Source of the DNA: Flagellimonas sediminis | Lineage (GTDB): Bacteria > Bacteroidota > Bacteroidia > Flavobacteriales > Flavobacteriaceae | Length of the DNA: 64,000 nucleotides | Direction of reading: 5' to 3' | Assembly (NCBI RefSeq): GCF_010500845.1 | Contig: NZ_JAAAMI010000005.1 | Location: forward strand, 62,001 to 126,000 | Shown here: one piece after another, positions 1 to 64,000 of the stretch | Layout: every line of letters starts with the position of its first letter | How positions within the stretch are numbered: position 1 is the stretch's first letter | Notes under the pieces: generated by a model | Databases searched by the model: none | Seen by the model: only the letters and a program-made list of their open reading frames with translations | Told to the model about the DNA's origin: nothing | Program-made: the position numbers and the translations under genes

Positions 1-1509
1 AAATTGATAGATTCCGATAAGGGGTTCGTTCAAGGGATTCTGTCCGTCCTCATCAAAAGGCACCGAGAATTGGACATCACCCAAGAACGATTGGCGGCCT
101 CCAAAAAACAGATGGAACTGGCCCATTCGCAGTTATCGGGACTGATACAATACGCCATGGATGCCATTATCATGTTTGATGGTGAATTTAGGATTGTATT
201 GGCCAATGATTCCGCTAAGGCCATTTTGGAGAATGAGGATGTGGAACTTCGGAACATCCTTTATTTTTTAGATGAGGAAAGTGCCCATTTGCTTGAAAAA
301 TTAATTGGGGATCATTCAAACAGTTCCAAAGGAATGAACACCCATTTGCCCAATACCATCAAGGTGATTGGATCCAACGAAGGCATTTCAACCAATGAAG
401 GTACCATCAGTAGTTACGGTAATGATGAGGAAACATATTATACTCTGATTTTACGGAGCATCGATGATCGCATTCAGGCGGAACGTAAAATATCGACCTT
501 GACCAAACAAACGGAGTACCTGCAGGAAGAACTCAAGGAATTGAAACAGGACCATGGGATCATAGCGCAACATGCATCCATGTTAAATCTGTTGGGACTT
601 ATCGATCAAGTGGCGCCAACCCAAGCTACGGTATTGATCCATGGGGAAACCGGTACCGGTAAGGAATTGGTGGCAAGGGCCATCCATAACAACAGTAACC
701 GGGCCAACGGTCCCATGGTTCGCATTAATTGCGGGGCCATACCCGCCAACTTGATAGAGAGCGAACTGTTCGGTCACGAAAAAGGAGCATTTACAGGGGC
801 CACCAATAGCAGAAAAGGGCGATTCCTGTTAGCGGACAAGGGTACTATTTTTTTGGATGAGATTGGGGAACTTCCGTTGGAGCTACAACCCAAATTGCTC
901 CGGGTAATCCAAGAAGGGGAGTTTGATCCCGTAGGTAGTTCCACTACACAAAAAGTGGATGTTCGGATTGTGGCGGCAACCCATAGAGACCTTTTGGCAC
1001 TTTCCAAAGAAGGAAAGTTCCGTGAAGATCTTTTTTATAGGTTGAACGTATTTCCTATTGAAGTACCTCCCTTGCGAGATCGTGGTAACGACGTCTGTTT
1101 GATAGCCGATAAAATGATCGAGCATTTCTCCAAGTCCCTCAGCATTCCCATTAAAAAACTGAACAGTGCCCAAAAGAAACAATTGTTGGAATACCATTGG
1201 CCTGGAAATGTGCGCGAGCTACAAAATTTAGTGGAGCGTGCCGTAATAGTTTCCAAGGGAGGGGAAATTGATTGGTCCAGCATTCTGCCGACCTCCAAAC
1301 ATTTGGGCCAGGTTGCCTCTCCAATCCATAATGACCATGTACTTACCTCAAAAGAGATGCTACAACTGGAAAAGGACAATATTTTAAAGGCCTTGAAGCA
1401 GACCAAGTGGAAAGTTTCCGGTTCCGATGGCGCTGCGGTACTACTCGGGTTGCCATCAACCACCTTGGCATCCAAAATTAAGGCCTTTGGCCTCACCAGA
1501 CCCGTATAG
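1..1509 (+). CDS. Sigma-54-dependent transcriptional activator, PAS/AAA+/Fis type (5' partial)
   Basis: This is an enhancer-binding protein that would activate sigma-54 RNA polymerase by ATP hydrolysis. The frame is open from the first base of the window, so the N-terminus is missing. Visible parts are a PAS-like segment (about residues 45-150), a coiled-coil linker (about 155-185) and a sigma-54 AAA+ domain with Walker A GETGTGKE (about 215-222), the sigma-54 contact loop GAFTGA (about 262-267) and Walker B GTIFLDEIGEL (about 281). A Fis-like helix-turn-helix fills the last 30 residues (AAVLLGLPSTTLASKIKAFG). The PAS region suggests a redox, gas or ligand signal, but the sensory half is incomplete. 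A good -24/-12 promoter lies about 115 bases downstream, before osmC, so local regulation of the OsmC/PFOR unit is a strong inference. The family call is secure. Confidence 0.95.
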   Translation, partial: KLIDSDKGFVQGILSVLIKRHRELDITQERLAASKKQMELAHSQLSGLIQYAMDAIIMFDGEFRIVLANDSAKAILENEDVELRNILYFLDEESAHLLEKLIGDHSNSSKGMNTHLPNTIKVIGSNEGISTNEGTISSYGNDEETYYTLILRSIDDRIQAERKISTLTKQTEYLQEELKELKQDHGIIAQHASMLNLLGLIDQVAPTQATVLIHGETGTGKELVARAIHNNSNRANGPMVRINCGAIPANLIESELFGHEKGAFTGATNSRKGRFLLADKGTIFLDEIGELPLELQPKLLRVIQEGEFDPVGSSTTQKVDVRIVAATHRDLLALSKEGKFREDLFYRLNVFPIEVPPLRDRGNDVCLIADKMIEHFSKSLSIPIKKLNSAQKKQLLEYHWPGNVRELQNLVERAVIVSKGGEIDWSSILPTSKHLGQVASPIHNDHVLTSKEMLQLEKDNILKALKQTKWKVSGSDGAAVLLGLPSTTLASKIKAFGLTRPV

Positions 1510-1624
1510 ATTTACGAAATATCATTTTTTAATTTACGAAAAATCATTATTTAACGAAATATAGTTATTAATTTTTAGTATTGTATTCGTGTTAAGTAAT
1601 TGATTATTAGTTTATTATGTTTTT

Positions 1625-1640
1625 TGGCACGACAAATGCA
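1625..1640 (+). promoter_or_regulatory. Probable sigma-54 (-24/-12) promoter
   Basis: The sequence TGGCACGACAAATGCA matches the sigma-54 consensus TGGCACG-N4-TTGCA at every consensus base but one (A for the first T of the -12 box), with exact GG-to-GC spacing. A transcript starting about 12 bases downstream would have a leader of about 35 bases before osmC. The gene immediately upstream encodes a sigma-54 activator. No activator-binding inverted repeat was identified with confidence. Confidence 0.75.
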
Positions 1641-1686
1641 ACTACTATCGCAAATGTTAATCAATAAATCTTAAAAACCTAAAAAC

Positions 1687-2238
1687 ATGATTACAACAGC
1701 AAACATTAAAAACGGAGTAAACGTAGATCAATTGGTAGAAACTATCAATGCAGTACAAGGAAATCCTGAATTGGCAAACTTTGAGTTCAGGGCCAAAAAC
1801 AATTGGATCGAAGGTGGTCATTGTGTGACCAGTATCCAAGATTATTACGGTGTAGGTCAAGAACATCCAGTTCGTAAAGATTCCTTCACCATGGAGGCCG
1901 ACCACGTAGAAGTGCTATTGGGTAAAGACCAGGCTCCAAACCCTGCCGAGATCGTATTGCACGCTTTGGGTTCCTGTTTGACAGGAGCCATGGCTTACCA
2001 TGCTGCTGCCAACGGAATTGAGATCGAAGGAATGGAAAGCACCTTGAAAGGAGATGTTGACCTTCACGGTTTCTTGGGACTTGATCCTGAAGTAAGAAAA
2101 GGATACAACGGTATCACTGTAAAATTCAAAGTGAAATCCGACGCTTCCGAAGAGCAATTGAGAGCTTTGTCACAATTCTCTCCAGTGTTCGACATGATCA
2201 CCAATCCAACTCCTGTAACCATCGAGTTCGAAAAGTAA
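1687..2238 (+). CDS. OsmC/Ohr-family protein
   Basis: A 183-residue cytosolic protein of the OsmC/Ohr superfamily, many members of which are thiol peroxidases acting on organic hydroperoxides or hypochlorite. The hallmark is the central helix HALGSCLTGAMAYHAA (about residues 96-111), whose Cys would be one of the two redox cysteines. The second classical Cys is not visible in its usual place, so peroxidase activity is uncertain. An N-terminal extension of about 50 residues precedes the core. The start ATG follows an A-rich Bacteroidota-type leader (AAAAACCTAAAAAC). It lies behind the sigma-54-type promoter and is followed by a hairpin and then nifJ. This suggests a role tied to PFOR metabolism or its oxidative sensitivity, which is an inference. 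Confidence 0.88.
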   Translation: MITTANIKNGVNVDQLVETINAVQGNPELANFEFRAKNNWIEGGHCVTSIQDYYGVGQEHPVRKDSFTMEADHVEVLLGKDQAPNPAEIVLHALGSCLTGAMAYHAAANGIEIEGMESTLKGDVDLHGFLGLDPEVRKGYNGITVKFKVKSDASEEQLRALSQFSPVFDMITNPTPVTIEFEK

Positions 2239-2249
2239 TTCTTAGCTGA

Positions 2250-2281
2250 AATAAGCCGCCCTTATTCTCGGGCGGCTTATT
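2250..2281 (+). terminator. Strong hairpin between osmC and nifJ
   Basis: A perfect 12-bp stem (AATAAGCCGCCC / GGGCGGCTTATT) with an 8-base loop begins 12 bases after the osmC stop. It is followed by CAATTTAATT rather than a clean T-run. Only 38 bases separate it from nifJ, so it may be a partial terminator or an mRNA-end stabiliser rather than a full stop. Confidence 0.75.
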
Positions 2282-2319
2282 CAATTTAATTACCATCAAA
2301 CCATTCATCAGTTCATAAA

Positions 2320-5300
2320 ATGAAAAATAAGGAGCACATCATCGTAAATGCCAATCAAGCGGTAGCCCATATGGCGTATCGTACCAATGAGGTATTTCCG
2401 ATCTATCCCATTACCCCTTCTTCCGATATGTCGGAACTGGTAGAGGAATGGAGTGCCCTTCAGCATAAAAATATTTTTGGTAACGTTCCTTCCGCTTTCG
2501 AAATGCAAAGTGAAGCTGGTGTTGCTGGGGCCATGCACGGTGCCCTGCAGACCGGATCGTTGACCAGCACCTTTACTTCATCACAAGGTCTATTGTTGAT
2601 GATGCCCAACATGTTCAAGATTGCTGCCGAACTTACCCCTAATGTGATCCACGTGGCCACCAGGTCGGTTGCAACACATGCACTTTCCATTTTTGGTGAC
2701 CATAGCGATATAATGGCCGTTCGGGGAACCGGGTATGCCTTTTTGGGGTCGGCATCCGTACAGGAGGCGATGGATTTTGCGTTGATTGCCCAGGCCGCCA
2801 GTTTGGAGTCAAGGATTCCTTTTGTGCATTTTTTTGACGGATTCCGTACCTCCCATCAAATATCTAAAATAGCATTGGTGGATGATGTTGTGATCCAAGG
2901 CATGATCGATCCCAAATTTGTGGACGCTCATCGCGAAAGGGGCTTGGACCCCAATCGACCTGTTTTAAGAGGTACCTCACAAGGTCCTGATGTATTTTTT
3001 CAGGGCAGGGAGGCAGTAAACACCTATTATCAGACTTGTCCTGGAATTGTTCAAAATTGTATGGATAGGTTTGCCCAACTTACCGGAAGGCAATATCAAG
3101 TATTCGAGTATGTGGGTGACCCCAATGCCGAACAGGTTTTGGTATCGATGACATCCTCAACGGAAACAATCGAAGAAACCATAAACTATTTGAATTCCCA
3201 AGGGGAAAAAATCGGGTTGTTGAAAGTTCGATTGTTCCGTCCATTTGGCGGGGAATTGCTATTGGAAAATTTGCCAAAGACCTGCAAGGCCATCACGGTT
3301 TTGGACCGTACCAAGGAACCAGGTTCCATGGGTGAGCCGCTTTACTTGGATGTGTCCAACGCAGTAGTGCAGTCGGATAGATTTCAGCAAATTCCAAAAG
3401 TATTGGGCGGTAGATATGGCTTGGGATCTAAGGAATTCACGCCTGCCATGGTTCAGGCGGTGGTCGTAAATATGAAACAAGTAAAACCTAAAAATAACTT
3501 TACCGTTGGAATAACTGACGATGTTACCCAAAGTGGCTTAACGGTGGAATCTTTTGATTTGCCTTTAGTGCACGAGCAAGTGCTTTTTTATGAAACCAAG
3601 ACGGCAACAACGATGGTTCAATTTGCGCAGTTTAGTAAGTTCATTTCCCAGCATTTGGATGTGCGGGTGCAAGGTTATATGGAAATCGATTATAAAAAAT
3701 CCGATTCCCGTCATGTTTCCCATTTAAGGTATTCCATGGAGAACATCAAGGCACCCTATTTGATAGCCAATGCGGATGTTGTCCTCTGTGAAGATGCCAA
3801 ATTTGTCACCAATGACAATGTTTTGGATCGTATCAAACCAGGCGGAAAATTGATTGTGTTGTCCAAATTGGAACCGGAGAAGTTTTGGTTCTGTTTAGAA
3901 GGGCCGATTAAGTCATTAATACAACAAAAGAATATAAAACTTTATGTCATGGATTCGAAACAATTTTCAAACCATAAGGAGGTATCGCCATTACACGCGG
4001 CGTATTTGAGTCTGTTACAACAGGAAATAACACCTGATGCATTGGGGATGATAGATGTATCTAAAACCATTGAGGACGCTGATATGCCAGAAAGGACACC
4101 TTTGACCTTATTGGAAGGGCAATTGACTGGAAAAGGCAATGACCTACCTGTGAGTTTGTTTCCTGTTGATGGCACCTATGAAACAGGGACTTCTGAGTAC
4201 AATAGGAGAACTTTGGCTGAAGCTTTACCGGTTTGGGACACTGATCTATGTACCCAGTGCGGGGCTTGCAGTATGGCTTGTCCTTCCGCAGCATTGCGGA
4301 TCAAGGCCTTTGAACCTGATGGGATGGTTATACCGGATTCTTTTGATTTTGTACCCTTTCAAGAGGAAGGTTTTGATTTGATGAGCTATACCATACAGGT
4401 GAACCCCGACAAGTGTACAGGGTGCCAAAACTGTGCGGATGCCTGCCCTGCTAAGGCATTGGTCATGGAAAAAAGTGTGGGAAAAACCGATGAGGCCAAA
4501 ACCAACTGGACGTTTATGGAAACCCTTCCCGAAATGGATCGTAACCGATTGGATGTTTTCAAAATAAGTCAACAACAACTACAGGAACCGCTGTTCAAAT
4601 ATCCTATGGGTGAGGATGGATGTGGGGAGGCGCCTTATTTGAAATTGATATCGCAATTGTTCGGAGATCGGATGATCGTGGCCAATGCAACAGGAGCGAG
4701 TTCTATATTTGGGGGTGCCTTACCTACAACCCCTTGGTCCAAAAACCATGAGGGAAAAGGTCCGGCCTGGTCCAATTCGCTTTTTGAGGATAATGCCGAG
4801 TTTGGTTTGGGGTACCGATTGTCCATGGATCAATTGACCGAAAGGGCTAGGTCATTGTTAAAACAACTCGCATCGGAATTATCCAATGGATTGGCATCTG
4901 CCATTTTAAATGCCAATCAAATTACGGAGGTGGAAATCAATCAACAGCGGACAAGGGTAGCAAAACTCAAGGCGGAATTATTGTTGTTGATCAACCCAAT
5001 TGCAGCCCAACTTCTGAACACAGCAGATAGTTTGGTCAAGAAAAGTGTATGGATCATCGGTGGGGATGGTTGGGCTTACGATATTGGATATGGTGGTCTG
5101 GATCACGTTTTGGCTTCAGGGAAGAACGTTAATATTCTGGTGTTGGACAACGAGGTATATGCCAATACTGGCGGACAAATGTCAAAAGCTACCCCTTTTG
5201 GGGCTTCTGCAAAGTTTGCCTTCAAAGGGAAATTCAAACAAAAGAAGGATTTGGGGCTTTTGGCTATGAACTATGAAGATGTTTATGTGGCATCAGTGGC

Positions 5301-5718
5301 CATAGGAGCCGACCAACAGCAAACACTTCAAGCTATTTTGGAAGCAGAGGCCCATGATGGACCCTCCCTTATCATTGCATACTGCCATAGTGCTTCACAT
5401 GGTATTGAAACCCAATTTCCAAGCAGGTATCATAAGGCGGCGGTGGCATCGGGGCAATGGTTGTTATACCGAAATGACCCAAGAAGGACTCTTAATGGGT
5501 TGCCCAATTTGCAATTGGATTCGGGAGTTCCAAGCATTCCTTTATCGGAATACCTGTTGATGGAAGGCCGATTCAAAAATATGTTTGATAGGGCATTGGA
5601 GCCGAATTCCATATGGATGGATATGGCCCAAAAACAAGTGGAGCTTCGTTTTGCCAAATACCAGGCAATGGCGAATACAATTCCGTCCGCTTTGGAGCAA
5701 ACCTTTGGCATGAATTAG
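2320..5718 (+). CDS. nifJ: Pyruvate:ferredoxin (flavodoxin) oxidoreductase, single-chain
   Basis: Oxidative decarboxylation of pyruvate (or a related 2-oxoacid) to acetyl-CoA with reduction of ferredoxin or flavodoxin, in the cytosol. The 1132-residue chain has the fused order of NifJ-type enzymes. First come the pyrimidine-binding domain (EVFPIYPITPSSDMSE near the N-terminus) and a CoA-binding/gamma region. A ferredoxin insert carries two 4Fe-4S motifs (CTQCGACSMACP about 644-655, CTGCQNCADACP about 699-710). The C-terminal thiamine diphosphate domain has GGDGWAYDIGYGGLDH (about 914) and DNEVYANTGGQMSKATPFGA (about 943). The length is slightly under the usual 1170-1200. No separate promoter is evident in the 38 bases after the hairpin, so it is probably co-transcribed with osmC under sigma-54 control. 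Such oxygen-sensitive enzymes are less usual in aerobic flavobacteria. Confidence 0.96.
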   Translation: MKNKEHIIVNANQAVAHMAYRTNEVFPIYPITPSSDMSELVEEWSALQHKNIFGNVPSAFEMQSEAGVAGAMHGALQTGSLTSTFTSSQGLLLMMPNMFKIAAELTPNVIHVATRSVATHALSIFGDHSDIMAVRGTGYAFLGSASVQEAMDFALIAQAASLESRIPFVHFFDGFRTSHQISKIALVDDVVIQGMIDPKFVDAHRERGLDPNRPVLRGTSQGPDVFFQGREAVNTYYQTCPGIVQNCMDRFAQLTGRQYQVFEYVGDPNAEQVLVSMTSSTETIEETINYLNSQGEKIGLLKVRLFRPFGGELLLENLPKTCKAITVLDRTKEPGSMGEPLYLDVSNAVVQSDRFQQIPKVLGGRYGLGSKEFTPAMVQAVVVNMKQVKPKNNFTVGITDDVTQSGLTVESFDLPLVHEQVLFYETKTATTMVQFAQFSKFISQHLDVRVQGYMEIDYKKSDSRHVSHLRYSMENIKAPYLIANADVVLCEDAKFVTNDNVLDRIKPGGKLIVLSKLEPEKFWFCLEGPIKSLIQQKNIKLYVMDSKQFSNHKEVSPLHAAYLSLLQQEITPDALGMIDVSKTIEDADMPERTPLTLLEGQLTGKGNDLPVSLFPVDGTYETGTSEYNRRTLAEALPVWDTDLCTQCGACSMACPSAALRIKAFEPDGMVIPDSFDFVPFQEEGFDLMSYTIQVNPDKCTGCQNCADACPAKALVMEKSVGKTDEAKTNWTFMETLPEMDRNRLDVFKISQQQLQEPLFKYPMGEDGCGEAPYLKLISQLFGDRMIVANATGASSIFGGALPTTPWSKNHEGKGPAWSNSLFEDNAEFGLGYRLSMDQLTERARSLLKQLASELSNGLASAILNANQITEVEINQQRTRVAKLKAELLLLINPIAAQLLNTADSLVKKSVWIIGGDGWAYDIGYGGLDHVLASGKNVNILVLDNEVYANTGGQMSKATPFGASAKFAFKGKFKQKKDLGLLAMNYEDVYVASVAIGADQQQTLQAILEAEAHDGPSLIIAYCHSASHGIETQFPSRYHKAAVASGQWLLYRNDPRRTLNGLPNLQLDSGVPSIPLSEYLLMEGRFKNMFDRALEPNSIWMDMAQKQVELRFAKYQAMANTIPSALEQTFGMN

Positions 5719-5791
5719 TCTTTATTTTTGTGGTCGACGGCACCAAAGCCCCAAAGATTAATCGAAACCTTTTTAAAAACCACTACTAAAA

Positions 5792-5812
5792 AAGCCCGCT
5801 ATAAGCGGGCTT
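5792..5812. terminator. Bidirectional terminator between nifJ and the DUF2141 gene
   Basis: AAGCCCGCT-ATA-AGCGGGCTT is a perfect 9-bp stem with a 3-base loop between convergent genes. It is preceded by a run of A on the plus strand, which gives a U-run for the minus-strand transcript. Confidence 0.85.
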
Positions 5813-5842
5813 AACGTTGTTGATTGATGAGGTATTGTTTGA

Positions 5843-6262
5843 CTAAAATCGGATGGTAAGTTCCAAATCATCACCACCCACTTCAAATTTGGAAGCTGAA
5901 AAACTTGGAGGGCCAAACGACATATCGTTCCCGGACATGCCGTAACTTTCCTTTGGCATTCCATTGGATTGGTAGTCCATACGGTTATTTTCATTGGCAT
6001 CATGCAAGGCCATTATGGCATAAGTTCCAGGGGCAACACCGGTAAAAGTAAATACTACTTTCCCATTCTCAATTTTGCTTTCTTGGTTTTGCACACCAGG
6101 TCCTTTCATGAAAGTGTCCATGGTGTGAAGGCTTGCCAATACCTTTCCTTCGTTGTTGGAAATGTTGTCAATGGTAACGGTGATCTTGGTGCCGGTCCTT
6201 TCCTGTGCCATGGCAACAATGCTGACGAACAAAAAACTCAATGCTAGTGTAACAGTTTTCAT
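5843..6262 (-). CDS. Secreted DUF2141 protein
   Basis: A 139-residue exported protein with a clear signal peptide (LSFLFVSIVAMAQ, cleavage near residue 19) and a single beta-rich DUF2141 domain. Typical family signatures are GKVLASLHTMDTF, VAPGTYAIMALHDANENNRMD and a C-terminal region ending VGGDDLELTIRF. The biochemical function of DUF2141 is unknown. The HDANENNRMD segment, which recurs in the family, could bind a metal, but that is speculation. It is transcribed alone, divergent from the TonB-dependent receptor across about 210 bases. Confidence 0.9.
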   Translation of the reverse strand: MKTVTLALSFLFVSIVAMAQERTGTKITVTIDNISNNEGKVLASLHTMDTFMKGPGVQNQESKIENGKVVFTFTGVAPGTYAIMALHDANENNRMDYQSNGMPKESYGMSGNDMSFGPPSFSASKFEVGGDDLELTIRF

Positions 6263-6473
6263 AGGGTTTGTTTTTGATGTTTTGTTGCCACAAATCTCGC
6301 ATGCAACTCTTTCTTTAAAAATTACAATCTACCGAATTGTCAATTTTCGGGTATGAACTGTAATGGGAAAATTGCCGTTCCAATTCATCATTAAAAATCA
6401 ACAGTTGGGTATATCCTATTGGTTTGGCAACTGATGTCTGGTCAATTTTGCGGCAACAATCAAATGAACAGTC

Positions 6474-8636
6474 ATGAAAAACATTATTATCGTATTCGTA
6501 CTTTTTTTACCACTAGGATTCCTGTCTGGCCAGACCACGGTTTCGGGAATCGTAACTGATGCCAAGAAAACCCCGATCGAGGGTGCCAATGTATATTTGG
6601 AAGGCACTTATGATGGAGCCTCTACCGACAAAGACGGTAGATTTACTTTTGAAACGGAGGAAACAGGTGCCCAAACCTTGGTGATTTCCATGTTGTCCTA
6701 CGAGCCTCATTACGAGATCGGTGACGTTTCTTACTTCAAGGATTTGAAGATCCAACTGGCGGAGGCCATCAATTCCCTTTCTGGAGTCACCTTGACAGCC
6801 GGCACCTTTGAAGCTGGGGACAATTCCAAAGTATCCGTGTTGAAGCCATTGGATATTGTAACCACTGCGGGAGCAGCAGGCGATTTTGTGGCGGCACTTC
6901 AAACCTTGCCGGGTACTACAACGGTCAATGAGGATGGCCGTTTGTTCGTAAGGGGAGGATCGGCCAACGAGACCCAGGTGTTCATTGATGGGCTCCGGGT
7001 ATTCCAACCGTTCAGTGCCACCGCTAACAATACACCCACTCGGGGTAGGTTTTCGCCCTTTCTTTTTAAGGGAATTACCTTTAGTACAGGAGGTTATTCA
7101 GCTGAGTATGGGCAGGCACTTTCCAGCGTGTTGCTGTTGAACACTTCGGATGTTCCGGATCAGGAAAAGACCGATATTTCCATTATGTCTGTCGGTGCCG
7201 GTTTGGGACATACCGAAATTTGGGGAGACCAATCTCTAAGTTTGAACACTTCGTACATCAACCTTGCGCCTTACGAAGCATTATTGCCCTCCACAAATGG
7301 AGTAAATTGGAGGAATCCCTATGAGTCGTTTTCTGGCGAGGCTGTTTTTAGAAGTAAAGGTGAAAAGAGCATGTTCAAACTTTATACGGGATTTAACCAC
7401 TCCAATCTGGATATTGAGCAGGAAGACATCAACTATGTTGATTATGTTCACTTTCAATTGACCAATAACAACCTTTACTTTAACTCTTCCTATAAGTATT
7501 TTTTTCAAAATGATTGGAGCTTGACCAGTGGTGCCAGCATTGCTTGGGATACCAATGACATCGGTATTGAAAGCGATAAAGTAGATACAAAGGAGACGGC
7601 ATCCCATATAAAAATAAAAGCCAGGAAAAACTTCAGCAGCAGGTTTGATCTTAATTTTGGGGCAGAGGTATTCATGTCAAAATACGATCAAGGCTATACC
7701 AATTTTGAAGGAACCAATTTCAATACTGGATATGATGAAAACCTTTGGGCAGGTTTCATGGAGTCCGATATTTTCTTGAGCAACAAGTTTGCCTTGAAGT
7801 TGGGGGTTAGGGCAGAACAGAGCACCCTTCTGGATGAATTCAACCTTTCGCCAAGAATGGCTTTGGCCTACAAACCAGGGGAATTTGGGCAGTTTTCCTT
7901 GGCCTATGGTGATTTTTACCAAAGACCGAATTCCGACATCGTGAAATTTGAAAACAACCTGCAGTTTGAAAAAGCCTCCCACTACATTTTGAATTACCAA
8001 TATGTGGGTAAAGGCAAGACCTTTCGTGCAGAAGCATATTTCAAGGATTATGATCAATTCGTGAAGTATAACACGGAAATGCCTGAGTTTAGTTCCCAAT
8101 ATTCCAATTCAGGTGAAGGGTATGCAACGGGGTTGGACCTATTCTGGCGAGATAACAAGAGTATTGAGCACTTGGATTATTGGGTTTCTTATTCCTATTT
8201 GGATACGGAAAGGGACTATGCCAACTTTCCAACAAGTGCCACTCCCAATTTTGCCGCCCAACACAACCTTTCCGTGGTGACCAAATATTGGGTGGATAAA
8301 CTAAGATCACAGATAGGGTTCTCCTATTCCTATGGATCGGGAAGGCCATATAACAATCCAAATACGTCCACTTTTATGGGAGAAAAGACCCGATCTTACA
8401 ATAATCTGAGCTTTAATTGGGCCTATTTGATAGATCAGCAGAAGATTCTATACTTTTCGGTCAGCAATATGTTGGGATTCAAGAATGTGAGTAATTATCA
8501 GTATGCCGATGGGCCCAACATGGAAGGAGTCTACAACCGAAGGGCCATTACCCCTCCTGCGGACAGTTTTGTCTTTGTGGGTTTCTTTTGGACCATCAGT
8601 TCCGATAAGAAAAGCAACCAATTGGACAACCTGTAA
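6474..8636 (+). CDS. TonB-dependent outer membrane receptor with carboxypeptidase-regulatory domain
   Basis: A 720-residue outer membrane transporter. A signal peptide (to about residue 20, LGFLSGQTTVSG) is followed by a carboxypeptidase-regulatory-like beta-sandwich (about 21-105, GIVTDAKKTPIEGANVYLEG). Next is a plug domain (about 120-230, with GRLFVRGGSANETQVFIDG and FSTGGYSAEYGQALSSVLLL) and a beta-barrel ending in aromatic strands (FVFVGFFWTISSD), though the last few residues (KKSNQLDNL) are polar. The substrate cannot be told from sequence and there is no SusD partner next to it, so a polysaccharide locus is unlikely. Its stop codon abuts the stop of the convergent DoxX gene with no base between. 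Confidence 0.93.
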   Translation: MKNIIIVFVLFLPLGFLSGQTTVSGIVTDAKKTPIEGANVYLEGTYDGASTDKDGRFTFETEETGAQTLVISMLSYEPHYEIGDVSYFKDLKIQLAEAINSLSGVTLTAGTFEAGDNSKVSVLKPLDIVTTAGAAGDFVAALQTLPGTTTVNEDGRLFVRGGSANETQVFIDGLRVFQPFSATANNTPTRGRFSPFLFKGITFSTGGYSAEYGQALSSVLLLNTSDVPDQEKTDISIMSVGAGLGHTEIWGDQSLSLNTSYINLAPYEALLPSTNGVNWRNPYESFSGEAVFRSKGEKSMFKLYTGFNHSNLDIEQEDINYVDYVHFQLTNNNLYFNSSYKYFFQNDWSLTSGASIAWDTNDIGIESDKVDTKETASHIKIKARKNFSSRFDLNFGAEVFMSKYDQGYTNFEGTNFNTGYDENLWAGFMESDIFLSNKFALKLGVRAEQSTLLDEFNLSPRMALAYKPGEFGQFSLAYGDFYQRPNSDIVKFENNLQFEKASHYILNYQYVGKGKTFRAEAYFKDYDQFVKYNTEMPEFSSQYSNSGEGYATGLDLFWRDNKSIEHLDYWVSYSYLDTERDYANFPTSATPNFAAQHNLSVVTKYWVDKLRSQIGFSYSYGSGRPYNNPNTSTFMGEKTRSYNNLSFNWAYLIDQQKILYFSVSNMLGFKNVSNYQYADGPNMEGVYNRRAITPPADSFVFVGFFWTISSDKKSNQLDNL

Positions 8637-9059
8637 TCATTTCTGCATTTTTAGATAATAATCTACAGAATGCTTTCCAGAACCATAAACCACAAAAAAG
8701 ATGCAGGCTATGAACATCAGTATGGCCAAGATGAGATTGGTCGTGTGCATGGTTCCCAAAAAATTGGCCAAAATGGCCCCTGCAAGTATTGGAAGTTGGG
8801 CAATGGATGCCCAACGGGTGAGAAGTCCAACAACGATCAAAATACCGCCCACAAAATGCGCAGGGGCAATATAATGAAGAATGATCATGCCGCCAGGAAG
8901 GTCTTGAAACGGCCGTGCCATTTCGGCCATCTCTTCATAATTGGTTATGAATTCGATGCCTTTGATAAAAAGAAATACACCGAGAAATATTCGTATTAAA
9001 TCCAGTGGATAATAAGTGTGTGCATTGGCCCACTTATTCAGGTTTTTTACTGTTCCCAT
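8637..9059 (-). CDS. DoxX-family membrane protein
   Basis: A 140-residue inner membrane protein with four predicted helices (about 17-33, 60-80, 86-104 and 108-128). It has the DoxX arrangement: LDLIRIFLGVFLFIKGIEF near the start, HYIAPAHFVGGILIVVGLLT in the second helix, and a short polar tail. Family members are linked to quinone-dependent respiration or to redox partners in other bacteria, but most are uncharacterised. It appears monocistronic and converges on the TonB-dependent receptor gene. Confidence 0.85.
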   Translation of the reverse strand: MGTVKNLNKWANAHTYYPLDLIRIFLGVFLFIKGIEFITNYEEMAEMARPFQDLPGGMIILHYIAPAHFVGGILIVVGLLTRWASIAQLPILAGAILANFLGTMHTTNLILAILMFIACIFFVVYGSGKHSVDYYLKMQK

Positions 9060-9200
9060 GGGTGTTTAGTTTTAGTCGTGAGCTTTTAAGTTACTCATTT
9101 TAAACCAGGTAAGAAAATTTAAGATCCAAAATTTTCTTATTTACATAGGGATTAGGTAATAAAATATAGGTTAATATGAGGGGCCATCAATCGTTAAAGC

Positions 9201-9677
9201 CTAATTGAGTAGTAGTTCCATCTGAATGTCGCTGCGTTCATAAGGCGATGTGGCCCCTACCATTTCCACAAATCCAAGTTTTTGGTACAGTGATAGGGCA
9301 GGCGTCAGTATTCGGTTGCTTTCCAAGTACAATTTTTTGGCACCCAAAGCTTTGGCTTTTTGAATCATGTGTTGCCCTAATAGTTTTCCGATTCCCTTAC
9401 CTTGGGTAAGAGGGGAAACGCCCATTTTGGCCAACTCAAATTCATAGTCTTCACGATTACTGGGAATAAGGGCACAAACCCCAACGGCAATATCGCCCAT
9501 CAAGGCCACGGCAATGTAACCACCCTTGTCCAAAATGTATTCTTTGGGATGATGGAGTGACATGCGGTCCATTTCTTCCATTTTGAAGTATTTGGTTATC
9601 CATTCTTCATTCAATCGCCTAAAATCATCTTGGTATTTATCCGAATACGGGATGATGGTTATGGTTTCTGACATCAT
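9201..9677 (-). CDS. GNAT-family N-acetyltransferase
   Basis: A 158-residue cytosolic acetyltransferase. The acetyl-CoA loop is visible as VSPLTQGKGIGKLLGQHMIQKA (about residues 88-109), preceded by the beta-4 strand ELAKMGV and followed by KLYLESNRILTPALSLYQKLGF, the usual C-terminal beta-5/alpha-4 region. The substrate is unknown. Two Met codons begin the frame and the first was kept. The 256 bases between it and the divergent PorP gene are AT-rich and show no clear gene; a 65-codon open frame there has no support. Confidence 0.9.
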   Translation of the reverse strand: MMSETITIIPYSDKYQDDFRRLNEEWITKYFKMEEMDRMSLHHPKEYILDKGGYIAVALMGDIAVGVCALIPSNREDYEFELAKMGVSPLTQGKGIGKLLGQHMIQKAKALGAKKLYLESNRILTPALSLYQKLGFVEMVGATSPYERSDIQMELLLN

Positions 9678-9933
9678 GGTTCAATCGAGATTAATGCTTC
9701 AAAATTAAATCTAATTTGGAAGGTTTGGGCCAATTATCACTTGATGAATGTGTTAAATTGAGGAGTGATGGTGCCGTTCAACGAAAAAATTGGCTCATTG
9801 GCGATATTTTATTTAATATTGTATTACATTTAGTAATAAAACTCTTACAAGTCCCAAATCTTGCTAATGAGACCAAACAACACATATCCGCCTATCCCGA
9901 ACAGGCACATTAACCTACTTAATCCAATCGGCT

Positions 9934-11721
9934 ATGGAGATAAGACTACTACTATTTTTCAAAAAATTACCCCTAAGATGTGCTGAAAATGCACTGTTGC
10001 CAATTCTGATCATCATGTTCCTGGCCCATAATGTGGCGGCCCAGGAAAGCAATCCTTATGTAAGCTACGATGTTCCTTTTCAAAATTTGTTGAAATTCAA
10101 CCGATTTTTGATCAACCCTACATTTTCAGCGGTTCGGGAAGACAAATCCTATGTGAACCTGTTTCATCGCAGTCAAAGCGCCGCGTTCGATAACAATAGA
10201 CAGAACTATTTCCTGAGTTACAGTGGTAGATTGAACGATATGGTGGGTGTGGGTTTCAGTCTGTACAACCAGCAAGAAGGTGTCATTTCTAACTTGGGGG
10301 TGATGGCCAACTATTCCCATGGCATTAAATTGGGTGAAGAGAGCAGCCTTACCTTTGGGGTCAATATTCCCTACTACGTGAGTAGTTATGATCCAAGCAG
10401 GGCCGTTACCCTTGAAGAGGACCCCCTTTTGGACGACGCAACGGAAAGTTCCATTATTTCCTTTCAACCCGGTTTGAACCTTTCGTTGGGCAAGTTTGAT
10501 ATTGGGGTGTTTGCCCAAAATCTAGTGGATTACAATATCAAATCAGGAAAATCCTTGACCGCTTTGGACAACAAAACGTTTTCTGGCCATCTACAATATA
10601 CCTATGAGTTTGAAAATGGGTACGGGGTCTTTGAAGACGGCCGTTTGTTACCCTTGGCAAGGGCTCGTTTTGAGGGAAACAACGACCCGGTTTTTGGTGG
10701 AGGTATTATCATGGACCTGCCCAAATTGGGATGGATACAAGGAGGATATGACCAGTTTTATGGTGCTTCTGCGGGAGCAGGTTTCAATTTGAACCGCAGA
10801 CTTTCCTTTGGGTACAATTTTGAGAAAAATTTGGGCAATACCAATGCCAATTTGGGAATCACCCACGAAATTTCCATTGCCTATACCTTTATTCCCAACC
10901 TTTCCAAAAACACATTTATTGTTGATAACGACGAGTTGAAGAAGGATACCAAGCAAGTCGCTGCTGCCGAGGTTACAGACAATCTGGATAAGGAATCCGA
11001 TTCCAAAAAGAGCAAGTTGGATGTAGAGACAACTTTGAGACCCAACAACAAGGAGGATTTGGCATTTTGGGAGGCCCAGTTAAAAGAATTAAAAGCCCAG
11101 CAAGAAGATAACTATGCCGTTATCAATGAGCTGGTATACCGCATGGATTCCCTTGAAAAGAATAGGGAACGTGATATGGAGAAACGTTTTGAGATGGTCA
11201 TGCGCATTGTAAAAAGGCACACGGGAAACAAGATTCCCGAAATAGAGGATAAAGCCCAGAAGCTCTATCTAGCGGACAGCAAAGACCTGGATTCTATTTA
11301 TAGTTCCATTGAAAAATCCGCGTTGGCGGAAAACACTCCCAAGGATAAACCAACAAAAGTGGCAGATAAAAAGGCTGAGGGAAAATTTCATGGAGGGGCC
11401 TATAAGCCGATTGAAAAGTATATCAACTTGGATGGTGTGGGCCAAGGACATTATATCGTGGCGAACGTATTCAAGAACGAGACCAACTTGAAGAACTTTA
11501 TGGCCAAATTGAAGTCCCAAGGACTGGAGGCCCAATACTTCAAAAACCCGGATAATGGACTGAACTATGTGTACTTGGCCAAATATCAGGAAAATGAGGA
11601 TGCCTTGGCGGCCTATCAATCCAACTTAAAGGGTAAGTACACCAATGAATTGTGGATCATGCACGTGGAAAACCCAAGGTATTCCAATTGGGCAGATGCC
11701 ATATTTCAAGATATCGAGTAA
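9934..11721 (+). CDS. PorP/SprF-type outer membrane protein with C-terminal SPOR-like domain
   Basis: A 595-residue protein. The N-terminal 320 residues match the PorP/SprF family of the type IX secretion/gliding machinery: a signal peptide ending near AHNVAAQ, then FNRFLINPTFSAV, a string of beta-strands such as GVGFSLYNQQEGVISN, and FSFGYNFE-type barrel repeats ending at EISIAYTF. A charged, partly coiled-coil linker follows (about 330-480), and the last 85 residues (YIVANVFKNETNLKNFMAKL onward) resemble a SPOR or related peptidoglycan/protein-binding fold. PorP/SprF genes usually follow a giant adhesin gene; here there is none. The C-terminal extension may anchor the barrel to the periplasm. 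The N-terminal call is firmer than the C-terminal one. Confidence 0.85.
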   Translation: MEIRLLLFFKKLPLRCAENALLPILIIMFLAHNVAAQESNPYVSYDVPFQNLLKFNRFLINPTFSAVREDKSYVNLFHRSQSAAFDNNRQNYFLSYSGRLNDMVGVGFSLYNQQEGVISNLGVMANYSHGIKLGEESSLTFGVNIPYYVSSYDPSRAVTLEEDPLLDDATESSIISFQPGLNLSLGKFDIGVFAQNLVDYNIKSGKSLTALDNKTFSGHLQYTYEFENGYGVFEDGRLLPLARARFEGNNDPVFGGGIIMDLPKLGWIQGGYDQFYGASAGAGFNLNRRLSFGYNFEKNLGNTNANLGITHEISIAYTFIPNLSKNTFIVDNDELKKDTKQVAAAEVTDNLDKESDSKKSKLDVETTLRPNNKEDLAFWEAQLKELKAQQEDNYAVINELVYRMDSLEKNRERDMEKRFEMVMRIVKRHTGNKIPEIEDKAQKLYLADSKDLDSIYSSIEKSALAENTPKDKPTKVADKKAEGKFHGGAYKPIEKYINLDGVGQGHYIVANVFKNETNLKNFMAKLKSQGLEAQYFKNPDNGLNYVYLAKYQENEDALAAYQSNLKGKYTNELWIMHVENPRYSNWADAIFQDIE

Positions 11722-11724
11722 AGA

Positions 11725-12336
11725 TTATTGTTGTTTTCCTTGCATGTTTTGGGCAATGGCCTTACTGCCCGGATCTTCCCTTTCACCAAGCTCCGAAATG
11801 ATCACGGCATGGTCTTCGGGCCGGGTTTGGGATAGTTTGTAAGTGGCTTGGATGTCAGATATCAAAATTTGAAACCCTACAACCCCTTTAACCTGTCGTA
11901 AGGTTTTGGGCGATATGTTGTCAAGCGAAATCGGGTTTTTGGAGCTTTTTTCATACTTGTCCACCAATCGGTGCATGGAAGCCATGGTTTCTTCCTCGGT
12001 CAAAAGATCCAATTTCCCATAGACATGCACGGCAATGTAATTCCAAGTAGGAACTTCCTCCTCTTTGTACCAAGATGAAGAGACATAGGCGTGTGGACCA
12101 TTGAAGATGCACAAGACCTCATTGTCCTTTCCCAAAACCTTGGATTGCGGATTGGCTTTTGCAATATGTCCAACCAATATGTCCCGCCCCTCCTTGTCCT
12201 TTTCCAATTCCAATGGAATGTGGGTGCCCCAAGGTCTGTTGTCCACAACATTGACCAAGATGCCGAAACTGTTTTCTGCTAGAAATCTCTTGATTTCCGG
12301 TAAATCTTTGTTCTCGTAATAGGCAGGGATGTACAT
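11725..12336 (-). CDS. PaiB-like FMN-binding protein
   Basis: About 203 residues, of the PaiB family (flavin-binding split-barrel proteins annotated as negative transcriptional regulators). Recognisable stretches are MYIPAYYENKDLPEIKRFLA at the start, GTHIPLELEKD, GHIAKANPQ, IFNGPHAYVSSSWY and VPTWNYIAVHVYGKL, which line the flavin site in this family. The frame is open 25 codons further upstream, but the ATG before YIPAYYE matches the family start and the upstream residues are unlike it. In Bacillus, PaiB works with PaiA. No paiA is adjacent here, so the role is uncertain. Only three bases separate it from the convergent PorP gene. Confidence 0.87.
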   Translation of the reverse strand: MYIPAYYENKDLPEIKRFLAENSFGILVNVVDNRPWGTHIPLELEKDKEGRDILVGHIAKANPQSKVLGKDNEVLCIFNGPHAYVSSSWYKEEEVPTWNYIAVHVYGKLDLLTEEETMASMHRLVDKYEKSSKNPISLDNISPKTLRQVKGVVGFQILISDIQATYKLSQTRPEDHAVIISELGEREDPGSKAIAQNMQGKQQ

Positions 12337-12393
12337 GGTTTGTGGTGATAAACAGTTAAATTGTAAACCACGAAGATCGGTTAAAAATGGACA

Positions 12394-12420
12394 TAAAAAA
12401 AGCGGGACCAATGTCCCGCC
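12394..12420 (-). terminator. Intrinsic terminator after the DUF4382 lipoprotein gene
   Basis: Read on the minus strand, GCGGGAC-ATTG-GTCCCGC is a 7-bp GC-rich stem followed directly by seven T. It is a textbook intrinsic terminator, 25 bases past the lipoprotein stop. Confidence 0.92.
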
Positions 12421-12445
12421 CTATTATCTTGAAGAGGCTGTTAGG

Positions 12446-13345
12446 TTAATTTCCTGCCTCTACTGCTACCGCTTCAAGTACAAAATCTTGGGTGGTCTTG
12501 TTTCCTGCCACGATTTCCACTTCAAAGGTTTCGCTGGTAACGTATCCGTTCAAGGAAGAATACACTTTGTAAGTACCGGCATCCAATCCCATGATGGCAT
12601 AGGCACCATCAATATCAGTAGACCCGGAAGTCACTGGTTCATCGTCCAGGTTTGTTACCACAATTTCAGCATTTTCGAGGGCAACGGGTGTTTCACCGTC
12701 CATGGTGGTCACCAAACCACTCAAGGTTCCCGCAGTGGAAAGGTTGCTAACTTTGATCACAGGCTTAAAGTTGAAACCGGTAATACCATCCACTTTGGTG
12801 GTGCTGCCTTTGACCACAAAGGAGCGGCTAACGTCAAAATCCAATAAAAGGTCACTACTTAATCCGCCGGCAACGGTAAGTGCCGGGTCAAAGAAAACTT
12901 TGATGCCTGTTTGGGGGCCACTGGGTACGGTAAGGTCAAAAGTACGCCCATCCGTAAGCACCACATTCACACCTTTTACATACACCCTGATCAGGTCATA
13001 GGTGCCTGCAGGAACATCCAAATCTGCCAATTCTTGGGTCACACCGTTGGTAAGATCTAAAAGGTTTACCGGGATTTCTTCTTCCATTAAGGTAACGAAA
13101 GGATAGCCGTCTTCTTCACTATCTCCTTCCACATCTTCATCTTCACTGTCTACCAATCTTGCATCCACCTTAAAAACGGTTACGTTGGCCTCTGCCACCA
13201 TATCAAAAGGGAAAGGGGCATCGGTCAATTGAAGGGTAAGCCTACCCATGGTATCGCCATTTCCTCCATTGCCAGCGTTATTGGAACATCCAACAAAGAC
13301 AAGTAATACAAGGCTCAATGCAAAATAAAAGATTTTAGTTCTCAT
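12446..13345 (-). CDS. DUF4382 lipoprotein with carboxypeptidase-regulatory-like domain
   Basis: A 299-residue surface or periplasmic lipoprotein. The signal peptide has lipobox LVFVGC (Cys20). A DUF4382 beta-sandwich follows (about 33-190), starting GRLTLQLTDAPFP and containing a very acidic segment (DSEDEDVEGDSEEDG) that may bind calcium. A C-terminal carboxypeptidase-regulatory-like domain (about 205-290) has LSGLVTTMDGETPVALENAE, DIDGAYAIMGLDAGTYKVYS and ends VAGNKTTQDFVLE. DUF4382 has no assigned function. The domain pair suggests a structural or adhesive envelope protein. It is monocistronic with its own terminator. Confidence 0.9.
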   Translation of the reverse strand: MRTKIFYFALSLVLLVFVGCSNNAGNGGNGDTMGRLTLQLTDAPFPFDMVAEANVTVFKVDARLVDSEDEDVEGDSEEDGYPFVTLMEEEIPVNLLDLTNGVTQELADLDVPAGTYDLIRVYVKGVNVVLTDGRTFDLTVPSGPQTGIKVFFDPALTVAGGLSSDLLLDFDVSRSFVVKGSTTKVDGITGFNFKPVIKVSNLSTAGTLSGLVTTMDGETPVALENAEIVVTNLDDEPVTSGSTDIDGAYAIMGLDAGTYKVYSSLNGYVTSETFEVEIVAGNKTTQDFVLEAVAVEAGN

Positions 13346-13400
13346 AAATAAGGGGTTTTATTTAATAAAAATGTTTCCCTAAATACGTGCAAACACTGAA

Positions 13401-13426
13401 AAACAGCCTATTTGGGCTGCTTTTTT
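13401..13426. terminator. Terminator-like hairpin inside a divergent intergenic region
   Basis: CAGCC-TATTTG-GGCTG is followed on the plus strand by CTTTTTT and on the minus strand by GTTTTTC. It stands between two divergent genes, about 55 bases upstream of the DUF4382 lipoprotein start, where a terminator is not expected. It may be a leader attenuator or the end of a small transcript. A second dyad, GGCTAT/ATAGCC, lies about 70 bases further right. Confidence 0.5.
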
Positions 13427-13634
13427 CGATAAACTACAGGTTTTTTTAAGATATTCTTTGTCTTTTTTCAAGAACTGCAGGCTATTATCAATGATAGCCC
13501 CAAAACCCTGAAAGCTTCTTTTTGACTTCATTATGACGATCCATCCCCTATAATTGACAACTCGGTTATTCTTTGTTTTGGTTGTGCTAGGACATGATCA
13601 ATTTTGGACCATCTAAATCAATTAAAACAAAGTC

Positions 13635-14267
13635 ATGAAAAAACTGATAACACTTTTATTGCTTGTTGGAACCTCAGTTGCCCAAGTACAGGCACAAGCC
13701 AAGGACCAATACACCAAGGGAATGGAAAAAGCCTTTGAGTTGTGGGGAAATCAAAAAACGGTAGAGGCTTCCAATCTATTCGAACGGATTGCCACTGCCG
13801 AACCCGATAATTGGTTGCCCTACTATTATGTTTCACAGGTGAATACCGTGGTCTCCTTTGGAGAAAAGGACGAAGAGAAACTGAGCAAACAATTGGAAAA
13901 GGCCCGTGAATTTTTGGATGTGGCCAAGGCCATTTCACCTGATAATCCCGAAATCTTGATACAGGAGGCATTGATCAACACGGCATGGATCGCTTTTGAT
14001 GGGGCAACCTATGGCATGACCATGTCCCAAAAGAACGTGCAATTGTACCAAAAAGCCCTAGAGTTGGACCCGAACAATCCCCGAGTAGTTTTTTCCAAAG
14101 CGGAATGGGATATGGGAGCTGCTCGCTATTTTGGAAAGGATACCGCACCGTATTGCAAGGATGTGGAAAGGGCGTTGGAACTTTTTGCTACCTTTAAATC
14201 CGATACACCATTTTATCCGTCATGGGGCAAAGAAAGGGCAGAGCAGGTATTGGCGGCATGTAAATAA
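13635..14267 (+). CDS. Secreted TPR-like protein
   Basis: A 210-residue exported protein with a signal peptide (LITLLLLVGTSVAQVQAQ, cleavage near residue 21). A helical region reads as degenerate tetratricopeptide repeats (for example AEPDNWLPYYYVSQVNTVVS, AKAISPDNPEILIQEALINT, KALELDPNNPRVVFSKAEWD). It should act in the periplasm. Its stop is only six bases from the start of the histidine kinase gene, so the two are almost certainly co-transcribed, and it could be a periplasmic partner of the kinase/2TM system. No catalytic motif is visible and the specific function is unknown. Confidence 0.85.
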   Translation: MKKLITLLLLVGTSVAQVQAQAKDQYTKGMEKAFELWGNQKTVEASNLFERIATAEPDNWLPYYYVSQVNTVVSFGEKDEEKLSKQLEKAREFLDVAKAISPDNPEILIQEALINTAWIAFDGATYGMTMSQKNVQLYQKALELDPNNPRVVFSKAEWDMGAARYFGKDTAPYCKDVERALELFATFKSDTPFYPSWGKERAEQVLAACK

Positions 14268-14273
14268 GACAGA

Positions 14274-15602
14274 ATGAAGCTTATCATTAAGGAAATATTC
14301 AAATCGTTTTTAGTGGGGGTCGCCATTTTTCTGGTGGTCCTCATTATTCTTTTCCTAAACGGCTGGCAATTTACCATGCAAGAACTGTGGTCCGAGTTTT
14401 GGGAAAGTATGATTTTCTCCATGACCATCTATCTCTGTAATGCGGCCTCTTTCATTCTGTTGATGCGCAAGTACAACAAAGAACTCTTCACCCGGAAGTA
14501 CATTGGTTATGGTATCCTGGGCAATATTGTAGCCTCCATAATCGGTATTTTCCTGTCAAGGGTTTTGTTGAAGGTAATCATGCACAAAATGCCTTTTGAC
14601 GCTTTTTTGATGTCGGAAAGACCACAGTACTATGTCAACTCCTTTTTTATATCGATGGTGGTCGCGCTACTGTTCTATGCCGCCTATTTTTATAAGTATT
14701 ACAAGGAGCGCCAGGTAAAGGAGCAAAAAATCATTGCAGGGTCGGCATCGGCGCGCTTTGATGCCCTGAAAAACCAGTTGGATCCCCATTTTTTGTTCAA
14801 CAGCTTGAATGTGCTCACCAGTTTGATCGAAGAAGATCCAGAACAGGCCCAAAAATTCACCACATCGCTTTCCAAAGTATACCGTTATGTTCTGGAGCAA
14901 AAGAACAAGGATTTGGTAACGGTGGACGAGGAGCTAAATTTTGCACGCACCTATGTTCGTCTGTTAAAGATGCGTTTTGAGGACAGCATTATTTTCGATA
15001 TTCCCGAGAAATGCACCCAGCCCGATGCCAAGATTGTTCCACTTTCCTTGCAATTGTTACTGGAGAATGCGGTTAAGCATAATGTGGTCACCAGTTCCAA
15101 ACCGCTTCATATAAAAGTTTTTGAACAGGGTGGCATGTTGGTGGTGACCAACAACCTTCAAGAAAAGCAGGTGGTGAAAAAGAGCAGTGGGGTAGGTCTG
15201 CAGAATATTCGGCAACGATATCAAATTTTGACCGATCGTGCTGTAATCATCAACAAGACAAATATAGATTTCAGTGTTGCCCTTCCCATGCTTACCCAAA
15301 AATATTCTATAGTGGCTTCTCAGGAGAGCTATATTGAAGAAAAGCGGTATGCCAAGGCCAAGGAGCGTGTAAAAGCCATTAAGGACTTCTACGGCAACCT
15401 TATTGCCTATTGCATCGTGATTCCTTTCTTGTGGTGGATTAATTTGCGTACCACGGATTTTCTTTGGGCCTTCTTTCCAACCATAGGTTGGGGATTTGGT
15501 GTTGCTGCCCACGGCATGGAAGCTTTTGGTTATAACCCACTGTGGGGTAAACGTTGGCAAGAACGCAAGATCCGCGAACTTATGGAAAAGGATGATTTTT
15601 AG
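14274..15602 (+). CDS. LytS-type sensor histidine kinase with C-terminal 2TM domain
   Basis: A 442-residue inner membrane kinase of the LytS/YehU (His_kinase) type. Four N-terminal transmembrane helices (about 14-34, 46-64, 78-100 and 122-140) precede the phosphoacceptor region DPHFLFNSLNVLTSLI (His172). The ATPase domain has the N-box LLENAVKHN (about 262) and the G-box SSGVGLQNIRQRY (about 304-316). Unusually, the chain continues with a complete 2TM domain (about 357-442): RYAKAKERVKAIKDFYGNL, two hydrophobic helices, GWGFG, then NPLWGKRWQERKIRELM. It is cotranscribed with the upstream TPR gene. The tandem 2TM genes and a LytTR regulator follow. The kinase probably phosphorylates that regulator; the signal is unknown. 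Confidence 0.93.
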   Translation: MKLIIKEIFKSFLVGVAIFLVVLIILFLNGWQFTMQELWSEFWESMIFSMTIYLCNAASFILLMRKYNKELFTRKYIGYGILGNIVASIIGIFLSRVLLKVIMHKMPFDAFLMSERPQYYVNSFFISMVVALLFYAAYFYKYYKERQVKEQKIIAGSASARFDALKNQLDPHFLFNSLNVLTSLIEEDPEQAQKFTTSLSKVYRYVLEQKNKDLVTVDEELNFARTYVRLLKMRFEDSIIFDIPEKCTQPDAKIVPLSLQLLLENAVKHNVVTSSKPLHIKVFEQGGMLVVTNNLQEKQVVKKSSGVGLQNIRQRYQILTDRAVIINKTNIDFSVALPMLTQKYSIVASQESYIEEKRYAKAKERVKAIKDFYGNLIAYCIVIPFLWWINLRTTDFLWAFFPTIGWGFGVAAHGMEAFGYNPLWGKRWQERKIRELMEKDDF

Positions 15603-15825
15603 TTCAATCAACAATTGTCAATGACCAATCATCAATTAACTGATCCCAGAAATGGGATGTCAGATTAAATTCATTCACCCTTCACCTCTGGTCCTTCAAC
15701 CTTCATGTTAAACTCCCCCTTCCTACGGTTCATCCTTCAAAATCAACAATTCAAGAACCAAGTTTTTCAATCCTCCTTTTAGCTTGCGACTTTTGGTATA
15801 TCAATAACTTAAAAATCAAACAGAC

Positions 15826-16104
15826 ATGGAAAATGTATCACAAAGCAGTTATGAGAGGGCCAAAAAAAGAGTATGTCACCTTAAGGCTTTCTACAATAGT
15901 TTGTTCGCGTATTGTATCATAATCCCGGTTTTGGTCTATATCAATTACCGCACCACCAGTTTTCCCTGGGCCATTTTTCCGGCAGTAGGATGGGGTATGG
16001 GCCTTATCGGTATGTGGTTGTCCGCTTCCGGTAGAAACCCATTATTAGGTAAGGACTGGGAAGAACGCAAGATCAAAGAATTTATGAACAGCGATAATTT
16101 TTAA
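15826..16104 (+). CDS. 2TM domain protein, array copy 1
   Basis: A 92-residue small membrane protein made almost only of one 2TM domain: a basic amphipathic helix (YERAKKRVCHLKAFYNSL), two transmembrane helices (about 27-44 and 49-68) joined by a short turn, and the conserved tail NPLLGKDWEERKIKEFM. It is clearly the closest of the five copies to the C-terminus of the histidine kinase (shared AYCI-IP, INxRTTxFxWAxFP and GWGxG), so one probably arose from the other. A 223-base gap with no recognisable gene separates it from the kinase. The function of 2TM domains is unknown. Confidence 0.88.
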   Translation: MENVSQSSYERAKKRVCHLKAFYNSLFAYCIIIPVLVYINYRTTSFPWAIFPAVGWGMGLIGMWLSASGRNPLLGKDWEERKIKEFMNSDNF

Positions 16105-16148
16105 CAATGAGTATCTTTAACTGTCAGACCACATCAACAACCAAAGTC

Positions 16149-16451
16149 ATGGAAAATTCTAACAGAGAAAACAAATACCTCCGCGCCAAGGAACGGGTGG
16201 ATGAACTTAAAAAGTTTTACGGGAACCTTACATCCTATGTCCTGGTCATATCCGGATTGGCATTTATCAATTATTACAGCAACGGTTTTGGTTACATGTG
16301 GTTCTTATGGGCCGCTTTTGGATGGGGTATCGGATTGATGTTCCATGCCATTAAAGTGTTCGATCTTAATCCCTTATTTGGAAGAAACTGGGAAAAGCGT
16401 AAGATTGAGGAGTTTATGAAAGAAGAAGAAAATACCGATAAATGGAAATAA
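16149..16451 (+). CDS. 2TM domain protein, array copy 2
   Basis: About 100 residues, a single 2TM domain: KYLRAKERVDELKKFYGNL, two membrane helices with the signature FGWGIGLMFHAIKVF in the second, and NPLFGRNWEKRKIEEFMKEE at the end, with an acidic tail. An upstream ATG at 16107 would add 14 residues, but the internal ATG gives the MEN start shared by copies 1, 3 and 4 and was chosen. It is followed after two bases by the next copy, so the array is one transcript. Confidence 0.87.
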   Translation: MENSNRENKYLRAKERVDELKKFYGNLTSYVLVISGLAFINYYSNGFGYMWFLWAAFGWGIGLMFHAIKVFDLNPLFGRNWEKRKIEEFMKEEENTDKWK

Positions 16452-16453
16452 CC

Positions 16454-16759
16454 ATGGAAAATTTAGAAAACGACAAATATACAAGGGCCAAAAAAAGGGT
16501 CGAAGAGTTGAAAGGGTTCTATGTTCACCTAAGCATTTATGTGGTGATAAACACGTTTGTTTTGGTGAACATTTATGTGCAGACTGACAATTTCTGGCAA
16601 TGGCCCCATTTTCTTACCTTGTTCGGGTGGGGATTGGGATTGGCCTTCCATGCAGCAAAGGTATTTGGGGCAAACCCGCTTTTGGGCAAGGATTGGGAAG
16701 AGCGCCAGATCCAGAAGTATATCGATAAGGATAAGGAGGACATCAACAAATACTTATAA
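16454..16759 (+). CDS. 2TM domain protein, array copy 3
   Basis: About 101 residues with the 2TM layout KYTRAKKRVEELKGFYVHL, two hydrophobic helices, FGWGLGLAFHAAKVFG, NPLLGKDWEERQIQKYIDKD and an acidic C-terminal tail. The ATG two bases after the preceding stop was chosen because it gives MENLEN, like its paralogues. An ATG twelve bases earlier overlaps copy 2 and is possible. Confidence 0.87.
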   Translation: MENLENDKYTRAKKRVEELKGFYVHLSIYVVINTFVLVNIYVQTDNFWQWPHFLTLFGWGLGLAFHAAKVFGANPLLGKDWEERQIQKYIDKDKEDINKYL

Positions 16760-16768
16760 ATCAAAGTT

Positions 16769-17101
16769 TTGGAAAATTTAAACCGGAAATACGAAAGAGC
16801 CTCCAAGCGAGTGAAAGAATATATGGGTTTTTACCGACATGTAAAAATCTTTATCGTCATCAACGGATTGTTATATCTGCTAAAAACCGGCACATTGAAC
16901 CGTTTGATGCCCGAATGGTTCCCAACAGAACCGTATTACTTTGATTGGGTAACCAGTAACATTTTTATTTGGGGATTGATTTTGGCCGTACATGCCTTAT
17001 ATACCTTTCGACATAAAATTCCACTGTTGAAAAATTGGGAAGAACGTCAGATTCAAAAATATTTGGAGAAGGAAGAGGAAGGAGTGGATGAATTTAAATG
17101 A
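16769..17101 (+). CDS. 2TM domain protein, array copy 4 (TTG start)
   Basis: About 110 residues. It begins at a TTG codon, giving MENLNRKYERASKRVKEYMG, which aligns exactly with the MEN starts of its paralogues; no suitable ATG exists upstream. This copy diverges: the loop between the two membrane helices is longer and contains PEWFPTEPYYFDWV, and FGWGxG is replaced by FIWGLILAVHALYTF. The tail LKNWEERQIQKYLEKEEE is conserved. Its stop overlaps the next start in ATGA, suggesting translational coupling. Confidence 0.85.
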   Translation: MENLNRKYERASKRVKEYMGFYRHVKIFIVINGLLYLLKTGTLNRLMPEWFPTEPYYFDWVTSNIFIWGLILAVHALYTFRHKIPLLKNWEERQIQKYLEKEEEGVDEFK

Positions 17102-17436
17102 GCAAAATGGAAGTCTATAATTCTTATGAAGTGGCCAAGAAAAAGGTGGGGGCTATCAAAGGGTTTTATGCCCACGTGGCACTGTTCATTTTCATCAGTG
17201 TTTTGATGCTGTCTGCCAAAGGAGCTATTTTGGATGTGATGGCGGAAAAGAACAAAGAGGCCGACCCTAATTTTGTGGAGTGGTTGGATTGGAATATCAT
17301 TGCCGTCATTCTAATTTGGGCGGCGGTGATTTTTGTTCAGGGACTTGTGGTCTTTGGGCGACCTTTTATCAAAAAGTGGGAAAAAAGGAAAATTGAAGCA
17401 TACTTGGAAAGGGATAAAAATGAAACCTTTCTTTAG
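17098..17436 (+). CDS. 2TM domain protein, array copy 5
   Basis: About 112 residues and the most divergent copy. It keeps SYEVAKKKVGAIKGFYAHV at the N-terminus and IKKWEKRKIEAYLERD at the C-terminus, but has a longer charged loop between the helices (VMAEKNKEADPNFVEWLDW) and no FGWG signature. The start overlaps the preceding stop by four bases; a second ATG nine bases later is an alternative that gives an MEV start. The response regulator gene begins 20 bases after its stop. Confidence 0.83.
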   Translation: MSKMEVYNSYEVAKKKVGAIKGFYAHVALFIFISVLMLSAKGAILDVMAEKNKEADPNFVEWLDWNIIAVILIWAAVIFVQGLVVFGRPFIKKWEKRKIEAYLERDKNETFL

Positions 17437-17456
17437 AAAATTATAAAACAGAACGT

Positions 17457-18212
17457 ATGAATGTGATCATCATCGAAGATGAAAAACCGGCTGCGAGACG
17501 ATTGGCGAGGTTGTTGTCAGAACAGCAAATAGAGGTGTCCACCATGCTCCATTCCGTGGATGAATCCATCGAGTGGTTCCAGAACAACCCGCACCCCGAT
17601 CTAATCTTTTTGGACATCCAATTATCAGACGGACTTTCGTTCGAAATCTTCGATGTGGTAGAGGTAAAAAGTGCCATCATTTTTACCACTGCTTATGACG
17701 AATATGCACTCCAGGCTTTCAAGTTGAACAGCATCGATTATCTCCTAAAACCTATTGATGATGAAGAGCTCGAAACCGCTGTAAAAAAGTACCGGAATTT
17801 TAAACCTGAAAACCAAAAAATTTCAGTTGATTTCAACGACATAAAAAAGCTTTTGGTGAACCCCTTGGAGCGGGAATATAAAAAACGATTTACGGTGAGG
17901 GTAGGGCAACATTTAAAGATCATCAACGCCGATGATGTGGAATGTTTTTACAGTGAAAACAAGGGCACCTACGCAGCCACTTCCGATGGTAGAAATTATT
18001 TATTGGATACCACGCTGGAGCAATTGGACGAGGAACTTTCTCCCCAAGCATTTTTTAGGGTAAGCCGCAAATTTTATGTGAATGTCAACCACATAGGAGA
18101 TATCATTTCATACACCAATTCAAGGCTCCAAATCAAGTTGAACCGTTTTAACGAGCAGGAAATCATAGTAAGCAGGGAGCGGGTAAAAGACTTTAAGTTA
18201 TGGTTGGAATGA
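17457..18212 (+). CDS. LytTR-family response regulator
   Basis: A 251-residue DNA-binding response regulator. The receiver domain (1-120) has the acidic pair E7-D8, phosphoacceptor D53 in IFLDIQLSDGLSFE, the Thr of TTAYDEYA and Lys in YLLKPIDD. The C-terminal LytTR domain (about 140-250) has FTVRVGQHLKIINADDVECF, FFRVSRKFYVNVNHI and LQIKLNRF. It is the last gene of the locus and the natural partner of the LytS-type kinase 3 kb upstream. A bidirectional terminator follows. The target genes are unknown, but autoregulation of the 2TM operon is common for such systems and is plausible here. Confidence 0.95.
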   Translation: MNVIIIEDEKPAARRLARLLSEQQIEVSTMLHSVDESIEWFQNNPHPDLIFLDIQLSDGLSFEIFDVVEVKSAIIFTTAYDEYALQAFKLNSIDYLLKPIDDEELETAVKKYRNFKPENQKISVDFNDIKKLLVNPLEREYKKRFTVRVGQHLKIINADDVECFYSENKGTYAATSDGRNYLLDTTLEQLDEELSPQAFFRVSRKFYVNVNHIGDIISYTNSRLQIKLNRFNEQEIIVSRERVKDFKLWLE

Positions 18213-18251
18213 TGTTATTTAATAACATGAAAATCAATGTAAATATATATA

Positions 18252-18291
18252 AAAAAAATCCACTATAAATTTTTCTTATAATGGATTTTTT
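18252..18291. terminator. Bidirectional terminator after the LytTR gene
   Basis: The arms AAAAAATCCACTATAA and TTATAATGGATTTTTT form a long stem with one mismatch around an ATTTTTC loop. A-runs and T-runs flank it on both sides, so it can end both the regulator transcript and the convergent LETM1-like transcript. Confidence 0.85.
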
Positions 18292-18303
18292 AAGTGAAAA
18301 AGG

Positions 18304-19494
18304 CTAGTTTTTCTCTATTCTGTTGTCGTCAAAAGCGGAAGGGAGCAACTTGGGTATTAGCTTGATGAAAATAGGCAAGAGGACGGCTCCACCAGGTAGC
18401 ATAAAAATGGCCAATGAGGGAATGCTTTTAAAAATATCGAGCAGTTGGTTCTGCACTTTTTTCTTCTCTTCGGCACTCAGATCTTTCACAGTCGATTTGG
18501 ATAAAAGGGCAACCAATTCCCTACTCTCGGCTAGCTCTTTTTTGAGTCGTTTGCTGTTTCTCAAAATGAGTTTACTCACGTTTTTGGACATTCCTTCGTA
18601 GAACTGGACGGCCAAATTTTTGTCGTTTAAATAGGCTATTTTTTCTCGATTTTTTTCAAAGAAATCCATCACAAAATCAAGCTCGGCCCGCACCTCTTTT
18701 TCAGACTTGCCAAGGTCCTTTCCAAGACCAAAAATATAGTCCGATTCGGTATAGTCGACTGACTTGTCTTCCCATATGGTCAAGCAGGCCATATCCAAAA
18801 AATAATCCTTCTCAAAAGAGTTGAAATTTTGGTCCAAAAGATCCAGATAGGACCCATCGAATTTTGCTTTGTCCAGGTCCACAAAACTTAATGAAGAACC
18901 TAATAATTGGATGAGCTTGGCATCAGTTTCATGCTCCTCTTTAGAGTTCAGTGCATGGTAGGCAATGTTGATGGTAACGTATTCCAAAAGTTGACCGTGT
19001 TGCTTCACATCCATTTTTCCTTGTAGGTAGGTCATAAAGATCAACACATCCACATAAAGCAACGAATTAGTCAAGCTGTTTCCAAACGTACGGTTGAATG
19101 TATTGCCACTTAAATAGATTCTGGAATCAATCAGTTTTTCCAGTTGGGACTCAGTTTTAGAACCGGTCAAAATCTTGTTCAGGAACGAAATCCTGCCTAC
19201 TTCCAGGGATTGATAGTAGGCAAAAACAGTATCTACAAATTGGGTAAAATCGGTTTTTCCTTTTTCAAAAGTATAGGTAAAATAGAGAGCGGTCAACAAA
19301 TTGATCTTGGCTATCTCGTCCTCGCTAAGGGTATGTTCCACCTCAATAAAGGGGGGAATGTTCAGGTGAACCCCATATATAAAACCATGCGCTTTGAGGT
19401 CTTTGTATAGGCTATCAAAGCTCCCATAAGGTGAGGACTCATTGTTGACAAGGTGACCAAACTTGTTGATCCAACCAGATGCAGAAGGGTTCAT
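18304..19494 (-). CDS. LETM1-related protein
   Basis: About 396 residues. The start MNPSASGWINKFGHLV was preferred over a Met seven codons upstream, because the extra residues (TRKPRS) look non-native. The C-terminal 70 residues carry the LETM1-like signature: charged helix SAEEKKKVQNQLLDIFKSIP, then a hydrophobic segment ending FMLPGGAVLLPIFIKLIPKL, then PSAFDDN. The rest is helical and of unknown fold. Flavobacterial homologues of this architecture are sometimes labelled LETM1-related biofilm-associated proteins; mitochondrial LETM1 handles cation/proton exchange. The bacterial function is not established. It is monocistronic. Confidence 0.75.
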   Translation of the reverse strand: MNPSASGWINKFGHLVNNESSPYGSFDSLYKDLKAHGFIYGVHLNIPPFIEVEHTLSEDEIAKINLLTALYFTYTFEKGKTDFTQFVDTVFAYYQSLEVGRISFLNKILTGSKTESQLEKLIDSRIYLSGNTFNRTFGNSLTNSLLYVDVLIFMTYLQGKMDVKQHGQLLEYVTINIAYHALNSKEEHETDAKLIQLLGSSLSFVDLDKAKFDGSYLDLLDQNFNSFEKDYFLDMACLTIWEDKSVDYTESDYIFGLGKDLGKSEKEVRAELDFVMDFFEKNREKIAYLNDKNLAVQFYEGMSKNVSKLILRNSKRLKKELAESRELVALLSKSTVKDLSAEEKKKVQNQLLDIFKSIPSLAIFMLPGGAVLLPIFIKLIPKLLPSAFDDNRIEKN

Positions 19495-19661
19495 TGATCT
19501 AGGTTTGCGGGTCAAAGTAAAACAAAAAAAGGGACATTCTTTGGATGAATTCCATGTGGCACCATGAAAATTACGTTAAGATTTTTTTAACATAAAAAAC
19601 CAAACCACCCCAAAAAAGGTTCCGTAGGTAGGGGTGTATGAAACTTAAAACTTACATCATT

Positions 19662-20354
19662 ATGAAACAATCACTCAAATTTGTTTTTGGCTTATCCGGC
19701 TTGGCTGTGGTTCTTGCCACGCTGATTGCGGCAGACCATATCGATGCCCCGTCATCGGCTGGTACTTCTGCGGATATAGCCGATTTTTATGCATTTGAAC
19801 CTACCGAAGGTTCTAATAACACGGTATTTGTAGTTGACCTACAATCCAATGTTTTACCTGACCTCGCTTATGGAACTTTTGATGAGGATGTCTTGACCGA
19901 AATCAATATTGATCTGGATGGCGACCTTGTTGAAGACCAAGTTATCCAAGCCATTGCTCGCGATGGAAAAATGTACTTTTTTGGTCCGACAGCCCCAACA
20001 CAAACCGGATTATCCAGTATGGTCTATACGGATTTCCTTTTAGGGGATGTCCAGATTTCGGGTTCAACTGCGATTGTGGAAACCACGGATGAGGGTGTTT
20101 CCCTTTTCGCCGGTCCAAGGCAAGATCCTTTTTTCTTTGATTTTTTTCAGTTCAATGCCGTGATTTCGCCCGAATTGGGTTCCGCACCTGGCGGGTTTTT
20201 ACCTGTAGGGGAGGCGGCAGATACCTTTGATGGGGCCAACACCATGTCCATAGTGGTAGAGATTCCTAACAGCATGTTGGGGGTACCCACCGCTACCAAT
20301 GCGCTGGGACTTTCAGTATATAAGACCTGGGTTACAACTAATAGAAAACAATAA
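19662..20354 (+). CDS. DUF4331 protein, N-terminal-half type
   Basis: About 230 residues and exported (signal peptide LKFVFGLSGLAVVLATLIAA). It has the DUF4331 opening DHIDAPSSAGTSADIADFYA, then VIQAIARDGKMYFFGP and FAGPRQDPFFFDFFQFNAV, family hallmarks that suggest metal or ligand coordination by His/Asp. A start eight codons upstream is open but would precede a second Met at the signal peptide. It covers only the first half of the full-length DUF4331 fold seen in some bacteria; the remaining half is the next gene, three bases away. The function is unknown. Confidence 0.88.
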   Translation: MKQSLKFVFGLSGLAVVLATLIAADHIDAPSSAGTSADIADFYAFEPTEGSNNTVFVVDLQSNVLPDLAYGTFDEDVLTEINIDLDGDLVEDQVIQAIARDGKMYFFGPTAPTQTGLSSMVYTDFLLGDVQISGSTAIVETTDEGVSLFAGPRQDPFFFDFFQFNAVISPELGSAPGGFLPVGEAADTFDGANTMSIVVEIPNSMLGVPTATNALGLSVYKTWVTTNRKQ

Positions 20355-20357
20355 ACC

Positions 20358-21074
20358 ATGAAACGTATGAAACTTAGATATAGAACCTTTTTGGCCGCGG
20401 CTGTGTTGTCCTCAGTACTGGTGGGCTGTAATGACGATGACAATTCCATGTACATGTACGATGACATGATGGATGATGATATGATGACCGTTGATTTTTC
20501 AGGGACCTTTGTACAGCAAGATCACCTAGGAAGACCTGGCATCAATACCACTTTAAGTTATGATATGGATGGGCAGCCCAGCATAAAGGATGCCCATAAT
20601 ACCACAATTCCCTCCGAAATGACTGCCATGTTCCAGGCTGGTTTTCAGGCCCGATTGGAACAATACCATGATGTATATGCCCTTAAATTGGGATTGGATC
20701 CTGCCGATGTGAACTATGAGAACAACATTCTTGGCTTGGATGCGGCTACGTTGACCACCGTTTTGGCTGCCGATGTACTTGAGGTGGCACCAGACCTTCC
20801 TACAACCTATTTTGATCCTGGAACGGACTTTGACAATGACGGACGGATTCTTGTGCCGGATGGAGATGAAGTTGCTTTGACGGGCAGACGACTAAACGAC
20901 GATATCATTGATGTATCCCTCATCTTATTTTTTGGGGGTATGGAAGGCGACCGATTTAGCGGGCAGGACTTGGATGATGACGGTATGGCCGATCTGCCAA
21001 GGTTGACATCCGACGGGGTTTCTTTGACAACTGATATTTCTACTATGTTCCCCTATTTGGGAGCTCCTGAGTAA
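20358..21074 (+). CDS. DUF4331 lipoprotein, C-terminal-half type
   Basis: A 238-residue lipoprotein with lipobox VLVGC (Cys24). The Cys is followed by an unusual Asp/Met/Tyr tract (NSMYMYDDMMDDDMM), and then by DUF4331 C-half motifs VQQDHLGRPGINTTLSYD and LTGRRLNDDIIDVSLILFFG. Because it has its own lipoprotein signal, the split from the preceding gene is a real two-gene arrangement, not a frameshift. The Asp/Met tract could bind copper or another soft metal, which is speculation. The two products probably act together in the envelope. Confidence 0.88.
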   Translation: MKRMKLRYRTFLAAAVLSSVLVGCNDDDNSMYMYDDMMDDDMMTVDFSGTFVQQDHLGRPGINTTLSYDMDGQPSIKDAHNTTIPSEMTAMFQAGFQARLEQYHDVYALKLGLDPADVNYENNILGLDAATLTTVLAADVLEVAPDLPTTYFDPGTDFDNDGRILVPDGDEVALTGRRLNDDIIDVSLILFFGGMEGDRFSGQDLDDDGMADLPRLTSDGVSLTTDISTMFPYLGAPE

Positions 21075-21091
21075 TTGCTATGAAAGGGAAA

Positions 21092-21122
21092 TAGGGAGGG
21101 GAATGCTCCCCTCCCTAATTTT
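21092..21122 (+). terminator. Strong hairpin between the DUF4331 and TPR lipoprotein genes
   Basis: TAGGGAGGGGA-ATGC-TCCCCTCCCTA is a perfect 11-bp, mostly GC stem followed by ATTTT. It stands 16 bases before the next gene, so it either ends the DUF4331 transcript or lowers readthrough into the TPR gene. Confidence 0.85.
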
Positions 21123-21137
21123 AAAAACAACAACACC

Positions 21138-22424
21138 ATGAAAAAAATATACTTGAATGCAATAACCCTTATCATGGCATCCATCTATCTGTTGTCATGC
21201 GAACAGGAAACCAGGTTCAAAACCGATAAAGCGGATTACGATCTGTATTTGTCCCATAACAGTATGGAAACCACATCCAAATATTTTGAGCTTTGGAACA
21301 ACAAGATTAAGCCGGACAGTTTGCAAGTACTGAGTCTTGTCAATGTATCGGGGGAGTATGATCGCTATTTTAAGGGTACTGGTAACATTGAATTTCTAAA
21401 AAAGGCAGAACGTTCCTTGAAAAAGGCGGTGGAGTTTGCGGCGGTGGGTAAGGCAGGATATCTTAGGGCACTTGCACGTAATTACATTTCACAACACAGG
21501 TTTAGGGAGGCATTGGATCTGGCACAGGAAGCCAGAAGTTTTGGCAGTGGTGTAAATGCGACCCAATCGCTTTTGTTCGATGTTGAAATGGAATTGGGGA
21601 ATTATGATGTGGCAAAGCAATATCTGGACAGCATCCAAAACATGTCCGATTTTGGTTATTTGATCCGTGTGGCCAAATGGAATGACCACAAAGGAGATTT
21701 GGATACGGCCATACGGTTTATGGAGAAGGCAAAACAAAAGGCCGAATCATCTAAAAATAGAGGACTATTATCATGGTCATATTCCAACTTGGCGGATTAT
21801 TATGGTCACGCGGGGCGTATTGAAGAATCCTATGGCCTGTACCTGAAAACCTTGGCACTGGATCCCTACAGTGCACACGCCAAAAAAGGTATTGCATGGA
21901 TCGTGTATTCACATGAACGCAATGGCAATGAAGCTTTAAGGATATTGGACTCCATCATCAACAAGAATAAATCCCCTGAATACTATCTGCTTAAAGCCGA
22001 GGTTGCCTCTTTCATGGGGGATGATATGGCCCAGGTACAAGCACTGGACGATTTTTACAAACTTGTTCGAAATAAAAAGTATGGTGATATGTACAATGCC
22101 TATAATGTGGACTTCTACTTGAACCTCGACTTTAATGAAAAAGCGCTGGCTTTGGCCCAAAAAGAAGTAAAAAATCGTCCAACTCCGGAATCATATGGGT
22201 GGTTGGCCTATAGTCTTCTGAAAAAAGGGGAAAAGAAAAAGGCCCTTGAATTGGTAGAAGGCCATATTGCCAATGCAACTTTTGAGCCCACGATTCTTTT
22301 TCGGGCCGCTGAAATATATAAGGCTAATGGCAAAACCCAGCAGATGGAAGATATAAAAAAAGAACTGCTGGGTTCTATGTATGAACTTGGTCCGTTAATG
22401 GAATCCCAGATAACGGGACTATAA
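21138..22424 (+). CDS. TPR-repeat lipoprotein
   Basis: A 428-residue lipoprotein (lipobox YLLSC, Cys21) made of tetratricopeptide repeats through most of its length, for example FLKKAERSLKKAVEFAAVGK, YLRALARNYISQHRFREALD, LLSWSYSNLADYYGHAGRIE and YGLYLKTLALDPYSAHAKKG. It probably acts as a periplasmic scaffold for the preceding DUF4331 pair. I recall TPR genes next to DUF4331 pairs in other Bacteroidota but could not check. No catalytic residues were recognised. Confidence 0.88.
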   Translation: MKKIYLNAITLIMASIYLLSCEQETRFKTDKADYDLYLSHNSMETTSKYFELWNNKIKPDSLQVLSLVNVSGEYDRYFKGTGNIEFLKKAERSLKKAVEFAAVGKAGYLRALARNYISQHRFREALDLAQEARSFGSGVNATQSLLFDVEMELGNYDVAKQYLDSIQNMSDFGYLIRVAKWNDHKGDLDTAIRFMEKAKQKAESSKNRGLLSWSYSNLADYYGHAGRIEESYGLYLKTLALDPYSAHAKKGIAWIVYSHERNGNEALRILDSIINKNKSPEYYLLKAEVASFMGDDMAQVQALDDFYKLVRNKKYGDMYNAYNVDFYLNLDFNEKALALAQKEVKNRPTPESYGWLAYSLLKKGEKKKALELVEGHIANATFEPTILFRAAEIYKANGKTQQMEDIKKELLGSMYELGPLMESQITGL

Positions 22425-22498
22425 AGGGACCGACCATTTGTTAAACTGATGATGGAGCAGGGATTTGATTGATCTGTGTTAGGTTGTTGTTTATGGGG

Positions 22499-22519
22499 CG
22501 CCATGGTTTTGCCATGGCG
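22499..22519. terminator. Weak convergent-gene hairpin
   Basis: CGCCATGG-TTTTG-CCATGGCG is a perfect 8-bp stem between the convergent TPR lipoprotein and MscS genes. There is no T-run on either side, so the terminator assignment is tentative. Confidence 0.4.
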
Positions 22520-22523
22520 TTCT

Positions 22524-23063
22524 CTATGATGGGTTTTTATCATTTGCGGAGGAATCCTCGTGCTGTTTCAAGATCTCGATGCCTTTTTGGATCACCAGAT
22601 TGGTGGGAATGGTAATGCGTCTGCCATCATCCGTCCTCATGAATAGATAAAATCCGCTAATGTCTTCAACTTTGCCCGTCCAATCAAAATCTTTATCCAT
22701 CACCCTGATACGGTCGCCAAGTCGTAACGGATGACTGAAAAACAGGATCACACTGGCGGTCAAGTTAGATAGAATGGACCATTGGGCCACAAAACCGATA
22801 CCCACAATGGCAAGGATGGATGAAAGGAAAACTGAAAAATCCTTCAGGTTAACGCCCCAAATCAACGAAATACCCACAAAGGCCAAAATGTAGAACAACA
22901 GATTGCTGAGATAAAAAATGATTTTGCGGCTATTCATATCTATGGCACTGGTCTTACCAAATTTTCTGATGCCCCTTTTGCTTAAAGAGTTCAAGGTCAG
23001 GATAACAACCAGAAGGATCACGGTCAGTAAAATTTCCGTCTTAAAGGACATTGGGTCTATCAT
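22524..23063 (-). CDS. Small MscS-family mechanosensitive channel
   Basis: A 179-residue inner membrane protein with three transmembrane helices (about 8-24, 48-70 and 77-112). The pore-lining helix is followed by the MscS beta domain: SNLTASVILFFSHPLRLGDR, FDWTGKVEDISGFYLFMRTD and RITIPTNLVIQKGIEIL. It is shorter than classical MscS (286 residues) because the C-terminal alpha/beta vestibule is missing, a recurring minimal form. It probably releases solutes on osmotic downshock. It is divergent from corA across about 65 bases. Confidence 0.9.
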   Translation of the reverse strand: MIDPMSFKTEILLTVILLVVILTLNSLSKRGIRKFGKTSAIDMNSRKIIFYLSNLLFYILAFVGISLIWGVNLKDFSVFLSSILAIVGIGFVAQWSILSNLTASVILFFSHPLRLGDRIRVMDKDFDWTGKVEDISGFYLFMRTDDGRRITIPTNLVIQKGIEILKQHEDSSANDKNPS

Positions 23064-23129
23064 GGGGAGTTCTTGTAAATTTGGATTAACTTATGGTCTA
23101 AACTACAAATAACCCGTTTCACTTGTACT

Positions 23130-24113
23130 ATGATGGAAACAGAATTTGAAAAAAACACATGGGTCATCAACTATTCCCCGGAAGGCTATTACGATCGCAA
23201 ATTTATCCTCGCCGAGGACACTAAACTATCCAAGGGAGATAATTCCATCACTTGGGTGAATACCTACGGACTGGAGTATATGGACGAGTTCCGTGCCATG
23301 GTTGGGGGCAACGAATTGGATGATTTCCTCCTCCGCTTGCTCCTTAACCAAAAAATGGGGAACAAGGTCATCGAGTTGGAGGAACAGTTATTTGTAGCGG
23401 CCAGGATCGTTAAAACGGAACATCATAACTTAGAATCCGAACAAATGTTTTTTGTCGTCGCCAAAGATTTCATTTGGTGCATTCAAGAAAAATGGGGAGA
23501 TCATTTCGATTGGATAAGAAACCGGATTTTTGAAAATAAAGGTATTATCCGTAAAAAGAAGGCAGATTATCTTCTGTTCTTCATCTTGGAAACCTTGATA
23601 TCCAATTACAAGGAAAAATATGAGGAACTCGTGTTGATGAACAATACCCTGGACGGTATCATCAAACAAGAGCCTACTCCGGAGTTCATGTTCGAGGTAG
23701 AGCAAAAAAAATCCATGATCAATGAGTTTAAAAGGGCCTCGCATGGACTCAGGGACATTGTTATAAAACTGGAAAGGGTCAAAGTAAAGGGGTTTCATAA
23801 CAAGTATTTCAGTGAACTTCGGGAGCAAATCGGTGGGCTGATCAACGACATTGATTCTGACATCATGGAACTGGAAAGCCAGATTAACCTGTTTTTCAGT
23901 GTTCAGGGACATCGGTTAAACGAAGTGATGAAAACCCTTACCATTTTTTCCGTCATCTTTATACCATTGACCTTTTTGGCAGGAATTTATGGAATGAATT
24001 TTGAAAACATCCCAGAATTAAAATGGCCCTACGGCTATTTTATCCTGCTTGGACTGATGTTGGTAGTCACCATCATCTCTATTATCATCTTCAAAAGGAA
24101 AAAATGGTTTTGA
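23130..24113 (+). CDS. corA: CorA-family magnesium/divalent cation transporter
   Basis: A 327-residue inner membrane channel. The long N-terminal cytoplasmic domain ends in a helical stalk, and two C-terminal transmembrane helices hold the family signature IYGMNFENIPEL between them (GMN near residue 289). The positively charged C-terminus FKRKKWF is typical. Mg2+ is the likely ion, though Co2+ or Ni2+ are transported by some members and Zn2+ efflux by the ZntB branch. Two consecutive ATG codons open the frame. Confidence 0.95.
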   Translation: MMETEFEKNTWVINYSPEGYYDRKFILAEDTKLSKGDNSITWVNTYGLEYMDEFRAMVGGNELDDFLLRLLLNQKMGNKVIELEEQLFVAARIVKTEHHNLESEQMFFVVAKDFIWCIQEKWGDHFDWIRNRIFENKGIIRKKKADYLLFFILETLISNYKEKYEELVLMNNTLDGIIKQEPTPEFMFEVEQKKSMINEFKRASHGLRDIVIKLERVKVKGFHNKYFSELREQIGGLINDIDSDIMELESQINLFFSVQGHRLNEVMKTLTIFSVIFIPLTFLAGIYGMNFENIPELKWPYGYFILLGLMLVVTIISIIIFKRKKWF

Positions 24114-24141
24114 TGTAAAGATCCGGTTGCCGTTCCAACTT

Positions 24142-24173
24142 TTCAACTTACCAACTTTAAATGTTGAGTTGAA
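24142..24173. other. Hairpin in the corA-ompW gap
   Basis: The arms TTCAACT/AGTTGAA plus inner CAAC/GTTG form an 11-bp stem with a 3-base bulge. There is no T-run directly after it, so it is either a weak terminator for corA or a structure in the ompW leader. Confidence 0.35.
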
Positions 24174-24268
24174 CAACTAGATGTTTTTCAGACAAATTGA
24201 CCAATGATAAACATCATATTCTTGGAATATTCCGCTCGGTAGTTTTGTCGCATCTTAAATATTTTACA

Positions 24269-24916
24269 ATGAGAAAGACAATACTTTTAGCAGTGGCAAC
24301 ATTTTTGGGATTTTCAAATTTGATGTTGTCCCAAGACGCACCGACAACCGATTTTAGCAAATGGCAATTTAGATTGAGGGGCATTGTGGTCACCCCGGAT
24401 GAAAGCGCCGATATTGAGGCCATTGGCGGGGATGTGTCCATTTCCACTGCTGTTGTTCCAGAATTTGACATTACCTATTTTTTTGATGAGAACTGGTCTG
24501 CAGAATTGATCCTGGCCACTACAAAACACGATGTAGAGGCTGTTGGAACCGATGCAGGCGACATTGATTTGGGTAGTGTATGGCTTTTGCCACCAACATT
24601 GACCGGACAATATCATTTTACCGGTGGAGACTTTGTTCCCTATTTGGGTGCCGGGGTAAACCTGACCCTTTTCTATGGAGTGGATGAAGGACCCGTAGCC
24701 GATGATATAGAGTATGATACTGCTGTCGGTTTTGCCCTCCAAGGTGGTTTTGATTACATGCTCAACGATAAATGGTTTTTGAACTTTGACGTAAAAAAGC
24801 TATTTCTAAACACTACTGCAACCGTTGATGCGACCACTGCACTTGGTGCAACCGTTGATGCGGATGTGGACATTAACCCATGGATATTCGGATTTGGTGT
24901 GGGTTTAAAACTATAA
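24269..24916 (+). CDS. ompW: OmpW-family outer membrane protein
   Basis: About 215 residues: a signal peptide (TILLAVATFLGFSNLMLS) followed by an eight-stranded barrel of the OmpW type. Typical stretches are WQFRLRGIVVTPDES, FDITYFFDENWSAELILATT, LLPPTLTGQYHF and FVPYLGAGVNLTLFYG, ending in GFGVGLKL. The frame stays open 24 codons upstream but the chosen ATG starts the signal peptide. OmpW proteins are thought to form a channel for small hydrophobic molecules. A 15-base direct repeat (GCAACCGTTGATGCG) occurs twice near the 3' end, in the loop before the last strand. A terminator follows. Confidence 0.92.
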   Translation: MRKTILLAVATFLGFSNLMLSQDAPTTDFSKWQFRLRGIVVTPDESADIEAIGGDVSISTAVVPEFDITYFFDENWSAELILATTKHDVEAVGTDAGDIDLGSVWLLPPTLTGQYHFTGGDFVPYLGAGVNLTLFYGVDEGPVADDIEYDTAVGFALQGGFDYMLNDKWFLNFDVKKLFLNTTATVDATTALGATVDADVDINPWIFGFGVGLKL

Positions 24917-24942
24917 GTTTTTTTAGGTCAATTTTGAATGCT

Positions 24943-24978
24943 GAAAGCGGTTGGAACTAATCCGGCCGCTTTCTTTTT
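24943..24978 (+). terminator. Terminator after ompW
   Basis: GAAAGCGG...GGA-ACTAA-TCC...CCGCTTTC forms a bulged stem followed by TTTTT. It ends the plus-strand ompW transcript and overlaps the stop of the convergent anti-sigma gene. Confidence 0.8.
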
Positions 24979-25777
24979 ATCTTCCAACTGCACCCAAGGT
25001 GTAGAGTTGTTCCAGGGTAGGCGATGCACTGCCCCCTTCGGGTTCCAAGGTAATTCCAAAGGCTTCGGAGTCATTGGCATTTTCCAATACGAACAATCTG
25101 TCGCTTTCAATTGAAAAGTCATCTAACAGACCAATACTTGTTGGGGTAAGAGGGTCCAATTTGAGCGACCATACTTGATAGGTAAAACCTGCTGGAGGTT
25201 CTGGCAGCCCTTGGGCATCTATGATGACCTTGTTCTCTTCTTTGTTCCAGTATGCTTTGGCAAAGGATGAGGGCGAAACGGCCTGTCCACCTAAAGCAAT
25301 GACCGTTACTTGCTGGTCCCTCAATTGCTCCAAAAGGGCCTCTTTACGAACAATGGCATCCCTTGTACTGACCAAGGTTTCTTCCAATTTCAATTTTTCT
25401 TGACTGGTGATCTCGATTTCCGATTTAAGGGCCCGGTTTTCAGTATAGAGCCAGAAAAGCCCTATAGCCAAAACTACCGAAGCGGCCCAACCCAGGTAAT
25501 TGCCCCATGGCGCCTTCCTTTTGGATTCAGATGGGGTGAATTGGATCACATCATCCAATTCCGCCCTGATCTGTTCAAACCCGTCCTCGGCCATTTTTGG
25601 GGAAACAGAGGCAGCAAGTTTCAAAATGGCAAGTTCGATTGCTTCAATTTCCTTCTGTATCTCCGGATATTGAAGGGCATAATGTTGTACCTCCAAATTT
25701 TGCTCGGGCGTTAGCGCCCCTGCAACATAGAGTTCCAAAATTCCTGATGCTATGTATTTATCAACCTCCATGCTCAT
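24977..25777 (-). CDS. Membrane anti-sigma factor (RskA type)
   Basis: A 266-residue inner membrane protein that would hold the adjacent ECF sigma factor inactive. The N-terminal cytoplasmic anti-sigma region (about 1-90) includes YIASGILELYVAGALTPEQN. A single transmembrane helix (about 94-110, LGWAASVVLAIGLFWLY), a coiled-coil segment and a periplasmic RskA-like domain (LPEPPAGFTYQVWSLKLDPL, FGITLEPEGGSASPT) follow. It overlaps the sigma gene in ATGA, so the two are translationally coupled and made in near-equal amounts. The zinc-binding HxxxCxxC of ZAS-type anti-sigmas is absent. Confidence 0.93.
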   Translation of the reverse strand: MSMEVDKYIASGILELYVAGALTPEQNLEVQHYALQYPEIQKEIEAIELAILKLAASVSPKMAEDGFEQIRAELDDVIQFTPSESKRKAPWGNYLGWAASVVLAIGLFWLYTENRALKSEIEITSQEKLKLEETLVSTRDAIVRKEALLEQLRDQQVTVIALGGQAVSPSSFAKAYWNKEENKVIIDAQGLPEPPAGFTYQVWSLKLDPLTPTSIGLLDDFSIESDRLFVLENANDSEAFGITLEPEGGSASPTLEQLYTLGAVGR

Positions 25778-26301
25778 GCCATGTTCTTCCTGATTTCGGA
25801 AATACAGCTCCTTAACCTAGTTTTTATGGTGCCAATGGGAGTTTTTAGCTCCTTGGCCACCTCTTTTTGTGTAAATCCTTTAAAATAAAGCAAATCTATC
25901 AAAAGGATGCACTTGTCCTTGAGTCCCTTTAAAAGGGACTGCAGGCCAATGGTATCTATTTTTCCGTTTAAATCCTCACTATTTTCATATATACCTACGA
26001 GAGATTCAACAGAGAGGTTTTTCTTTTGATTTTTATGCGATTTTGAACGCAGTTCGTCGATGGCGGTATTTCTGGCTATGTTGAGGATCCAAGTGAAAAA
26101 TCGACCTTTGGATGTATCATATTGATCTGATTTTTCCCAGATCTTTATAAAAACATCATGGCAAAGTTCCTGCGACCTTTCGGGATCTTTCAGAATCACA
26201 TTGATAACCCCACAAATATTGTCAGCATACATATGGTACAAGGTTGCGAAAGCAGCTTTGTCCTTTTGTTGAAATTGCTGTATGAGGTTTTCCAATTGCA
26301 T
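25774..26301 (-). CDS. ECF-family RNA polymerase sigma factor
   Basis: A 175-residue extracytoplasmic-function sigma factor. Region 2 includes SQELCHDVFIKIWEKSDQYD and GRFFTWILNIARNTAIDELR; region 4 has KGFTQKEVAKELKTPIGTIK and TRLRSCISEI. It is coupled to the RskA-type anti-sigma gene and so resembles the SigK/RskA class, though the trigger is unknown. No recognisable autoregulatory promoter was identified. It lies 33 bases downstream of the GNAT gene on the same strand and may be read with it. Confidence 0.95.
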   Translation of the reverse strand: MQLENLIQQFQQKDKAAFATLYHMYADNICGVINVILKDPERSQELCHDVFIKIWEKSDQYDTSKGRFFTWILNIARNTAIDELRSKSHKNQKKNLSVESLVGIYENSEDLNGKIDTIGLQSLLKGLKDKCILLIDLLYFKGFTQKEVAKELKTPIGTIKTRLRSCISEIRKNMA

Positions 26302-26334
26302 AGCCTGATCGCTAAAGATATGAAAACTGAAAGG

Positions 26335-26634
26335 TTATCCAATATTGATACCCTTAAGTACCAATTCTTTCCATTCGGGATGGCGTTTTATGTACATGGC
26401 CACAAAAGGGCAAAGGGGAATGAGGGTCCATCCTTGCTCTTTAATATGTTCCAATGTCTGGCGAATAAGTTCCGATCCTATGCCTTTGCCCTCATAGGCT
26501 TGTGGTACTTCGGTATGGGTGAGATAGATCTTCTCCTTGGCCTTGATGTACTCAATTTTTGCAATGCCATTCTCTAAATTAAACTGAAATTGTTTGGCCT
26601 CTGCATTGTCGATAAGTTGGTGCTTGTTTTCCAT
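26335..26634 (-). CDS. Small GNAT acetyltransferase (YjdJ-like)
   Basis: A 99-residue minimal GNAT domain of the PF14542/YjdJ type, with FQFNLENGIAKIEYIKAKEK, LTHTEVPQAYEGKGIGSELI (acetyl-CoA loop) and LIPLCPFVAMYIKRHPEW, where the P-C-P-F-V segment and final RHPEW are family hallmarks. It is two bases after the YjdI-like ferredoxin-type gene. The same yjdI-yjdJ pairing is known in Escherichia coli. The acetyl acceptor is unknown. Confidence 0.9.
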   Translation of the reverse strand: MENKHQLIDNAEAKQFQFNLENGIAKIEYIKAKEKIYLTHTEVPQAYEGKGIGSELIRQTLEHIKEQGWTLIPLCPFVAMYIKRHPEWKELVLKGINIG

Positions 26635-26636
26635 GA

Positions 26637-26861
26637 CTACCCCAGGTTTTTATAGCTCAATGCTCCGGATGGACATTTGGAAATTTGATCCTTCAATTCG
26701 GAGGTAGAGGCATTTTCAACGGTGATCCAGGGCCTTGCCTTGGGGTTGTATACTTTGGGAAGCATTTTTACACAGATACCTGCATGTTGGCAGAGTTCCG
26801 GTTTCCATATCACGGAAATATCGCCGTTTGGGTATTCCTTTATTTTTTCCATTGGGGTCAA
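26637..26861 (-). CDS. YjdI-like (4Fe-4S) mono-cluster protein
   Basis: A 74-residue protein of the Fer4_19/YjdI family: ISVIWKPELCQHAGICVKML, then VYNPKARPWITVENAS and ISKCPSGALSYKN. Three Cys are visible (CQHAGIC and CPSGAL). The usual CxxCxxC of bacterial ferredoxins is absent, as is typical for this family. A second Met three codons in is an alternative start. The function is unknown; the partner GNAT gene follows directly. Confidence 0.9.
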   Translation of the reverse strand: MTPMEKIKEYPNGDISVIWKPELCQHAGICVKMLPKVYNPKARPWITVENASTSELKDQISKCPSGALSYKNLG

Positions 26862-26883
26862 GATTGATTTAGGTAAGATATGA

Positions 26884-26909
26884 AAAAGGCTGCATTTATG
26901 CAGCCTTTT
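26884..26909 (-). terminator. Terminator after the YceI gene
   Basis: AAAAGGCTGCAT-TT-ATGCAGCCTTTT is a perfect 12-bp stem that can work in either direction. It sits between the YceI stop and the YjdI start on the same strand, so it separates the two transcripts. Confidence 0.88.
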
Positions 26910-26948
26910 GTTCTTGAAGTATGTGTTTCGTTGGAAGTACCGGGTCGT

Positions 26949-27572
26949 CTACATTTTTTTGAGGAACACGGTTGCGTTGATGGCAACATCTTCCCAAGTC
27001 TTGCTTACTCCATCAGGACCAGTATGCAACACTTCACAAGCTTTGTTCAAAGATGCAAGGGCATCCAAGGCATTCCAGTTTTTTAAATCCATGGTCCCGG
27101 AGAATTTTACGTGATTGTCCGGTGTAACCTCATACTCCATGGGAAGGTCTGTGGTTACTCCGTTCATGCTCAATTTAACAGAGCATTTTTTGTTTGCATC
27201 AAAGGCAAACGTTCCTTTGATGGATTGGGTCTCCATCATCTTATCAAAGAAAAAATGGATGATCTTGGGATCACGGGTATTTGTGGTATCGTTGGTAAAA
27301 AGGCTGCTTACGGGAATCGTAAATTGCATTCCATTAAGAGTTTCCATTGGGGTTTCGCCACCTTCGTAAGTAAGTTCCACTTGTTTAAAAGTGCCTCCGA
27401 CCGGTTTCTTTTCAGTAGTCTTGTAAGCGGTAAAACGGACATTGGTGGAATCTTGTACAATACTATAAGTTGCAACTGTTTCTTCAGTTTTTTGCTCTTC
27501 CTTATTGGCTTGTTTGCAGCTAAAGGCCGTTACCATGAGTAGCGCCAATGCTGCTACTTGTATTTTTTTCAT
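26949..27572 (-). CDS. YceI-family lipoprotein
   Basis: About 207 residues. The lipoprotein signal peptide (ALALLMVTAFSC) was used to choose the start over an open frame 18 codons upstream. The YceI beta-barrel, a lipocalin-like fold that binds polyisoprenoid or other lipids, is shown by VRFTAYKTTEKKPVGGTFKQ, FTIPVSSLFTNDTTNTRDPK, IKGTFAFDANKKCSVKLSMN and VKFSGTMDLKNWNALDALASL. It is monocistronic. The ligand is unknown. The 260 bases upstream of it, toward the DUF2490 gene, hold no recognisable gene. Confidence 0.92.
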   Translation of the reverse strand: MKKIQVAALALLMVTAFSCKQANKEEQKTEETVATYSIVQDSTNVRFTAYKTTEKKPVGGTFKQVELTYEGGETPMETLNGMQFTIPVSSLFTNDTTNTRDPKIIHFFFDKMMETQSIKGTFAFDANKKCSVKLSMNGVTTDLPMEYEVTPDNHVKFSGTMDLKNWNALDALASLNKACEVLHTGPDGVSKTWEDVAINATVFLKKM

Positions 27573-27832
27573 TTTGTGGGTTTTTAGATTAGGTACTAAG
27601 TTACTTAATATTTGGGCAGGTATCAACCATTTTTGGCCCTATAACATAATTTTAGGGTTGTCAAATGGATGGCCAAAATGTAATAATAGGAGGTTTTCAA
27701 CTAATATTGAAAAGATGAATAGGCTTTTTATTTGGACCTGCAGCATTACCGGTTTTACGGAAGAAGGGAATTGTATTTTTACCACGCATTGGGAATCTTC
27801 ATAAATTCAGTATGTTAGCCTAAACATACTCT

Positions 27833-28519
27833 TCAATGCTTCTTGAACCATCCTTGTAAATCCGGATTAAAGAAAACGGCGACCTGGAGTCTGTCATACA
27901 CGGTATTGGCAAATTGGTTTCGCATGTATCCAATTTGAAGACTACTGTTTTCCGTGATGTTTACGCCAACTGCACCATACAACCTGTTTTGTCCAAAAAG
28001 GTCATCCTGGAGATTAATGAACAGTTCATCATAAAAGTTGAGAAAGAAGGTGTCCGTTAGCGGCAGAGTCATCTGCAGCCGATATCTGGCCCTGTGTTGG
28101 GTGTCCGTTACGTCTCCTAAATCCAAAAAACGCTGCTCCAAACGATAGCGGTGTTCAAAAAAGAACTCCCACACTTTATTCTTTAGAATAAATTGCTCAA
28201 AAATCCGATGTTCCTTGCTATCAACCTCTTCGGGAAACTCATAGTAGGTATTATCGGTGCCGATATATCCATAACCCATCGTGGCAATCGCATCTGGATT
28301 GATGTGATAATTCAATCCCGTCCGTAACAATAATTGATTAAAGTTGCTGGTGGTTTCATACAACCGAACCTGGGCCTCGGTATGGATACTGAACCTTTCC
28401 GAAACCTTGTTGGTCCCAAAATACATGTACCAAGCACCCAGATTGTCCTCGCCCGGTTGCTGGGCCTTTACCGCCAAGCAACCGAACAGGAACATTAAAG
28501 CCGTGATTTTTTTGATCAT
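27833..28519 (-). CDS. DUF2490 outer membrane protein
   Basis: A 228-residue exported protein (signal peptide to about residue 19) with the DUF2490 beta-barrel pattern: LGAWYMYFGTNKVSERFSIH, LLLRTGLNYHINPDAIATMG, RIFEQFILKN, EHRYRLEQRF, ARYRLQMTLPL, FYDELFIN and a final IGYMRNQFANTVYDRLQVAV, each an outer membrane strand. The function is unknown. Its start overlaps the S9 peptidase stop (ATGA), so it is translationally coupled to the peptidase. Confidence 0.9.
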   Translation of the reverse strand: MIKKITALMFLFGCLAVKAQQPGEDNLGAWYMYFGTNKVSERFSIHTEAQVRLYETTSNFNQLLLRTGLNYHINPDAIATMGYGYIGTDNTYYEFPEEVDSKEHRIFEQFILKNKVWEFFFEHRYRLEQRFLDLGDVTDTQHRARYRLQMTLPLTDTFFLNFYDELFINLQDDLFGQNRLYGAVGVNITENSSLQIGYMRNQFANTVYDRLQVAVFFNPDLQGWFKKH

Positions 28520-30441
28520 AGATTTCCATCTTTTATGGGCGTACCTTGCTCTCCTTCACCTTTGAGGTACACATCCAAAAATTCCAATATTTTACTGTAA
28601 GCGGTGATTTGGTTTTCTTTTTTAACGAACCCATGGCCTTCGTCTTCAAAAAGGACATATTCAACAGGAACGCCATTTTTGCGCACACCAGCCACAATTT
28701 CGTCCGACTCGGCCTGAAGCACCCTTGGGTCTTGGGAGCCTTGTAACACAATCAAAGGTTTGGTCACTTTATCGGTATGGAATAGAGGGGAAATCTGCTT
28801 CAACCGAACGGAATCCGCACTATAGGGATCGCCCAGCTCTTTGTATAAGGCATCCTTAAAAGATTCCCACCATGGGGGGATACTCTTCAAGGTCCTGATC
28901 CAGTTGGTGACCCCAAATAGGTTCACACCTACATCAAATTCCTCTGGGGCATACGTAAGGGCGGCCATGGTCATATAGCCACCGTAGGAACCACCGATTA
29001 TCCCGATTTTTTCACCATCGATACCCGGTTGTTGCGCCAACCAGTTTTTGCCTTCCACACAATCCTTGAGGTCTTTGTCTCCATGATTCAGGTCGTCCAT
29101 CTGATAGAAGGATTTACCATATCCGCTACTACCACGGTTGTTCACGGCCAAAACTGCATATCCATGGTTCACCAGATATTGGATAAAGGCACTGAAATTT
29201 TGGGTAGACTGACCACCGGGACCTCCATGTACCCACACCAAGGCCGGTACCGGATTTTCAGCCGATGCCTGATGGGGTTTGTAATAAATAGCAGGAATTT
29301 CAAGTCCGTCAAAAGATTTGAAACGAATCACTTCGGCCTTGACCAAATCCTGCGCTTGGATTTCTGGGTTTAGCACATTGGTCAATTTCGTTTGTTCCTT
29401 GGTTTCCAAATTGTACACATACAAATTGGAGGGGGTAAAGGATCCCCCGGCATAAAACCGCATCATGGTTTCATCATCCGAAAAACTTACGCTGGTGATT
29501 TCCATGTTTTCCACAGTTGGCAAGTCAATGTTTTTCCCTGTGGCCACTTCCATGACCTCAATGGTGCTCTTAGCGTCTTCATTGATATAGGTAACCTGAT
29601 AAGTTCCATCGTGGGTGAAATAGCTCCCGACGATGTCCCAATCACGGGCCATGGCTTTTTCACGGGACCCATCCGCCATTTTATATTTCATCAAATAGGC
29701 AAACTCACTGCCATCATCAGTGGTGTAATAAAAGGCAGAACCATCATGTGAAAAATCTTGGGCACTGTTACCGCTTTGGGTTTCGTTTATCTTGGTCAAT
29801 TCCTTGGTTTCCAAATTATAAAGGAAGAGGTCGCTATCATTGGTATTGATGGATTTGCTCAAGGAAACAAATTTTTTATCGGGTGAAATAGCGCTGACAT
29901 CATACCCATCCTCATTTTGATAGACCAATTTGGATTCCATGGTTCCCAAATCCATTTCGTAAAGATCCATAAAGCGTTTGTCCCTTTTGTTGGAACCGTA
30001 AAAGAAAGAGGCCCTGTCCTGTGACCATTGGTAAAACAGGGAACGGGCACCTTCTTCAGGGGTAAGGTCTTTATGTGTGCCATCGGTTTCCATTACGAAA
30101 ATATGATAGATCTCATCCCCGTTATTATCCATTCGGAAAAGCATCCTTTCATCCTTTGGAAAATAGGAAATGGAAAATACCGAGGAGCTATCGGATTGAG
30201 TAATAGGGACCATCTCCCCACCAGTGGAGGGAATGGTATACATGTTGTAGATGCCCGAACGGTTACTGGAAATCAACAACTTGCTTTTGTCAGGGGAAAA
30301 ACTTCCACCGCCAATGGCCTCATTGTCCATCATTTGGTCAATGGTATAGGTTTTCATGGTTTCCGCTATGGAAGGTGTTTTTTCCTCCTTTTTACAGCTC
30401 CATATCAGGGCTATGACGGCAATGGCTATAATTTTTTTCAT
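28516..30441 (-). CDS. S9-family prolyl-oligopeptidase lipoprotein
   Basis: About 641 residues. A lipoprotein signal (IALIWSC) fixes the start, 29 codons inside a longer open frame. The N-terminal beta-propeller (about 40-360) has TolB/WD-like repeats (FSPDKSKLLISSNRSGIYNM). A C-terminal alpha/beta-hydrolase (about 380-640) has PVPALVWVHGGPGGQSTQ, the nucleophile elbow GIIGGSYGGYMTMAALT (Ser near 484), Asp in VLQGSQDPRVLQAE and His in FEDEGHGFVKKENQI. It should cleave short peptides, as do the dipeptidyl and acylaminoacyl peptidases of S9. It is 65 bases downstream of the propeller-amidohydrolase gene and coupled to the DUF2490 gene. Confidence 0.95.
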   Translation of the reverse strand: MKKIIAIAVIALIWSCKKEEKTPSIAETMKTYTIDQMMDNEAIGGGSFSPDKSKLLISSNRSGIYNMYTIPSTGGEMVPITQSDSSSVFSISYFPKDERMLFRMDNNGDEIYHIFVMETDGTHKDLTPEEGARSLFYQWSQDRASFFYGSNKRDKRFMDLYEMDLGTMESKLVYQNEDGYDVSAISPDKKFVSLSKSINTNDSDLFLYNLETKELTKINETQSGNSAQDFSHDGSAFYYTTDDGSEFAYLMKYKMADGSREKAMARDWDIVGSYFTHDGTYQVTYINEDAKSTIEVMEVATGKNIDLPTVENMEITSVSFSDDETMMRFYAGGSFTPSNLYVYNLETKEQTKLTNVLNPEIQAQDLVKAEVIRFKSFDGLEIPAIYYKPHQASAENPVPALVWVHGGPGGQSTQNFSAFIQYLVNHGYAVLAVNNRGSSGYGKSFYQMDDLNHGDKDLKDCVEGKNWLAQQPGIDGEKIGIIGGSYGGYMTMAALTYAPEEFDVGVNLFGVTNWIRTLKSIPPWWESFKDALYKELGDPYSADSVRLKQISPLFHTDKVTKPLIVLQGSQDPRVLQAESDEIVAGVRKNGVPVEYVLFEDEGHGFVKKENQITAYSKILEFLDVYLKGEGEQGTPIKDGNL

Positions 30442-30506
30442 GTTTTGTTTATTTACATTGATGATATGTACACTTCCTAATTTATAGGAATCAAGGGTCT
30501 TTGATA

Positions 30507-33500
30507 TCAATTGTGGCCGATAAGGCATCCGCAGCCGGGTGTTGTAAAGCTATGCGCTTCTTCATGCCAGGGGAATGCTGTATTGTATTTGTTGTTTTCC
30601 CACCAGAATTTGGTTCGTTCCGATTCGGTATTGCCAATTTCATTCATAGTCTCCGTGTCGAACAAGCGACCGTTCACCATGGTGTATTTCACGGACTCCG
30701 AGTTTCTGATATCTTCCAAGGGATTTTTATCCAGTACGATGAGGTCTGCCAATTTGCCCACTTTCAAGGAACCGATGTCATTACCGGCACCTATATATTT
30801 TGCCCCATTAATGGTAGCGGCATGCAGGGCCTCCATATTTGTCATGCCACCTTGTTGAAGCAGCCATAATTCCCAGTGGGCTCCAAGTCCCTGCAGTTGT
30901 CCGTGGGCTCCCAAATTGACTTTGACTCCTTCATGGGCAAGGTCGGTAACGGTTTTGGAAACAAGAATATGGCCGTTTTCATATTCCTCATCAGGCACCA
31001 TGGTGCGGAACCTTGCGCGGGAATCGATGATTTCCCTAGGCGTATATTTTAGTAGTTTTTCGTTCTCCCAAACATTGTCCTTTTGGTAAAAATAGTATTC
31101 ACCATTGGGGCCTCCGTAGTTTACAATGAGGGTAGGGGTATAGCCTGAATTGCTTGTTTTCCAAAGCTCGGTCACATCTTTGTACACTGGGGCCACTGGA
31201 ATGTTGTGCTCCACTCCTGTGTGCCCGTCCATGATCATGGACATGTTGGTGTAGAAAGTGGAACCGCCTTCGGGTACCACATTGATGCCCAGTTCCCTTG
31301 CCGCCTGTATGATCTGTTGCCGTTGCTCCCTTCGGGGTTGGTTATAGCTTTTAACGGAATGGGCACCAAAGGCCTTGGTCCTTCGGATGGCCGAACGGGC
31401 ATCATCCAAATTGTTGATCACGGCCTTAAAATCCCCATCGGCGCCATAAAGGATGATACCTGTGGAATACAATCTAGGGCCTATCATATCTCCATTCTTG
31501 ATGAGTTCTGACATGGCGAAAATGGATTCGGTATTGGCTGATGGATCATGCGAAGTAGTGACTCCAAAAGCCAAATTTGCATAGAGTTGCCAATGTTTTT
31601 GGGTAGTCAACCCATATCGGAAGCCACCTACGTGGGCATGTGCATCCACAATCCCCGGCATGATGGTCTTTCCTGAAACATCATACACTTTCGCGTTGGA
31701 GGGTATATTGATTTCATCCGATTTGCCCAAATATTCAATACGGTTTTCATTGATGACAATGGTGCCGTTTTCAATGACCTCGTCACCTTCCATGGTAATG
31801 ATTCTAGCATTGGTAAAGGCAATCCTTCCCGAAGGCTTGTAGGTTTTGGATACCAATCCCACCTTGATGCCCACAGTATCCATCTTGGCCACTTTTTCTG
31901 GGGAACCGGGCAAAAAGGTAAACCGATCTTTAATGTCGTTCTCGAAATACTCATCACCCAAAGTCCAAAAAATCTTTTGGCTATCGTTGGACCAATGCAG
32001 GTTGATGCCTGCATCCTTGGAAATTTGTGAAACAGGAACCACTTTGGAATTGTTATCGAGGTCCACCTCCTGTCCGTTGAGCACCAAAGGTGCAATATAG
32101 GCCTTGTGCAAAATAGTGAATGCTATCCAGTTGTTATCCGGGCTGGGTACTAGTCGGTTGGCGTATTTGGATTTGATATGCGTTCTTTCATCCTTTCCAT
32201 TAAAATCAACGGATTTAAGCGATTTGGTCAGGTTCCCAAAATAGGTGCCTCCCGTTTGGTAGAAAATGCGTTTGCCATCTTTGGTAAAAACAGGATACTC
32301 TCCATTGTCCAAAACCCATTTTACATTAGTTCCATCGGCATTCATGGTATAGATTCCCGATTTATTGGTAAAAACCCGGCCCTGGTCATTATTGCCCGAT
32401 TCTTTTTGGTAGGCGATCATTTTTCCGTCAGGACTGAAGGAAGGGGTCCTGTAAATGCCTTTTTCAGTGGTCAGTTTGGTCATGGTACCTCCAGAAGTCG
32501 GAATCTTGTACATGGCCCCAAGGTTTTCGTCGTTCCAAGTCACAAATGTAATAGTCTTCCCATCGGGTGAAAAAGCGGGTTCAAACTCAAAATCTTCTCC
32601 CTTGGTCAAGCGGACAGGTTTCCCATTGGGTAATTTTTTGGTCCACAGATGTCCCAAAGCATTGAACACCAGAGTTTTTTGGTCGGGAGAGGTAGTCGCA
32701 TGCCGAATTACCTTCGCGGTAAATTGGTCTGGAGCGGCTGGTGCATCTACATGCAGCGTTTCTGCAATTTGAATTTTGGCCTCTACAGTGAAAGGGATAT
32801 TCGTTACCGCTAAAGAGTTGATGTCGATCTTGTATATCTTTCCCTTGTTCCAAAAAACGATTTCTTTGTCATTCGGCATCCAACTAAAGTTGGGATATAC
32901 CCCAAAAATGGCCCATGCCTCTTGCTGGTCTTTGTTCAGGTCGTCAAAAATGGGCCACTCTTCACCTGTTTCAAGATTGTGAAGGAAGAGTACCGTTTTG
33001 GTGCGAACCCGTTTTATAAAGGCAAGGGTTTTGCCATCATGTGAAATTTGTGGTCTTGCGGCACCACCAGGTCCTCCGGTAACCGTAGTGGTCTCGCCTG
33101 TTTCAAAATCGTACCGTTTGATGGCATAAATCTGCGAGTTGGGGTCTTTGTTGTACTGAAAGTAGCCTCCTGGATACACATCTTCACTATAATATAAATA
33201 CTTTCCATCTGGGGAAATAACCGGTTCGTTCACATCCTGTTGGTCGTTTTTTCGCTTGGTAAGTTGAATGCCAGACCCTCCGGTGATGTGGTATTGCCAA
33301 ATTTCTCCAGCTCCTAGGGAACGCCCTGAGGTAAAATGTTTTCGGGCCACTAGATAATTACCATCGGGCAACCAATACGAATTGTTCAACAACCTGAAAT
33401 TCTCTTCGGTTACCTGCTTGGCGTTGGAACCATCTGCATCCATTACCCAAATATTGTCGCCCCCGCCCGCATCACTGGTAAAGGCGATCTTTTTCCCATC

Positions 33501-33791
33501 AGGGCTAAAATGTGGTTGCACCTCAAAAGGGATACCGGTCCGCAAGGCCTTCGCTGTTCCTCCGGTTACGGGTATGGAATAGATATCACCCAAAAGGTCA
33601 AACACAATGGTTTTACCGTCCGGACTCACATCTAGGTTCATCCAAGTGCCCTCATCGGTAGTAAATTGATGTTCCTTGAAGTCAAAATCTCCTTTGGGAT
33701 TGGTCACATCCCATTTGGTATCGTCTTTTTTGTCTTGGGAAAAAAGTACTGTAGATGCCATGAGCACCAACAGGAAAAGAGGCTTCTTCAT
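30507..33791 (-). CDS. Secreted beta-propeller amidohydrolase
   Basis: A 1094-residue exported enzyme (signal peptide LVLMASTVLFSQ). The first 650 residues are TolB/PD40-type propeller repeats, marked by many SPDG motifs (LDVSPDGKTIVFDLLGDIYS, HFSPDGKKIAFTSDAGG and others). The C-terminal 430 residues are an amidohydrolase TIM-barrel with metal motif KTIMPGIVDAHAHVGG, then TTSHDPSANT, INVVPEGGSTFYTNMSMIMD, GVEHNIPV and NLGAHGQLQGLGAHWELWLL. Members with this layout are probably peptide- or amide-cleaving metalloenzymes. The substrate is unknown. The C-terminus ends in a Cys-containing tail (TTPGCGCLIGHN). It starts the transcript that includes the S9 peptidase. Confidence 0.92.
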   Translation of the reverse strand: MKKPLFLLVLMASTVLFSQDKKDDTKWDVTNPKGDFDFKEHQFTTDEGTWMNLDVSPDGKTIVFDLLGDIYSIPVTGGTAKALRTGIPFEVQPHFSPDGKKIAFTSDAGGGDNIWVMDADGSNAKQVTEENFRLLNNSYWLPDGNYLVARKHFTSGRSLGAGEIWQYHITGGSGIQLTKRKNDQQDVNEPVISPDGKYLYYSEDVYPGGYFQYNKDPNSQIYAIKRYDFETGETTTVTGGPGGAARPQISHDGKTLAFIKRVRTKTVLFLHNLETGEEWPIFDDLNKDQQEAWAIFGVYPNFSWMPNDKEIVFWNKGKIYKIDINSLAVTNIPFTVEAKIQIAETLHVDAPAAPDQFTAKVIRHATTSPDQKTLVFNALGHLWTKKLPNGKPVRLTKGEDFEFEPAFSPDGKTITFVTWNDENLGAMYKIPTSGGTMTKLTTEKGIYRTPSFSPDGKMIAYQKESGNNDQGRVFTNKSGIYTMNADGTNVKWVLDNGEYPVFTKDGKRIFYQTGGTYFGNLTKSLKSVDFNGKDERTHIKSKYANRLVPSPDNNWIAFTILHKAYIAPLVLNGQEVDLDNNSKVVPVSQISKDAGINLHWSNDSQKIFWTLGDEYFENDIKDRFTFLPGSPEKVAKMDTVGIKVGLVSKTYKPSGRIAFTNARIITMEGDEVIENGTIVINENRIEYLGKSDEINIPSNAKVYDVSGKTIMPGIVDAHAHVGGFRYGLTTQKHWQLYANLAFGVTTSHDPSANTESIFAMSELIKNGDMIGPRLYSTGIILYGADGDFKAVINNLDDARSAIRRTKAFGAHSVKSYNQPRREQRQQIIQAARELGINVVPEGGSTFYTNMSMIMDGHTGVEHNIPVAPVYKDVTELWKTSNSGYTPTLIVNYGGPNGEYYFYQKDNVWENEKLLKYTPREIIDSRARFRTMVPDEEYENGHILVSKTVTDLAHEGVKVNLGAHGQLQGLGAHWELWLLQQGGMTNMEALHAATINGAKYIGAGNDIGSLKVGKLADLIVLDKNPLEDIRNSESVKYTMVNGRLFDTETMNEIGNTESERTKFWWENNKYNTAFPWHEEAHSFTTPGCGCLIGHN

Positions 33792-33903
33792 TTTTGGTCG
33801 TTAATTAGTCGCTTAAAGATACCAAAAAGCCTAGGCTGATTTCTTAAAAAGATGTTAATGGATGGGCAGGGGTATACAAGTCTTTTCGGATTGTGATCCT
33901 GTA

Positions 33904-35175
33904 TCACTCGTTTTTGTAGATGACCCCATCTTTCATGACGAACCGAACCTTTTCCATCTGCTTGATATTTTGGGAAGGGTCGCCCTCCACAGCAATGATA
34001 TCGGCCAAAAAATCATTTTGGATTTGGCCCAATCCTTCTAAATGCAGTACCCTTGCATTGACCGATGTGGCCGATTGCAACACTTTAATGGGCTGTATAC
34101 CGTATTCGACCATAAGTTCCATTTCCCTGTAGTTTTCACCATGTGGAAAAACGCCTACATCTCCACCAAAAACAATATCCACACCAGATTCCAGGGCTAG
34201 TTTAAAGGATTTTTTCTTTTGTATGATTCGGTCGGTATCAGGTTCCGTGTCTTTTTTCCAACCTTTGTATTGTTCGGTGGCGTCTCCAGCGGCAAGGGTC
34301 GGGCAAAAAGCCACTTTTTTTGCTTTCATCAGTTGGAAGATTTCCATAGTTCCGCCATCACCATGTTCAATAGTCTCCACACCACCTAAAATGGCCCTTC
34401 GCATGCCTTCGGGTGTACTGGCATGGGCCACCACATACCGACCTGCAGTGGTGGCCGCGGCGACCATGGCGTCAATTTCTTCCTGCAAAAAGGTGGGTTG
34501 GGAAGATTCCCCTGTTTTCCAGCGGTAATCGGCATAAATTTTAATAAGGTTGGCACCATTGCCCATTTGCGTGCGGACTTCCTTGATCGCTTCGTCCCTT
34601 CCGCTCACGGGAACCGCACCAAGGGGCACGGTGACCCCGTCATGGAATCCTTTTGGACCATAAGCCCCTGTCGCCACAATGGCGGGGCCGGCAACCAACA
34701 ATCTTGGACCGGGAATGATGCCATCATCTATAGTTTTTTTGAGATAGACATCGGTATATCCGGCACCTTCGGAACCGAGATCGCGCATAGTGGTGATTCC
34801 AGCCATCAATGACTTCTTGGCATGAACTACCCCACGAATGGCTCTTTCGGTCGGGGATTCCTTCAAAACCTGATCGTTCCATTCGGTTTCATTATAGGGA
34901 TGCAAAAGCAGATGGGAATGGCCCTCAATGATTCCAGGCATGAGGGTGGTTCCCCCCAAATCAATTCTTTTATAGGAATTGGCACGTTTTAAACCATTTT
35001 CCGGTCCCGCATATACAATTTTGTTTTCTGCCACTGCAACTACCCAACCTGAATGCATTTCTTCCCCATCAAATACCCGATCTGGGATCAACAAGGTCTG
35101 TGCTTGGGTTGAAGCGGTCATCCAAAGCATCAATATCAGAAGGTAAGTGTGGTTTGAGAGAAATGTTTTCATCAT
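33904..35175 (-). CDS. Secreted metal-dependent amidohydrolase
   Basis: A 423-residue exported amidohydrolase (signal peptide TYLLILMLWMTASTQAQ). The metal-binding motif is LMPGIIEGHSHLLLHPY (about 78-94), followed by AGITTMRDLGSEGAGYTDVY, VVAHASTPEGMRRAILGGVE, TIEHGDGGTM and the final metal Asp in DIVFGGDVGVFPHG. The family resembles Xaa-Pro dipeptidase/imidazolonepropionase-like enzymes. It lies ten bases after the next amidohydrolase gene, with which it shares a transcript. Two consecutive Met codons begin the frame. The substrate is unknown but a peptide derivative is likely from context. Confidence 0.93.
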   Translation of the reverse strand: MMKTFLSNHTYLLILMLWMTASTQAQTLLIPDRVFDGEEMHSGWVVAVAENKIVYAGPENGLKRANSYKRIDLGGTTLMPGIIEGHSHLLLHPYNETEWNDQVLKESPTERAIRGVVHAKKSLMAGITTMRDLGSEGAGYTDVYLKKTIDDGIIPGPRLLVAGPAIVATGAYGPKGFHDGVTVPLGAVPVSGRDEAIKEVRTQMGNGANLIKIYADYRWKTGESSQPTFLQEEIDAMVAAATTAGRYVVAHASTPEGMRRAILGGVETIEHGDGGTMEIFQLMKAKKVAFCPTLAAGDATEQYKGWKKDTEPDTDRIIQKKKSFKLALESGVDIVFGGDVGVFPHGENYREMELMVEYGIQPIKVLQSATSVNARVLHLEGLGQIQNDFLADIIAVEGDPSQNIKQMEKVRFVMKDGVIYKNE

Positions 35176-35185
35176 GGCGTTTGAT

Positions 35186-36595
35186 TTAGGGCATTACGGC
35201 TTCATCCAAAAGTTTATTCAATTGCTCCTTGGAAAATACCTGTGTCCCTTTAATTACGGAATGGATGTTTCGGGTATTCTCGATATTTTCCAATGGATTG
35301 CCTTCCAAAATTACCAAATCGGATACTTTTCCTTCGGAAATGGTGCCATATCTATCGGTTTGTCCTAAAAATTTGGTCCCGTTATAGGCTGAGGTCCGTA
35401 AAGCCTCCAAAGGAGAAATACCATTTTGGACCATGGCTTGCAGTTCCCCATGCAAGGAAATTCCGGGATAGGTATAGGAGTTGAAGGCCCCACTATCGGA
35501 GCCGGCCAAAAGTTGTACTCCGGCCGTATTCAGGGATTTGGCCAGTTGCCCAAAGAAGGTATCCAGTTCTTTTCTGTTTTTTCTGGCTTCCTCGGAGGCA
35601 TTCATGGCACTTCGGATGCGTCCTTCGTATGTTTTGACGATACCTTCGCCCATGTATTTCAAATAAGGGTCGTTGGCGTGGTCCACTTCGTCCAGATAAC
35701 TCAAGGTTTTGCCAATATGAAGGGTGGGAACAACAAAGACATCATGGTCCTTCAGGGTTTTGAAGGTCACTTGAGCTGTACTGTCGGAATAAGCGCCCAT
35801 TAGCGCAGGCATGGCTCCCCAAAAACCTATTTCAACGTTCTTCAATTTTTCTGTGACATCCAATTCATTGCTGGCACAGCCTTTCATGATGTAATACAGA
35901 TGTTCGATGCCATCCATTCCGGCAGCAATAGTTTTATTCAAAGTAACGGTAAAGGGCATATGACCCGATACAGTGAACCCTCTTTTTTTGGCCTCTACAA
36001 TGGATTTCAAATAATTTTTTCCAGAAATTCGGCTGTCGTAGATCTTTACAAAATCGACCTTAAGTTTCTCCAAGGAATCCAAGGCTTTTACAATATCTTC
36101 ATCCGTTTCCACTTCCAAGGAACCGGCCCAAGTAGCATTGGGGCCATCAATTTTAGGACCTGCCGTAAAAATGGTGGGACCTACCAATTCCTCCGCAGCG
36201 ATCTGGTGCTTCCAGTCCATGACGGAATGGGTCAAGTCACCGCCAGCGTCCCGCACGGTGGTGATGCCATTGGCAATGAAGAGTTTCAGGAAATTCTTGT
36301 TGTTGGCAATCAGGGAATCACCACCCCTTAAATGGATGTGATTGTCCCAAAATCCAGGTAAAACATACTTTCCAGTGGCATCGATAGTGGAATCGGCCCT
36401 TACATTGGTTTTGGTTTCAGCAGCTTCTATGGCGGCAATTTTTCCATTGGAAATGTAAATGTTCTGCAATGCAACCTTGCCTGTTTCCAAATGGATCACA
36501 TGGGCATTGGTTATGGCCAGTTCATAGGTTTCGATGGGTTCGTTTTTACAACCCAAGGCCAACAATAACAGCAAAACAAAAAGAGGTCGAATCAT
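35186..36595 (-). CDS. Amidohydrolase lipoprotein
   Basis: A 469-residue lipoprotein amidohydrolase (lipobox LLALGC, Cys16). The TIM-barrel motifs are YVLPGFWDNHIHLRGGDSL (about 75-93), GITTVRDAGGDLTHSVMDWK, VDFVKIYDSRISG, FTVSGHMPFTV, GMDGIEHLYYIM and LLAGSDSGAFN near the C-terminus, with metal ligands in the expected order. It is divergent from the MFS transporter gene across about 75 bases and cotranscribed with the next amidohydrolase. The pair plus transporter suggests uptake and hydrolysis of a common substrate. Confidence 0.93.
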   Translation of the reverse strand: MIRPLFVLLLLLALGCKNEPIETYELAITNAHVIHLETGKVALQNIYISNGKIAAIEAAETKTNVRADSTIDATGKYVLPGFWDNHIHLRGGDSLIANNKNFLKLFIANGITTVRDAGGDLTHSVMDWKHQIAAEELVGPTIFTAGPKIDGPNATWAGSLEVETDEDIVKALDSLEKLKVDFVKIYDSRISGKNYLKSIVEAKKRGFTVSGHMPFTVTLNKTIAAGMDGIEHLYYIMKGCASNELDVTEKLKNVEIGFWGAMPALMGAYSDSTAQVTFKTLKDHDVFVVPTLHIGKTLSYLDEVDHANDPYLKYMGEGIVKTYEGRIRSAMNASEEARKNRKELDTFFGQLAKSLNTAGVQLLAGSDSGAFNSYTYPGISLHGELQAMVQNGISPLEALRTSAYNGTKFLGQTDRYGTISEGKVSDLVILEGNPLENIENTRNIHSVIKGTQVFSKEQLNKLLDEAVMP

Positions 36596-36669
36596 AGGAA
36601 ATCTGTTTTCACTTTTTAAAGATACCCGATTTTTTATTTTGGGTGCTTTTGGGTATCTCCTCTTTTTTG

Positions 36670-37953
36670 ATGATTTTTAACGAAACACACGTTTTGAAGG
36701 ATACGAAGCCAAGCTGGTTCTATTTAGTATTGTTGATTCTTTCGGGAGAGGCCATTTTTATTCTTCCCTTTGTATTGCCCCGCGTTTTTAGGCCAACCGT
36801 CTTGGATGTGTTGGAGGTCGATAATGTACAATTGGGACTTTGTTTTTCCGTATACGGGCTCGTGGCCATGGGGTCCTATATTTTGGGAGGCCCCTTGGCC
36901 GATAAATATCCGCCCCGAAAATTGATCGCCATTGCATTATGGTTGACCGCCATAGGAGGCTTTTTGTTTGTGCAGTACCCCGATTTGTGGTTGCTTCAAA
37001 TCTTGTACGGTTGGTGGGGCTTTACCACCATCTTCCTTTTTTGGGCGCCCATGATCAAGGCCACACGGGTATGGGGCGGTGCCAATTCACAGGGTAAGGC
37101 GTTCGGTTTTTTGGACGGTGGTCGAGGGTTTACCGGGGCACTGTTCAGTTTGTTGGGCGTGGTGGTTTTTTCCTTTTTCCTATCCGATTATCCCGCTGAT
37201 GCCAGCCTTGGACAGCGTAAGGAAGCGTTTACCTATGTTCTCTATTCATCTTCCGTGATCATCATTTTGATCGGGATTTTGGTTTGGTTTTTTATGAAGA
37301 CCCGGGATACTGGCGAAAAGGAAATTCTCGAACGCATTTCTTGGGAGGATGTCAAACAGGTGTTGAAACTTCCTTCTGTTTGGCTTTTGATGGTGATCAT
37401 TCTTTGTGGTTATGTGGGGTATAAGATCACGGATATCATTTCGCAGTATGCGGAAGAAGTGATGCACTACGATCAAGTGGATGCGGCCAAAGTGGGTACG
37501 CTCTTGCAGTTTCTGAGGCCTGCCACCGGAATTATTTTCGGATTGATAGCGGATCGACTCAAAATTACTTGGTTGTTGGTGGTGAGCTTTGTGTTAACCT
37601 TGTTGGGAGGGCTGCTTTTCGCCAGTGGCATTATTGCCCCGACCACTACGCTGTTGTTCTTTATGTCGGTGGTGGTGATAGCTGCCGGGGTTTATGCTAC
37701 CAGGGCGTTATATTTTGGTGTGATGCAGGTGGGCAAGATTCCATTGACCTTGACCGGTACTGCGGTGGGACTCATTTCATTGGTCGGATATACTCCGGAT
37801 GTGTTCGCCGGTCCGGCCTACGGTATGCTTTTGGACGCCCATCCGGGAGAGGAATTGGGACACCAACATGTGTTTTGGATGTTAAGCGCCTTTGCCTTTA
37901 TCGGGGGAGTTGCGGCCTTGGTCTATCACCGAAAATATGGAAAAACGCCTTAA
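36670..37953 (+). CDS. MFS transporter
   Basis: About 427 residues with twelve predicted membrane helices. The cytoplasmic A-loop motif between helices 2 and 3 is GGPLADKYPPRKLIAIALW (D-K-x-P-P-R-K), and GLIADRLKITWLL is the matching loop in the second half. A GTG upstream adds nine residues; the ATG that gives MIFNETHVLKDTKPSWFYLV was preferred. The substrate is not evident. Divergence from an amidohydrolase lipoprotein gene suggests import of the same peptide-like compound. It ends tail-to-tail with the YdeI gene, sharing the stop sequence TTAA. Confidence 0.9.
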   Translation: MIFNETHVLKDTKPSWFYLVLLILSGEAIFILPFVLPRVFRPTVLDVLEVDNVQLGLCFSVYGLVAMGSYILGGPLADKYPPRKLIAIALWLTAIGGFLFVQYPDLWLLQILYGWWGFTTIFLFWAPMIKATRVWGGANSQGKAFGFLDGGRGFTGALFSLLGVVVFSFFLSDYPADASLGQRKEAFTYVLYSSSVIIILIGILVWFFMKTRDTGEKEILERISWEDVKQVLKLPSVWLLMVIILCGYVGYKITDIISQYAEEVMHYDQVDAAKVGTLLQFLRPATGIIFGLIADRLKITWLLVVSFVLTLLGGLLFASGIIAPTTTLLFFMSVVVIAAGVYATRALYFGVMQVGKIPLTLTGTAVGLISLVGYTPDVFAGPAYGMLLDAHPGEELGHQHVFWMLSAFAFIGGVAALVYHRKYGKTP

Positions 37954-38522
37954 GGGTTTCGGTACTTGATATTTTGATCGGATAGGGCCACGATTTCCTC
38001 AATCCTTTTTTGTCGGGTTTCTTCCCGTTTGGCTTGGTTCAGCCAATAGAGGTAACTTTTTTGTTGTCCACGGGTAAACCCTTGGAAATTCTTGAACGCT
38101 TTCTTGTTCTTGTTGAATGCTAGTTGCAGGTCATTGGGAACCACTCCATTTTCCACATCGTCAAGCACAGTCCAAGACCCATTTTCCTTCGCCAATCGAA
38201 TGGCATCCAGGCCACTTTGGTGCATGAGTTCTTCTGCCATCAATTCCTCTATATGGTCTTTATTGACCTTGCTCCAGGTGCTTTTGGGCTTTCTAGGACA
38301 GAAATACTGTCTTCGCTTTCCATCGCCTAGACTTTTTACGGTGCTATCAATCCAGCCGTAACATAGAGCCACTCGTACTGCTTCTTCCCAACGCATGCTA
38401 TCCATGTGGTGGTCTACTGCATAAAAAATGAGGTGCACTCCATCTACTGTTCGATGGTTTTCATGCAACCATTTCCGCCATTCAGCATCGGAAGCAAAAT
38501 AATGTTCGGTCAGTTCGTCCAA
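37950..38522 (-). CDS. YdeI-family protein (TTG start)
   Basis: A 190-residue cytosolic protein of the YdeI/OmpD-associated family, with YFASDAEWRKWLHENH, WEEAVRVALCYGWIDSTVKS, RRQYFCPRKPKSTWSKVNKD and FTRGQQKSYLYWLNQAKREE. The start must be TTG (just before GACGAACTG): an in-frame TAG lies a few codons upstream and no ATG exists before the conserved core. Only one base separates the M1 peptidase stop from this start, so it is the end of the long minus-strand hydrolase transcript. The function is unknown. Confidence 0.85.
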   Translation of the reverse strand: MDELTEHYFASDAEWRKWLHENHRTVDGVHLIFYAVDHHMDSMRWEEAVRVALCYGWIDSTVKSLGDGKRRQYFCPRKPKSTWSKVNKDHIEELMAEELMHQSGLDAIRLAKENGSWTVLDDVENGVVPNDLQLAFNKNKKAFKNFQGFTRGQQKSYLYWLNQAKREETRQKRIEEIVALSDQNIKYRNP

Positions 38523-38523
38523 A

Positions 38524-40146
38524 TCAACGTTTTTCAGTATCTATATAAAAGTTCTTATCGATGACCAACTCAGGTCCTTCCAATTTTTCCGTTTTCCATT
38601 CCGAATTGGGAAATATCCAATGTTCCTTTTCATCCACAAATAGGCGGATGGGCATATCAAAATCCTCTACAACATTGGTATATCGATACGTCATTTCATT
38701 GCCTTCCATTTTATATTCCAACTTGGGAATCATGGTAGTGCGCAAGTATTGGTTGAAAAAGGCCGAAAGGTCCTTGCCACTTTTTTCACTCAGGTAATTT
38801 TCAATCTGGGCCGAAGTGACGGTTTGATGGTAAAAATCGGTATTCAGTCCACGAAGTATTTGTCTCCAAAGTTCATCATCCTCAACCAATTGACGCAAGG
38901 TGTGCAAGATATTGGCCCCTTTGTAGTACATATCACCAGATCCACTGGTGTTCACATCATAAGGCCCGATTATGGGTTTATCGTTGCGGATATTCGCCCG
39001 GGTACCGATCACATATTCTGCAGATGCCTTGGTACCGAAATGGTAGTCGAGGTACAGGTTTTCTGAATAGGCCGTAAACCCTTCGTGTACCCACATATCG
39101 GCTATGTCCTTGTAGGTTATGTTGTTGGCGAACCATTCATGACCCGATTCGTGGATGATGATAAAATCAAAATTTAAACCCCAACCCGTACCGGAAAGAT
39201 CACGTCCCAAATAGCCATTTTCATATTTGTTGCCATAGGTAACGGAGCTTTGGTGTTCCATGCCCAAATAAGGCACTTCTACGAGTTTAAAACCATCCTC
39301 ATAAAAAGGGTAGGGACCGAACCAATGTTCAAAGGCCCGAAGCATCATATCGGCTTGGGTGAATTGCTTTTTGGCCTTTTCCAGGTTATCGGGCAGCACA
39401 TAAAAGTCCATGTCCAAAGGCCCTTTTTCTCCTTGGTAGGTTTCATGGAAATGGGCATAATGGGCAATGTTCACGTTTACCCCATAGTTGTTGATGGGGT
39501 TGTCCACAAACCAGTGATAGGTTTTGAAATTTCCATTTTCATCTACGCGTTCCAACCGACCGTTGGATACATCCATCAGGTCTTTGGGAACGGTAACGCT
39601 GATGCGCATACTGTCCACTTCATCATACATATGGTCCTTGTTGGGCCACCATACGCTGGCACCTAATCCTTGACAAGATGTGGCCACAAACGGTTGGCCT
39701 TCGGAATCCTCTTTCCATGAAAAACCACCGTCCCATGGCGCTCGAACAGCTTCCCTTGGATGACCGGAGTATTCAATCTTGATTTCATTGAAATCGCCGG
39801 GCACCTGTTTTTTCTTCAGTTGGATGAAATGTGCGTTTCCTTCGGAAGTAAACTTTAATTTTTTACCGTCTTGGGTAATGGCCGAGATTTTCATCGGCTC
39901 CTGGAGGTCAATTTGCAACACATTGGATGCTTTCAACACTTTGTAGCGAACCACATTATAGCCCGATAGGAATTTTTCACTTGGGTCTACCTTTACGTTC
40001 AAATCGTAGTAGTTCAAATCCCACCACTCCCTTTCCGTGGTAATACTGCCTCGAAGGGTATCCTGTCTGGTAAAGTTTTGGGCAGAGCCCGTCCAAGAGG
40101 CCATCAATAAGGCGCTGATGGCAATCAGATATTTGTTGAATTTCAT
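38524..40146 (-). CDS. M1-family zinc aminopeptidase (secreted)
   Basis: A 540-residue exported metallopeptidase (signal peptide to about residue 22). The zinc site is HESGHEWFANN (His332, His336) with the downstream Glu355 in MWVHEGFTAYSENLY, as in M1 gluzincins. The substrate motif GxMEN is GMEHQS (about 295), a usual flavobacterial variant. The N-terminal beta-domain begins WWDLNYYDLNVKVDP. It should release N-terminal residues from peptides. The gene is three bases after the M28 peptidase stop, in the same transcript. Confidence 0.95.
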   Translation of the reverse strand: MKFNKYLIAISALLMASWTGSAQNFTRQDTLRGSITTEREWWDLNYYDLNVKVDPSEKFLSGYNVVRYKVLKASNVLQIDLQEPMKISAITQDGKKLKFTSEGNAHFIQLKKKQVPGDFNEIKIEYSGHPREAVRAPWDGGFSWKEDSEGQPFVATSCQGLGASVWWPNKDHMYDEVDSMRISVTVPKDLMDVSNGRLERVDENGNFKTYHWFVDNPINNYGVNVNIAHYAHFHETYQGEKGPLDMDFYVLPDNLEKAKKQFTQADMMLRAFEHWFGPYPFYEDGFKLVEVPYLGMEHQSSVTYGNKYENGYLGRDLSGTGWGLNFDFIIIHESGHEWFANNITYKDIADMWVHEGFTAYSENLYLDYHFGTKASAEYVIGTRANIRNDKPIIGPYDVNTSGSGDMYYKGANILHTLRQLVEDDELWRQILRGLNTDFYHQTVTSAQIENYLSEKSGKDLSAFFNQYLRTTMIPKLEYKMEGNEMTYRYTNVVEDFDMPIRLFVDEKEHWIFPNSEWKTEKLEGPELVIDKNFYIDTEKR

Positions 40147-40149
40147 TTT

Positions 40150-41484
40150 CTATCTAAATACTTTATTTGGGAAAACCACAGGGCTTTCGTGCCCATCTTT
40201 ACCTACGGAGGCCACTCCAAAGAAATAGTTGTCAAGCACGATGCCTTCCAACACAAATTCTGTCACATTACCTACATATCGGGCATTGTCCCAAGTTGGG
40301 GAAGTAGTGTCCCTCCAATAGATTTTATAGCCAACGGCACCATCTACCTTATTCCAACGCAGCTTGGCATTAGGTTCCACGATACCGCCAATTTCCACAG
40401 TGGTTGGGGCAGGAGGGGCCCATGCAATCGATGCGAGGTTGATGGCGTTTACCGCAGTCAGTTTTTTAGCGTAGCCAAAATTTACGTGCTCCAATTTATC
40501 ACCATATGCAATACCATCCTCCACACGGATGTCCTGATGTTGTTGGGTGTAATTTTCATGCGCCTCCATAATTCGGATGCCTGCAAAGCCAGCATCGTTA
40601 AAAGGTCTATGGTGGCCTCCGCGTCCAAAGCGATCCAATCGGTATACCATCATGGGGTTCATTTCCGGCATATAGGTTTTGGTCGTCGTGTAAACATATC
40701 GTGCCAACTGACGGGAAATGCCATCCACTTCACCACCGTAAAAACGACGGGCATTTCGTTGTTGTTCGGTTTCCGTTGGGGGTACGGGTTCTGAAAAAAT
40801 ACGGAAATCCCGGTTGCTCACCACGCCATCTACACCAGTAATGTTCCCGATCATATCGTTGTTCAGGATGCCTACAATGTCCCATCCTTGTGCCTTGGCA
40901 TACTCGGCCAGTCCTTTTCCGCCATAAAGGCCTTGTTCCTCGCCGGAAAGTCCTACGTAAATAATGCTGCTTTCAAATTTGTATTTGGAAAGAACCCTTG
41001 CCGCTTCAATGGTCCCGGCCATGCCACTGGCGTTGTCGTTGGCACCTGGGGAATCCGAAGTAAAGTTGGCAGGATCACTGACCCTAGAATCGATATCGCC
41101 ACTCATAATGATGTAGCGGTTGGGATATTTGGTCCCTTTCTGTACCGCAACCACGTTTACTACCCAAACATCATGCACGATTCGGGCGTTGTCACCTTTG
41201 GGAACCAGATTTTTTTGATAGAATACCTCCAGACAATCACTGCATTCCGAAGAGATTTTGTCGAACTCCGATTTGATCCATCGGCGAGCGGCGCCAATCC
41301 CACGGGTTTGGGAAATGGTGTCGCTCAAAGTATGTCTGGTACCAAAATTCACCAAAGTGGTCACGTCTTTTTCAATCCGCTCTGCTGAAACGTTGTTGAT
41401 GATGTCATAAATGCGAATATCGGTTTGGGAATAAAGCATCGGGATGCCCATGAGAGCAACCAAAAGCACGGAAAACTTTTTCAT
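40150..41484 (-). CDS. M28-family metallopeptidase with C-terminal fibronectin type III-like domain
   Basis: About 444 residues. The signal peptide VLLVALMGIPMLYSQ fixes the start, 36 codons inside a longer open frame. The M28 catalytic domain has zinc ligands in GDIDSR and DSPGANDNASGMAGTIEAAR, and the Glu pair in VGLSGEEQGLYGGKGLAEYA. A C-terminal fibronectin type III-like domain (about 355-440) contains KLRWNKVDGAVGYKIYWRD and TEFVLEGIVLDNYFFGVASV, which may bind substrate or the cell surface. It is probably an aminopeptidase. It is cotranscribed with the M1 peptidase. Confidence 0.94.
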   Translation of the reverse strand: MKKFSVLLVALMGIPMLYSQTDIRIYDIINNVSAERIEKDVTTLVNFGTRHTLSDTISQTRGIGAARRWIKSEFDKISSECSDCLEVFYQKNLVPKGDNARIVHDVWVVNVVAVQKGTKYPNRYIIMSGDIDSRVSDPANFTSDSPGANDNASGMAGTIEAARVLSKYKFESSIIYVGLSGEEQGLYGGKGLAEYAKAQGWDIVGILNNDMIGNITGVDGVVSNRDFRIFSEPVPPTETEQQRNARRFYGGEVDGISRQLARYVYTTTKTYMPEMNPMMVYRLDRFGRGGHHRPFNDAGFAGIRIMEAHENYTQQHQDIRVEDGIAYGDKLEHVNFGYAKKLTAVNAINLASIAWAPPAPTTVEIGGIVEPNAKLRWNKVDGAVGYKIYWRDTTSPTWDNARYVGNVTEFVLEGIVLDNYFFGVASVGKDGHESPVVFPNKVFR

Positions 41485-41588
41485 TTTAGTAAGGTTTTGT
41501 TTCTGAAAAGCTCGATAGATACTGGAGCGGAATTTCTTATGGTTAATTGAGGTTTTGTTTTGATCCGATGAAAGTAGAAAAAAAGATA

Positions 41589-43121
41589 TCAACGTAAAAA
41601 TGTAACTTTTACAATTTTGCCCTTTTCCACCTCATAAATGGCTACTGCGGAGAATGTGGAGCCGTTTACGGTCACCGATTCCTCATCAATGACCTTGTTG
41701 CCGATAACCATCCTATTTTTTATGGTACAATGCAGATCAGGTGTGTTTTCAAAAAAACTGCCATACTGTGTTTCCATGGCTGTTTTGCCTTCAGAGAAAA
41801 GTTGGTTTGGAAAATTATACAGTTTGATATTTTCTGAATAGGTATCCAAAAAGGCATCAATGTCCCTCGCATTGTAGGCATCCAGTTGTTTTTGAACTAC
41901 TGCCTCGGCATCTGAAATCACTTCTTCTGAAAATATAAATGTCATAGAGGAAATCAATCCGTTGCTTACTTCATAGATTGCCACTTGATGACCTTGGTTA
42001 CCATCAACAAATGCTTTTTCTTCATCAATTATTTTATTGCCAATTGCTATGCGTTTGATCACTTCAACACTTGATGTTTTGGTATTGTTAAAAAACCGTT
42101 CATAATTTTCCAACATCGCATCTTTGCCTTGATACATTTTAATACCTGAAAACCGTTCTACCAAAATATTATCTGTAAAGCAATTCAAAAATGAATTTAA
42201 GTTCCTATTGTTGAACCTATCTACTTGTTGTTCAGCAATCTGTACAGGTGAAATTTCGGATACCAGTGCAAATCGTTTACCGTTTGGACTTAAAGCCATT
42301 CTGGAAATCTGAAAAACCTGGTTTTTGTCAAAAACATAAAAATCTTGCCATTTATTTCCTTGTTTTGGATTATACATAGCAATCCTATTATTGTCAGGAA
42401 CCAAAAGTGATCCATCTGGAAGCCAAATGAAATCGTCAACTTTTAGTAGAAAATTCAGTATATCTTCTGTTTGGCCGGTAAATGGATCTAATGACTTTAG
42501 CGTTGTTTTATCACTTTTGTAATTTGTTTTGTCTAAATAGCTAATGAGGTTTTTGCCCGGAATTTTATGCAACGATCGTCCCACATTTTTTTGAACTGTA
42601 TAATGGCTGTTCTCCTTCAGGTTGATGACCACTAGGTCCATTCGATTTTCAACCAATACTGTTGCGACCAACAGTTCTTTATTCATCCAAACATGGTAAC
42701 CGATCTTTAGATTGGTGATAGGGGTAGAGTTGCCAGTTTTCAGGTCGTATTCATATAGCCGCTGAAGCCCATCCAAATCCAACCGAATGGCGGAAAAAGC
42801 ATTTTTGCCAGGGATTTTCAGTGGGGAATATTCACTTCCGATGGGTGTGTTGGTCAACCATGTGTATTTGCTTCCTTCGTTGATGCTCAATCGAACAATA
42901 TCCGTTTGGTCTTCTCTTGTAGAGGCAAACAAAACGGTATCGTCGTCCCAAAAGGAAGGTTGATTATCGTACCCATCGTTATTGGAAATGTTTTTCGGAT
43001 TGGATAAGAGCGGCATGTCATTCTGGAATGTCAGGTCAAAAAGATACACCTCCGTGTTGGGTTGTGCGTTTAAGAGGATGGTGCCTAACAAATTGACGAT
43101 GATGAAAACTTTGAAACTCAT
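41589..43121 (-). CDS. Secreted beta-propeller protein with two tandem NTF2/SnoaL-like domains
   Basis: A 510-residue exported protein (signal peptide IIVNLLGTILLNAQ). The first 280 residues look like a propeller (DNQPSFWDDDTVLFASTRED, ISRMALSPNGKRFALVSE). The last 230 are two NTF2-like domains (about 285-390 and 400-510) that repeat each other: RIAIGNKIIDEEKAFVDG...VAIYEVSNG against RMVIGNKVIDEESVTVNG...VAIYEVEKG. The combination is unusual and the function is unknown; SnoaL/DUF4440-like domains often bind small ligands. The start overlaps the trehalose synthase stop (ATGA). The stretch looks more AT-rich than its neighbours, so later acquisition is possible. Confidence 0.82.
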   Translation of the reverse strand: MSFKVFIIVNLLGTILLNAQPNTEVYLFDLTFQNDMPLLSNPKNISNNDGYDNQPSFWDDDTVLFASTREDQTDIVRLSINEGSKYTWLTNTPIGSEYSPLKIPGKNAFSAIRLDLDGLQRLYEYDLKTGNSTPITNLKIGYHVWMNKELLVATVLVENRMDLVVINLKENSHYTVQKNVGRSLHKIPGKNLISYLDKTNYKSDKTTLKSLDPFTGQTEDILNFLLKVDDFIWLPDGSLLVPDNNRIAMYNPKQGNKWQDFYVFDKNQVFQISRMALSPNGKRFALVSEISPVQIAEQQVDRFNNRNLNSFLNCFTDNILVERFSGIKMYQGKDAMLENYERFFNNTKTSSVEVIKRIAIGNKIIDEEKAFVDGNQGHQVAIYEVSNGLISSMTFIFSEEVISDAEAVVQKQLDAYNARDIDAFLDTYSENIKLYNFPNQLFSEGKTAMETQYGSFFENTPDLHCTIKNRMVIGNKVIDEESVTVNGSTFSAVAIYEVEKGKIVKVTFLR

Positions 43122-45328
43122 GGTTTGGCAAACCGTGTTAAAAGTTCCCGTACTCTTCTGGTGTTTTCCACATGGTATCTGGCATGGGTCTTTTTGAGCC
43201 CCACTTTTACCGTTATGGCCGATTCAGGAAGTTCTTGGAACATAAACTCATCTGTCCAGTCGTCACCAATGGCAAAGACAAAATCGTAATCATCTTCACT
43301 CAACATCCGAGTGGCGGCACGTCCCTTGTTCACATTACTGCTCTTGATTTCCATGACCTTGTTACCGTTCAAGACACTAATGTCGTCATTTCCGATCAAA
43401 CTTCTAAGCACCGTGTTGAGCTCGGTGGCCCGTTTTTCGCCGAAATCGGGATCGGTGTTCCGGTAGTGCCAGGCCAAGGAATAGTTTTTCTCCTCAATGA
43501 AAGACCCCGGAGTCCTGTCCACAAAAGATTCCAAAACAGGTCTTATCTTGGCCATCCATTCCCCTTTTACCTGTTCCAACATTTTAAATTCCTGCCCTTC
43601 TCTGGAAATCCAAACCCCGTGCTCCACGATCATATTGTATTTTTTTGGAAGGAACCAACGCCCAAAAGTCTGTTTATCGCGCCCACTGATCAGAAAAAGG
43701 GAGGTATCCTTTTGGTGCTGTAGCTGGTCCAAAAGTTCATACAGTTCTTCATCTGGTGCTGCTTTTTGGGGGTCTTTGTGAAATCCGACCAAGGTGCCAT
43801 CATAATCCAGGAACAACAACCGTTTTTTTGCTTTTGTATATTCGTCGCCAATGTTGTTCAAGATGTCATTGGACATTTTCTGTGATATGAAGGAACTGCC
43901 CACATCTTTCTTCTCTTTCAATGCACGCATGAACTCCTTGGCCCATACTTCAACATTATAGCGTTCCAACCGGTTTTGAAGAAACTCGTTCCTCGCTATT
44001 TGTTCTTCAACGGGCATGTTCAAGGCTTTTTTCAAGGTGTCCGCCTGTTCCTCAAAATTGTTGGGGTTGATCAAAAGGGCTTCGTTCATTTCATAGGCCG
44101 AGCCTGCCATCTCACTTAGGATAAGGACACCGGTCTTGTCGGTCCGTGTGGCGATATATTCCTTGGCGACGAGGTTCATGCCATCCCGAAGGGGCGTTAA
44201 CCAGGCAATATCACTTGAGGTATATAGGTCTATAAGGTTATCAAATGGCAACGAGCGGTAAAAATACCAAATCGGGGTCCAATTTACCGTGGATAGTTCC
44301 CCGTTGATGCGCCCGACCAATTCATCAATCTCTTTTTTCAGCAACTGGTATTGGGGCACATTGGAACGCGATGGAACGGCCAACATGATCAATCGTACCT
44401 TTTCCCTGTATTCAGGATACTTGTTCAAAAAATATTCAAAAGCGTTGATACGCTTTGCGATACCCTTGCTATAATCCAAACGATCTATAGACAAAATGAG
44501 TTTGGTATCGGGTGCAGAGGCCTTGTGGTTATCCAGCCGCATTTGCAGGTCACTGCGTTCGTCTTCACTTTTTGAGGAATGCAGGATGGCGGCATCCCTA
44601 AATTTTTTGTAGTCGATTCCCATAGGGAAAGAATCCACTTTAATTACCCTGTTGTCCAAATAAATATCATTGAAACTTACATCCAAGCCCAACAACCTTC
44701 TTACGGAACTCAGAAAATGTCGTTCGTAGTCATAGGTATGGAACCCGATCAAGTCGGAACCCAACAAGCCTTCCAATATCTCTTCACGCCAGGGCAGGGT
44801 CCTAAAGATTTCGTAGGAAGGAAAGGGGATGTGCAAAAAGAAACCAATAGTGGTATTGGGGCGTTTTTCACGAACCATTTGGGGCACGAGCATCAATTGG
44901 TAATCGTGCACCCAGATGGTGTCGTCCTCGTCCGACTGTTCTATAATGGCATCGGCAAATTTTTGGTTAACGGCTTTGTAGGTGTTCCAAAAATCAAGCT
45001 CGAACTCAGAATATTCCAAAAAATAGTGGAACAGGGGCCAAACCGTTCGATTGCTAAAACCGAAGTAAAAACCTTCTATTTCTTCGGCATTGAGTTTTAC
45101 ATTGGCACAACCGTTCTCGGCCAATGCCTTGTCGATATCCTTCTCCAATTCAGGAGGGGTTTCTTCATCGGTAAGTCCCGACCACCCGATCCAGAGCCCA
45201 TCGCTTCCACTGTGAACTGATTTCATTCCGGTGGCCAAACCTCCTACACTTGGTATAGCATTGATGGTTCCATTGCTAATTTGTAATTGAACAGGTAGTC
45301 GATTTGAAATAATGATAGTTTTGCCCAT
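43118..45328 (-). CDS. Bifunctional trehalose-6-phosphate synthase/phosphatase
   Basis: A 736-residue cytosolic enzyme fusing OtsA and OtsB. The N-terminal GT20 domain (about 1-470) has TIIISNRLPVQLQ, SVGGLATGMKSVH, WVHDYQLMLVPQMVRE, FFLHIPFPSYEIFRTLPWRE and LSIDRLDYSKGI. The C-terminal HAD phosphatase starts LLFLDYDGTLVGFHKDP near residue 505 and ends FAIGDDWTDEFMFQ. It makes trehalose from UDP-glucose (or another NDP-glucose) and glucose-6-phosphate, an osmolyte suited to a marine bacterium. It heads the minus-strand transcript. The divergent GH15 gene starts about 100 bases away. Confidence 0.97.
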   Translation of the reverse strand: MGKTIIISNRLPVQLQISNGTINAIPSVGGLATGMKSVHSGSDGLWIGWSGLTDEETPPELEKDIDKALAENGCANVKLNAEEIEGFYFGFSNRTVWPLFHYFLEYSEFELDFWNTYKAVNQKFADAIIEQSDEDDTIWVHDYQLMLVPQMVREKRPNTTIGFFLHIPFPSYEIFRTLPWREEILEGLLGSDLIGFHTYDYERHFLSSVRRLLGLDVSFNDIYLDNRVIKVDSFPMGIDYKKFRDAAILHSSKSEDERSDLQMRLDNHKASAPDTKLILSIDRLDYSKGIAKRINAFEYFLNKYPEYREKVRLIMLAVPSRSNVPQYQLLKKEIDELVGRINGELSTVNWTPIWYFYRSLPFDNLIDLYTSSDIAWLTPLRDGMNLVAKEYIATRTDKTGVLILSEMAGSAYEMNEALLINPNNFEEQADTLKKALNMPVEEQIARNEFLQNRLERYNVEVWAKEFMRALKEKKDVGSSFISQKMSNDILNNIGDEYTKAKKRLLFLDYDGTLVGFHKDPQKAAPDEELYELLDQLQHQKDTSLFLISGRDKQTFGRWFLPKKYNMIVEHGVWISREGQEFKMLEQVKGEWMAKIRPVLESFVDRTPGSFIEEKNYSLAWHYRNTDPDFGEKRATELNTVLRSLIGNDDISVLNGNKVMEIKSSNVNKGRAATRMLSEDDYDFVFAIGDDWTDEFMFQELPESAITVKVGLKKTHARYHVENTRRVRELLTRFAKP

Positions 45329-45430
45329 AAAAGGATGGTTTTGTCAGATTTTAATTTTTTGTTTCTTTAAATTTCGGGAAATTCGACCGCAAAACCAATT
45401 TGTTCTAACCCTTTTGAGAATATTTAGCCT

Positions 45431-47230
45431 ATGGATAACCTGAATTATGGAATTATCGGCAATTGTCGGAGTGCAGCCTTGATATCCAAGGAAGGTTCAT
45501 TGGATTGGTGCTGTTTGCCCGAATTTGACTCCACATCTGTCTTTGCAAAATTGCTGGATGAGGGGAAAGGTGGCAGTTTCGGGATACTTCCAAAGGGGAA
45601 TTACAAAGTGGAACAACGCTATCATAAGGATACTGCCATTCTGGTTACCCGGTTTTCGGATGGGAACGATGTTTTTGAAGTGCACGATTTTATGCCCAGG
45701 CACCACAAAATGAACGGAAAATATTTGGCGCCACCGGAAATTATCCGTTTTTTAAAGTACGTTTCTGGAAGTCCCAGATTTTCGGTGAAGTACGATCCCA
45801 AACTGGAGTATGCCATGGGGGAGACCAAACACTTTATCAAAAGGGATTTTATTGCCAGCCTTACCCATGAACAAAAGTACGATACCTTATTCCTGTACAC
45901 TTCATTTGACAAAAAGGCGGTGTTGGATGGAAAGGATATGCTTTTGAAAGAGGATGGGTATTTCTTGATATGCTACCACGAGAAAATTTTGAAACCCTCA
46001 ACGGAAAAAATGGCCCTGGAACTTGAACGGACCAAGGTATATTGGTTGGATTGGGTGGACAAAACCCCAACTTACAAAAAATTCAACGATCAGATTGTTA
46101 GAAGTGCTATTACCCTAAAGATGCTCACCTATGACAAGACCGGTGCCGTATTGGCGGCAGCTACAACTTCATTGCCAGAGACCATTGGAGAAGTCCGAAA
46201 TTGGGACTATCGTTTTTGCTGGATACGCGATGCATCCATGGTGATCAAAGTAGTTTCGGAACTAGGCCATAAGAATTCCGCCAAGCGTTTTCTTCAGTTT
46301 ATCATTGACCTGATGCCCGATAAGGATGAAAAGTTGCAGATCATGTATGGCATCAACAAGGAGAAAAACCTTACCGAAATCACTTTGGACCATTTGGACG
46401 GGTACAAAGGATCTAAACCGGTTCGTATCGGGAATGCGGCCTATATGCAAAAGCAGAACGACATCTATGGCATTTTGATGGATGTGATCTATGAGCAGAT
46501 ACGATCTTTTAGCAACGATATAGAGAATGTGGAAGAACTTTGGAGTATTACCAAAGGCATTGTTTGGATCGTTGGCAATCACTGGCAAGAACCGGACAAA
46601 GGTATTTGGGAGTTCCGTGGGGAAGATCGCCATTTCACCTTTTCCAAGGTATTGTGTTGGGTTGCCTTGGACAGGGCCATAAAAGTGGCCAAGATGTTCG
46701 GGAAGACTCACAAGATCGAAAAATGGACGGCTTTGGAGCAGCAAATCAAGGAGGATATCCATAAAAATGCCTGGAACAATGACATCAATGCCTTTGTACA
46801 GTCCTATGGGTCCCGTCACTTGGACGCATCGGTGCTACTTATGGAATCTTACGGATTCATACATGCCAGGGACCCAAAGTATGTGAGCACGGTCAGGGCC
46901 ATTGAAGAGGGACTTAACAACGACGGACTTTTATATCGCTATAAAAATGAGGATGATTTTGGGTTGCCTTCATCATCCTTCACCATATGTACGTTTTGGT
47001 TCATCAACAGTCTGTTCAAAATAGGGGAAGAGGAGAAGGCGTTGGAATATTTTGAACGCTTATTGGGGTATAGCAACCATTTGGGGCTATTCAGTGAGGA
47101 TATCGATTTTAAGACGAAACGATTGTTGGGAAACATGCCGCAGGCATATTCACATTTGGCGTTGATCGAATGTGCCATCAATTTTTCAAGAAAAGAGAGT
47201 GACGAACGGATTTTGGAATCCATTAGTTGA
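45431..47230 (+). CDS. GH15-family glucoamylase/trehalase-like enzyme
   Basis: A 599-residue cytosolic glycoside hydrolase. The N-terminal beta-sandwich has YGIIGNCRSAALISKEGSLD and WCCLPEFDSTSVFAKLLDEG. The (alpha/alpha)6 barrel has the catalytic-site stretches TTSLPETIGEVRNWDYRFCW, IRDASMVIKVVSELGHKNSA, HWQEPDKGIWEFRGEDRHFT and the final IDFKTKRLLGNMPQAYSHLA. Bacterial members include mycobacterial trehalases. Divergence from trehalose-6-phosphate synthase/phosphatase points to trehalose hydrolysis rather than starch breakdown. No signal peptide is present, which supports an intracellular substrate. Confidence 0.94.
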   Translation: MDNLNYGIIGNCRSAALISKEGSLDWCCLPEFDSTSVFAKLLDEGKGGSFGILPKGNYKVEQRYHKDTAILVTRFSDGNDVFEVHDFMPRHHKMNGKYLAPPEIIRFLKYVSGSPRFSVKYDPKLEYAMGETKHFIKRDFIASLTHEQKYDTLFLYTSFDKKAVLDGKDMLLKEDGYFLICYHEKILKPSTEKMALELERTKVYWLDWVDKTPTYKKFNDQIVRSAITLKMLTYDKTGAVLAAATTSLPETIGEVRNWDYRFCWIRDASMVIKVVSELGHKNSAKRFLQFIIDLMPDKDEKLQIMYGINKEKNLTEITLDHLDGYKGSKPVRIGNAAYMQKQNDIYGILMDVIYEQIRSFSNDIENVEELWSITKGIVWIVGNHWQEPDKGIWEFRGEDRHFTFSKVLCWVALDRAIKVAKMFGKTHKIEKWTALEQQIKEDIHKNAWNNDINAFVQSYGSRHLDASVLLMESYGFIHARDPKYVSTVRAIEEGLNNDGLLYRYKNEDDFGLPSSSFTICTFWFINSLFKIGEEEKALEYFERLLGYSNHLGLFSEDIDFKTKRLLGNMPQAYSHLALIECAINFSRKESDERILESIS

Positions 47231-47261
47231 CATGCGTTCTGTGATACTAAGATCATGTCGC

Positions 47262-47306
47262 CTTGAGCGGAGTCAAGAGGTTTTTGGGTCTCGACTGCGC
47301 TCGACC
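47262..47306. repeat. Dispersed palindromic intergenic repeat, copy 1
   Basis: GAGCGGAGTC-AAGAG and CTC-GACTGCGCTC form imperfect inverted arms around a short spacer. The core GAGCGGAGTCGAGA/TCTCGACTCCGCTC type recurs at 61.3 kb and in degenerate form at 53.6 kb, all between genes. Confidence 0.65.
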
Positions 47307-47324
47307 TGAGAATGAAGAAAATAA

Positions 47325-47350
47325 AAAACGCCCCATTTCGGGGCGTTTTT
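47325..47350. terminator. Bidirectional terminator between GH15 and fadE
   Basis: AAAACGCCCC-ATTTC-GGGGCGTTTT is a perfect 10-bp stem flanked by extra A and T on each side, between convergent genes. Confidence 0.93.
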
Positions 47351-47386
47351 CAAATCCTATGGGTTTTCATCCCAGCAAAATTTGAA

Positions 47387-49195
47387 TTAGTCAAAGGTAT
47401 ACCCGTTATCTGCGGCTACTTTGTCAGCGATTTGCGTACGTAAGGCCACAACATTGGGTTGGTTCGTATACTTGGTGAAGCGTTTCAATCCCATCAACAT
47501 CATACGTTGTTCATCTCCCTCAGCAAAGGAAACAATTCCTTCCTTGGCTTTTTGTTGAATGATGTCGACAGCCCTGTACAAATACAGTTTGGACATGGCA
47601 ATTTGGGTGGCTTGGGCTTCTTCACCAAAGCGTTTTGCATTTTTCTCGGTACGAAGGATGGCGGATTCTGCCATATATACTTGGATCAAGATATCGGAAG
47701 CGGCCATCAACAACATTTGATGCTCTTCCAGATCTGGGCCGAACTTTTGTACGGCACTTCCGGCCACCATCAAGAATACTTTTTTCAAGCGGGCGATCAT
47801 GTCCTTTTCTTCAGCAAAAAGAGCTGAAAAATCAGGGGTGTCAAAAGAAGGGATTCCCATCAACTCTTCTCCTACAGCGGTGGCGGGACCTAAAAGGTCC
47901 ACATGGCCTTTCATGGCCTTTTTTACCAACATGCCAACGGACAACATTCGGTTGATTTCGTTGGTGCCTTCATAAATCCTTGAAATACGGGCATCCCTCC
48001 ATGCTTTTTCCATGGGCGTATCGGCGCTGAAGCCCATTCCACCAAAAATCTGGATACCTTCATCCGTGGTGTGCTGTACGTGCTCGGAAACGGCCACTTT
48101 CAAAATGGAACATTCAATAGCATATTCTTCCACACCCTTAAGTTCTGCCTCTTGGTGGGAGTTGCCACTTGCCTCACGTAATGCAATGCGATCTTCAATG
48201 TTTTTGGCGGCACGGTAACAGGCAGATTCATCCACATAAGCGTTGGTTGCCATATCGGCGATCTTTGCCTTGATGGCACCAAAGTTGATGATCGGCGTCT
48301 TGAACTGGATACGCTCGTTGGCATATTTGGTAGCTTCGTTCACAATGCGACGTTGGGCCTCCAAACAAGCCGCGGCCAATTTGATCCTACCAATGTTCAA
48401 GGCATTCATGGCAATCTTGAAACCATTACCTCTTTCGGAAAGCATGTTTTCTACGGGAACTTTGGTCTCGTTGAAGAACACTTGGCGGGTAGAGGAGGAG
48501 TGGATACCCAATTTCTTCTCTTCATCACCTAAGGTGATACCATTGCTCGGGTCGTTTTCCACGATGAAACCCGTAATGTTCTTATCGTCCTCGATACGTG
48601 CAAACACGATGAACATATTGCAGAATCCCGCATTGGAGATCCACATTTTTTGTCCCGTGATGCTGTAGAATTTACTATCCGCAGAAAGTACTGCCTTGGT
48701 TTTTCCGGAATTGGCATCGGAACCGGCACCGGGCTCTGTCAAGCAATAAGCACCGAACCATTCGCCAGTAGCTAATCTTGGCACATATTTTTGTTTTTGC
48801 TCTTCGGTTCCGTACAAGGTGATTGGCATGGTGCCAATCCCGGTGTGCGCTCCGAATGCGGTGCTAAAAGAACCTGTGGCCCCGGAAATGTAGTCGCAGA
48901 CCAACATGGTGGACACGAATCCCATGCCCATTCCGCCATAGGCCTCTGGTACGGCAACGCTTAAAAGTCCCAGTTCCCCGGCCTTTTTCATGCACTCTTC
49001 GGTGTAGGCGTAATCTTTTTTCTCAAAACGTTCCCAATGTGCCCAAAGTTCCCGATCTACAAATTCCTTGGTACTTTCACGCATCATTTTTTGTTCTTCG
49101 TTGAGGTCTTCCAAGGTGAACACATCTTCACAGTTGGTCTCCTTGACCAAAAATTGACCTCCTCTCAATATGTCTTTTTCCATTGTATCGCTCAT
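47387..49195 (-). CDS. fadE: Acyl-CoA dehydrogenase, FadE type
   Basis: A 602-residue flavoprotein that carries out the first step of beta-oxidation (acyl-CoA to enoyl-CoA). The N-terminal, middle and C-terminal ACAD domains are followed by about 170 extra residues. Key stretches are GTMPITLYGTEEQKQKYVPR, CLTEPGAGSDANSGKTKAVL, QKMWISNAGFCNMFIVFARI and ARISRIYEGTNEINRMLSVG, the last with the probable catalytic Glu in YEGTNE. The length and order match Bacillus FadE-type enzymes (about 594 residues). It is the last gene of the fadN-fadA-fadE unit, 21 bases after fadA. Confidence 0.95.
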   Translation of the reverse strand: MSDTMEKDILRGGQFLVKETNCEDVFTLEDLNEEQKMMRESTKEFVDRELWAHWERFEKKDYAYTEECMKKAGELGLLSVAVPEAYGGMGMGFVSTMLVCDYISGATGSFSTAFGAHTGIGTMPITLYGTEEQKQKYVPRLATGEWFGAYCLTEPGAGSDANSGKTKAVLSADSKFYSITGQKMWISNAGFCNMFIVFARIEDDKNITGFIVENDPSNGITLGDEEKKLGIHSSSTRQVFFNETKVPVENMLSERGNGFKIAMNALNIGRIKLAAACLEAQRRIVNEATKYANERIQFKTPIINFGAIKAKIADMATNAYVDESACYRAAKNIEDRIALREASGNSHQEAELKGVEEYAIECSILKVAVSEHVQHTTDEGIQIFGGMGFSADTPMEKAWRDARISRIYEGTNEINRMLSVGMLVKKAMKGHVDLLGPATAVGEELMGIPSFDTPDFSALFAEEKDMIARLKKVFLMVAGSAVQKFGPDLEEHQMLLMAASDILIQVYMAESAILRTEKNAKRFGEEAQATQIAMSKLYLYRAVDIIQQKAKEGIVSFAEGDEQRMMLMGLKRFTKYTNQPNVVALRTQIADKVAADNGYTFD

Positions 49196-49216
49196 GGCTA
49201 ATGTTGTTTAGTAATT

Positions 49217-50407
49217 TTAGTTTAAAAATTCATAGATGCCTGCTGCACCTTGACCTGTACCTACGCACATGGTCACCATGCCGTATTTGCCTTTCATGTT
49301 GCGCTTTCGCATTTCATCAAAGAGCTGTACGGACAGTTTGGCTCCTGTACAACCCAGTGGGTGTCCCAAGGCAATGGCTCCTCCATTAACGTTCACAATG
49401 TCCTGGTTGAGTCCAAGCTCTCTGATGACCGCCAAGGATTGAGAAGCAAATGCTTCGTTCAATTCCATTAATTCGATATCTTTTTGCTGCAGGCCAGCTT
49501 GTTTCAATGCCTTTGGAATGGCTTTCACTGGTCCAATCCCCATGATACGTGGTTCCACACCGGCTGCGGCATAGTTGACCAAGCGGGATATAGGTTCCAA
49601 ATTCAGTTCTTTGACCATTTCTTCGCTCATGACCATTACAAAAGCGGCTCCATCACTCATTTGTGAGGAGTTCCCTGCGGTGACACTTCCATCCGCAGCA
49701 AAAACGGGTCTCAATTTATTGAGGGTTGCAATATTGGTGTCTGCTCTTGGTCCTTCATCTTTGTTGACAGTATAGGTTGTGGTCTCTTTTTTACCCGCGG
49801 CATTCACAAAGGTATGCTCCACTTCTATCGGCACGATTTGGTCTTGAAAACGGTTTTCTTCTTGGGCCTTCAAGGCTTTCATATGGGAGTTGTAGGCAAA
49901 AATATCCTGGTCTTCCCGTGAAACGTTGAATTGCTTGGCCACTGCTTCCGCAGTAAGACCCATTCCCCAGTAATAGTCCTCATGACCTTCTTTGGCCGTG
50001 GCATAATCGGGAGTAGGTTTATAGCCTCCCATGGGGATGTAGCTCATACTCTCTGCACCACCGGCAATGATACAATCTGCCATTCCCGATTGGATTTTGG
50101 CCGTTGCAATGCCGATGGTCTCCAAACCGGAAGCACAGTATCGGTTTACCGTTACCCCTGGAACATCGTCAATATTGAGGCCCATCAAGGAAATCAATCG
50201 GGCCATGTTAAGTCCTTGTTCCGCCTCTGGCATAGCATTTCCCACAATCACGTCATCAATACGTTTTTTGTCCAGTTGGGGGAGTTCCTTCATCATATAT
50301 TCAATGGTCTCGGCGGCCAGTTCATCGGGTCGCTTGAACCTGAACAAACCTCTCGGGGCCTTGCCCACGGCCGTTCTGTATGCTTTTACTATATATGCTG
50401 TTTTCAT
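49217..50407 (-). CDS. fadA: Acetyl-CoA acyltransferase (3-ketoacyl-CoA thiolase)
   Basis: A 396-residue thiolase for the last step of beta-oxidation (3-ketoacyl-CoA plus CoA to acetyl-CoA). The acyl-binding Cys is Cys91 in [13 protein letters not shown]. The His of [18 protein letters not shown] and the second Cys of [17 protein letters not shown] complete the active site. It lies between fadN and fadE on the same strand. The gap upstream contains nested inverted repeats. Confidence 0.97.
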
Positions 50408-50437
50408 TTCTTTTTGGATTCTTTGATTTTTGGATTA

Positions 50438-50480
50438 CTGGATAGTCAGATATGTCTGTTCGAACAGTCTAATTATCCAG
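50438..50480. repeat. Nested inverted repeats in the fadN-fadA gap
   Basis: Outer arms CTGGATA/TATCCAG surround a 12-base palindrome CTGTTCGAACAG. The dyad stands about 30 bases before the fadA start. It could be an mRNA structure or a binding site; it is not like the MarR-linked palindrome. Confidence 0.4.
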
Positions 50481-50485
50481 ATTAT

Positions 50486-52891
50486 CTAATTCCTAAGGGG
50501 TTTTCCTGTTTTCAACATATGTTGGATACGTTCCAAGGTCTTCCTTTCGGTACAAAGGGAAAGAAAAGCTTCTCGCTCCAAGTCCAAAAGATACTGCTCC
50601 GTTACCAACGTAGGTTCGGACAGGTCTCCACCGGCCATCACATAGGCCAATTTATCGGCAATTTTCTTGTCGTGTTCCGAAATGTAATGACCCGCTTCCA
50701 TGGAATCGGTTCCCACCAAGAACATTCCCAAAGCTTGCTTGCCCAATACTTTTACATCCTTTCGCTTGACAGGTTTGGTATATCCTGCCTCTGCCATCAA
50801 CTTGGCATGCGCTTTGGCGGTTGCTATTTGACGGTCTTTGTTGACCACAACCACATCCTTGCCTTTTTGAAGGACGCCTAGGTCGTATGCCTCGTAAGCT
50901 GAAGTGGATACTTTGGCCATACCGATGGTCAAGAAATATTCTTGGAGTACGTTCAGTTCCACATCATTCTTACGGAAGGTATCCGAAGCCCTCAAGGCCA
51001 TTTCCTTGGAGCCACCTCCGCCGGGAATCACCCCTACACCAAACTCCACCAATCCGATATAGGTTTCGGCAGCAGCCACCACTTTATCGGCGTGCATGGA
51101 AAGTTCACAACCACCACCCAAGGTCATCCCATGAGGTGCGGACACCGTAGGGATGGAAGAGTATCGCATCCGCATCATAGTATCCTGAAAGTATTTGATG
51201 GCCATGTTGAGCTCGTCGTATTCCTGCTCCACGGCCATCATAAAGATCATCCCGATATTGGCACCCACAGAGAAATTGGCTCCCTGATTACCGATGACCA
51301 ATCCCTGAAAATCCTTTTCGGCGAGGTCCACGGCTTTGTTCAATCCGGCCAAAACATCACCGCCAATGGTGTTCATTTTGGATTGGAACTCGCAGTTAAG
51401 AATACCATCACCCAAATCTTCGATGACCACACCACTGTTCTTGAAGACTTCGTTGGATTTACGAATATTGTCCAAAATGATGAAAGAATCTTGTCCTGGG
51501 ACTTTCTCCATGGACTTTTTGGAGATGTCATAGAAATAGGTAGCTCCATCTTTTACGGTGTAGAAGGAATTGACTCCCGCAGCCTTCATTTCGGTTATCC
51601 ATGCAGCAGCTTCCAAACCCTCAGCTTTGATAAGTTCGAGGCCTTTTTCCAGCCCAACGGCGTCCCAAATTTGGAAAGGACCGTGTTCCCAGCCGAAACC
51701 GGCCTTCATGGCATCATCTATCTTATAAAGTTCATCCGAAATTTCTGGAATCCTGTGCGTCACATAAGCAAAAAGCGCCCCGAAACTTTTTCTGTAAAAC
51801 TCACCGGCTTTATCTTTTCCACCTACTAAAACCGGGAAACGGTCAATGACCTTGTCAATAGTTTTGGTGAGCTCCAAAGAGGCAAACTTTGCACTTTTTT
51901 TGGTGCGATAGTCCATGGTGTCCAAATCAAGGGTAAGGATATCGCTCTTACCATCGTCCCCAGTCACCTTTTTGTAGAAGCCTTGCCCAGTTTTGCTGCC
52001 CAACCATTTGTTTTCCATCATGGTTTTGATGAAATCGGGTAGTTGGAACAGTTCATGGCGTTCGTCATCTTTGCAGTTTTCACTGATACCGTTGGCTACA
52101 TGGACCAACGTATCCAACCCGACAACATCAACAGTTCTGAAAGTGGCAGATTTTGGCCTCCCGATGACGGGTCCGGTTAATTTGTCCACTTCTTCCACAG
52201 TCATGCCAAGGTCTTTTACGGCATGGAAAAGACTTTGGATGCTGAAAATCCCGATGCGGTTCCCGATAAAGGCAGGGGTATCTTTGGCCACTACGGAAGT
52301 TTTCCCTAGGAATTGCTCCCCGTAACCGTTCAGGAAGTCTAAAACTTCTTGGGAGGTTTTAGGACCTGGGATGATCTCAAAAAGCTTTAGGTACCTCGCA
52401 GGGTTGAAAAAGTGCGTTCCACAAAAATGTTTTTGGAAATCCTCACTTCTTCCCTCGCTCATAAAGTGGATGGGAATACCTGAAGTGTTCGAGGTAATCA
52501 ATGTCCCTGGGGTCCTGTGCTTATCCAGATTTTCGAACACCTGTTTTTTAATGTCCAGCCGTTCCACCACCACTTCAATGATCCAATCCACTTGGGACAC
52601 TTTGGCAATATCGTCTTCCAAGTTCCCTGTGGTAATTCGATCAGCAAATTTTTGGTGATAGATGGGAGAGGGTTTGGATTTGAGTGCGGCAGCCAAGGAA
52701 TCGTTCACCAAACGGTTACGGACCACTTTATCTGCCAAGGTAAGCCCTTTTGCCTTTTCCTTGTCGTTGGGTTCACGCGGAACAATATCCAACAGCAATA
52801 CCTCGACCCCGATGTTGGCAAAGTGGCAGGCAATGCCACTCCCCATGATTCCGGAACCGATTACGGCAACTTTGTTTATACGCCTTTTCAT
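50486..52891 (-). CDS. fadN: 3-hydroxyacyl-CoA dehydrogenase/enoyl-CoA hydratase, FadN type
   Basis: An 801-residue bifunctional enzyme for steps two and three of beta-oxidation. Unlike FadB of enterics, the dehydrogenase is N-terminal: Rossmann VAVIGSGIMGSGIACHFANI (about 9-28), then CGTHFFNPARYLKLFEIIPG with the catalytic His. The hydratase lies near the C-terminus: VIGNQGANFSVGANIGMIFM, then LVEFGVGVIPGGGGSKEMAL with the catalytic Glu. This order is that of Bacillus FadN. It is the first enzyme gene after marR (15 bases), followed by fadA. Confidence 0.95.
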   Translation of the reverse strand: MKRRINKVAVIGSGIMGSGIACHFANIGVEVLLLDIVPREPNDKEKAKGLTLADKVVRNRLVNDSLAAALKSKPSPIYHQKFADRITTGNLEDDIAKVSQVDWIIEVVVERLDIKKQVFENLDKHRTPGTLITSNTSGIPIHFMSEGRSEDFQKHFCGTHFFNPARYLKLFEIIPGPKTSQEVLDFLNGYGEQFLGKTSVVAKDTPAFIGNRIGIFSIQSLFHAVKDLGMTVEEVDKLTGPVIGRPKSATFRTVDVVGLDTLVHVANGISENCKDDERHELFQLPDFIKTMMENKWLGSKTGQGFYKKVTGDDGKSDILTLDLDTMDYRTKKSAKFASLELTKTIDKVIDRFPVLVGGKDKAGEFYRKSFGALFAYVTHRIPEISDELYKIDDAMKAGFGWEHGPFQIWDAVGLEKGLELIKAEGLEAAAWITEMKAAGVNSFYTVKDGATYFYDISKKSMEKVPGQDSFIILDNIRKSNEVFKNSGVVIEDLGDGILNCEFQSKMNTIGGDVLAGLNKAVDLAEKDFQGLVIGNQGANFSVGANIGMIFMMAVEQEYDELNMAIKYFQDTMMRMRYSSIPTVSAPHGMTLGGGCELSMHADKVVAAAETYIGLVEFGVGVIPGGGGSKEMALRASDTFRKNDVELNVLQEYFLTIGMAKVSTSAYEAYDLGVLQKGKDVVVVNKDRQIATAKAHAKLMAEAGYTKPVKRKDVKVLGKQALGMFLVGTDSMEAGHYISEHDKKIADKLAYVMAGGDLSEPTLVTEQYLLDLEREAFLSLCTERKTLERIQHMLKTGKPLRN

Positions 52892-52906
52892 GTGCGGGTT
52901 TGTAAA

Positions 52907-53356
52907 TTAATTATTAGTTGTTTTTATATAGATTTTCTTATCGGTGATAAGTTTGTTGATGATATCGATAGTCTTAAAAAAACCATTCAAATCCTGTTCA
53001 GAAACATGCTCTTTGACCACTTCATTGAACCTAAGAACTACATCTTTGGATGCCTCCCTTTTTTCAAGCCCCAGTGCAGTAAGATAGATCAATACGCCTC
53101 TCCCATCATTAGGGTTGGGTCTACGTTCAATATAGCCTCTTTCTTCAATTGTCTTTAATATCCTTGACAAGCTTGTGGCTTCCATTCCCATTTTAGGCCC
53201 TAAGGTAGTACTGGGTGTACCGCCTTTTGGGTCCATACTCAGCAATGTAAAACCAATCGCCATGGTAAGTCCATAATTTTTGGCCTCTTCATTGTACATT
53301 TTGCTTACCGCTTGCCATGTAGCCCGAAGGGCATAATCAATGGTCAAATCTTTCAT
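52907..53356 (-). CDS. MarR-family transcriptional regulator
   Basis: A 149-residue winged-helix regulator. The DNA-reading helix lies in MGMEATSLSRILKTIEERG, and the wing in YIERRPNPNDGRGVLIYLTA; dimerisation helices are at both ends. It is read together with fadN, and a perfect 26-bp palindrome lies 31 bases upstream of its start. It very probably represses the beta-oxidation genes and itself, with an acyl-CoA as likely effector. The effector is an inference from the neighbours. Confidence 0.94.
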   Translation of the reverse strand: MKDLTIDYALRATWQAVSKMYNEEAKNYGLTMAIGFTLLSMDPKGGTPSTTLGPKMGMEATSLSRILKTIEERGYIERRPNPNDGRGVLIYLTALGLEKREASKDVVLRFNEVVKEHVSEQDLNGFFKTIDIINKLITDKKIYIKTTNN

Positions 53357-53387
53357 AGAACCGGTTTGGTGTCTTCAAATATATAAA

Positions 53388-53413
53388 AATTTATTATGCA
53401 TGCATAATAAATT
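53388..53413. promoter_or_regulatory. Perfect 26-bp palindrome, probable MarR operator
   Basis: The half site AATTTATTATGCA is followed directly by its exact reverse complement TGCATAATAAATT. It sits 31 bases upstream of the marR start codon, where the marR-fadN promoter should be. A perfect palindrome of this length is the expected target of a MarR dimer and indicates autoregulation. Confidence 0.8.
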
Positions 53414-53754
53414 ATGGTTAAGAGGATGGTAAATTTTGTCCTATGGAAAGAAAGTGAGGGTAGGGATATTGGTGATGTTTGGATTCTTCGCCTTGTTCAG
53501 AATGACAAATAAGAAAGTTTAGTGGATAATTTAAAAGGTACAGTTTTCTTGAATGCTCATTCTATAACATACCTAATGACCTCTCAGCATGACATGCAAA
53601 CTTTGGCAAAGAACAGATTTCTCATCCCGATAGTTATCGAGACGTTCGAAATGAGAACAGAGATTGTTTATTGCCATTATCCTTGGACAAAAGGAGATTT
53701 CTCGACTTCGCTCAAAATGACATCGGTTATTGTTAATTGCCAATTGGTTATTGT
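53414..53754. repeat. Gene-free region with degenerate dispersed repeats
   Basis: No credible gene is visible here. Three repeat-like segments occur: GATTCTTCGCCTTGTTCAG..AATGACA near 53482, a unit with inner TCCCGATAGTTATCGAGA at 53617-53655, and GAGATTTCTCGACTTCGCTC..AAATGACA at 53694-53723. They are of the same general style as the repeats at 47.3 and 61.3 kb. Short open frames here have no homology signal. Confidence 0.6.
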
Positions 53755-55524
53755 TCAATGTCCATAGATGTCATTGTAAAGCGCAATATATTTTTCCTTG
53801 ATGGGTTTCCTCCTCAATTTCATGGTAGGGGTAAGGTGTCCGCCATCCACACTCCAAACATCGGGGGTCAATCGGAATTGTTTGACTTTTTCCCATTTGG
53901 CAAATTCTTCGTTGGCCAAGTCCACTTCGTCCTGGAATCGGGCTATTACTTTTTCGTTTTTGACCAACTCGGCATTGCTTCCAAGGTCGATACCATGTCT
54001 TTTGGCCCATTCCCGTACAAATTCAAAATTGGGCTGGATGAATGCTGCCGGCATTTTTTCACCTTCGCCAATGACCATGATCTGCTCAATGAAACGGGAT
54101 TGCTTAAATCGGTTCTCCAAAATCTGCGGAGCTACATATTTTCCACCTGAGGTCTTGAACATTTCCTTTTTACGGTCGGTAATCTTCAAAAATCCTTCAG
54201 CATCCACTTCACCGATATCCCCGGTATGGAAATAATCGCCAGTCATCACTTCGGCGGTTTTCTCGGGATCTTTGTAATACCCCATCATCACGTTGGGGCC
54301 TTTGCATAGAATTTCGCCATCCTCTGCAATCTTTACCTCAACGCCATCAATAATCCTACCTACTGTACCGATTTTCCAACCTTTGTTGCGTTGGTCGTTC
54401 ACAGCAATTACTGGTGAAGTTTCCGTTAAACCATACCCTTCCATCACGGGCATGCCGGCTGCCCCGAATACCCGTGCGAGCCTGGTCTGCAATGCGGCAC
54501 TACCGGAAACCATAATTTCCAAGTTACCGCCCAGACCTTCCTTCCATTTGCTAAAGATGAGTTTGCGGGCCAAGGCCAATTTCTTTTCGTACCACCAACC
54601 GTTGGCTTCATAAGGTTCAAACTTAAGGCCTTCTTCAACGGCCCAGAAAAACAGTTTCTTTTTAATGCCTGGCTGGGCGGCACCTTTGCTGATAATGGCA
54701 TCGTAGACCTTTTCCAACAAACGGGGTACCACCGTCATTACATGTGGTTTGACTTCTTTAACATTATCACTGATCTTGTCAAGACCTTCGGCAAAATAGA
54801 TTTCCACACCACAATATTGGTATAGGTAGAGAATCATCCGTTCAAAAATGTGACAGACAGGCAAGAAGCTCAAGGCAGTAGCCCCCGATTCAAACGGCAC
54901 TCTTTTTTCACTGGAGATGACGTTGGAAACGATATTATCGTGTGATAGCATGACCCCTTTTGGCCTTCCCGTAGTTCCCGAAGTATAGATCAAGGTGGCC
55001 AGATCCATGGGACTGACCGACTCTTTCAATTTTTCAACCTCCTCTTGGTTGGACATATCGGCACCCATATCCAATACGGTTTTCCAATTTTTGCAATTGG
55101 AAAGTTCGTCAAAGGAATACACCTCTTCAAGATTCTTGAGATTGGAACTGACGGTCAAGACTTTTTCCAGCACCTCGGCGCAGGAAACAAAACAATATTT
55201 CGCCTCGGAATGGTTCAAAATATATTCGTAATCGTCTTCCGAAATGGTTGGGTAAATAGGAACGGTCTGTGCAGCAATCTGTAAAACACCGATATCCATG
55301 ATGTTCCACTCCGTGCGATTGGTCATGGAAATGATGGCAATCTTGTCATTGGGTTTCACCCCCATGCGCAACAAAGCCCTGCTTATGGCATTGGCCTTGT
55401 CCAAATATTCCTGTGTGGAGGTCGCTACCCATTTGCCATTATATTTGGTAACCAATGACTTTTCTAGGGGGCGTTTTTCAAGTTGGTAATAGGGAAAATC
55501 AAATAATCGGGTAACAGATTGCAT
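53755..55524 (-). CDS. Long-chain acyl-CoA synthetase (AMP-forming)
   Basis: About 589 residues. It activates fatty acids to acyl-CoA for the neighbouring beta-oxidation genes. The AMP-binding P-loop is TLIYTSGTTGRPKGVMLSH, followed by GYGLTETSPVIAVND, DYFHTGDIGEVDAEGFLKIT and DRKKEMFKTSGGKYVAPQ with the hinge region. The start giving MQSVTRLFDFPYYQLEKRPL was chosen over one nine codons upstream. It has a separate 5' region from purL (128 bases) and is not in the marR transcript, from which it is separated by repeats. Confidence 0.95.
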   Translation of the reverse strand: MQSVTRLFDFPYYQLEKRPLEKSLVTKYNGKWVATSTQEYLDKANAISRALLRMGVKPNDKIAIISMTNRTEWNIMDIGVLQIAAQTVPIYPTISEDDYEYILNHSEAKYCFVSCAEVLEKVLTVSSNLKNLEEVYSFDELSNCKNWKTVLDMGADMSNQEEVEKLKESVSPMDLATLIYTSGTTGRPKGVMLSHDNIVSNVISSEKRVPFESGATALSFLPVCHIFERMILYLYQYCGVEIYFAEGLDKISDNVKEVKPHVMTVVPRLLEKVYDAIISKGAAQPGIKKKLFFWAVEEGLKFEPYEANGWWYEKKLALARKLIFSKWKEGLGGNLEIMVSGSAALQTRLARVFGAAGMPVMEGYGLTETSPVIAVNDQRNKGWKIGTVGRIIDGVEVKIAEDGEILCKGPNVMMGYYKDPEKTAEVMTGDYFHTGDIGEVDAEGFLKITDRKKEMFKTSGGKYVAPQILENRFKQSRFIEQIMVIGEGEKMPAAFIQPNFEFVREWAKRHGIDLGSNAELVKNEKVIARFQDEVDLANEEFAKWEKVKQFRLTPDVWSVDGGHLTPTMKLRRKPIKEKYIALYNDIYGH

Positions 55525-55651
55525 AGTAAGTTTTATGTAAAGCGATTGCAAATTAGCAAATCGGAGCTTAACAAAGAAAACGATTTAACAATTACCAAGG
55601 TGAATTTTTGAAAATTCCCTAAATAATTCACAATATCGAATCCCTAAATTA

Positions 55652-58600
55652 CTAATCATCCAAGGCTGCTAACCATTCCCGTGCATTCACAAAGGCCTGT
55701 AACCAAGGTGAAACCGCGTCCTGTCTATCCTTTGGATAATGGGCCCAGTTCCACGGGAAGGTTGATCGCTCAATATGGGGCATGGTCACCAAATGCCTAC
55801 CCGTTTTATCACACAGCATTGCGGTGTTGTAATCGCTTCCATTTGGATTGGCTGGATAGCCTTCGTATCCGTATTTGGCCACAATGTGATATTGGTCTTC
55901 ATTGTGTGGCAAACTGAATTTCCCTTCTCCATGACTGATCCAAACCCCTAAGGTGGTGCCAGCCATATTGGACAGCATCACGGAGTTGTTTTCTTGGATC
56001 TTTACCGAAGTAAAATTGCTTTCGTGTTTGTGTGACTCGTTATACGTCATTCTGCCATGAGTCTCATGTTCTGGGTTGATAAGATCCAACTCCATGAACA
56101 ACTGGCAGCCGTTACAAATACCCACGGAAAGGGTGTCGGGTCTTGCGAAGAAATCCTTTAAGGCCTTGTTGGCTTTTTCATTATATTTGAAAGCACCTGC
56201 CCAACCTTTGGCACTGCCCAAAACATCTGAGTTGGAAAAGCCTCCCACGGCACCGATAAATTGGATATCCTCCAACGTTTCCCTACCTGTGATGAGGTCG
56301 GTCATGTGCACGTCTTTCACATCAAAACCGGCCAAATACATAGCGTTGGCCATTTCGCGTTCCGAGTTGCTTCCTTTTTCACGAAGGATGGCAGCCTTGG
56401 GTCGATTTGAGGAGGGAACTTTGGGCAATACACCTGTAAAGTTTTCAGGGAAAGCATACATTAATGGTTGTTCCTTGTAGTGGTCATAACGGTCCTTGGC
56501 CAAACCATTGGCAGTCTGCTTACTGTCCAATAAATAAGACGTTTTGAACCAGGTATCCCGAAGCGATTCGATGTTCAGGCCGATTTCCACACCATTGTTC
56601 TTGATATGCAGAATGTTACCAGTGGAAACACTTCCAATTTTGTTGAATGCGATGCCATTTTCAGCCAAAACTTTTTCGATAGAACTGTCCTTGGACTGAA
56701 GTACAACCCCAATGTTTTCCGAGAACAATAGTTTGATGATGTCCGATTCGCCGATGGGAGTCAAATCCAGTTCGGCGCTAAGGTCGTTATCGGCAAAACA
56801 CATTTCCAACAAAGTGGTGATCAAACCTCCAGAACCAATATCATGTCCGGCTAAAATCTGTCCATCCTTGATCAATTGTTGAAGTGTATTGAAAACCGTT
56901 TTCACATAAGCGGCATCCAAAACGGATGGAGCTTCATCCCCAATACTGTTTAAGACCTGGGCAAAGGACGATCCACCCAATTTATGGTTGTCCTTGGACA
57001 AATTGATGTAATAAATGTCCCCACCATTTTTTTGCAGTACTGGCTCCACAATTTTGGTGATGTCATCACAATGCGCTGCCGCAGAAATGATTACAGTTCC
57101 AGGGGAAAGCACTTCACCGTCCTTGTATTTTTGCTTCATGGAAAGGGAATCCTTTCCGGTAGGCACGTTGATGCCCAGTTCGATTACAAAATCAGAAAGG
57201 GATTTTACCGCTTCGTACAAACGCGCATCCTCTCCTTTATTGCGGCAGGGCCACATCCAGTTGGCGGAAAGGGAAACTGATTTCAAACTATCTTGTAAAG
57301 GGGCCCAAACCATATTGGTCAAGGATTCCGCCACACTATTTCTACTTCCTGCAACAGGGTCGATCAATGCGGAAACGGGGGAGTGCCCAATACTGGTCGC
57401 AATCCCTTCCTTGCCTTTAAAATCTAGAGCCATCACCCCAACGTTGTTCAATGGCAGTTGAAGTGGTCCGGCACATTGTTGTTTGGCCACTCTACCACCT
57501 ACACATCGGTCCACTTTGTTGGTCAGCCAATCCTTACAGGCTACGGCCTCCAATTGCAGTACTTGCTCCAAATAATCGTGGAAATGTTCCAGCGAATAGG
57601 AAAGGGGAGGATAGGTTTGTTTCACTTTGGTATCTTCCATGATGGTCTTGGGAGAGCTTCCGAACATGTCGGAAAGTTCCAAGTTCATGGGGGTTTCACC
57701 TGTAGTACCGGAGGTAAAGGTAAATGTATGGTCCCCAGTAACGGTTCCCACTTGATACATGGGCGAACGCTCACGGGCCGCCACACGATCTAGCAAATCA
57801 ATATCTTTTTCGCCGATTACCAATCCCATACGTTCCTGGGATTCGTTGCCGATCAATTCTTTTTTGGATAGGGTAGGATCTCCGATGGGAAGTTTGTCCG
57901 TATCGATTTTACCCCCGGTTTCTTCCACCAATTCAGACAAGCAGTTCAAATGTCCACCTGCACCATGATCGTGAATGGAAACGATGGGATTGTCATGACT
58001 TTCCACCAAGCCACGGATGGCATTGGAAGCCCTTTTTTGCATTTCGGGGTTGGAACGTTGTACGGCATTCAACTCGATGGCAGAACTGAATTCGCCCGTA
58101 TCGGCACTGGATACAGCCGCTCCGCCCATCCCGATGCGATAATTGTCACCACCCAGAATGACTATTCTGTCTCCCGTTTTCGGGGTGTCCTTTAAGGCTT
58201 GTTCGGTTTTACCGTACCCGATACCACCAGCCATCATAATGACCTTATCGAAGCCTAATTTACGGGCCTCTTCCTGATGTTCAAAGGTTAAAACAGATCC
58301 TGCGATCAACGGTTGTCCAAATTTATTTCCGAAGTCGGAAGCACCGTTGGACGCCTTGATCAAAATATCCATTGGGGTTTGATACAACCATTCCCTTTCG
58401 GCCATTCCTTTTTCCCACGGACGGTTTGCGTCCAAGCGGGAGTAGGAGGTCATATACACCGCGGTTCCCGCCAAGGGCAAAGAGCCTTTTCCTCCTGCCA
58501 AGCGATCGCGGATTTCACCTCCGGAACCTGTGGCGGCACCATTGAAGGGCTCTACCGTGGTGGGAAAGTTGTGGGTCTCCGCTTTTAGGGAAAGCACGGA

Positions 58601-59317
58601 ATTGAATTCCTTTTCCTCATAAAAGTCAGGTTTATCGGCGCTTTTGGGAGCAAATTGGATTGCTTTGGGCCCTTTGATGAAGGCCACGTTATCCTTGTAA
58701 GCCGAAACAATATCGTTGGGATTGGCTTCAGACGTTTTTTTGATCAATTTGAATAGGGAAGAAGGCATTTCTTCGCCATCGATGACAAAAGTCCCGTTGA
58801 AAATTTTGTGTCGGCAATGCTCCGAGTTCACCTGACTGAAGCCGAACACTTCGGAATCCGTCAACTTACGGCCGAGTTTTTTGGCCAATCCTTCTAGGTA
58901 ATCCACTTCCTCCTCACTCAAGGCCAAGCCTTCCTTTTGGTTGTAGGCAGCGATGTCCTCGATCTCCAAAATGGGTTCGGGTACAATGTTGATGGTGAAA
59001 ATATCCTGTCCCAGACCCTTGTATTTTTGGGAGAGCATGGGGTCGTAATCTGTAAAGTCCTCGGATACAGCATAGTATTCCTCAATTCGAATGATACCCG
59101 AAATACCCATATTCTGTGTGATCTCGGTGGCGTTGGTACTCCAGGGCGTGACCATGGCGGCACGGGGGCCAACAAAAAAGGCGTCAAGTGACGCCGCTTC
59201 TATCTTGGGTTGGTTGCCGAACAACCATGTCAGTTTACTGTTGTCTTCCTGAGCAATTTCCTGTGTGGTTTGGACGGCAAAAACCTTGGTAGCCTTGTCC
59301 CCAAAAAAATGGATCAT
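55652..59317 (-). CDS. purL: Phosphoribosylformylglycinamidine synthase
   Basis: A 1221-residue large-type PurL that converts FGAR and glutamine to FGAM in purine synthesis. The N-terminal PurS-like region is followed by two AIRS-type halves (LKAETHNFPTTVEPFNGAAT, GSGGEIRDRLAGGKGSLPLA and, in the second half, LSANWMWPCRNKGEDARLYE). A C-terminal glutaminase domain contains AILREKGSNSEREMANAMYL, SVGICNGCQLF (nucleophile Cys near 1067) and the His-x-Glu pair in WISHGEGKFSLP. It appears monocistronic. The length is slightly below the 1290 of enteric enzymes. Confidence 0.97.
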   Translation of the reverse strand: MIHFFGDKATKVFAVQTTQEIAQEDNSKLTWLFGNQPKIEAASLDAFFVGPRAAMVTPWSTNATEITQNMGISGIIRIEEYYAVSEDFTDYDPMLSQKYKGLGQDIFTINIVPEPILEIEDIAAYNQKEGLALSEEEVDYLEGLAKKLGRKLTDSEVFGFSQVNSEHCRHKIFNGTFVIDGEEMPSSLFKLIKKTSEANPNDIVSAYKDNVAFIKGPKAIQFAPKSADKPDFYEEKEFNSVLSLKAETHNFPTTVEPFNGAATGSGGEIRDRLAGGKGSLPLAGTAVYMTSYSRLDANRPWEKGMAEREWLYQTPMDILIKASNGASDFGNKFGQPLIAGSVLTFEHQEEARKLGFDKVIMMAGGIGYGKTEQALKDTPKTGDRIVILGGDNYRIGMGGAAVSSADTGEFSSAIELNAVQRSNPEMQKRASNAIRGLVESHDNPIVSIHDHGAGGHLNCLSELVEETGGKIDTDKLPIGDPTLSKKELIGNESQERMGLVIGEKDIDLLDRVAARERSPMYQVGTVTGDHTFTFTSGTTGETPMNLELSDMFGSSPKTIMEDTKVKQTYPPLSYSLEHFHDYLEQVLQLEAVACKDWLTNKVDRCVGGRVAKQQCAGPLQLPLNNVGVMALDFKGKEGIATSIGHSPVSALIDPVAGSRNSVAESLTNMVWAPLQDSLKSVSLSANWMWPCRNKGEDARLYEAVKSLSDFVIELGINVPTGKDSLSMKQKYKDGEVLSPGTVIISAAAHCDDITKIVEPVLQKNGGDIYYINLSKDNHKLGGSSFAQVLNSIGDEAPSVLDAAYVKTVFNTLQQLIKDGQILAGHDIGSGGLITTLLEMCFADNDLSAELDLTPIGESDIIKLLFSENIGVVLQSKDSSIEKVLAENGIAFNKIGSVSTGNILHIKNNGVEIGLNIESLRDTWFKTSYLLDSKQTANGLAKDRYDHYKEQPLMYAFPENFTGVLPKVPSSNRPKAAILREKGSNSEREMANAMYLAGFDVKDVHMTDLITGRETLEDIQFIGAVGGFSNSDVLGSAKGWAGAFKYNEKANKALKDFFARPDTLSVGICNGCQLFMELDLINPEHETHGRMTYNESHKHESNFTSVKIQENNSVMLSNMAGTTLGVWISHGEGKFSLPHNEDQYHIVAKYGYEGYPANPNGSDYNTAMLCDKTGRHLVTMPHIERSTFPWNWAHYPKDRQDAVSPWLQAFVNAREWLAALDD

Positions 59318-59564
59318 ACGAGTGGTGCGTTGAGCGGTTTAAGAAAGTGCAAATTTACGATTTTGGAGTGGAAAATGACATAATGCATTTTGGAATTGTT
59401 AACTATGGATGTTGATTATTTCCTATGGAAAACAAATCTTGAATTTTTCATGGAATAAATTGATTCCTTGGCAAAAGTGTCCTGTCATCCGAACCAAAAA
59501 TGATAAACTATTGAAGGGTTTCACTATCTTAGAAGCATTGTAACTAACTCAAATAACCAACCTT

Positions 59565-61157
59565 ATGAAAAATGCCAAGATCCTGTTGTCCGGGATACTG
59601 ATCCTGAGCAGTGTCACCTTTGCATCCGCTCAAAAAAAATACTCCAAAAAACAGATTGAAAAGCTAAAAAGCGAAGCCGCTGCCATTGTGGAGGCCCATA
59701 AAAAACAGTCCCAAGTGATGGTGGACAAGGTTTTCAGCTTTGCCGAACTTGGTTTTCAAGAAGAAGAAAGCTCCAAATACCTTACGGGTATTTTGGAAAG
59801 TAACGGTTTTACCATCGAACATTCCATTTCAGGGATTCCTACTGCTTGGTTCGCCACGTGGAGCAATGGGGATGGCCCCGTCATCGCCCTAGGTAGTGAT
59901 GTGGATTGTATTCCCAAAGCCTCCCAATATCCAGGAGTGGCCTATCATAAGCCGATTGTGGATGGCGCACCCGGACACGGAGAAGGGCACAATGCCGGTA
60001 ACCCGTTGAACATTACTTCTGCCTTGGCCGTAAAGGAAATCATGGAGCGCGAAAACATCGGGGGCACCTTGATCCTGTGGCCTGGTATTGCCGAAGAATT
60101 GGTGGCCGCCAAAGCTTGGTACGTTCGTGATGGCCTATTTGACAAAATTGATATGTGCATCTTTACCCACGTGGGCAATAACTTGGGAGTTTCATGGGGA
60201 CCAACCAGTGGTACAGGGCTTATTTCCGTGGAATACCTTTTTGAAGGGGAAGCGGCCCACTCCGCAGGGGCACCTTGGAGAGGTCGTAGCGCCTTGGATG
60301 CCGCTGAACTCATGAACATCGGATGGAACTACAAAAGGGAGCACTTGCACCCTTTAAAACGTTCCCACTCCATTTTCACGGATGCCGGGGATCAACCCAA
60401 CGTAGTGCCTTCAAAAGCTGCCATTTGGTTCTATTTTAGGGATGTCAGCTATGAAGGTATCATGGAAATGTATGCCCAGGCCAATGAGATTGCCAAGGGT
60501 GCTGCCTTAATGACCAGTACTACCATGACTTCCCGTGTTTTGGGTACTGCTTGGCCACGCCACTACAACAAAGTGATTGCCGAGACCATGTACGAAAACA
60601 TTAAAGATGTGGGACTTCCCACATGGACCACGGCCGATCAGGAATTGGCCAAGGCCGTTCAGACTGAAGTGAAGGCTAAAAAGATCGAAGGATTGCCCAC
60701 GGAATTGTCCGAATTGGGATTACCCGTTTTGGAGCCTATCAGTGGTGGTTCCGATGATATTGGTGATATTTCTTGGAAAGTACCTACCGTGACCATGCGT
60801 TTTCCTTCCAACATTCCAGGATTGCCAGGCCACCACTGGGCCAATGCCATTGCCATGGCCACTCCCATTGCGCACAAAGGGGTGACTGCAGGCGCCAAGG
60901 CTGAGGCCATGACCATTTTGGATTTCTTGTTGCAACCAGAACTGTTGACCCAGGCTTGGGATTATTTCAACAACGAACAGACCAAGGAGACCAAATACCA
61001 GCCTATGATCGCAGCTGATGACATGCCTCCCATCTATTTGAACAAGGATAAACAGGATACGTTCCGACCTGCATTGGAGAAGTTTTACTACGATGAGACC
61101 AAATACGATACCTATTTGGAGCAATTGGGAGTGGAGTATCCTACTGTGAAGAAATAG
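59565..61157 (+). CDS. M20-family secreted amidohydrolase (AbgB-like)
   Basis: A 530-residue exported metal-dependent amidohydrolase (signal peptide LSGILILSSVTFASA). It resembles p-aminobenzoyl-glutamate hydrolase subunit B and related M20D peptidases: VFSFAELGFQEEESSKYLTG, PVIALGSDVDCIPKASQYPG, DGAPGHGEGHNAGNPLNITS (metal His), LILWPGIAEELVAAKAWYVR (Glu), VEYLFEGEAAHSAGAPWRGR and EPISGGSDDIGDISWKVPTV near the C-terminus. It would cleave an N-acyl or aminoacyl amide in the periplasm. It is monocistronic. Confidence 0.92.
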   Translation: MKNAKILLSGILILSSVTFASAQKKYSKKQIEKLKSEAAAIVEAHKKQSQVMVDKVFSFAELGFQEEESSKYLTGILESNGFTIEHSISGIPTAWFATWSNGDGPVIALGSDVDCIPKASQYPGVAYHKPIVDGAPGHGEGHNAGNPLNITSALAVKEIMERENIGGTLILWPGIAEELVAAKAWYVRDGLFDKIDMCIFTHVGNNLGVSWGPTSGTGLISVEYLFEGEAAHSAGAPWRGRSALDAAELMNIGWNYKREHLHPLKRSHSIFTDAGDQPNVVPSKAAIWFYFRDVSYEGIMEMYAQANEIAKGAALMTSTTMTSRVLGTAWPRHYNKVIAETMYENIKDVGLPTWTTADQELAKAVQTEVKAKKIEGLPTELSELGLPVLEPISGGSDDIGDISWKVPTVTMRFPSNIPGLPGHHWANAIAMATPIAHKGVTAGAKAEAMTILDFLLQPELLTQAWDYFNNEQTKETKYQPMIAADDMPPIYLNKDKQDTFRPALEKFYYDETKYDTYLEQLGVEYPTVKK

Positions 61158-61167
61158 TTTTGATATT

Positions 61168-61303
61168 GTTCATTTTGTCTTGATACAAAACGAACCAAAA
61201 AATCAAGAAGATTTCTAGGAAATTTTTGTCATTTAGACAAAATCGTTCCAGTCCAATGCTTCATGCTCTTTTTCGCCTTGCGAAACGCATTTCCGCTGGA
61301 CTG
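61168..61303. other. Region of stacked inverted repeats after the M20 hydrolase
   Basis: Three dyads follow each other: GTTCATTTTGT/ACAAAACGAAC just after the hydrolase stop, TTTTTGTC/GACAAAA near 61223-61242, and long-range arms CAGTCCA (61249) and TGGACTG (61297) with an inner TTTCGC/GCGAAA. The first may be a weak terminator. The last two look like remains of a small mobile repeat. Confidence 0.4.
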
Positions 61304-61331
61304 TCCACTATTTCTTGGAAATCTTCGGGTT

Positions 61332-61390
61332 GTCAGTTCGAGCGGAGTCGAGAACCTTTAAACTGATATCTCGACTCGGCTTGACATGAC
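61332..61390. repeat. Dispersed palindromic intergenic repeat, copy 2
   Basis: GTCAGTTCGAGCGGAGTCGAGA and TCTCGACTCGGCTTGACATGAC are imperfect inverted arms of 22 bases around a 15-base spacer. The same GAGCGGAGTC core occurs at 47.3 kb. Confidence 0.7.
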
Positions 61391-61394
61391 CGTT

Positions 61395-62297
61395 TCAATT
61401 GAATGATGCCCTAAAAGCCAAGGGTGATTGCTTGGTCTTACTTTTGAACAACTTACTGAATGATTGGGAGTGCTCGAATCCTAGCGTATATGCAATCTCG
61501 CTGACCGAAAGTTGGGTGGTCGATAATTTTTCCTTGGCTTTCTCTATCAGTTTTTCATGTATGTGCTGCTGGGTACTTTGTCCCGTCAGAACTTTGAGCA
61601 AACTGCTCAGGTAATTGGAGGAAACGTTCAGGGCGTCCGCTACGAATTGGACGGTAGGTATTCCTTTGTTGATGGCTTCTTCTCCGTTGAAATAGGTGTC
61701 GAGGATATCCTCCAACCGAACCAAAACCTCGTGGTTGTTGATTTTTCTCGTAAGAAACTGTCTTTGATAATATCGTTCGGCATAATTGAGCAATAATTCC
61801 AGTTGGGCAATGATGATGTTCTGACTGAATTTGTCGATGTTGGACCGATATTCTTGCTGGATGTGCAACAAAATTTCAATCATGGTCTTTTCTTCCTTTT
61901 CTGAGAGAAATAAGGCTTCATTGATGGCGTAACCAAAGAACTCATAGCTTTTGATGGTCTTGGCCAAAGGGGTATTCCACAGAAAATCAGGGTGGATGAG
62001 CAATAACCAACCCGAAGGTTTCCGTTCTCTTGGAAGCATCTCAAACTGTAGCACTTGTCTTGGACCGATGAAACTCAACAAGCCTTCATCAAAATCGTAT
62101 TGCTGTTGTCCGTATCTAACCTTGGCCTGTATATCCCGTTTCAAACCAATGGAATAGAAATTTTGCATCCAAGTAATTTGATTTTCAATGGTCTGGTAAT
62201 CCACTTGGCCATAATCGACCAAGCTTATCAAAGGATGTTCCGGTTTGGGGAGCGCACAAAATTTGTGGAACTCGCTCAAGGTGTTGAAAGTATGCAT
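61395..62297 (-). CDS. AraC-family transcriptional regulator
   Basis: About 300 residues. The N-terminal part is a sensing domain of no clear type (WMQNFYSIGLKRDIQAKVRY, LLIHPDFLWNTPLAKTIKSY). The C-terminal 100 residues hold two helix-turn-helix motifs: VQFVADALNVSSNYLSSLLK and VSEIAYTLGFEHSQSFSKLF, ending TKQSPLAFRASFN. The start giving MHTFNTLSEFHKFCA was chosen over one 12 codons upstream. It is 60 bases downstream of the SDR gene and on the same strand, a frequent regulator/oxidoreductase pairing, so it may control that gene. Confidence 0.92.
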   Translation of the reverse strand: MHTFNTLSEFHKFCALPKPEHPLISLVDYGQVDYQTIENQITWMQNFYSIGLKRDIQAKVRYGQQQYDFDEGLLSFIGPRQVLQFEMLPRERKPSGWLLLIHPDFLWNTPLAKTIKSYEFFGYAINEALFLSEKEEKTMIEILLHIQQEYRSNIDKFSQNIIIAQLELLLNYAERYYQRQFLTRKINNHEVLVRLEDILDTYFNGEEAINKGIPTVQFVADALNVSSNYLSSLLKVLTGQSTQQHIHEKLIEKAKEKLSTTQLSVSEIAYTLGFEHSQSFSKLFKSKTKQSPLAFRASFN

Positions 62298-62357
62298 AAG
62301 CTTTTTTGATGGATGAGGGGCAAGGTTTTGCACCCTGCCCCATGTTCAAATTACTCA

Positions 62358-63200
62358 TTAATTTTTAAAGTCCGTGGAATGACTCAATGCTTTGTTGGCC
62401 TCCAAGGCTGATTCCAGGGTTTTCAATTTTTGTTGTGCCATGCCATAGGCATCGCTACCCAAGAACAAATGTAGGGTGGGGTCATCACTTTCGGCTACCT
62501 TTATGAGCACCTCTGCTGCTTTTTCGGGATCTCCGAGTTGGTTGCCGGCTATCTCCTCTTTGTGCAAGCGTTCTGATTCACGGGCTTGGGCATATATATC
62601 CATGCGGTTTTTGGCCAATTTTAGGGAATCATCGGATAAGAACTCCGTGCGGAAATATCCTGGGTATACCAAAGTGGTGTGAATCCCGAACGGGCTGGCT
62701 TCCACAGACAAGGCCTCGGTTAAACCAACAACGGCAAACTTTGTGGCGCAATAGACTCCAAAGCCAGGAAAATTACCCACAACACCCGCAACGGATGCAA
62801 TATTGAAAATATGTCCCGATTGTTGTGCCCTTAATTGCGGCATGGACTTACGGATGACGTTCAACAGACCAAATACATTCACGTCAAAATTTTGTCGCGC
62901 TTCCGTATCTGAAATTTCCTCCAATGTTCCATTTTGGCCGTATCCGGCATTATTGACGACCACATCGATTCGACCAAAAGTGTTCACCACTTCCGAAATG
63001 GCGGATTCCACACTTTCCTCGTTCATCAAATCTACTTGCAGGGGGAGGAAATCTTCATGCTTTCCCACGGCATTTTCCAAAGCGTTTAAATTTCTGGAAG
63101 TAGCCGCTACCCGGTATCCGCGGTTTAACAATGTTTTTACCAATGTTAGTCCCAATCCTTTAGAGGCTCCGGTGACCAACCATACTTTTTTTGTGTCCAT
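62358..63200 (-). CDS. Short-chain dehydrogenase/reductase
   Basis: A 280-residue SDR oxidoreductase. The cofactor motif is LVTGASKGLGLTLVKTLLN (TGxxxGxG), followed by NNAGYGQNG and the catalytic FNIASVAGVVGNFPGFGVYC with the YCATK tyrosine and lysine. Arg residues after the second beta strand (ATSRNLNALE) suggest NADP(H). The substrate is unknown. It is probably cotranscribed with the downstream AraC regulator. Confidence 0.94.
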   Translation of the reverse strand: MDTKKVWLVTGASKGLGLTLVKTLLNRGYRVAATSRNLNALENAVGKHEDFLPLQVDLMNEESVESAISEVVNTFGRIDVVVNNAGYGQNGTLEEISDTEARQNFDVNVFGLLNVIRKSMPQLRAQQSGHIFNIASVAGVVGNFPGFGVYCATKFAVVGLTEALSVEASPFGIHTTLVYPGYFRTEFLSDDSLKLAKNRMDIYAQARESERLHKEEIAGNQLGDPEKAAEVLIKVAESDDPTLHLFLGSDAYGMAQQKLKTLESALEANKALSHSTDFKN

Positions 63201-63325
63201 TTTCTAGAATTTTTATTGTTATGAATTGACACAGCAAAGTTGCCCTAGAAGGAATGCAAGGATGTAGCCTAATCTACGGTTGTTGTAGCCGAAATTTTAG
63301 TTGGGTGTTAAAAGCTCCTGAAGAA

Positions 63326-64000
63326 TTAATTCTTTTTCAAAAGTGCCATATAAAAACCGTCAAAACCACTTTGGGAAGCATAAACGTTTTGCTCCCGGAC
63401 CAACTCAAATTCTTTCCCAGCTTCAGAGGCCAAGAATTTTTTGACTTGTTCGGTATTTTCCTGTGGAAGGATGGAACAGGTGGCATAGACCATTTGCCCG
63501 CCTTTTTTTAGCATTTTGCTATAGTTTTGGAGAATATCCTGTTGCACATCCATGATTCGGTCGATAAACTCCGGTTCCAATTTCCATTTGGAGTCAGGGT
63601 TTCTTTTGATGACCCCCAATCCGGAGCAAGGCGCATCAAGAAGGAGTCTGTCTGCACTGTTATGGAGTTTTTTGATGACTTTATTGGAATCGATGACACG
63701 GGTTTCCACGTTGTGAACGCCATTACGGCGAGCCCTGATTTTCAGCTTTTTCAGTTTGCTTTCATAAATGTCAAGGGCAATGAGTTGGCCTTTGTTCTGC
63801 ATCATGGAAGCCAAATGCAAGGTTTTTCCACCTGCACCGGCGCAGGCATCAATGACACGCTGACCTGGTTCCACCTCTAAATACGGGGCCACCAATTGTG
63901 AGGAGGCATCCTGTACTTCAAAAAGTCCGTCCTTAAAGGCTTCTGTGGTGAACACATTTTTCCGTTCCTTCAGTTTTAAAGCGTCTGGATAGCCTTTTAA
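63326..64000 (-). CDS. RsmB/NOP-family rRNA (cytosine-C5) methyltransferase (N-terminus cut by window edge)
   Basis: The last 224 residues of an SAM-dependent 5-methylcytosine methyltransferase; the frame stays open to the window end, so the N-terminal RNA-binding part lies outside. Visible motifs are the SAM site VEPGQRVIDACAGAGGKTLH, IALDIYESKL, the catalytic DAPCSGLGVIKRNPDSKWKL, and MVYATCSILPQENTEQVKKF with the nucleophilic Cys. The family methylates 16S rRNA in most bacteria. Some members act on other cytosines, so the exact site is open. Confidence 0.93.
   Translation of the reverse strand, partial: LKGYPDALKLKERKNVFTTEAFKDGLFEVQDASSQLVAPYLEVEPGQRVIDACAGAGGKTLHLASMMQNKGQLIALDIYESKLKKLKIRARRNGVHNVETRVIDSNKVIKKLHNSADRLLLDAPCSGLGVIKRNPDSKWKLEPEFIDRIMDVQQDILQNYSKMLKKGGQMVYATCSILPQENTEQVKKFLASEAGKEFELVREQNVYASQSGFDGFYMALLKKN

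What the first reader, a model, noticed from the sequence alone, without database searches (positions are those of the whole stretch)
13635..18212. A signalling locus with five tandem 2TM proteins between a LytS-type kinase and its LytTR regulator
Seen: a secreted TPR protein, a histidine kinase with a C-terminal 2TM domain, five separate small 2TM proteins (92-112 residues) and a LytTR response regulator in one direction. All 2TM units share a basic N-terminal helix (RAKKRV..LK.FY) and a tail NPLxGKxWExRKIxExM. Known: 2TM is a domain of unknown function often found next to such kinases in Bacteroidota. Inferred: the small proteins may oligomerise with the kinase and set its membrane sensing, like small membrane modulators of two-component systems.
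Basis: partly seen in the sequence, partly recalled or inferred. Interest (0 to 1): 0.75.

Follow-up and report, generated by a model that had tools for sequence, protein, structure and literature searches.

The report
Self-regulating kinase with spare membrane anchors
Flavobacteria carry a conserved sensor-kinase locus in which one to six small membrane proteins, kin of the kinase's own membrane tail, sit between the kinase and its gene regulator; the regulator is predicted to switch on this locus and a set of cell-surface genes, and the small proteins likely tune the kinase, which would make a little-known membrane domain open to direct testing.

Summary
In detail: TPR protein, histidine kinase with a C-terminal 2TM domain, five free 2TM proteins and a LytTR response regulator on one strand. 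It is no local oddity: in 146 of 157 loci with such a kinase the regulator follows, always with one to six free 2TM genes between; of the other 11, nine run into a contig end and two show no regulator in 4.9-5.7 kb.
(1) A LytTR-type direct repeat (half-sites 21 bp apart) lies before the operon, before the array, and before genes for a TonB-dependent receptor, DUF2141 and DUF2807 proteins. The window's four sites end 63-70 bp before their start codons. In 25 genus genomes the exact spacing gives 70 matches, one base more gives 6. In five genera a DUF2141 gene stands at the head of the kinase operon itself. (2) In the 2TM tree free copies fall among kinase tails several times; one clade of tails is rejected (p-AU 0.008).
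Best reading: an autoregulated envelope-sensing two-component circuit whose free 2TM proteins likely pair with, and tune, the kinase tail. Binding and pairing are inferred.

The parts
13536..13566 (+). LytTR-type direct repeat upstream of the operon (degenerate: 3 mismatches to the pattern), ends 68 bp before the TPR start codon
   Evidence: 18 of 76 operon promoters scored have both half-sites exact
13635..14267 (+). TPR protein with a hydrophobic N-terminus (likely secreted), first gene of the operon
   Evidence: one hydrophobic segment at residues 4-20
14274..15602 (+). LytS-type histidine kinase: 4 predicted N-terminal TM helices, His_kinase (H172 in HFLFN), ATPase boxes, C-terminal 2TM
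15354..15587 (+). C-terminal 2TM tail of the kinase (residues 361-438)
   Evidence: PF13239 97.9 bits
15725..15755 (+). second LytTR-type direct repeat (3 mismatches), in the kinase-array gap, ends 70 bp before 2TM copy 1
15826..16104 (+). 2TM copy 1, groups with kinase tails in the tree
16107..16451 (+). 2TM copy 2 (likely start at ATG 16149)
   Evidence: clade of 21 rows with orthologues in other genera, SH-aLRT 100
16442..16759 (+). 2TM copy 3, in the class (47-row clade) that also holds lone copies of several one-copy loci
16769..17101 (+). 2TM copy 4, divergent, longer loop
17098..17436 (+). 2TM copy 5, most divergent, longer loop
17457..18212 (+). REC-LytTR response regulator (Asp 53)
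6331..6361 (-). LytTR-type direct repeat (1 mismatch), ends 68 bp before the DUF2141 gene
5843..6262 (-). DUF2141 protein, predicted target
6380..6410 (+). LytTR-type direct repeat (2 mismatches), ends 63 bp before the TonB-dependent receptor
6474..8636 (+). TonB-dependent receptor (CarboxypepD_reg + Plug), predicted target

Best explanation
This is a conserved, likely autoregulated two-component circuit of Flavobacteriaceae in which a LytS-type kinase with a C-terminal 2TM tail, one to six free 2TM proteins and a LytTR regulator are encoded together, the regulator likely binds 21-bp-spaced direct repeats in front of its own operon, the 2TM array and a small set of envelope genes, and the free 2TM proteins likely assemble with the kinase tail and tune it. 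Shown by sequence: gene order, repeats with fixed spacing and near-fixed distance to start codons, shared target genes across genera, and kinship of tail and free 2TM domains. Inferred: that this regulator reads the repeats, that it activates, that free 2TM hairpins (both ends K/R-rich, hence probably cytoplasmic) pair with the kinase tail, and that array expression driven by the regulator closes a feedback loop, most likely damping the kinase as LiaF damps LiaS. The signal would be a change at the cell envelope, since the likely targets are a TonB-dependent receptor, a DUF2141 protein and a DUF2807 (Toastrack) lipoprotein next to pspC.
For: Locus conserved: regulator found downstream, with 1-6 free 2TM genes between, in 146 of 157 loci (named and unnamed sets share some genomes). 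Repeats: two half-sites at 21 bp in 76 operon promoters: 18 exact, 17 with 1, 8 with 2 mismatches; shuffles 0, 0, 0.4 (partly circular, the half-site came from these promoters). Independent of that: 96 kinase-array gaps (Flagellimonas and near genera): 28 exact, 40, 20; shuffles 0, 0.1, 0.4. Genus, 25 of 25 genomes, 70 matches, 1 reversed; spacing +1 gives 6. Family, 1 mismatch, 60 matches in 32 of 60 genomes, 0 reversed; by my reading, 53 of 60 lie at operon (22), array (3), TonB receptor (12), DUF2807 (9), DUF2141 (7). In 6 of the 22 the site is 0.47-0.71 kb from the TPR or kinase gene; in 5 of these 6 the gene between is DUF2141, at the head of the operon. Ortholog test: a site with 4 or fewer mismatches upstream of 24 of 25 receptors and 21 of 25 DUF2807 genes (5 or fewer: 25 and 24); shuffles 0.0 at 4, 0.2-0.5 at 5; region 580-800 bp upstream never below 6. 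Genomes with the kinase-2TM cluster hold a site in 31 of 44, without it in 1 of 16. The spacing agrees with 9-bp repeats and 12-bp spacer of LytTR regulators (PMC6193735, passages). Tail/free exchange: 7 changes, 4 forced by starred branches, one clade of tails rejected, p-AU 0.008. L094 and L119.
Against: No binding, phosphotransfer or protein contact was measured. 28 of 76 operon promoters score at chance level (4-6 mismatches), among them all six loci of the sister family f5. The window's own operon and array sites have 3 mismatches each. 28 of 60 family genomes show no site at 1 mismatch, 13 of them with the cluster. The cluster/site association is not corrected for relatedness, and most genomes without the cluster are small. 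Other LytTR regulators of the genome could read the same repeats. The tail/free pattern can also come from gene conversion inside the array, the 23 tail-like free rows were picked after seeing the first tree, and the alignment has under 100 columns. Two loci (L070, L076) have no regulator match nearby. The kinase model is of middling confidence (pLDDT 71.9, pTM 0.40) and says nothing on complexes.
Confidence: 0.6

Rival explanations
1. The free 2TM proteins are outputs rather than modulators: small membrane-stabilising proteins made under stress, while the kinase tail is only a membrane anchor or senses their abundance passively.
For: The array has its own regulator-type site in Flagellimonas and close genera, like a target gene; the other likely targets are envelope proteins; 2TM also occurs as a plain fusion part of dihydrofolate reductase in 6 of 6 sampled relatives (two of them checked by Pfam), so it can be a mere anchor.
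Against: A free copy is kept in every locus where the regulator was found (146), also where no separate array site exists (42 of 54 family/order loci); free copies group repeatedly with kinase tails.
Confidence: 0.3
2. A nutrient-uptake circuit: the kinase senses a solute whose uptake through the TonB-dependent receptor is induced, as BtsS or YpdA kinases do for pyruvate (recalled).
For: The receptor is the commonest target among the sites resolved (21) and in some genera lies directly upstream of the operon, e.g. L312, L322, L329.
Against: DUF2807/Toastrack next to pspC, and DUF2141, are not known as transport genes (recalled).
Confidence: 0.25
3. The array is a neutral tandem duplication hitch-hiking in a housekeeping two-component operon.
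For: Copy number varies 1-6; copy 5 evolves fastest.
Against: dN/dS well below 1 for all five, a copy-2 clade across genera, regulator-type sites kept before the array.
Confidence: 0.08

Closest known systems
LytTR Regulatory Systems (HdrRM, BrsRM of Streptococcus mutans; PMC6193735, passages seen)
   Same: LytTR regulator encoded with membrane proteins; direct repeats mostly with 12-bp spacer upstream of the own operon; autoregulation (here predicted)
   Different: those systems consist minimally of regulator and membrane inhibitor; here there is a histidine kinase and a receiver domain, and the membrane proteins are PF13239
LiaFSR / PSP-type envelope stress systems (PMC11237479, passages seen)
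   Same: two-component system with membrane modulators (LiaF gives inhibitory feedback on LiaS) and company of pspC and Toastrack (DUF2807) genes
   Different: no PspA/LiaH, LiaF or PspC domain in this operon; Toastrack and pspC are elsewhere in the genome
LytSR / BtsSR / YpdAB LytS-type two-component systems
   Same: PF06580 kinase and REC-LytTR regulator (NCBIfam BtsR and LytR hits far below cut-off)
   Different: no 5TMR-LYT domain among the Pfam hits; extra C-terminal 2TM tail and free 2TM genes between kinase and regulator
Small membrane modulators of kinases such as MgrB-PhoQ (recalled)
   Same: short membrane proteins near a sensor kinase
   Different: here they are homologous to a domain of the kinase itself and come in arrays

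Membership tests
PF13239 2TM domain | profile match over the curated cut-off | tested here: met
   kinase tail and all five small proteins
LytS-type (PF06580) two-component system | His_kinase domain with HFLFN histidine and partner REC-LytTR regulator | tested here: met
LytSR proper | N-terminal 5TMR-LYT sensor domain (recalled as its mark) | tested here: not met
   no such Pfam hit at E up to 0.1; 4 predicted N-terminal TM segments
LytTR Regulatory System (LRS) | direct repeats with 11-13 bp spacer upstream of the own operon | tested here: met
   21-bp period in 43 of 76 promoters at 2 mismatches or fewer; the window's own site has 3 mismatches
LytTR Regulatory System (LRS) | regulator controlled by a membrane inhibitor rather than by a kinase | tested here: not met
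   kinase and receiver domain present
Lia/PSP system | PspA/LiaH, LiaF or PspC encoded in the operon | tested here: not met
   none in the eight proteins; a pspC-Toastrack gene lies about 24 kb away beside a likely target
Lia/PSP system | induction by envelope stress | not testable with these tools
   needs expression data

The most novel reading that the evidence does not exclude
The kinase's own C-terminal membrane anchor has been copied out again and again as free-standing decoy subunits that the pathway's own regulator expresses, so that array size and array promoter set the gain of the circuit: a copy-number volume knob made of spare anchors, wired to a conserved Flavobacterial envelope regulon.
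Probability: 0.33. Interest if true: 0.78.

Novelty: new variant of a known kind. Interest (0 to 1): 0.62.

Why it matters
PF13239 has no paper under that accession in the held library, and a profile of the free copies has no match among solved chains. The locus gives the domain a setting, partners and a predicted regulon whose sites can be tested by gel shift and reporter in a laboratory strain. If free copies of a kinase's tail tune that kinase, it is a simple evolutionary route to feedback: duplicate the anchor and put it under the regulator. It would also give Flavobacteriaceae a candidate envelope-stress pathway beside pspC and Toastrack genes.

Tried and rejected
Considered and rejected: (a) a known RNA element in the 223-bp gap: no Rfam match at gathering score in 5500-19000; the gap holds a regulator-type site. 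(b) Structural kin of 2TM: the 101-aa model (pLDDT 83.9; helices 2-43, 50-71, 75-100) has no PDB match at E up to 0.001 by Foldseek. (c) Own-genome 3-mismatch hits at C1:974442 and C23:424044 (L346, L347) have no convincing target and are taken as chance. (d) The F. johnsoniae kinase/LytTR pair with parallel mutations in PMC10197871 (passages): FJOH_RS09515/09520 have neighbouring locus tags, so it is probably another pair; not resolved. (e) Papers: searches showed nothing on this locus or its regulon. I saw passages of six papers (PMC11237479, PMC10197871, PMC10057207, PMC5395568, PMC6193735, PMC10434189) and only listings of the rest, among them the ten papers naming a 2TM domain-containing protein.

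Rows dropped or chosen: one search returned the best 80 of 171 relatives, so the named set is made of close kin. Of the non-operon sites, three 2-mismatch sites (G036:C14, G056:C6, G066:C1) were not fetched. In one search the sites of L308, L309, L332, L343, L344, L347 and the operon site in L328 gave no first ORF by my rule. The class counts for one search were made by hand; seven of 60 sites have another or no target. L399 counts as a miss although its contig start makes my fixed offset wrong there. In one search I used 94 of 231 rows: 63 tails (L122_T left out as a long branch), 23 free rows picked as tail-like from the first tree, 8 partner-class rows as outgroup. In one search the array-site threshold was 3 mismatches of 14.
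Full report
Observation. The kinase has four predicted N-terminal TM segments, the PF06580 domain with His 172 in HFLFN, ATPase boxes and a C-terminal 2TM domain; a model of middling confidence (pLDDT 71.9) shows the same order of helices and domains. The small proteins are predicted hairpins with K/R-rich N- and C-terminal parts (in copy 3 my hydropathy rule found only the first segment), modelled for copy 3 as a long first helix, a second helix and a C-terminal helix. dN/dS against the closest congeners is well below 1 for all five.

Distribution. The genome is a Flagellimonas/Allomuricauda (named relatives at 92-97 % kinase identity). PF13239 is found in 71 of 71 genus genomes, 53 of 60 family genomes, 15 of 60 in the order sample, 14 of them above the cut-off, and 23 of 99 in the phylum sample; each sample includes the own genome. 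With the window, 157 of 161 hold a kinase with 2TM tail (three of the other four were fetched as solitary 2TM hits, the fourth is L119). In 146 of 157 the regulator follows, each time with 1-6 free 2TM genes between. Of the other 11, nine end within 1.4 kb of the last hit (L223 with 1.2 kb after the kinase and no 2TM), and two, L070 and L076, have 1 and 3 free copies but no regulator match in 5.7 and 4.9 kb. In the 54 family/order loci with regulator the copy number is 1 in 15, 2 in 17, 3 in 16, 4 in 5 and 5 in 1. The sets overlap in some species. L094 has a kinase with two 2TM domains in one ORF; L119, from another family of the class, has a free 2TM, a tailless kinase and a LytTR regulator side by side.

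The 2TM tree. 231 domains from 64 loci, only 98 columns, so many forks are open. Three patterns stand out. Kinase tails and some free copies mix: Flagellimonas copy 1, the second copy of family f5, copy 1 of L081/L083/L087/L103 and others lie among tails. Copy 2 of Flagellimonas has orthologues in other genera (21 rows, SH-aLRT 100). In 13 of 15 one-copy loci the lone free copy lies outside the 125-row group that holds the tails (exceptions L094, L122); copy 3 of the window is of that outside kind. So the simplest system may be a tail plus one distinct partner. A smaller tree of 94 chosen rows needs 7 changes for the tail-like free rows, 4 forced by starred branches, and rejects one clade of tails (p-AU 0.008). 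Gene conversion could mimic this, and the grouping was chosen after the first tree.

Regulator sites. Counting words in operon promoters gave ACARTTC pairs; 19 of 25 pairs of half-sites are exactly 21 bp apart. Scored as two half-sites at that distance, 43 of 76 promoters have 2 mismatches or fewer against 0.4 from shuffles; this is partly circular, since the word came from these promoters. 28 of 76 score 4-6, which is chance, among them the six f5 loci. The kinase-array gap of Flagellimonas and near genera holds a second site: 88 of 96 gaps with 2 mismatches or fewer against 0.5 in shuffles (five further loci hold no array gene). In 54 family/order loci, 12 have an array site, all with gaps of 86-154 bp, and 42 have none, all but one with gaps of 43 bp or less. 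The spacing matches the 9-bp repeats with 12-bp spacer reported for LytTR regulators (PMC6193735, passages).

Regulon. The longer pattern ACARTTCAKC-N11-ACARTTCRGT finds, in the own genome with up to 3 mismatches, 7 sites and none reversed: operon, array, a divergent pair at window 6331-6361 and 6380-6410, one before a DUF2807 lipoprotein gene that follows a pspC-Toastrack gene (L226/L345), and two doubtful ones. The four window sites end 68, 70, 63 and 68 bp before their start codons. Genus sample: 70 matches in 25 of 25 genomes, 1 reversed, 6 with spacing increased by one. Family sample at 1 mismatch: 60 matches in 32 of 60 genomes, none reversed. First genes downstream of the fetched non-operon sites cluster into TonB-dependent receptor (21), DUF2141 (13), DUF2807 (11), TPR operon (6), then small groups. 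While checking I found that six of the 22 operon-class sites of the family sample stand 0.47-0.71 kb from the TPR or kinase gene; in five the gene directly behind the site is DUF2141 (Pfam 100-127 bits), in L124 a short ORF without match. So DUF2141 is a separate target in some genera and the first gene of the kinase operon in others. Turning the question round, 25 of 25 genus orthologues of the receptor and 24 of 25 of DUF2807 have a site with 5 or fewer mismatches in the 220 bp upstream; shuffles give 0.2 and 0.5, a control region 580-800 bp upstream none below 6. Genomes with the cluster carry a family-pattern site in 31 of 44 cases, those without in 1 of 16 (Fisher p 1.2e-5, not corrected for relatedness).

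How it likely works. A kinase anchored at both ends of its catalytic core would sense a change at the envelope, phosphorylate the LytTR regulator, and raise its own operon, the array and a small envelope regulon. Free 2TM hairpins, kin of the tail, would assemble with the tail and shift the kinase's activity; making them under the regulator would close a loop. I favour damping, by analogy with LiaF on LiaS (PMC11237479, passages), but the sign is open. Shown: genes, order, repeats, shared targets, kinship. Inferred: who binds the repeats, activation, pairing, sign, signal.

Comparison. It works like LytTR Regulatory Systems in its repeats and membrane partners, and like Lia in having membrane modulators and Toastrack/pspC company, but is a member of neither: it has a kinase and receiver (unlike LRS) and no Lia/Psp domain in the operon. 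It is a LytS-type two-component system without the 5TMR-LYT sensor. Hence a new variant of a known kind.

Noticed in passing
L401-L406 (unnamed Flavobacteriaceae); own genome L004:926-1863: The 2TM domain outside the locus is fused to dihydrofolate reductase in one ORF in 6 of 6 sampled relatives (two confirmed by Pfam), with a thyA-like gene nearby (by eye); in the window's genome the 2TM and DHFR genes are separate neighbours. A membrane-tethered DHFR seems likely.
   Followed up: partly
L066, L089, L102, L103, L123: A DUF2141 gene heads the kinase operon directly behind the regulator-type site, whereas in the window DUF2141 is a separate likely target.
   Followed up: yes
L106-L109, between 2TM copies 1 and 2 (e.g. 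L106:4615-5181): Family f5 has a gap there that in L106 and L109 holds an ICMT/PEMT-type methyltransferase gene (Pfam for L106, by eye for L109; L107 and L108 only show the gap).
   Followed up: partly
L093, L123, L117, L095, L135: Other genes inserted in single loci: amidohydrolase (L093, L123), ArnT-like membrane enzyme (L117), small membrane protein (L095), and an opposite-strand surface protein gene between kinase and array (L135), where the array should need its own promoter. Names by eye from the sequences.
   Followed up: no
L118: A second kinase-LytTR pair follows directly after the locus.
   Followed up: no
L299:18-48 and L344 (G046 and G108): Identical 31-bp regulator-type sites in two genera; L299 and L339 carry a similar ~205-aa protein gene behind their sites (no Pfam match for L299), which may be a gene moving between species.
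   Followed up: no
L318, L349: Sites also precede similar genes for a serine beta-lactamase-like hydrolase (PF00144 in L349).
   Followed up: no
FJOH_RS09515/FJOH_RS09520 (PMC10197871, passages): A LytTR regulator and a kinase with neighbouring locus tags were mutated, one or the other, in all five coevolved F. johnsoniae lines; whether the pair is related to this locus was not resolved.
   Followed up: partly
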